A DNA stretch of 21,234 nucleotides from Jimgerdemannia flammicorona (taxonomy: Eukaryota; Mucoromycota; Endogonomycetes; Endogonales; Endogonaceae). The position numbers and the translations under genes were made by a program. Of the stretch, positions 1 through 21,234 are shown in pieces; positions within the stretch are counted from its first letter, which is position 1, and each line of letters begins with the position of its first letter. The stretch covers positions 1-21,234 of the forward strand of contig RBNI01001700.1 of NCBI GenBank assembly GCA_003990745.1. The letters are read 5' to 3'. The notes below the pieces were generated by a model. That model saw nothing but the letters and a program-made list of their open reading frames with translations. It did not search any database and had not been told where the DNA came from.

Positions 1-525
1 CTTCCCAATGAAAGACCACCTTGTCCAACACTATCCCCACCCTCTCACCACTCTGCTCACAGATCCTCACCACCAAACCGTGACATCGGCCCCCCTGAGG
101 ACCCCAACCCACCCACCATCCAGTCAGCAGATCCCCCAATAGCCCTTCCCATCTTAACACCTTCTCTCCCAGCCCCAGCTACCGGCCCTCCTCAAATACA
201 AAAAGCCAATGACCTGCCAGTCCTACCTATATTGCTAATACCCACCCAACAGTGAGCCAACTATTACCCACCCCACCTATGAGCCGAGATCTCAAGCCCT
301 CCCATCGACCTCCCTCTCCCACTAGCCTATGCCTCACACTCAGTCGATCCCCTATCTCAGCCCAAAAGTCCCCCAAAACCTCACACTCTCCCAGCCAATG
401 TTCTGGCATCTGTACATAACCCCCAGCTCTCCCTACGACATAACACTCCTCACAGTCAAATTGTCCACCAACCACCAAATGCCCCGTATGGAAATTCAGC
501 ATGACATTCCTCCGCAATCAAGCTT
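1..525 (-). mobile_element. LINE copy 0: 3' part of a non-LTR retrotransposon, entering from the left edge
   Basis: Read on the minus strand, this stretch aligns with the last part of LINE copy 2 (about 14,040-14,560 plus) and with copy 1 (about 6,015-6,340 minus). It covers the end of ORF2 and probably reaches close to the 3' UTR. The remaining 3' end and any poly(A) tail lie beyond position 1. At about 520-530 the LINE similarity stops and gypsy protease sequence starts, so this is a 5'-truncated LINE lying inside or against a gypsy element. Unlike its neighbours it still holds many CG dinucleotides (for example near 78, 86, 183, 285, 305, 347, 437), so it is the least mutated LINE copy here. 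The exact junction is uncertain by about 10 bp. Confidence 0.75.
227..517 (-). pseudogene. LINE ORF2 C-terminal fragment with Cys-Cys-His-Cys motif
   Basis: An open stretch of 96 codons read on the minus strand, corresponding to the last part of LINE ORF2. Visible is a C-x2-C ... H-x4-C motif (CEEC, then EHWLGEC), the putative zinc-binding motif found near the C-terminus of many non-LTR retrotransposon polymerases and thought to bind nucleic acid. The same block occurs in copy 2 (FDCKEC, about 14,103) and, damaged, in copies 1 and 3. The apparent Met start is internal to ORF2, so this is not a gene start. It is a truncated remnant without endonuclease or RT. Similarity to copy 2 seems to continue in the same frame beyond the stop near 227, suggesting that this stop is a mutation rather than the natural end. 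Confidence 0.7.
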
Positions 526-539
526 AAGCTATACTCATT

Positions 540-2035
540 TTCAAAGACCTAGTCAAAGGAAAAGAAGTTCAAGTACTCATAGACAGTGGAGCTACAGAGA
601 ACTTTATCAATCAGAATCTCATTGAAAGCCTCAAGATCCTCTCCAAGCCTATACTCAAGAATAACAGTATAGTTACTGCAGATGGTACACTGCATCCTAT
701 TGAGTCAATTGCTACCACACTATCCATCAAGATCCAGAAATATTGGAAATGAGTAGACTTCGAGATTGCATCACTAGGAGATTATGACCTGATCCTAGAA
801 AAACTCTGGCTTACAAAACATAACCCAGACATTGATTGGTATAAGAATGAAGTCATCTTACTTCAAGATGGAGCTAATATTACTATCAAGATAGACAAGA
901 CTATGAGTAAGACCCAGATTGCAATACTGTTGGCCATATAGTATATGAGGGCACTCAAGAAGGCAATGTATGCCTTTATTATAATAGTCTATCCTAAGAA
1001 ATAAGACAAGAGACTATCAGTCAATAAAAGCATCAAGTTATTACTAGAATAATTCAAGGATATCTTTCCAGACAAGCTACCTGGTCTACTGTCTATATGA
1101 GAAGTTAATTATAAAATCAAACTGATACCAGGAGCTGTACTACCTAAGAAATATATATACCATATATTACTACTCAAAATTGAAGCAATTAAAAAGGAAC
1201 TAGAAGAACTACTTATATGAGAAGCTATCCAGTCAAACAAATCTCCTTATGGCTTACCAGTCTTATTTATTAAGAAGGATAGTATCCTGCAAATATATAT
1301 AAACTATTGTATACTCAACAAGCTTACTATCAAGAACTGCTATCCACTACTCTTGATTGATCAAATCTTTGATACTCTCAAGAATGCTAAGTATTTTATC
1401 AAGTTGGACCTTATATCAGGATACCACCAGATTCAAATCAAGTCAGAAGATATTCCCAAGACTGCATTCATAACTCCCTTTGGACTCTACAAATTTCTAG
1501 TCTTAGCATTTAATCTCACTAATATCTGCCATATTCCAGATCTTAATGAACAAGATATTCAAGAACTAACTATTTATTTTTCTATTAGTATATCTTGATA
1601 ATATTCTAATCTTTAGTATAACTAAAGAAGAATATCTCAAATATATTTGAATAGTTCTAAAAATCCTATGAAAATACTAGCTTTATGCCAAGCTCAAGAA
1701 GTATAAATTCTTTAAAGAATAAGTCAAATATCTTAGCTACATTATCTCTGTATAAGGAATTCAAGTAGACCCATATAAGATAGAAGTAATTAAAGAATAA
1801 CTTATTCTATCAAATCTCACAGAACTCTGATCCTTCCTTGGTCTAGCTGGCTACTACTATTGTTTTGTTAGAAACTTCTCTGGCATTGCTGAGCTACTAA
1901 CTAACCTCATGAGGAAGGCTCTGCACTCAGACTACTATGTACTCTACACCTGAGACCTCTTCTGTTAACAAGCTTTTCAAGAACTCAAGAACTACCTGAT
2001 CTATACTCCAGTCCTGCATAATACAAATCAAGGCC
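540..2035 (+). pseudogene. gypsy pol remnant: aspartic protease and reverse transcriptase
   Basis: In the frame starting at 540 the protease is readable: VLIDSGATENF holds the D-S/T-G active-site triplet of retropepsins, which cut the Gag-Pol polyprotein. The same frame runs, with stops, through the linker (KDIFPDKLPGLL) into the RT fingers (SPYGLPVLFIKK) and palm (KLDLISGYHQIQI, TAFITPFGLYKF), which would copy the element RNA to DNA. At about 1,525 the frame moves by one and continues through FQILMNKI to the catalytic box at 1,588-1,602, which reads VYLDN instead of the usual YLDD: the second Asp is lost. Downstream are the RT thumb and connection motifs (FLGLAGYYYCFVRNFS). Six stops between 540 and 1,250 (TGA, TAG, TAA) sit where CGA, TGG, CAG or CAA codons are expected. 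Clearly dead. Confidence 0.88.
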
Positions 2036-2450
2036 TAAAATTATGATCACTACTGATGTGTTGAATTTTGCCATTAGAGTAGTCCTGTTACAAGATAATA
2101 GCAAAGGATACTGTCCTATTGCTTTTGAGTCCTGCAAGTTGACCCCAACTAAACAAAAGCTAGCCACCTATGAGAAGGAACTACTAGTAATAATATATTC
2201 ACTAGACCACTAGTGATGCTATCTAGAAGGTATTGAGTTTGATATTATTACTAACCATCAATCCCTTAAACATTAACACCCAATCTACTCTGTTATATTT
2301 ATAAGCCAAGTGGAGCCTCAAGCTTCAAACCTTCAACCTGATGATCATCTACAAGTCTGGCAAGACACTTATAGTACCAGATACCTTATCAAGATGCCCA
2401 GACCTCACCACAATCATACAAGTTACCTTGGCATTAGAATTCCTAGACCA
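2036..2450 (+). pseudogene. gypsy pol remnant: RNase H domain
   Basis: After another frame change near 2,035 the gypsy-type RNase H is readable from about 2,046: ITTDVLNFAIRVVLLQD corresponds to the first catalytic Asp region (usually TDAS...GAVL.Q), and TYEKELLVII carries the catalytic Glu. The third key position reads FDIITNHQSLK where the family has TDHQSL, so Asp has become Asn. The frame shifts again after about 2,272; the following segment (QTFNLMIIYKSG, PDTLSRCPDL) is the usual tether leading to the integrase. This domain would degrade the RNA strand of the RNA-DNA hybrid during reverse transcription; here it is inactive by its stops and by the lost Asp. Confidence 0.82.
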
Positions 2451-2500
2451 AATCAGATAAGCTTATAAAGAAGACACAGTTACCACTAGAGTTTTTTCGA

Positions 2501-3870
2501 ATGAGCTCAAGGATATACATATATACTGTTGAAAACAATCTGATCTATCATCAAGACCAAGTCTATCTATCTGAAAACATAAACCTATACTATAAGGTTT
2601 TGCAAGAACACTATGACTCTCTCCTTACCAGTCATTTGAGAATTGAGAAGACTGTCAAGAACATTCAATACCACTACTATTGGCCAAGCATGGTCAAGGA
2701 AATCAAGAACTATGTTACCAGCTGTGATCTATATCAGCACAATAAGTCTATCAACTAAGCACTAGCTGGTTTGCTACAACTACTGCCAATTTCTACCAAG
2801 AAATTCAAGTAAGTTACCATGGACTTTGTAACTCAACTACTATGAACTCAATCTGATACTGATGCTATTATCATATTTATCAACTGCCTGACTAAGACTA
2901 TGGTTGCTAAACCAACCACTGTCAATATTATTGCACCTAAGATTACAAGAATCTTCTTCAAGTCCATCTTCTATCATTATGGCCTACTATGAGTAATTGT
3001 CAGTAATCATAACCCTAAGTTTATCAGTTACTTCTAGTAAACTCTCTTCAAGACTCTGAGAACCTAATTAGCTATGTCTACTATCTTTTACCTACAAATA
3101 GATTGACAAACTAAGCACATAAACAGAACTCTAGAAAAAATGCTTAGAAACTATATTTCTTATAAGTATGATAATTGGGACTACTACCTGACTTATATAG
3201 AGTTTGTATATAATAATACTATCTAATCATCTACTGATCTTTCCTCTTTCTGGCTACTTCATAGTTAAGATTCTGAGACTCCTACAAGTCTATTCTCTTT
3301 TAAGAAAAATAGTTAAATACAAGTCTTTACTACCAAGAGCCTTATAGATAAAATGAATGAACTATTCAAGATTGCCACTGTAAATTTTCAAAAGGCTCAA
3401 TAGTATCAAGCCAAGTATGCTGACAAGAAATACTATGATATCACTTACACTGTTAGAGATCAAGTTCTACTGTCTACTGAGAATCTTAAGATACAATCTC
3501 AAGTTAACCATTCTTTAAATAAGTTCCAATCTAAGTATATTAGACCTTTCAAAATCACTGAACAAGTCTCTGCATCCTCCTATCACCTCAAGCTACCTGA
3601 AACTATAAGAGTATATCTAGTTTTTCATATATTATACCTCAAGGCCTAGAACCAGTCACTGCTCTACTCTGGTCAAATTCTTAAGCCATCAGTCTCTGTG
3701 ATTATTGAACACCATATCAAGTATAAAGCTGAGAAAATCCTTAACAAATGAATCTGCTATCACTATTCTAAATATCTAGTCAAGTGGATAGTCTACTCTG
3801 AATATGATATTATCTGAAAACTGCTGGTCAATCTTAAGAACTCTCAAAATCTAGTTTAAGACTTTGAGGT
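2501..3870 (+). pseudogene. gypsy pol remnant: integrase with C-terminal chromodomain
   Basis: A single frame with many stops runs from 2,501 to about 3,870. First comes the integrase zinc-binding region (SHLRIEKTVKNIQ, YYWPSMVKEIKNYV, CDLYQHNKS), where the second Cys of the usual CDxCQRNK has become Tyr. The catalytic core follows: MDFVTQLL keeps the first Asp, VIVSNHNPKF has Asn where the second Asp (SDRDPxF) belongs, and QTKHINRTLEKML has Lys in place of the catalytic Glu (QTERxNRTLE). At about 3,686-3,860 lies a chromodomain (KAEKILNK, YLVKWIVYSEYD, NLKNSQNLV), the module that in chromoviruses steers integration to chromatin carrying particular histone marks. One aromatic-cage Trp position (usually TWEP) is now TGA. 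All losses fit G-to-A or C-to-T transitions. Confidence 0.87.
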
Positions 3871-4182
3871 AAAATATATTATCCAATTCCTATAGTGACT
3901 TTCTTGTATTATTGATAATTTATAGCAATAATCAGTGCCTTATGTATCAGAAGTTTACTTTGGGACCCCAGAACTAGCAGAATATTTAATAAATAGAAGT
4001 CTACTGAAATGAAACTACTAGCTAGATTTGAACCTCTCTTAGTTAGTTAGTCTGGTAATAGACCCTCTGCTCTATATAAGGATGGCCAATCTTCACCAAT
4101 GTACTGATATAAGTTTGAGAAATTTTGGTTAAGTATATCTAGTCTTGTATTATCTAAAAACTCAATAAGGATATTAGTTCTT
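3871..4182 (+). other. gypsy 3' untranslated region with a small hairpin
   Basis: Non-coding stretch between the end of pol and the polypurine tract. It contains a self-complementary segment near 4,050-4,064 (GTCTGGTAATAGAC) and, on the minus strand, GGTTCAAATCTAGC (about 4,021-4,034), which resembles a tRNA T-arm/B-box. A CTATATAAGG motif lies at about 4,073-4,082. I see no reading frame. The tRNA resemblance is incomplete because no matching stems close. Confidence 0.5.
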
Positions 4183-4195
4183 AAGGAAAGAGAGA
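4183..4195 (+). other. polypurine tract of gypsy copy A
   Basis: AAGGAAAGAGAGA is a 13-base all-purine run directly before TGTAATAA, the expected position of the second-strand primer of an LTR retrotransposon. Its exact abutment with a TG-starting LTR supports the call. Confidence 0.75.
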
Positions 4196-4494
4196 TGTAA
4201 TAATTTCATAGTTATATTTAGCCTTAGTATATTTTTATATCTTTTAATTAGTCTTTTCTTGTTATTTCTTGAACATTCTACTATGTTCTACCACCTTCTA
4301 CTTATTTAGAAACCTGCTCTTAGTGTCCAGATACTACTAGAACATTTTTGTCTTTCTTTGGTACTAAGTATCTTGTTTTAGCTAGTTATAGAACATTTCA
4401 GAACATTGTAGAACAGTATTAGTCAGCTTTGTCAAGAATCTATTTCTTGGCATTTCTCTTTCTTTCTAAGATTCTTCCAGATTTTTCTTTCAGA

Positions 4495-4509
4495 TCATAT
4501 ATAAATATC
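4495..4509 (+). promoter_or_regulatory. TATA-like box in the LTR
   Basis: CATATATAAATATCC lies about 300 bp into the LTR and about 20 bp before an AATAAA motif, the usual U3/R arrangement in fungal gypsy LTRs. It would drive transcription of the element; RIP may have made it more A+T-rich than the original. Confidence 0.5.
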
Positions 4510-4524
4510 CTTGTTTTCTGTCTG

Positions 4525-4530
4525 AATAAA
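4525..4530 (+). promoter_or_regulatory. AATAAA polyadenylation motif in the LTR
   Basis: AATAAA in the context TGAATAAAGCTCAG, shortly after the TATA-like box. Its position fits the R region of an LTR, where the element transcript would be cleaved. Confidence 0.45.
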
Positions 4531-4657
4531 GCTCAGAATATTTTTCTTCCAGAAATCCTTTAAGAATACTTGAATCTTTAAGTATCTCATTGAGCTACTT
4601 TAGACCAATTAGAACTTCCAGATTTAGCCACTTTCTCTTAAAGAAACTAGAACTATT

Positions 4658-5054
4658 ATAGAGGGAATCAGATTCTACCTACTATTCTATATTTTTTGGA
4701 AGGTTTTTTTCTTTACCTATTACTCTATTTAGGATAGTAGAGGCTATTCTATTTAGCTTAGATATGATCTTGTATATATATTGGAATTTCAGGTATATAC
4801 TTTTAATTATTAGTATATAATTACTTTCCCCTTAGTAGTAGGAAGAATATAGTATATAGAATAAGGTATAGACTTCTTGTCCTACTATATCTGATATGGT
4901 TGAGCTACTAGACAATAGCTAGCCTAAATTAATGGAGATATAGTACTCAGAGAGAGGATGGGGGAGGGTTTTGACCTATATAGTCTAGGTTTTCTTCCAA
5001 TAAAAATTCATAAGATATAAAGTCTATTAAAAAAAAAAAAAAAAAAAAAAAAAA
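4658..5054 (+). mobile_element. Poly(A) retroposon, RIP-mutated 3' fragment
   Basis: This aligns nearly without gaps to 19,450-19,842, the 3' third of the young retroposon, and ends in 26 A (5,029-5,054). The shared tail includes a 28-bp identical block (4,908-4,935 against 19,700-19,727) and AATAAA at about 4,999-5,004. Against the young copy it shows many G-to-A and C-to-T changes, mostly at CA and TG. It has no coding capacity. It is 5'-truncated, as is usual for target-primed insertions. I find no convincing target-site duplication flanking it. It interrupts or abuts the end of the gypsy LTR. Confidence 0.85.
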
Positions 5055-5948
5055 CCAAGAAGGAGAAAAAAACTCAAATATATTTTCATATTAGTATAAT
5101 ATATACATATCAGAATATCTTCTTGAGTTTATAATAATAAATATTAAACTTTTTAAATATAAAATTGAGATTTTTAAATAAAAAAAAAAGTTATATCTTT
5201 GAGGAGAAATCTGTAGAATTTGGTAAAATCAATATGAATTTTCTATTATTACTACTTAAAAGATTAAAATGTGCTAATTCTATATAACTTTAAGATAGCA
5301 GATTTAAGAAACTGAGATAATAATTATAAAAATTCTACTTGACAAGCTTATTGAAGTCAATACTCAATAAGTATCAAGCTTATTATAGTAAATACTTAAG
5401 CTTATTATAGTGAATGCTTGAGCTTATTGCAGTAAATGCTTGAGCTTATTGTGGTGAATGCTTGAGCTTATTATACTGAATACTTAAGCTTATTAAAGTG
5501 AATACTTATATATAAAGCATTGATCATAATATCATTAATAAGTACTAATACTAATTAAGCTTAAATATAATAAATATTATAATCAATACTTATATACTAA
5601 GGCTTAATACTTAGACTTTGAATAAAAAAGAGCTATAACTATTATAAAAAACCCTTTACTACTACTCTTTATTACTATTCTTTATCTAAATACTCCAAAC
5701 CCTCTAAACTCTCTAAATACTCTAATCTCACCTATCTCACTTTTTTAATTTATACTCTAATCTTATCTATTCCACTATATCTTAACTAAATCTACACTTT
5801 ATATGTAGAAATTTATCTTATCTTACAATCTATATTCAAGTATAGAATATACTAGTGATAACTTATTATCTTTCTCTTCTTAAAAAGAGAGAAATAAAGT
5901 CAAAAAAAGACTATTTAGACTAGAAATATATAATAAAATTTGAACATA
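5055..5948. other. A+T-rich spacer without genes
   Basis: No reading frame or domain is recognisable. The stretch is strongly A+T-rich with no CG seen. It contains the 22-bp minisatellite at 5,376-5,507 and a pyrimidine-rich section at about 5,655-5,790 made of short TACTCT/CTCTAA-like words. It may be old, fully decayed repeat sequence. Confidence 0.6.
5376..5507 (+). repeat. 22-bp minisatellite, six units
   Basis: Six head-to-tail 22-bp units start at 5,376, 5,398, 5,420, 5,442, 5,464 and 5,486. The consensus is (A/G)AGCTTATTATAGTGAATGCTT, with a few substitutions and no length change. A diverged extra unit lies at 5,344-5,365, separated by about 10 bp. Differences between units are mainly G/A, consistent with transition decay. 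Confidence 0.85.
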
Positions 5949-6012
5949 CTTCTTTCTCTACTACTTTATTAGTCACAAGGTTTAATAGGCAATCTTCGGA
6001 GTCCTCTTTCTA
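5949..6012 (+). mobile_element. Scrap of the 5' end of the poly(A) retroposon
   Basis: About 60 bp match 18,652-18,712 of the young retroposon. Shared words are TTTCTCTNCTAC, GTCACAAGGTTT and TAGGCAA(C/T)CTT, then GAGTCC. The copy is mutated (GGTTTGG to GGTTTAA, CCGGTC to TTAGTC). After about 6,012 the sequence becomes LINE copy 1 read backwards. So only the 5' tip survives, in direct contact with the LINE. Confidence 0.65.
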
Positions 6013-9000
6013 TCTATCATCAACCACTCTCATCTAGCCACTCTTATCCCCAATATCAACTATTGTCTCTCCTCAAATACAAAAAGCCAATATTCTATCA
6101 GCCTAATCCAAATTACCAGTATCTATTCTAGTATCAGTCACTTATCTCCCAACCCCTCCACCAGCCTCCTCTAGAGGTCACCCCATCTCCCTTCTACCAT
6201 CAACTCTGATAGTTATACTCCCAGCTATATCTCAATCTCCCTTCAAAAGTCCCCCATCACCTCATACTCCCCCAGCCAATATTCAGGAATCTGTACTACT
6301 CCTCTATCTTGCTTGACATTCAGACACTCCTCATACTTCTGAGTACTCTCTTCTACCAAATAGTCCATCCAGTAGTTCAATATAATATTATATTATAGAA
6401 CTCTCCACCATATCATATAGAACTTGAGAGATCTATCTAGCTACCTACTTATCCTACTGCTAAATATGATTTTACTCCCACTCCTCACCAATCTCTACCC
6501 CCTGCTATGCTTTAGGCCACAGATCTCTCTCATACTCTTGAAGGCACTCTATGCTATTCTCTAAGCAGAAATTATTAGTTGGTACTCTGCCCAACAGAAG
6601 GTAGTCCCATCTTTATATCTGGGGTCCCCACTTCTCTATCTCCTCTACCCCTTCATCACCTCTCCATTGGAGACCAATATAGTGTGCCCCATTAGCCACT
6701 CTCCACTAAAATCCCCTATACTATATCCTCAGACTCTCCTCTAAAGCCACCAGAGAGAGAAAATCTCCAGTCATATCTCAAGGAGAAAATTTGGCCTCCC
6801 ATACTCTCTGCATAAGTGGAATCTACTCCCTACCCCTTAGCTTGCTTGCTCACTTCAGCCACCATGCTCTCAAGTAGTAAAAACACTTGGAAAAGTCCAT
6901 CAGACCCAGACCTCTCTAGTCTACTGATCAGGTCAACACCTTCCAGCCAATCTAGCTCTACTGCTCTGCCCATATCTAGGTTCTGGCTATCTTCAGTAAA
7001 TTCTTGATCATCTATGTCAGAAAGTCTAAGTGATATTCTAGATACTACAGCTTAGACAGTCAGTAGACATTCAATACTATTATCCTTTCTGTCAGAGAAA
7101 TATAGTAACTACTCTACCCTAAGAAAGTACTTCCTTATATAGCTAATCTCTGCTCCCACTACTCACATGGTAGTAAGGAGCCATATATTGAAAAATAAAT
7201 TCCCAGATACTGAACAGCCTCTCTCACTAGAACAATTGTTCTAATTACATCATCTCCTACTATTTCTCTTCCTAGCGTCAAGGTCTTATACTTATACTAG
7301 TTGAGCTTGGTACCTGAGTACCCCTCATACTATTCTATGATATCTTTCAGTGCCACAATATCTGCAACTGACCCCAGCCTAACCACCATATCATTAGTGA
7401 AGGCCCCACCTTCCAATTAACCTCTAGAATGTCCAACCCCCCTATCTTTCACCATATCCTATCCAAAAGTGGCTCTAGAGATAGCATATACAAAATTAGC
7501 AACAATGGATCTCCTTGTAGCACTTCTCTACCCAGAGGGAAAGAGACCCCTTTGTGTCTATTCACTATGATTACTATCTGACTCTCTTTCAGCAGACTGA
7601 TCAAGGCCTACTAGACCCCATAGGGGACCTCTATATACTTTAGTACTCTCTCTAACCATATTCTTCAGACTCTGTTATAGGCCTTCTCCTGGTTCAGAAA
7701 CACCAGTCAGCTATCTACTCCAGTAGTGTGGGTACTCTCAATAACACTATGCACTCAGGCTGTCTCATCTCTGATTAGATGTCCCCTTATAAATTCTCTC
7801 TACTCAGTCCCCAGGACCTATTGGGCCACTCTCTGCAGCCTAGCTACCAGAACCTTTGTAACCAGTTTGTGATCTATATTTAGGAGCATGATCAGTCTCC
7901 AGTTCTTCCACTTCTTCCTCCTCCCCTTATTCTTAAACAGTAGAGCCATAAAACCCAAGCTCTGTTCTCCAATTTATACTCAAGAGTCTATTACTTTATT
8001 ATACATTGCTGTCATTTCTTCTAGAGTCAACTCAACTTCTACCATCCTTTTCCAGAAGTCTCACTGTAAGCTATTCTCCCCTGATATAGTTCCAGAGCTC
8101 ATTATTAGCAGAACTTACTAAATCTCCTCTCCTTAGACAGTAGTACCAAAATTACCTAAGTCTGCTGCCAGATCAGAGTGCTATTCCTCTAAGTACTTAT
8201 CAATGTTCAACATCCCCTCTCCTCTATCCTCCTCACTCTATAAGTATCCCTACTGCTGGCTCAGCTGGTCCAAAATCTCTAGTATTCCAACCACTAACTC
8301 TCCTGCCTCATCTAGTACTTCCTTCTACTGCTGTCAGACTTTTCTTACCTATAACAACTATAACAAAAACTTGGTTGGCTGCTCTCCCTCCTCCAGACTC
8401 TACCACTGCAATCTGGCTGCTATGTACTTAACTTATAGATCTTCTTCCTGCTGCAGAACATCCTTCAGCTCCTTCACCTCAAGCCTAACTCCTTCATTCA
8501 CCAGATCTGCCTAAGATACCAACAATCTTACAAATCTTTAAGAGACCCACCTCATTTGCTTCTTCCTCTGGGTACCTTACACTCTTTCTGTCTCTCCCCA
8601 ATTCTGTTATATCTCAGACTTCAATTGTACTCAGTGATCCCTAATCTCCAGTCCTACTGCTCTCCATCTAAGAATCCTAGAGTTAATATCTATCACTCAT
8701 GCCTCTTACAGAGAGACCTCCCCTAGTAAAGAAATATTTAGTCACCAATATCCAGGCCCCTCCCCATCTCTCCCAAAATACCTCTCTTCTAAAAGACCCC
8801 AGTGATCTGACCATAGACCCCAAATAGTCTCCAAAGACCTCCAGATATCAACTCCCCAGTAGTCAGCAGTCAACATTCAGTCAATTCTCAAGCTAAGCCC
8901 TGCTACTCAGTAGGTAAAGACCTGATGATCCCCCCATCCAAGCCTCCCAGCATCTACTAAAGAGCTCAAATATTTGACCTCCTTCCAGGCTTCAATATCT

Positions 9001-9486
9001 CTACTTCTGCCCATTATCTCTCTATCTCTATCAGTTTGGTTGATTATCCCATCCTGTATCATGTTAAAGTCTCTCCCTAGGCAATCAATCTCTATCTCTA
9101 CCAATACTCCAGACTCTTATAGCCCTTGTATCCATTCTACTCTCTCCTCTCTTTTTGCCAGACAGTAATATGACCCAACTGTCAAAGCCCTTCAGCCTAG
9201 TCTCTTCCAAATGCCCCACACTACCCTGCTCTCCTAATGTCCAATATCTCTCAGGTCCTCCTTACTCCTTCTGATTAGAATGTCTATACATCTATGTCAG
9301 ATAGCTATACTATCCCATTTCTTTGTCTGGTCCTGACTACATATCTAGGTCTCTATCACACCCAATATCCTGTAGTAAAAACAAATCAGCATCTGTCCCT
9401 TTCAGCCATCCAAAGATATTTTGCTACCTCACCACCTCTCAGAGCCCATTGACATTCAGTAAAAAGATTTTAGTTATACTGTTCAT
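6013..9486 (-). pseudogene. LINE copy 1 ORF2: endonuclease - reverse transcriptase - Cys/His motif
   Basis: The start is ATG at 9,486 (MNSITKIFLLNVNGL), which is also seen in copy 2. The N-terminal AP-endonuclease-like domain shows LLNVNGL, LFLLQDI, then RDFNMIQDG at about 9,080 (family GGDFN; the first Gly is now Arg) and WSDHW at about 8,806-8,820, so the Asp-His pair is kept. This enzyme nicks target DNA to prime reverse transcription. The RT follows: FLNQEKAYNRVW near 7,700, REVLQGDPLL near 7,540 and FTNDMV at 7,390-7,401 in place of the catalytic F/Y-A-D-D. A region like copy 2's FTECLHYLRVWWLK lies near 6,860, and the C-terminal motif near 6,290-6,340 has lost a Cys to Tyr (GEYEV). In-frame stops and shifts make it non-functional. 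No RNase H was recognised. Confidence 0.83.
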
Positions 9487-9521
9487 ACTGAATAATATTA
9501 TTTGAAGCACAGCCCTCTACT

Positions 9522-10197
9522 CTACAATTCCATACTTGTTGTATCTCCAGCAATATTCAGGTTTCTCTCTGCCTCCAGTTCATCTGCCTCTCTCTGTTGA
9601 GCCTCCAATGTCTTCAGAATCTCCTGACAATCTACACCATCCACAGTCTCCATCTCTATATAATACTTCTTGCACACCATCTGCCACTTTGCCAACTCTT
9701 TCCTTGGGTCCCACATATAATCAGCTCTGTCATTCACAATCACCAGAAGTGCTGCCTCCCTGGCACCATCAATCTGATATGTCTTAGTCTCTAACAATGC
9801 TACTATTATCTCATCCCCAAGTTTCCATGGCACCTCCTCTCTGTACAAGATTTCACCCCAGTACCTCTCACTTAGTACTCAGAAGTCCTCTCCCCCTAGC
9901 TCCTTAGCTGCCACATTCTCTAGTATCTTCTACAGTAATTTCTCCTTGGTCTTGGTCTCTACCACTCTCTGGACCACCCCCACCCCTCCTTCCACCTACC
10001 TCCCCCTCTGTATTTCTCCTCACTGACTCATCTCAATCCTCCTCCAGCACATTCTGTAATTCATCATCACCTCCAGCCCCACCTAGCACTCCATACTGAG
10101 GACCCTCACTATCCGCCATCTTAGTATCCTCTACAATGATATTCTGCTCAATATCCTCCTCCACTTCTGGGGTCCTCTTTGGTCTTCCCTCCTTCTC
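9522..10197 (-). pseudogene. LINE copy 1 ORF1 (5'-truncated)
   Basis: The last 108 codons (9,848 to 9,522) are open. Similarity to copies 2 and 3 extends further upstream. The visible parts are an acidic and Gly-rich N-terminal part (MADSEGPQYGVLGG begins at 10,119, but the frame is open upstream through GRPKRTPEVEED), a shift near 9,960, then KILENVAAKELG and a charged helical C-terminus ending EAERNLNIAGDTTSMEL. The Glu/Lys/Gln-rich segment at about 9,540-9,620 could form a coiled coil. No CCHC zinc knuckle is visible, unlike ORF1 of many Tad/I-type elements. ORF1 products usually bind the element RNA; for this family that is inference. ORF1 stops 35 bp before the ORF2 ATG. Confidence 0.72.
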
Positions 10198-10698
10198 AAC
10201 CAGAATCTTATTAAAAATCTCAAGATTCTCACTAAGTCTGTATCTAAGAATTACAGCATAGTACTATAGATAGTATACTATATCCTATCAAGTCAATTGT
10301 AGTCAAACTATTCATTAAGATTCAGAAATATTAGGAATAAGTAAACTTCAAGATTATACTACTAAGAGATTATAATTTGATATTAGAAAAACTCTGACTT
10401 ATGAAACATAATCTAAATATTAATTAGTATAAGAATGAAGTTACAATACTTCAAAAAGGAGTCAATATCACCATCAAGACAGATAAGTCTATGAACAAAA
10501 CCCAGATTGCAATACTGTTAGCAATATAATATAAGAAAGTACTCAAAAAGGCAGTACATGCTTTTGTTGTAATAGTTTGTTCCAAGAAGTAAGACAAGAA
10601 GCTATCAATTAATGAAAGTATCAAGTTACTACTTGAAGAATTCAAGAATGTCTTTCCAGAAAAGCTATCTGGCCTATTACTTGTATGAGAAGTTGATT
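10198..10698 (+). mobile_element. gypsy element copy B, 0.5-kb fragment
   Basis: Aligns with gypsy copy A from about 609 to 1,107, that is, from the middle of the protease to the start of the RT (for example the shared AGATTATNA(C/T)(T/C)TGAT, TATAAGAATGAAGT and CCCAGATTGCAATACTGTTAG). Both ends are abrupt: LINE copy 1 on the left and LINE copy 2 on the right. Its stops and transitions differ from those of copy A, so the two decayed separately. No LTR, RT core or integrase remains. Confidence 0.85.
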
Positions 10699-10938
10699 TG
10701 AGAGATAACTCTTTTGGGTATTGCAAATGATCAGGCAGTATATCTGTGGAGGTCAAGGAATGGGCTGGCAAAATGGCAGGTTGTGTGTGAGGAGAACTGT
10801 ACATCCATAAAATTAGTAGATAGAGAGGATTGTATGGAGTTGTTGGTAGCTCTAAATGAATAGTAAGAATTGGAGGCAGAGGCTGAGGTTGAGTAGAACT
10901 TATATTTGGCAGAAGAGAATGTAAGTATGGAATTGTAG
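10699..10938 (+). pseudogene. LINE copy 2 ORF1 C-terminal remnant
   Basis: About 80 codons match the C-terminus of copy 1 ORF1: LLGIANDQAVYLW against LLVIVNDRADYMW, LAKWQVVCEEN against LAKWQMVCKKY, and the shared ending SMEL then stop (10,936-10,938). Two adjacent stops (TAG TAA-like context at about 10,859-10,864) interrupt a Glu-rich, coiled-coil-like segment. No function can remain. Confidence 0.75.
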
Positions 10939-10970
10939 AGTGAGTTCATATCTCCTTAATATTATTCACT

Positions 10971-13900
10971 ATGAATAGTATAACCAATATATTCTCTATA
11001 AATATGAATAGACTTCAGAGAGTAGAGAGATATTGCAATATCTTTGACTGGCTGAGGAAACTGGATACAGATATATTTCTACTTCAGGATATAAGGTATA
11101 AGGTTGAGGTTAATAGATTGAAATAGATGAGAGAGTGGGGGGGAGGGGGGGGGGGGGCAGTGATATGGCAGAAGAAGGTGAGAATATTGGTCAGGAGAGG
11201 GAAGAGAGATATTGGAGACATTGGATATTGAGGGAGCAGATTGGTGTAGGGGTCATGGTAGAGGTCAGGATAGGGCAATATAGTTGTAGATTCTTAATAC
11301 TATCTGGCAGAGAGGGAGGCTAGAGTGGAATGGATATAGAAACTGTAGGACTCTGGTACTCTGGTAGGGGCTGGGGTAGACTGCCTGAGTGGGGACTTTA
11401 ATATGGTCCAGAATTGCAGACTGGACAGGACAGATGACAGAAGAGGAATATCAGGAAGATGGAGGACTGGGAGGAGATTGAGAGGCTTGGTGCTCTGGTG
11501 AATACTGTGAGACTATAAGGTGACAAACATCAGATGTACACACATTGGGCAGAAGGGCTGGGCTTGAGGATTGATTGAATTTTGACTGCCAAGTGCTGGG
11601 GAGAGATGGTCTGAGAGAGAGTAGAGGTGGAATAGTGCCCCTGGTCAGATTATTGGAGTATTTAGAGAAGAGAGAGGTTTGGAGGAAGTAGGGAGGGACC
11701 TGGACATTGGCATCTGAACTCCTCTCTATTGGATGAAGCTGCTCTGTGGAACTCTTGGGAGAGGAGAGTTAAGTCCCAGATTGTAAAGTGGAAAGAGGTA
11801 GGCCTGAGTATTGGGAACTGATGGTGCAGACTGAAGTCTAAGACTCAGTATTTTTAGAGGAATGCAGAGAAGATATAGGGTACTTAGAGATGGAGGAGTA
11901 TCTGGTAGACATCACAGCAGTTGGAAAGTTTGCTGATATGATAGACAGAACTGTTAGAAGAGAAAGGAGTAATGAACTGAAGAGTTTGGCAGATCAAGCT
12001 GGAGGTGGCCAAGCTATAGAACTTACTGAGAAGAGAGAAAGATATACAGATGAGAGCATTGGTAGCTAGGCTGAGATGGTGGGGACTAGAGGAAGGAGAG
12101 TGACCTACTAAGTTTCTATTGAGGCTTCTCAGAGCAAGGAGAGTAAGGTATTGGTGGGATAGAGTATTGGATGAGAAGGGCAAGATAGTGAGAGGAGTGT
12201 AGGGCATACTAGAATAGCTGAGTGACTATTAGAGTAGACTTTGGAGTGAGGAGGAGAGAGGGGAGGATGTGTTAGATATTGAGCAATATCTGGAAAAGTG
12301 GTATCTAGCTCTAGCTATAGGTCTGGAGGAACTTGAAGTACCAGTTCAGTGGGAGGAAATTCTCCAGGTTCTGGCTTCAATAAGCCTGGACACCACTCCT
12401 AGAGAAGATGAGCTGTCATAGATGGCATTAGTTGAGGAGGTACTAGAGGAGATAACATAGATGTATAATGAGATTATTGGTTCTGGAGCATAGATTGGGA
12501 GCCAGTAGTTGGGGCTGGTGACTCTGTTATATAAAAATAAAGAGAATTGGAAAAACTGGAGGCTAATTATACTTCTTGACATGGACTGTAAGATGGTGAT
12601 AAAGGTTCTAGTAGCCAGGTTGTAGAGAGTGATTCAATAGGTATTAGGGAAGAAGCAGAGGGGCTTTGTAGAGAGATGTCTTATTAGAGATAGCACTGTA
12701 TAGGTCTATGGCATTATTGAAGAAGTAAGGGCTACAGGAGTAAATGGCCACCTAGTGTTCTTGGATCAGGAGAAGACCTATGACAGGGTCTGGAGGATTT
12801 AGCTTGATATGGTACTATAGTATATTAGTATTCTCCAGGGCATTCAATGCTCTATTATCAGTCTACTGGAGGGGGGCCAGATAGCTATTTTGGCAAATAG
12901 TCACAGGGGAACCACCTTTTCTCTAGGAAGAGAGATGCTACAGAGGGACTCTCTATCTCCTATTCTTTATACCTTTACTTTGGAACTATTACTGGATAGG
13001 ATCAGGTACAGAGTAAGCAGTTTGGATATTCTCAGAGTGAATTGGAAGGTGGGATCCTTTGCAGATAACATAGTGGTTAGATTGGGATTAGTAGAAGATA
13101 TAGCTGAACTGAAGAGGGCAGTAGAATGATATGAGAGGTATACTGAGACAAAGCTCAATTAGTATAAATGTGAGACAATGGTACTTAGTAAAGAAGTGGT
13201 AGGGGGAGACATCATTGGAATAATTATCCCTGCTAGAGAGGTAGTTTGATACCTAGAAATCTACTTCTTAGTATATGACTCCTTGCTATCCAAGGAGTGG
13301 TGAGAATGTAAGCTGGTAGAATGGAGCAAAGTGCTAGTAGGCTGGTGTGGTAGATACATTTTACTAGTGGGAAGAGTAATAGTGCTGAATATATACTGGA
13401 TGCCAAAGCTATAATATCTTAGGTACCATCTTAACTTTCTGAAATAGGTGGTTAAGAGGCTCTTGAAGATGGTCTGCTCATAGCTCTAGACTGAGATATA
13501 TAGCCAAATCAGATGAAAGGTGCTGACAATATCTGTGGGCTGTGGAGAACTTAGTCTAGTAGACTTTACTGAATGTCTACACTACTTGAGAGTATGGTGG
13601 CTGAAGTGAGCAGGTGAGCTGAGGGGAGGAAAATAGATACTCCTAATGTAATATATTTGAGAGGTATAAATATCACCCCAGAGAGGTTCTGGCAATTTAC
13701 TCTCATTGGTGGTACTAGAGAGAAGCCAAAAGATATACTATAAAGACTTTTGGTGGGGTGTGGTTGATGGAGCTCACTTTATTAGTATCTGATAAAGGGG
13801 TGAGGAGGGGGAAGAGAACTGGGGGCCTCAGATGTAGAGGTGAGACCATCTTCTGTTGGGGGATAGTCAGGTGGAGAACTTTAGTCTTGAGGATAAAATG

Positions 13901-14592
13901 GAGTATCTTGAAGGATAGAGGAGAGATCTATAGCTAGAGACCTGGCAGGGGGTCAGTATTAGTAAAGGGTGGGACTGAGCTGGTATGTGGTCATGAAATA
14001 AGATAGTGGTAAGGTAGCTCTCCCAAGTTCTGGGTAGTGTGGTGGAGGGCAGAATGTGATTCTGAACTTCCAGTCAGGGCACTTGGTGAAAGGGGATACC
14101 TTTGATTGTAAGGAATGCTATAATATTGGGCAAGAGAGCAGGGTGGTATAGATCCTAGAATATTGGTTAAGAGAGTGTGAGAGCTTAGAGATTTTCTGAA
14201 AGAGGATTGAGCAGAGATTAGAAGTGGCTGCTCCTATATCAGGAGGAGGTGGGCAGTGGAGAGTCCTGCAGTCATGTCTGGTAAGTGGTGTAGAGGATGA
14301 GTGACTGACAGTCAGATAGATGATAGCTATGTGGGTTGAACTTATAGAATACTAGCAGAGTATCTTTGAGGAGGGTCTCAGGTTGGCAGTTGGAATAAGG
14401 GAGACAAGGTGAGAGTGGTTGATATTAGAGCTTCTGAATAGATGATGGGTTGGGTGGGGGCTTAAGAGAGGGAGCCAGAAGGGGCTGGTGAGACAGATTG
14501 TAGTGAAGAGTAGAGGGAGGATTGAGATATCTGATAAAAGAGTATTCTGGATTAAGGATGGGGGTGAGAGGGTCCTATGTGAGATAGGATAG
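10971..14592 (+). pseudogene. LINE copy 2 ORF2: endonuclease - reverse transcriptase - Cys/His motif
   Basis: Starts MNSITNIFSINMNRL at 10,971. The endonuclease shows IFLLQDI, and GDFNMVQ at about 11,391-11,411 is intact, but the SDH motif seen in copy 1 reads SER near 11,607. A G7-A-G13 run interrupts the domain at 11,137-11,157. RT motifs are FLDQEKTYDRVW (about 12,757-12,792), GREMLQRDSLSPILY (about 12,926-12,970) and SFADNIVV at 13,055-13,078: the catalytic FADD has become FADN. After the RT come GRVIVLNIYWMPKL and VDFTECLHYLRVWWLK, blocks typical of L1-like ORF2 between RT and C-terminus, then FDCKECYNIG and WLRECE (about 14,103-14,175), the Cys/His motif. A coherent frame runs on to a stop at 14,590-14,592 (FWIKDGGERVLCEIG). 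Stops at many Trp/Gln positions show it is dead. Confidence 0.83.
11137..11157 (+). repeat. G-tract (7 G, A, 13 G)
   Basis: A run of 20 G with a single A inside the endonuclease region of LINE copy 2. Copies 1 and 3 do not have it at the matching place, so it probably arose by slippage after insertion. Such a run can form a G-quadruplex; it may also be misread in length. Confidence 0.8.
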
Positions 14593-14657
14593 AGGGGAGA
14601 TACAGTATATTATTATATTATAAATAAGAGAGGTAATAAAGATACAGTCCAAGTAAC

Positions 14658-14660
<3 letters not shown>

Positions 14661-14713
<53 letters not shown>
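14661..14713 (+). repeat. Poly(A) tail of LINE copy 2 (53 A)
   Basis: 53 uninterrupted A, 20 bp after AATAAA (14,635-14,640). It marks the 3' end of a retrotranscribed polyadenylated RNA. Its length may vary or be misassembled. Confidence 0.9.
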
Positions 14714-14716
<3 letters not shown>

Positions 14717-15123
14717 AGATGATAAATGGCTTAACTGCTGAGGAGCTAGGGGAGATGGACTTATAGGTGATTAGTGAGAAACAGTGAAAGTATATATTGA
14801 GAGAAAATGGACTGATAGAGAAACTGAAGGCCAAAGTACTGACTATATTGCTAGAGAAGGAAGATTATGAGGTTGATAAGGCTAAAGAGACTGAATTGAT
14901 AGTAATTACAGAAGAGAGAGCTGCTTTCTGGTTTAAGCAATAGTATGGCCTACAATATTGATAGGAGATATATAAGAAATACAAAGAGGATATAGAGGAG
15001 AAGGATGATAAGGCAATTGCTAAGATTCTGGCTAGACTAGAGATAAGAGAGGCTGAGGTAGTAGAGGCTATAATAAAGCATAGTCTAGACTTGGCTCAAG
15101 AGGAGATGAGTATAGAGCTGTGA
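14714..15123 (+). pseudogene. LINE copy 3 ORF1 remnant
   Basis: One frame with few stops runs from 14,719 to the stop at 15,121-15,123. It matches copy 1 ORF1: LTAEELGEMDL against AAKELGGEDF, ITEERAAFWF against IVNDRADYMW, and the shared ending EEMSIEL against DTTSMEL. The protein is Glu/Lys-rich (EKEDYEVDKAKETELI, EIREAEVVEAI), consistent with a helical, coiled-coil-like region. No zinc knuckle. Its start is missing. Confidence 0.72.
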
Positions 15124-15130
15124 GGAGTTG

Positions 15131-18100
15131 GGTTTACTCTATAATATTTTCTCACTAATATCAATAGCTTGAGGAGCTCTATGAGATATAGGAATATTTT
15201 TTCTTAGCTGAAAGGGTTGGAGGCTGGTCTTTTTCTTTTGTAAGATATATACTGAGAGGAGGATTTGACTAGATAGAAGTAGATGTAGGAATAGAGTGGT
15301 ATTGCAGTTTGGAGGAATAAGATTAGAATTCTGATATATATAATAAGACAAGGTGAACTCTATAAGATTGGGGGCTAGAATGGCTGATTAGTTTGGAAGA
15401 AGTAATATAGATCAGAATAGAAGTCTGTTATTATTGACTCATATTATTGCCCAGTAGTGTAGAGTGAGTATATTGAGTGATTAGATAGGTTTCTTAATTG
15501 TAATATACTGACTAGAGCAGAGGTGATATAATTGAGAGAAATTTCAACATAATCTGGAATCTAGTGTTAGATAAAACTGATCAAAGGAAGAGTACTAGAG
15601 GCCATAGTAGAGATCTGAACACTTGGGAGGATATAGAGAGACTCAGCTTCTTAGTGGATACTGGTAGGATAATATAGAGTAATCATAGGATCTATATCTA
15701 TTGAGTGAGTGAACTTAGAATGAAGATTGGCTGGATACTGATGGCTGACTGCTGGGAGTTAGATGTTTGAAAGGATTTAGAGATTGTGTGATATATATCT
15801 ATAATCAGACTATTGGAGTTTATTGAGATATAGTTAGTTTGGAGAGTAAGAATGAGCCTGGATATTAGTAACTCAATTTCTTCTTACTGACTAAAAAAGA
15901 GTTATAGAATACTTAAGTTAGAGATATTGAGTTGAAAATTGATTATTAGAACCATAAAGAGCTTCCAATAGAGATCTACTGAGTGAGACTAAAGAAAGCT
16001 ACTAGAGTATATTGGAGAGAGATTAATCAGTTTACTGAAAAGGAGTAGCAAAGGAGAGTGAGGTGGACTTCTGACCAGTTGGCTTGATTACAGATAGTAT
16101 AGGCTAAATTATTAAGTCAGGAGATAGTGGAAGATTGGAGATTAGTGTGAGCCAAGTTAGAGGTAGTAGAGTTGTAGAGAGTATTGAGAGGGGAGAAGAA
16201 GACTTATGTAAGAGAAATAGTAGCTTGGTTGAGATAGCAGAAGCTTGAGAAAGATAAGCAGTCTTCTAAGTATCTGTCATAACTACTTTAGGTGAGAAGG
16301 GTGAGACAGCAATAGGATAGAGTATTGAATATAGAGAATATACTAATATATAGTACCCAGTAAGTCTTGAGTTTTCTGAAGGAGAGATGGAGAGATCTGT
16401 GGAGTGAGAAGAAAGAGAGCACTGATGCTGAGGCTATAGAGTACTTCCTGAAGAATTGATAACTCCTACAGATAGATAACCTTAGAGATTTTGTTCTATT
16501 AATTAAGAAGGAGAAGATTCTATATATCCTGACTGCTACAAAATTGGATATAATATTGGGTGAGGATAGTCTGTCCTAAGACTTCTGAAAGAAGATATAT
16601 AGTGGGGGTCTCTGAGATACTAGGGGAGATGATAGTACTTTGTAATTATATTCTCATATCTGAGAAGTGGGTTGAAGAGCAAGATCTTAGTCTAGTGATA
16701 CTGCTGTTCAAGAATAAAGGCAAGAGAGAGAATTGGAAAAGTTAATAACTAATTATACTTCTGGATATAGACAGAAAGCTGGTCATGAAAGTAATTGTTA
16801 TGTAGCTATAGAGAGTGGTCCAATAGATACTAAGTGAGGAGTAATGGGCTTTGTTGGGGATCAACTTATTAAAGATAAGATAGCTTGAGTATACAGTATA
16901 ATTGAGAGGATAAGAATTAGTGGACTGAATAAGAGGTTGGTCTTCTTGGATCAAGAGAAGGCTTATGATCACATTTGGAGAGTTTGGATAGAAAAGATGC
17001 TAAACAGAATTAGTATTTCTCAGCAATTCTAAGTTTTAATAATTGGTCTGCTGGAGGGTAGCCAGGCAGTACTTTTGTATAATAGTTATTATGTCACATT
17101 CTAGTTAAAGAGAGGTATTTCTCAGAGAAACCCATTGTTCTCTATTCTGTATACTCTGTTACTAGAGTTATTGATAGATAGAATTCATCATAAGATAGCT
17201 AGACTCTCAATTTTTGAAATAGTATAGAAGGTTGGAATCTTTGCAAATGATATAATATGTAGTTAGTCTTAACTCAGTTGCTGATATTAGAGTACTGAGA
17301 GAAATGATGGAATAGTATAAGGAGTATTTTGGAGCAAAGCTTAACTAGTATAAATATGAGATAATAGTATTGAAAAATAGTCTAATAGATAGAGATATTA
17401 TTGATACAATTATCTCTATAGGAGAAGCTGTATAGTATCTAAACATTTTTTTATTAGTATATAGATCTGTCTTACCTAGGATATAGTAGGAAAGGAAGAT
17501 TATTGATTGGAGGATAGCTTTTCAAAGCTAGAGGAGATATCATATCTCTCTAGTAGAGCAGATATTAATACTGAATATTTACTAGCTACTGAAGTTGTAG
17601 TATCTGACTTATTACTTGAACTTTCTGATCTAGATAATAAAGAGATTGTTGAAGTTGGCTAAGGAATAAATCTGAACTAAAAAATAATATCAGATCAGTT
17701 GAGAGATTTTGGTATCATTAGTGAATCAAGGAGGTCTTGATCTGGTGGACTTTTCTAAGAAGCTATATTATCTGAGAGCTTAATGGTTGAAGTAAACTAT
17801 TGAATTATAGGATAGAGAATAGATACTGCTAATGTAAAAGGTCTGAGAGATGAGGTTTTTCCACTAAGGCTTCTTGAGTGATCTGCTGTTATTAGTTAGA
17901 CTGAATGGTAGTAGATATTTATAGTATAAGAGCTTCTGATAAAAAGTAGTAAATAGTGTATACTATATTAGACTATGCTGATATGGTACTAAGAGAGAAA
18001 TATATTGGGTTTCAGTAATATAGTAATAGAATAGATTATTGTTGAGTGGTTTCTCACTGGTGAACTTTGATATTAGTACTGAAATAGAGTGCTAAAGAGG

Positions 18101-18400
18101 AATAAGATAGGATTTGTAATCTATAAACTGGTAGATAGCTGAGATTAATGAGAATAGGACTGGGTAACTATTTGATTCTAGAGTGCTGAGGTGCAGTAAT
18201 GACTTTCTCCCAAGCTCTGAGTAATATAGTGGTATTTGTTGTAGAGAAATATTATGTTGAACTTTTGGTCAAGTTACTTAGTAGATGGTAGGTACTTTGA
18301 TTGTAAGAAGTATTATAATATAAAGTAGGAGGAGAGCTTTATATAGTTATCTGAACATTGGCTGAATAAGTGTAAGATTTTTGGAGACTTCTGGATATAT
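15131..18400 (+). pseudogene. LINE copy 3 ORF2: endonuclease - reverse transcriptase remnant
   Basis: The ATG is lost, but NINSLRSSMRYRNIFS and LKGLEAGLFLL match the start of ORF2 in copy 1. The endonuclease motif GDFN reads RNFN near 15,535, and SRDLNTWEDIERLSFLVDTGR follows. The RT is recognised by LFKNKGKRENWK (about 16,700), FLDQEKAYDHIW (about 16,939-16,974), the RGISQRNPLF-like block near 17,110 and IFANDI at 17,237-17,254: the first catalytic Asp is Asn. Further on come LSLVDF-like and LRAXWLK-like blocks (about 17,735-17,800) and a damaged Cys/His motif (FDCKKYYN, about 18,298), where the second Cys is Tyr. Stops at expected Trp and Gln codons are frequent. Confidence 0.8.
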
Positions 18401-18630
18401 AGTCATCTGATCAGTCATCTGACCTCTCTTTTATTAATACTATATCTTTTTAGTTCTTATAGATCAATTTCTCTACTAGATTTAACTATTTTTTTTTTTT
18501 CTTAATTATTATATAATATCTTCTTATTATATTTTATATTCTCAGGTCTCTTTTACTCCTATCTCTACTCTCTATTATTACTATTATTACAAAGTTCCTA
18601 GGAATCTCTAATCTAAATTCTCTCTTTACT
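18401..18630. other. A+T- and pyrimidine-rich spacer
   Basis: No gene or domain visible. Contains 12 T at 18,489-18,500 and runs of TATT/CTCT words. It separates the broken end of LINE copy 3 from the young retroposon and supplies the latter's insertion site. Confidence 0.6.
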
Positions 18631-18646
18631 AATCTTTTAGATTTAA
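18631..18646 (+). repeat. Target-site duplication, left copy
   Basis: AATCTTTTAGATTTAA, identical to 19,841-19,856 on the other side of the retroposon. The first two A of the right copy overlap the poly(A) tail, so the certain duplication is 14 bp. Confidence 0.88.
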
Positions 18647-19842
18647 CGTCTCCCTTTCTCTGCTACCTTACCGGTCACAAGGTTTGGTAGGCAACCTTCC
18701 GAGTCCCCTTTCCCCTATTATTACCCCCTCTACCTCGGGTTGGTTTGCTATGCCTGCATGGGCATGGTGGGAGGAGGGCAATGGTGATAAGTTGCCCCTT
18801 TATCAGTGTCAGATTGGTATCTTCTCCACTTTTTCGCGGTTTCTAGTGCCTTCAGCTGCATCTGGAGTGCATCCGTTTTGGTGCAGTGTCTTCTTCCTTT
18901 TGCCGTCACCAACAAGGTGCTGTCTCGGTGTGTCTCGGGCTACGTAGGGAGTTGGCTGACCTTGGGCGTCAAGTGCTCAGTGTAGGTTACCTGCAGGTCC
19001 TCAGTGCCTATAGTGGGGCCCTCTGGCTTTGGCGAGCTTCCTGGCGAGCATGGTTCTGGCATAGGTGACTGCTTTTCGGGTGATGTCGGGATGAGAGGAG
19101 AGATGGCCATCACAGATAGGAGGAAGGGCAATAACGGTGAACCAGTAGGGTGCCAGGCTAGGGGCAGTCATCAGGGCTGGGGCGGGTGCTGCTTCAGTGG
19201 GGCCTTTTGATTGGTGTGGCATGGTTAGGTGGTGGGTGACACTCTCGGCTTCTTTTGGCAGGTAGCGGGGTGAGGCCCCAGTCATCAGGGGGGGTCAGGG
19301 GGCCCGAGGCTACCCATTTCAGGCGTCTTGGCTGCACTCAACTGGAACCGGGAGCTGACATGGCAATGTGATTGAGGCCCGCAGGCTTGAGTAGTGGGGT
19401 ATTGAGGGTTTCCTCCCGCCTCACGTGTAAGTCCTTTACTCACCTCAACTGGGAGAACCAGGTCCTATCCACTGTGTTGTACTTTGATGAGGGTTTTTTC
19501 TTTGCCTGTCATTCTCTTTAGGGTGGTAGGGGCTATTCTATTCGGCTCAGGCATGGCCTTGTACATACGTTGGGTTCTCAGGCATGTGCTTTCGGTCATT
19601 GGCATATGGTTGGATTTCCCCTGGTGGTAGGGAGAGCATGGTGCGCAGAATGAGGTGCAGGCCAACATAGGCCCTGCTGCGCCTGGCATGGTCGAGCTGC
19701 TAGACAATAGCTAGCCTAAATTAATGGGGGGGCAGTGCTCGGTGGGTGGTGGGGGAGGGTTTTGGCCTATATAGTCTAGGTTCCCTTCCAATAAAAATCC
19801 GCGGGACATGAGTCCGTTAAAAAAAAAAAAAAAAAAAAAAAA
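18647..19842 (+). mobile_element. Young non-autonomous poly(A) retroposon, about 1.2 kb, not RIP-mutated
   Basis: Starts at CGTCTCCCTTT after the left duplication and ends in 24 A (19,819-19,842), with AATAAA at 19,790-19,795. It is bounded by a perfect 14-16 bp target-site duplication, the mark of target-primed (LINE-type) insertion. It keeps abundant CG, CA and TG, in sharp contrast to all sequence to its left. Several ORFs of 60-94 codons exist on both strands and overlap (for example 18,684-18,947 plus and 19,001-19,285 minus), but none shows a known domain, so I treat it as non-coding. The AATAAA suggests a Pol II transcript rather than a tRNA-type SINE; I see no clear A/B box. Two mutated relatives are at 4,658-5,054 (3' part) and 5,949-6,012 (5' tip). 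The mobilising enzyme is unknown; the LINE family here is one candidate. Confidence 0.87.
19790..19795 (+). promoter_or_regulatory. AATAAA polyadenylation motif of the retroposon
   Basis: Lies 23 bases before the poly(A) tail and is kept in the mutated copy at about 4,999-5,004, 24 bases before its own tail. This spacing is what an mRNA-like polyadenylated transcript would show. Confidence 0.65.
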
Positions 19843-19856
19843 TCTTTTAGATTTAA
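19841..19856 (+). repeat. Target-site duplication, right copy
   Basis: AATCTTTTAGATTTAA, directly after and partly merged with the poly(A) tail; identical to 18,631-18,646. Confidence 0.88.
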
Positions 19857-20180
19857 TAATTTCTAACTTACTATTTTTTAAATATTAAATAACTTCTATT
19901 AAAATTTATATTAAACTTATCTGATATTCTACATATCTTACAAAATAACATAAAAATAGTTAAATGTATTATTTATCATAAAAGAATTTATCTGTAACTT
20001 AGCTCTCTCTAAATAGTTTTTAGATATTTCCTAGTTTACTGAAGAGAATGTAGTAAAAAAAAAAACTTAATAAAAAAAACTCACTCAGTAAAAAGGAATT
20101 TAGTAAAAAAATACTCAAAAGAGAACTTAGTGAAAAAGAACTTAGTAAATGAGAACTCAACAAAGAAAGGAGAACTTGGA
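19857..20180. other. A+T-rich spacer with short A-rich repeats
   Basis: No gene visible. From about 20,041 to 20,175 it is built of degenerate direct repeats of about 14-17 bp related to GAACTTAGTAAAAAA. CG is absent until about 20,190, where composition changes. Confidence 0.6.
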
Positions 20181-21234
20181 TATAAGCTCACCATGTGGCT
20201 GCGCTTCTCGAAATCGAGACTATTAAGGTTGGTCACGTGATGTGGTACTAGATGTCTTAATACCCAAGTGCATCATAATACCCATAATTACAATACTTAA
20301 TAATTCCAAGTTTTACTTTTAAATTATGTAAGAATTCTATAATATATCTTTCACAGAATACTTTAGATTTGACATAATAGATTTCAGCATCCAGCAGCAC
20401 TTCTATTTAGGTTCTGTGATGTAGATCTTAGATTGGTGATAGCGGTTAAGGTTAAGTTGCCCCCATCGGGTGTTACGCAATCAGGTGCATGGTTCCGAAG
20501 TAGGTTACATTGATAAAGTTAATGGGTGTAGACCTTAGCAGCATCAATTATCTTATTAGTACGGTAACGGATTTCCACGTAAAGGGCCACATTGAACTTC
20601 GGCGATGGAGGCGGCGAGTATTGTTGAACTCAGAAAAGTTGCTTAGAGTTCGAAGGAGAATGGCAACTCGCCATGTTGAATAGGGTTGTGCGTCTGTGTG
20701 GAAAAAATACTAAAATGGTATCGATATTCAGACTGACTCGTGATTTGACCCCCACGAGGTCTGATTCCAATTTCAGAAATTCAATTACCGACGGGACGAG
20801 TACTGGAGAGATGTTGTGCACAAGCGACAAACTCTGAACCACACAAGTTGACAGTCCGCCAAGTCCCCGCACATCTGCTCGGGCACTAGTAGCGTAGTCG
20901 AGTGAAGTCGGCTGCCAAAATTTAGCGATGGCGTTCAACAAAGCAATCATGGCTCTTTCCTGCATTCACATACGACTCGTTCCATCTGACCATATCGAGA
21001 TTTCTATTTATGTATTTTTTTTTACATTTCCCTACCTCGTGGATATTTTACATCTAGAGCTTCGTGTTACATTCTGCTAACTGCATATAGCACGATTTCT
21101 CCATTAAGGACCTTTTTTTGCATTCCGGACCCAAACCGAGAAAACCCTGCTCCTAATGTCATTCCATATTATTCCACCCCAAATACTATAAAACGACTCC
21201 TCTACTGCACATGCCCACAACATCCCCGACACCC
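20181..21234. other. CG-containing sequence, probably host DNA; no recognisable gene
   Basis: Base composition and CG content return to normal here, so this is likely unique host sequence next to the transposon island. A minus-strand frame of 111 codons (20,965 to 20,630) is open but shows no motif I recognise, and I would not call it a gene. Visible sites are CTCGAAATCGAG-like symmetry near 20,207 and TCACGTGA at about 20,233 (an E-box-type palindrome). At the far right CTATAAAA (about 21,186) precedes an ATG at 21,211 that stays open to the window edge; it could be the start of a plus-strand gene, but the 25-bp spacing is short for a TATA-driven start codon. Confidence 0.5.

What the first reader, a model, noticed from the sequence alone, without database searches (positions are those of the whole stretch)
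18631..19856. Young, mRNA-like non-autonomous retroposon with perfect target-site duplication
A 1.2-kb element with 24-nt poly(A) tail, AATAAA 23 bases before it, and a 16-bp duplication (AATCTTTTAGATTTAA) sits unmutated between heavily RIP-mutated repeats. It has no recognisable coding domain and no obvious Pol III promoter, so it is neither a normal LINE nor a tRNA-SINE. It looks like a family of retroposed noncoding, Pol II-type RNAs, possibly undescribed. Two older relatives in the same window show that the family has been active more than once. That it was mobilised by a LINE in trans is inference.
Basis: partly seen in the sequence, partly recalled or inferred. Interest (0 to 1): 0.75.

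Follow-up and report, generated by a model that had tools for sequence, protein, structure and literature searches.

The report
mRNA-like noncoding retroposon in a fungus
A 1.2-kb stretch of fungal DNA that makes no recognisable protein has been copied, very probably through an mRNA-like RNA, to over a thousand places in its genome, most likely by borrowing the copying enzyme of an L1-like jumping gene; few such elements are known in fungi.

Summary
The insertion at 18,647-19,842 is real: exact 16-bp target duplication, 24-nt poly(A), AATAAA 23 bases upstream. Six other places in the same genome match the joined flanks across the junction, i.e. carry the target repeat without the insertion. 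It belongs to a dispersed family: 1,264 exact hits of a 19-mer tag, 0 for the reversed control. Of 20 flanked copies parsed, 15 have 12-18-bp duplications, against 3 of 380 mismatched pairs. No ORF exceeds chance, no Pfam domain; internal TTTT runs are conserved, AATAAA in 32 of 34. So: a long, noncoding, Pol II-type, non-autonomous retroposon. An abundant L1-like LINE in the same genome has poly(A) tails and 14-17-bp duplications in 6 of 11 copies and is the likely helper; no shared 3' tail beyond AATAAA/poly(A) was found. A shared 5' head is only suggestive. Corrections: the copy is not unmutated (52 transitions, 1 transversion against the family majority), and C-to-T decay ranks CpG>CpA>CpC>CpT, unlike classical RIP. 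Closest described kind: Eg-R1 of Blumeria; SVA is the animal parallel. New member of a known kind; host unnamed; expression untested.

The parts
18631..18646 (+). left target-site duplication AATCTTTTAGATTTAA
   Evidence: sites without the insert
18647..19842 (+). retroposon, subfamily A, full length
   Evidence: 40 scored of 2744 candidates
18647..18649 (+). CGT, extra bases between TSD and the family start CTCC(C)TTTCTC; other copies have other short extras
18653..18700 (+). 5' terminal 48 nt with suggestive similarity to the 5' end of the genome's L1-like LINE
   Evidence: suggestive; not significant with transition-tolerant scoring
19766..19781 (+). CCTATATAGTCTAGGT block near the 3' end; TATATA kept in 35 of 36 copies
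19790..19795 (+). AATAAA, kept in 32 of 34 copies
19819..19842 (+). poly(A) tail, 24 nt
19841..19856 (+). right target-site duplication
4701..5053 (+). older, C-to-T-decayed relative: last ~350 nt with poly(A)
5952..6030 (+). older relative: 5' head only, abutting a LINE in reverse orientation
10707..14713 (+). decayed L1-like LINE copy with poly(A) (candidate helper family)

Best explanation
It is a full-length copy of a ~1.2-kb non-autonomous, noncoding retroposon. Most likely steps: an internal 5' promoter starts an mRNA-like RNA near (C)AGCTCCTTTCTC (inferred); Pol II transcribes it and it is cleaved and polyadenylated after AATAAA (inferred from the conserved AATAAA, the conserved internal TTTT runs and the absent A/B box); the protein of the abundant L1-like LINE of the same genome takes the poly(A) RNA in trans, nicks the target and reverse transcribes from the poly(A) (inferred from matching anatomy); this leaves poly(A) and a 12-18-bp target duplication (shown). 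Afterwards C-to-T mutation erodes the copies (shown; agent unknown).
For: Exact TSD; six matches across the joined flanks; 15 of 20 parsed copies with TSD score >=10 vs 3 of 380 controls; tags: 1,264 exact hits, and with up to 3 mismatches 889 (5' tag) and 1,617 (3' tag), controls 0; 8 of 10 sampled copies begin at the same 5' end and one is 5'-truncated with a 10-nt TSD match; longest ORF 84-102 aa in 11 copies vs null median 95 and 95th percentile 156; no Pfam match in 6 window ORFs; eight TTTT runs kept in all copies or all but one, AATAAA in 32 of 34, no A or B box match in the window copy; no tRNA and no Rfam match at gathering score. LINE: RT clear (RVT_1 3.8e-28), endonuclease piece weak (Exo_endo_phos 6.8e-4, below its cut-off); many listed homologues carry PF03372, PF00078 and PF13966; AATAAAG + poly(A) tails; TSD score >=10 in 6 of 11 LINEs (14-17 nt; control 1 of 110). 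First base after the A run is G in 14 of 23 retroposons and 8 of 11 LINEs, background 0.42 (p 0.053 and 0.040).
Against: No transcript data, so Pol II and polyadenylation are inferred. No 3' similarity to the LINE beyond AATAAA/poly(A) (p 0.49, 0.26); an L1-type helper would not need one, but no positive tie to this LINE is proven. The target-base preference is weak. 5 of 20 parsed copies gave no TSD; for one (L005) the tail was not read, and one search shows a 13-nt match there. 5 of 11 LINEs gave none either. Only two LINE copies were read nearly whole, neither with fully open frames; other LINE families may exist.
Confidence: 0.8

Rival explanations
1. A LINE-derived short element: the retroposon keeps the LINE's 5' promoter head and a poly(A) end, as RIME/NARTc do with ingi/L1Tc.
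For: Ungapped, end-to-end colinear similarity of the first 48 nt: 21-27 identities, p 0.0002-0.033 over 15 pairs; gapped tests p 0 of 2000 to 0.097 over 12 pairs; for one pair, 0 of 204 windows of the retroposon body score as high.
Against: Not significant with transition-tolerant scoring (p 0.28, 0.22); 21 of 42,372 window positions reach the same count in a fixed register; the 3' ends do not match; no consistent body match (in one search LB scores above all 60 shuffles, but at a place not shared by its relative LA, p 0.17).
Confidence: 0.2
2. Processed pseudogenes of one host noncoding RNA gene rather than a self-propagating element.
For: mRNA-like, no promoter proven; poly(A) and TSD also fit retropseudogenes.
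Against: Over a thousand copies, 8 of 10 sampled with the same 5' end, and two subfamilies that share both ends: a pattern of several active sources. No source gene was searched for.
Confidence: 0.1
3. Classical Pol III SINE of unusual length.
For: Non-autonomous, TSD, poly(A).
Against: No tRNA or Rfam match at gathering score (one search lists three far below it), no A or B box, eight internal T4-T6 runs kept in nearly all copies, 1.2 kb long.
Confidence: 0.03

Closest known systems
Eg-R1 / BG_Non-LTR retroelements of Blumeria graminis (PMC6022598: passages and one section read)
   Same: Short, non-autonomous, thousands of copies, no A/B box, internal poly(T) stretches, AATAAA, Pol II-type; family members conserved in their 5' region
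   Different: Eg-R1 insertions lack a genomic poly(A) tract and are ~657 nt, in a genome with Tad1 LINEs (PMC10648671, passages); here poly(A) of 12-65 nt, 1.2 kb, an L1-like LINE. Sequence similarity could not be tested (no repeat library held)
SVA / LAVA of hominoids (PMC7353768 and PMC2666806: passages read)
   Same: Non-autonomous, poly(A), 14-16-bp TSDs in an L1 assay, internal Pol III terminators, L1 helper
   Different: No VNTR in the copy tested; no hexamer repeat seen by reading; L1 dependence unproven here
RIME/NARTc with ingi/L1Tc, sharing the Pr77 head (search listing and abstract starts only)
   Same: Possibly a shared 5' head between short element and LINE
   Different: Shared head only suggestive here
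L1/Tx1-type LINEs (name recalled; domain make-up)
   Same: The candidate helper here: RT, a weak endonuclease match, poly(A), TSD of ~15 bp
   Different: The retroposon itself has none of these ORFs

Membership tests
LINE-mobilised (TPRT) retroposon | TSD of variable length at both ends | tested here: met
   15 of 20 parsed copies, controls 3 of 380
LINE-mobilised (TPRT) retroposon | Insertion into a previously continuous site | tested here: met
   six of 13 non-self matches cross the junction, by coordinates; their letters could not be fetched
LINE-mobilised (TPRT) retroposon | 3' poly(A) and some 5'-truncated copies | tested here: met
   (1 clear truncated copy of 10 sampled)
LINE-mobilised (TPRT) retroposon | Movement depends on a LINE protein | not testable with these tools
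   needs a retrotransposition assay
Classical SINE | Pol III promoter boxes or tRNA/7SL/5S head | tested here: not met
Classical SINE | No internal Pol III terminators | tested here: not met
   eight T4-T6 runs conserved
Eg-R1-like Pol II retroelements | Noncoding, AATAAA, no Pol III signals | tested here: met
Eg-R1-like Pol II retroelements | No genomic poly(A) tract at insertions | tested here: not met
   poly(A) of 12-65 nt in 19 of 20 parsed copies; the 0 for L005 is a parsing failure
Eg-R1-like Pol II retroelements | Polyadenylated transcript seen | not testable with these tools
   no RNA data held
Eg-R1-like Pol II retroelements | Sequence similarity to Eg-R1 | not tested
   no copy of Eg-R1 or repeat library held
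SVA | Hexamer repeats, Alu-like part, VNTR, SINE-R | tested here: not met
   Tandem Repeats Finder on one subfamily-B copy (L069) shows no array inside the element except poly(A); hexamers by reading only; Alu-like and SINE-R parts not tested
Internally deleted LINE | RT/endonuclease remnants or LINE body homology | tested here: not met
   one unconfirmed LB score
RIME/ingi type pair | 5' head shared with the LINE | tested here: inconclusive
   for; against

The most novel reading that the evidence does not exclude
A fungal counterpart of SVA that has also captured the 5' promoter head of its L1-like helper: a noncoding Pol II RNA that competes for the LINE's protein by poly(A) alone and uses a promoter with a shared ~48-nt start, in a lineage outside the powdery mildews.
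Probability: 0.2. Interest if true: 0.6.

Novelty: new member of a known kind. Interest (0 to 1): 0.42.

Why it matters
Pol II-type noncoding retroposons that I know of are few (SVA in apes, Eg-R1 and kin in Blumeria). A family with poly(A), mostly full-length copies, sites without the insert and an L1-like LINE in the same genome gives a further fungal case and a system in which poly(A)-only parasitism of a LINE could be tested. The copies also record a C-to-T mutation process with an unusual context order.

Tried and rejected
Rejected: classical SINE; coding element; internally deleted LINE; a LINE sharing the 3' tail (for two copies; by eye in the LINE tails). The similarity of LB 130-405 to the retroposon body (above all 60 shuffles) was set aside because LA, a relative, has its best match elsewhere and not beyond chance. 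Led nowhere: plasmid collection (no match); PF14529 in the genome (0 matches, 2 candidates scored); host naming by RPB2 gave only kingdom level; two Dnmt1-like fragments are too weak to name a methylase. A fine-root-endophyte genome paper (PMC12574304, passages) does not fit this assembly (37 Mb there).

Dropped rows: one search was given 40 loci; 36 went into the alignment used (L065, L066, L069, L071 left out). One search was given 22 copies; L007 and L067 were not parsed; 11 of 12 LINE pairs parsed. Of the ten LINE 5' pieces, L092 held no 5' end.

Full report
Observation. The element, its 24-nt poly(A), AATAAA and the exact 16-bp duplication are in the sequence as described. When the two flanks are joined and one duplication is kept (junction duplication at query 232-247 of 491), the genome holds 13 non-self matches. 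Six run across the junction: C5310 (query 4-410, 67%), C6106 (123-410, 69%), C1142 (156-410, 69%), C2313 (180-410, 69%), C317 (182-410, 66%) and C269 (188-410, 68%), with target lengths within about ten bases of the query lengths; C3310 (230-410) covers only the duplication and the right flank, and six others lie to one side. These are sites of the same repeat without the insert. Their letters could not be fetched, so the single TSD copy was not read there.

Family. In the own genome (134.8 Mb, 7,754 contigs) one search scored 40 of 2,744 candidates; the 39 other than the window copy are 91-93% identical and nearly full length (there is one further partial match at 80%). A 19-mer of the 3' part has 1,264 exact hits; a 33-mer of the 5' part has 889 and a 35-mer of the 3' part 1,617 with up to three mismatches; the reversed controls have 0. 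Many copies stop at a contig end at their 3' end. Of ten copies taken from the tag list, eight start at the same 5' end, L066 matches only from position 107 and L065 is 5'-truncated with a 10-nt duplication. L069, L071 and L065 form a second subfamily: the first two share about 560 nt at the 5' end, and all three the last ~140-160 nt, with the window type; the middle does not match by blastn except for a ~75-nt block that is doubled, though a heavily gapped, transition-tolerant alignment can be drawn through it.

Hallmarks. In 20 parsed copies, 15 have duplications with score 10 or more (12-18 nt, some with one mismatch); among 380 mismatched flank pairs 3 do. Between the left duplication and CCTTTCTC there are extra bases; CAGCT is the commonest (4 of these 15). 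Such extra bases are known at LINE-made 5' junctions (general knowledge).

Coding and transcription. The longest ORF in eleven copies is 84-102 aa; 500 first-order random sequences give a median of 95 and a 95th percentile of 156. Six window ORFs have no Pfam match. Eight internal T4-T6 runs are kept in at least 35 copies, AATAAA in 32 of 34, and the window copy has no A or B box match, no tRNA and no Rfam match at gathering score. A full-length Pol III transcript is therefore unlikely; Pol II is inferred, not shown.

Age and decay. Against the column majority of 36 copies the window copy shows 52 transitions and one transversion in 1,169 positions; the other copies show 33-191 transitions and 0-19 transversions. 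C-to-T change at C-majority sites is 33.6% at CpG, 8.4% at CpA, 4.4% at CpC and 1.3% at CpT. The relative at 4,701-5,053 shows 17/20, 32/45, 22/64 and 3/43. So the copy is young by transversions but not unmutated. RIP is described with a CpA preference (PMC12543289, passages); here CpG leads. The majority state is not the ancestral one, so these rates are rough.

Helper. LINE RT sequences are very common (6,003 first-look candidates, 150 scored). Two copies were read: L085+L083 and L086+L084, each about 5.75 kb from 5' start to poly(A). The first has open stretches of 677, 268 and 741 aa, the second is more broken. RVT_1 is clear; the endonuclease match is weak (19.9 bits, cut-off 24.5). Of the listed homologues many, including the second and third best, carry PF03372, PF00078 and PF13966. 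The name L1/Tx1-like is recalled from that make-up. LINE tails read AATAAAG...AGTCCAAGTGACTAT(A)n with small variations; 6 of 11 parsed LINEs have duplications of 14-17 nt (one with a mismatch), control 1 of 110. Duplication lengths and the base after the A run (G in 14 of 23 and 8 of 11, background 0.42, p 0.053 and 0.040) agree with one endonuclease but do not prove it.

Ends compared. The first 48 nt of LINE and retroposon are similar in register (p 0.0002-0.033 over 15 pairs; gapped p 0 of 2000 to 0.097 over 12 pairs), but transition-tolerant scoring removes the signal (p 0.28, 0.22), 21 of 42,372 window positions do as well, and the 3' ends are not similar (p 0.49, 0.26). The pairs are not independent. 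I keep a shared head as a lead only.

Host. An RPB2 exon is fungal; over the same core it is 89% identical to Dentiscutata (131 aa), 81% to Rhodotorula and Marasmius, 80% to two Coemansia, 76% to the ascomycete Gallowayella, 74% to Naganishia and 72% to Racocetra. This weakly hints at a fungus outside Ascomycota and no more.

Known relatives. Eg-R1 of Blumeria is called a probable member of a poorly characterised class of non-autonomous, Pol II-transcribed retroelements, without Pol III boxes, with internal poly(T), an AATAAA and a 5' region shared in its family, but without genomic poly(A) (PMC6022598, section 19). SVA is the animal parallel (PMC7353768, PMC2666806; passages). In the listings (titles and abstract starts) of the searches on fungal non-autonomous retroposons I recognised no other Pol II-type fungal family; the library is limited and no repeat database could be searched, so this family itself may already be catalogued.

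Noticed in passing
window 1-18,500: Repeats with CpG observed/expected mostly near 0, next to 20,001-21,234 with 0.9-1.0; C-to-T decay order CpG>CpA>CpC>CpT, not the CpA order of classical RIP.
   Followed up: partly
L090, about positions 300-480 of its reverse complement: By eye, a LINE 5' end that follows a decayed copy of the retroposon, as if inserted into it.
   Followed up: no
window 5,952-6,030: Retroposon head directly abuts a LINE in reverse orientation that lacks about its last 270 nt compared with L052.
   Followed up: partly
window 5,355-5,507: 22-bp tandem repeat, six overlapping copies.
   Followed up: no
window 531-3,244: Decayed Ty3-like region (by eye from the ORFs), about 70% identical to the RT-bearing loci L037 and L048.
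   Followed up: no
L091: Short TTAGGG tandem stretch inside repeats, possibly a telomere-like remnant.
   Followed up: no
G000 contig ends: Many contigs stop in or near the poly(A) of the retroposon or of the LINE, so copy counts from this assembly are probably low.
   Followed up: no
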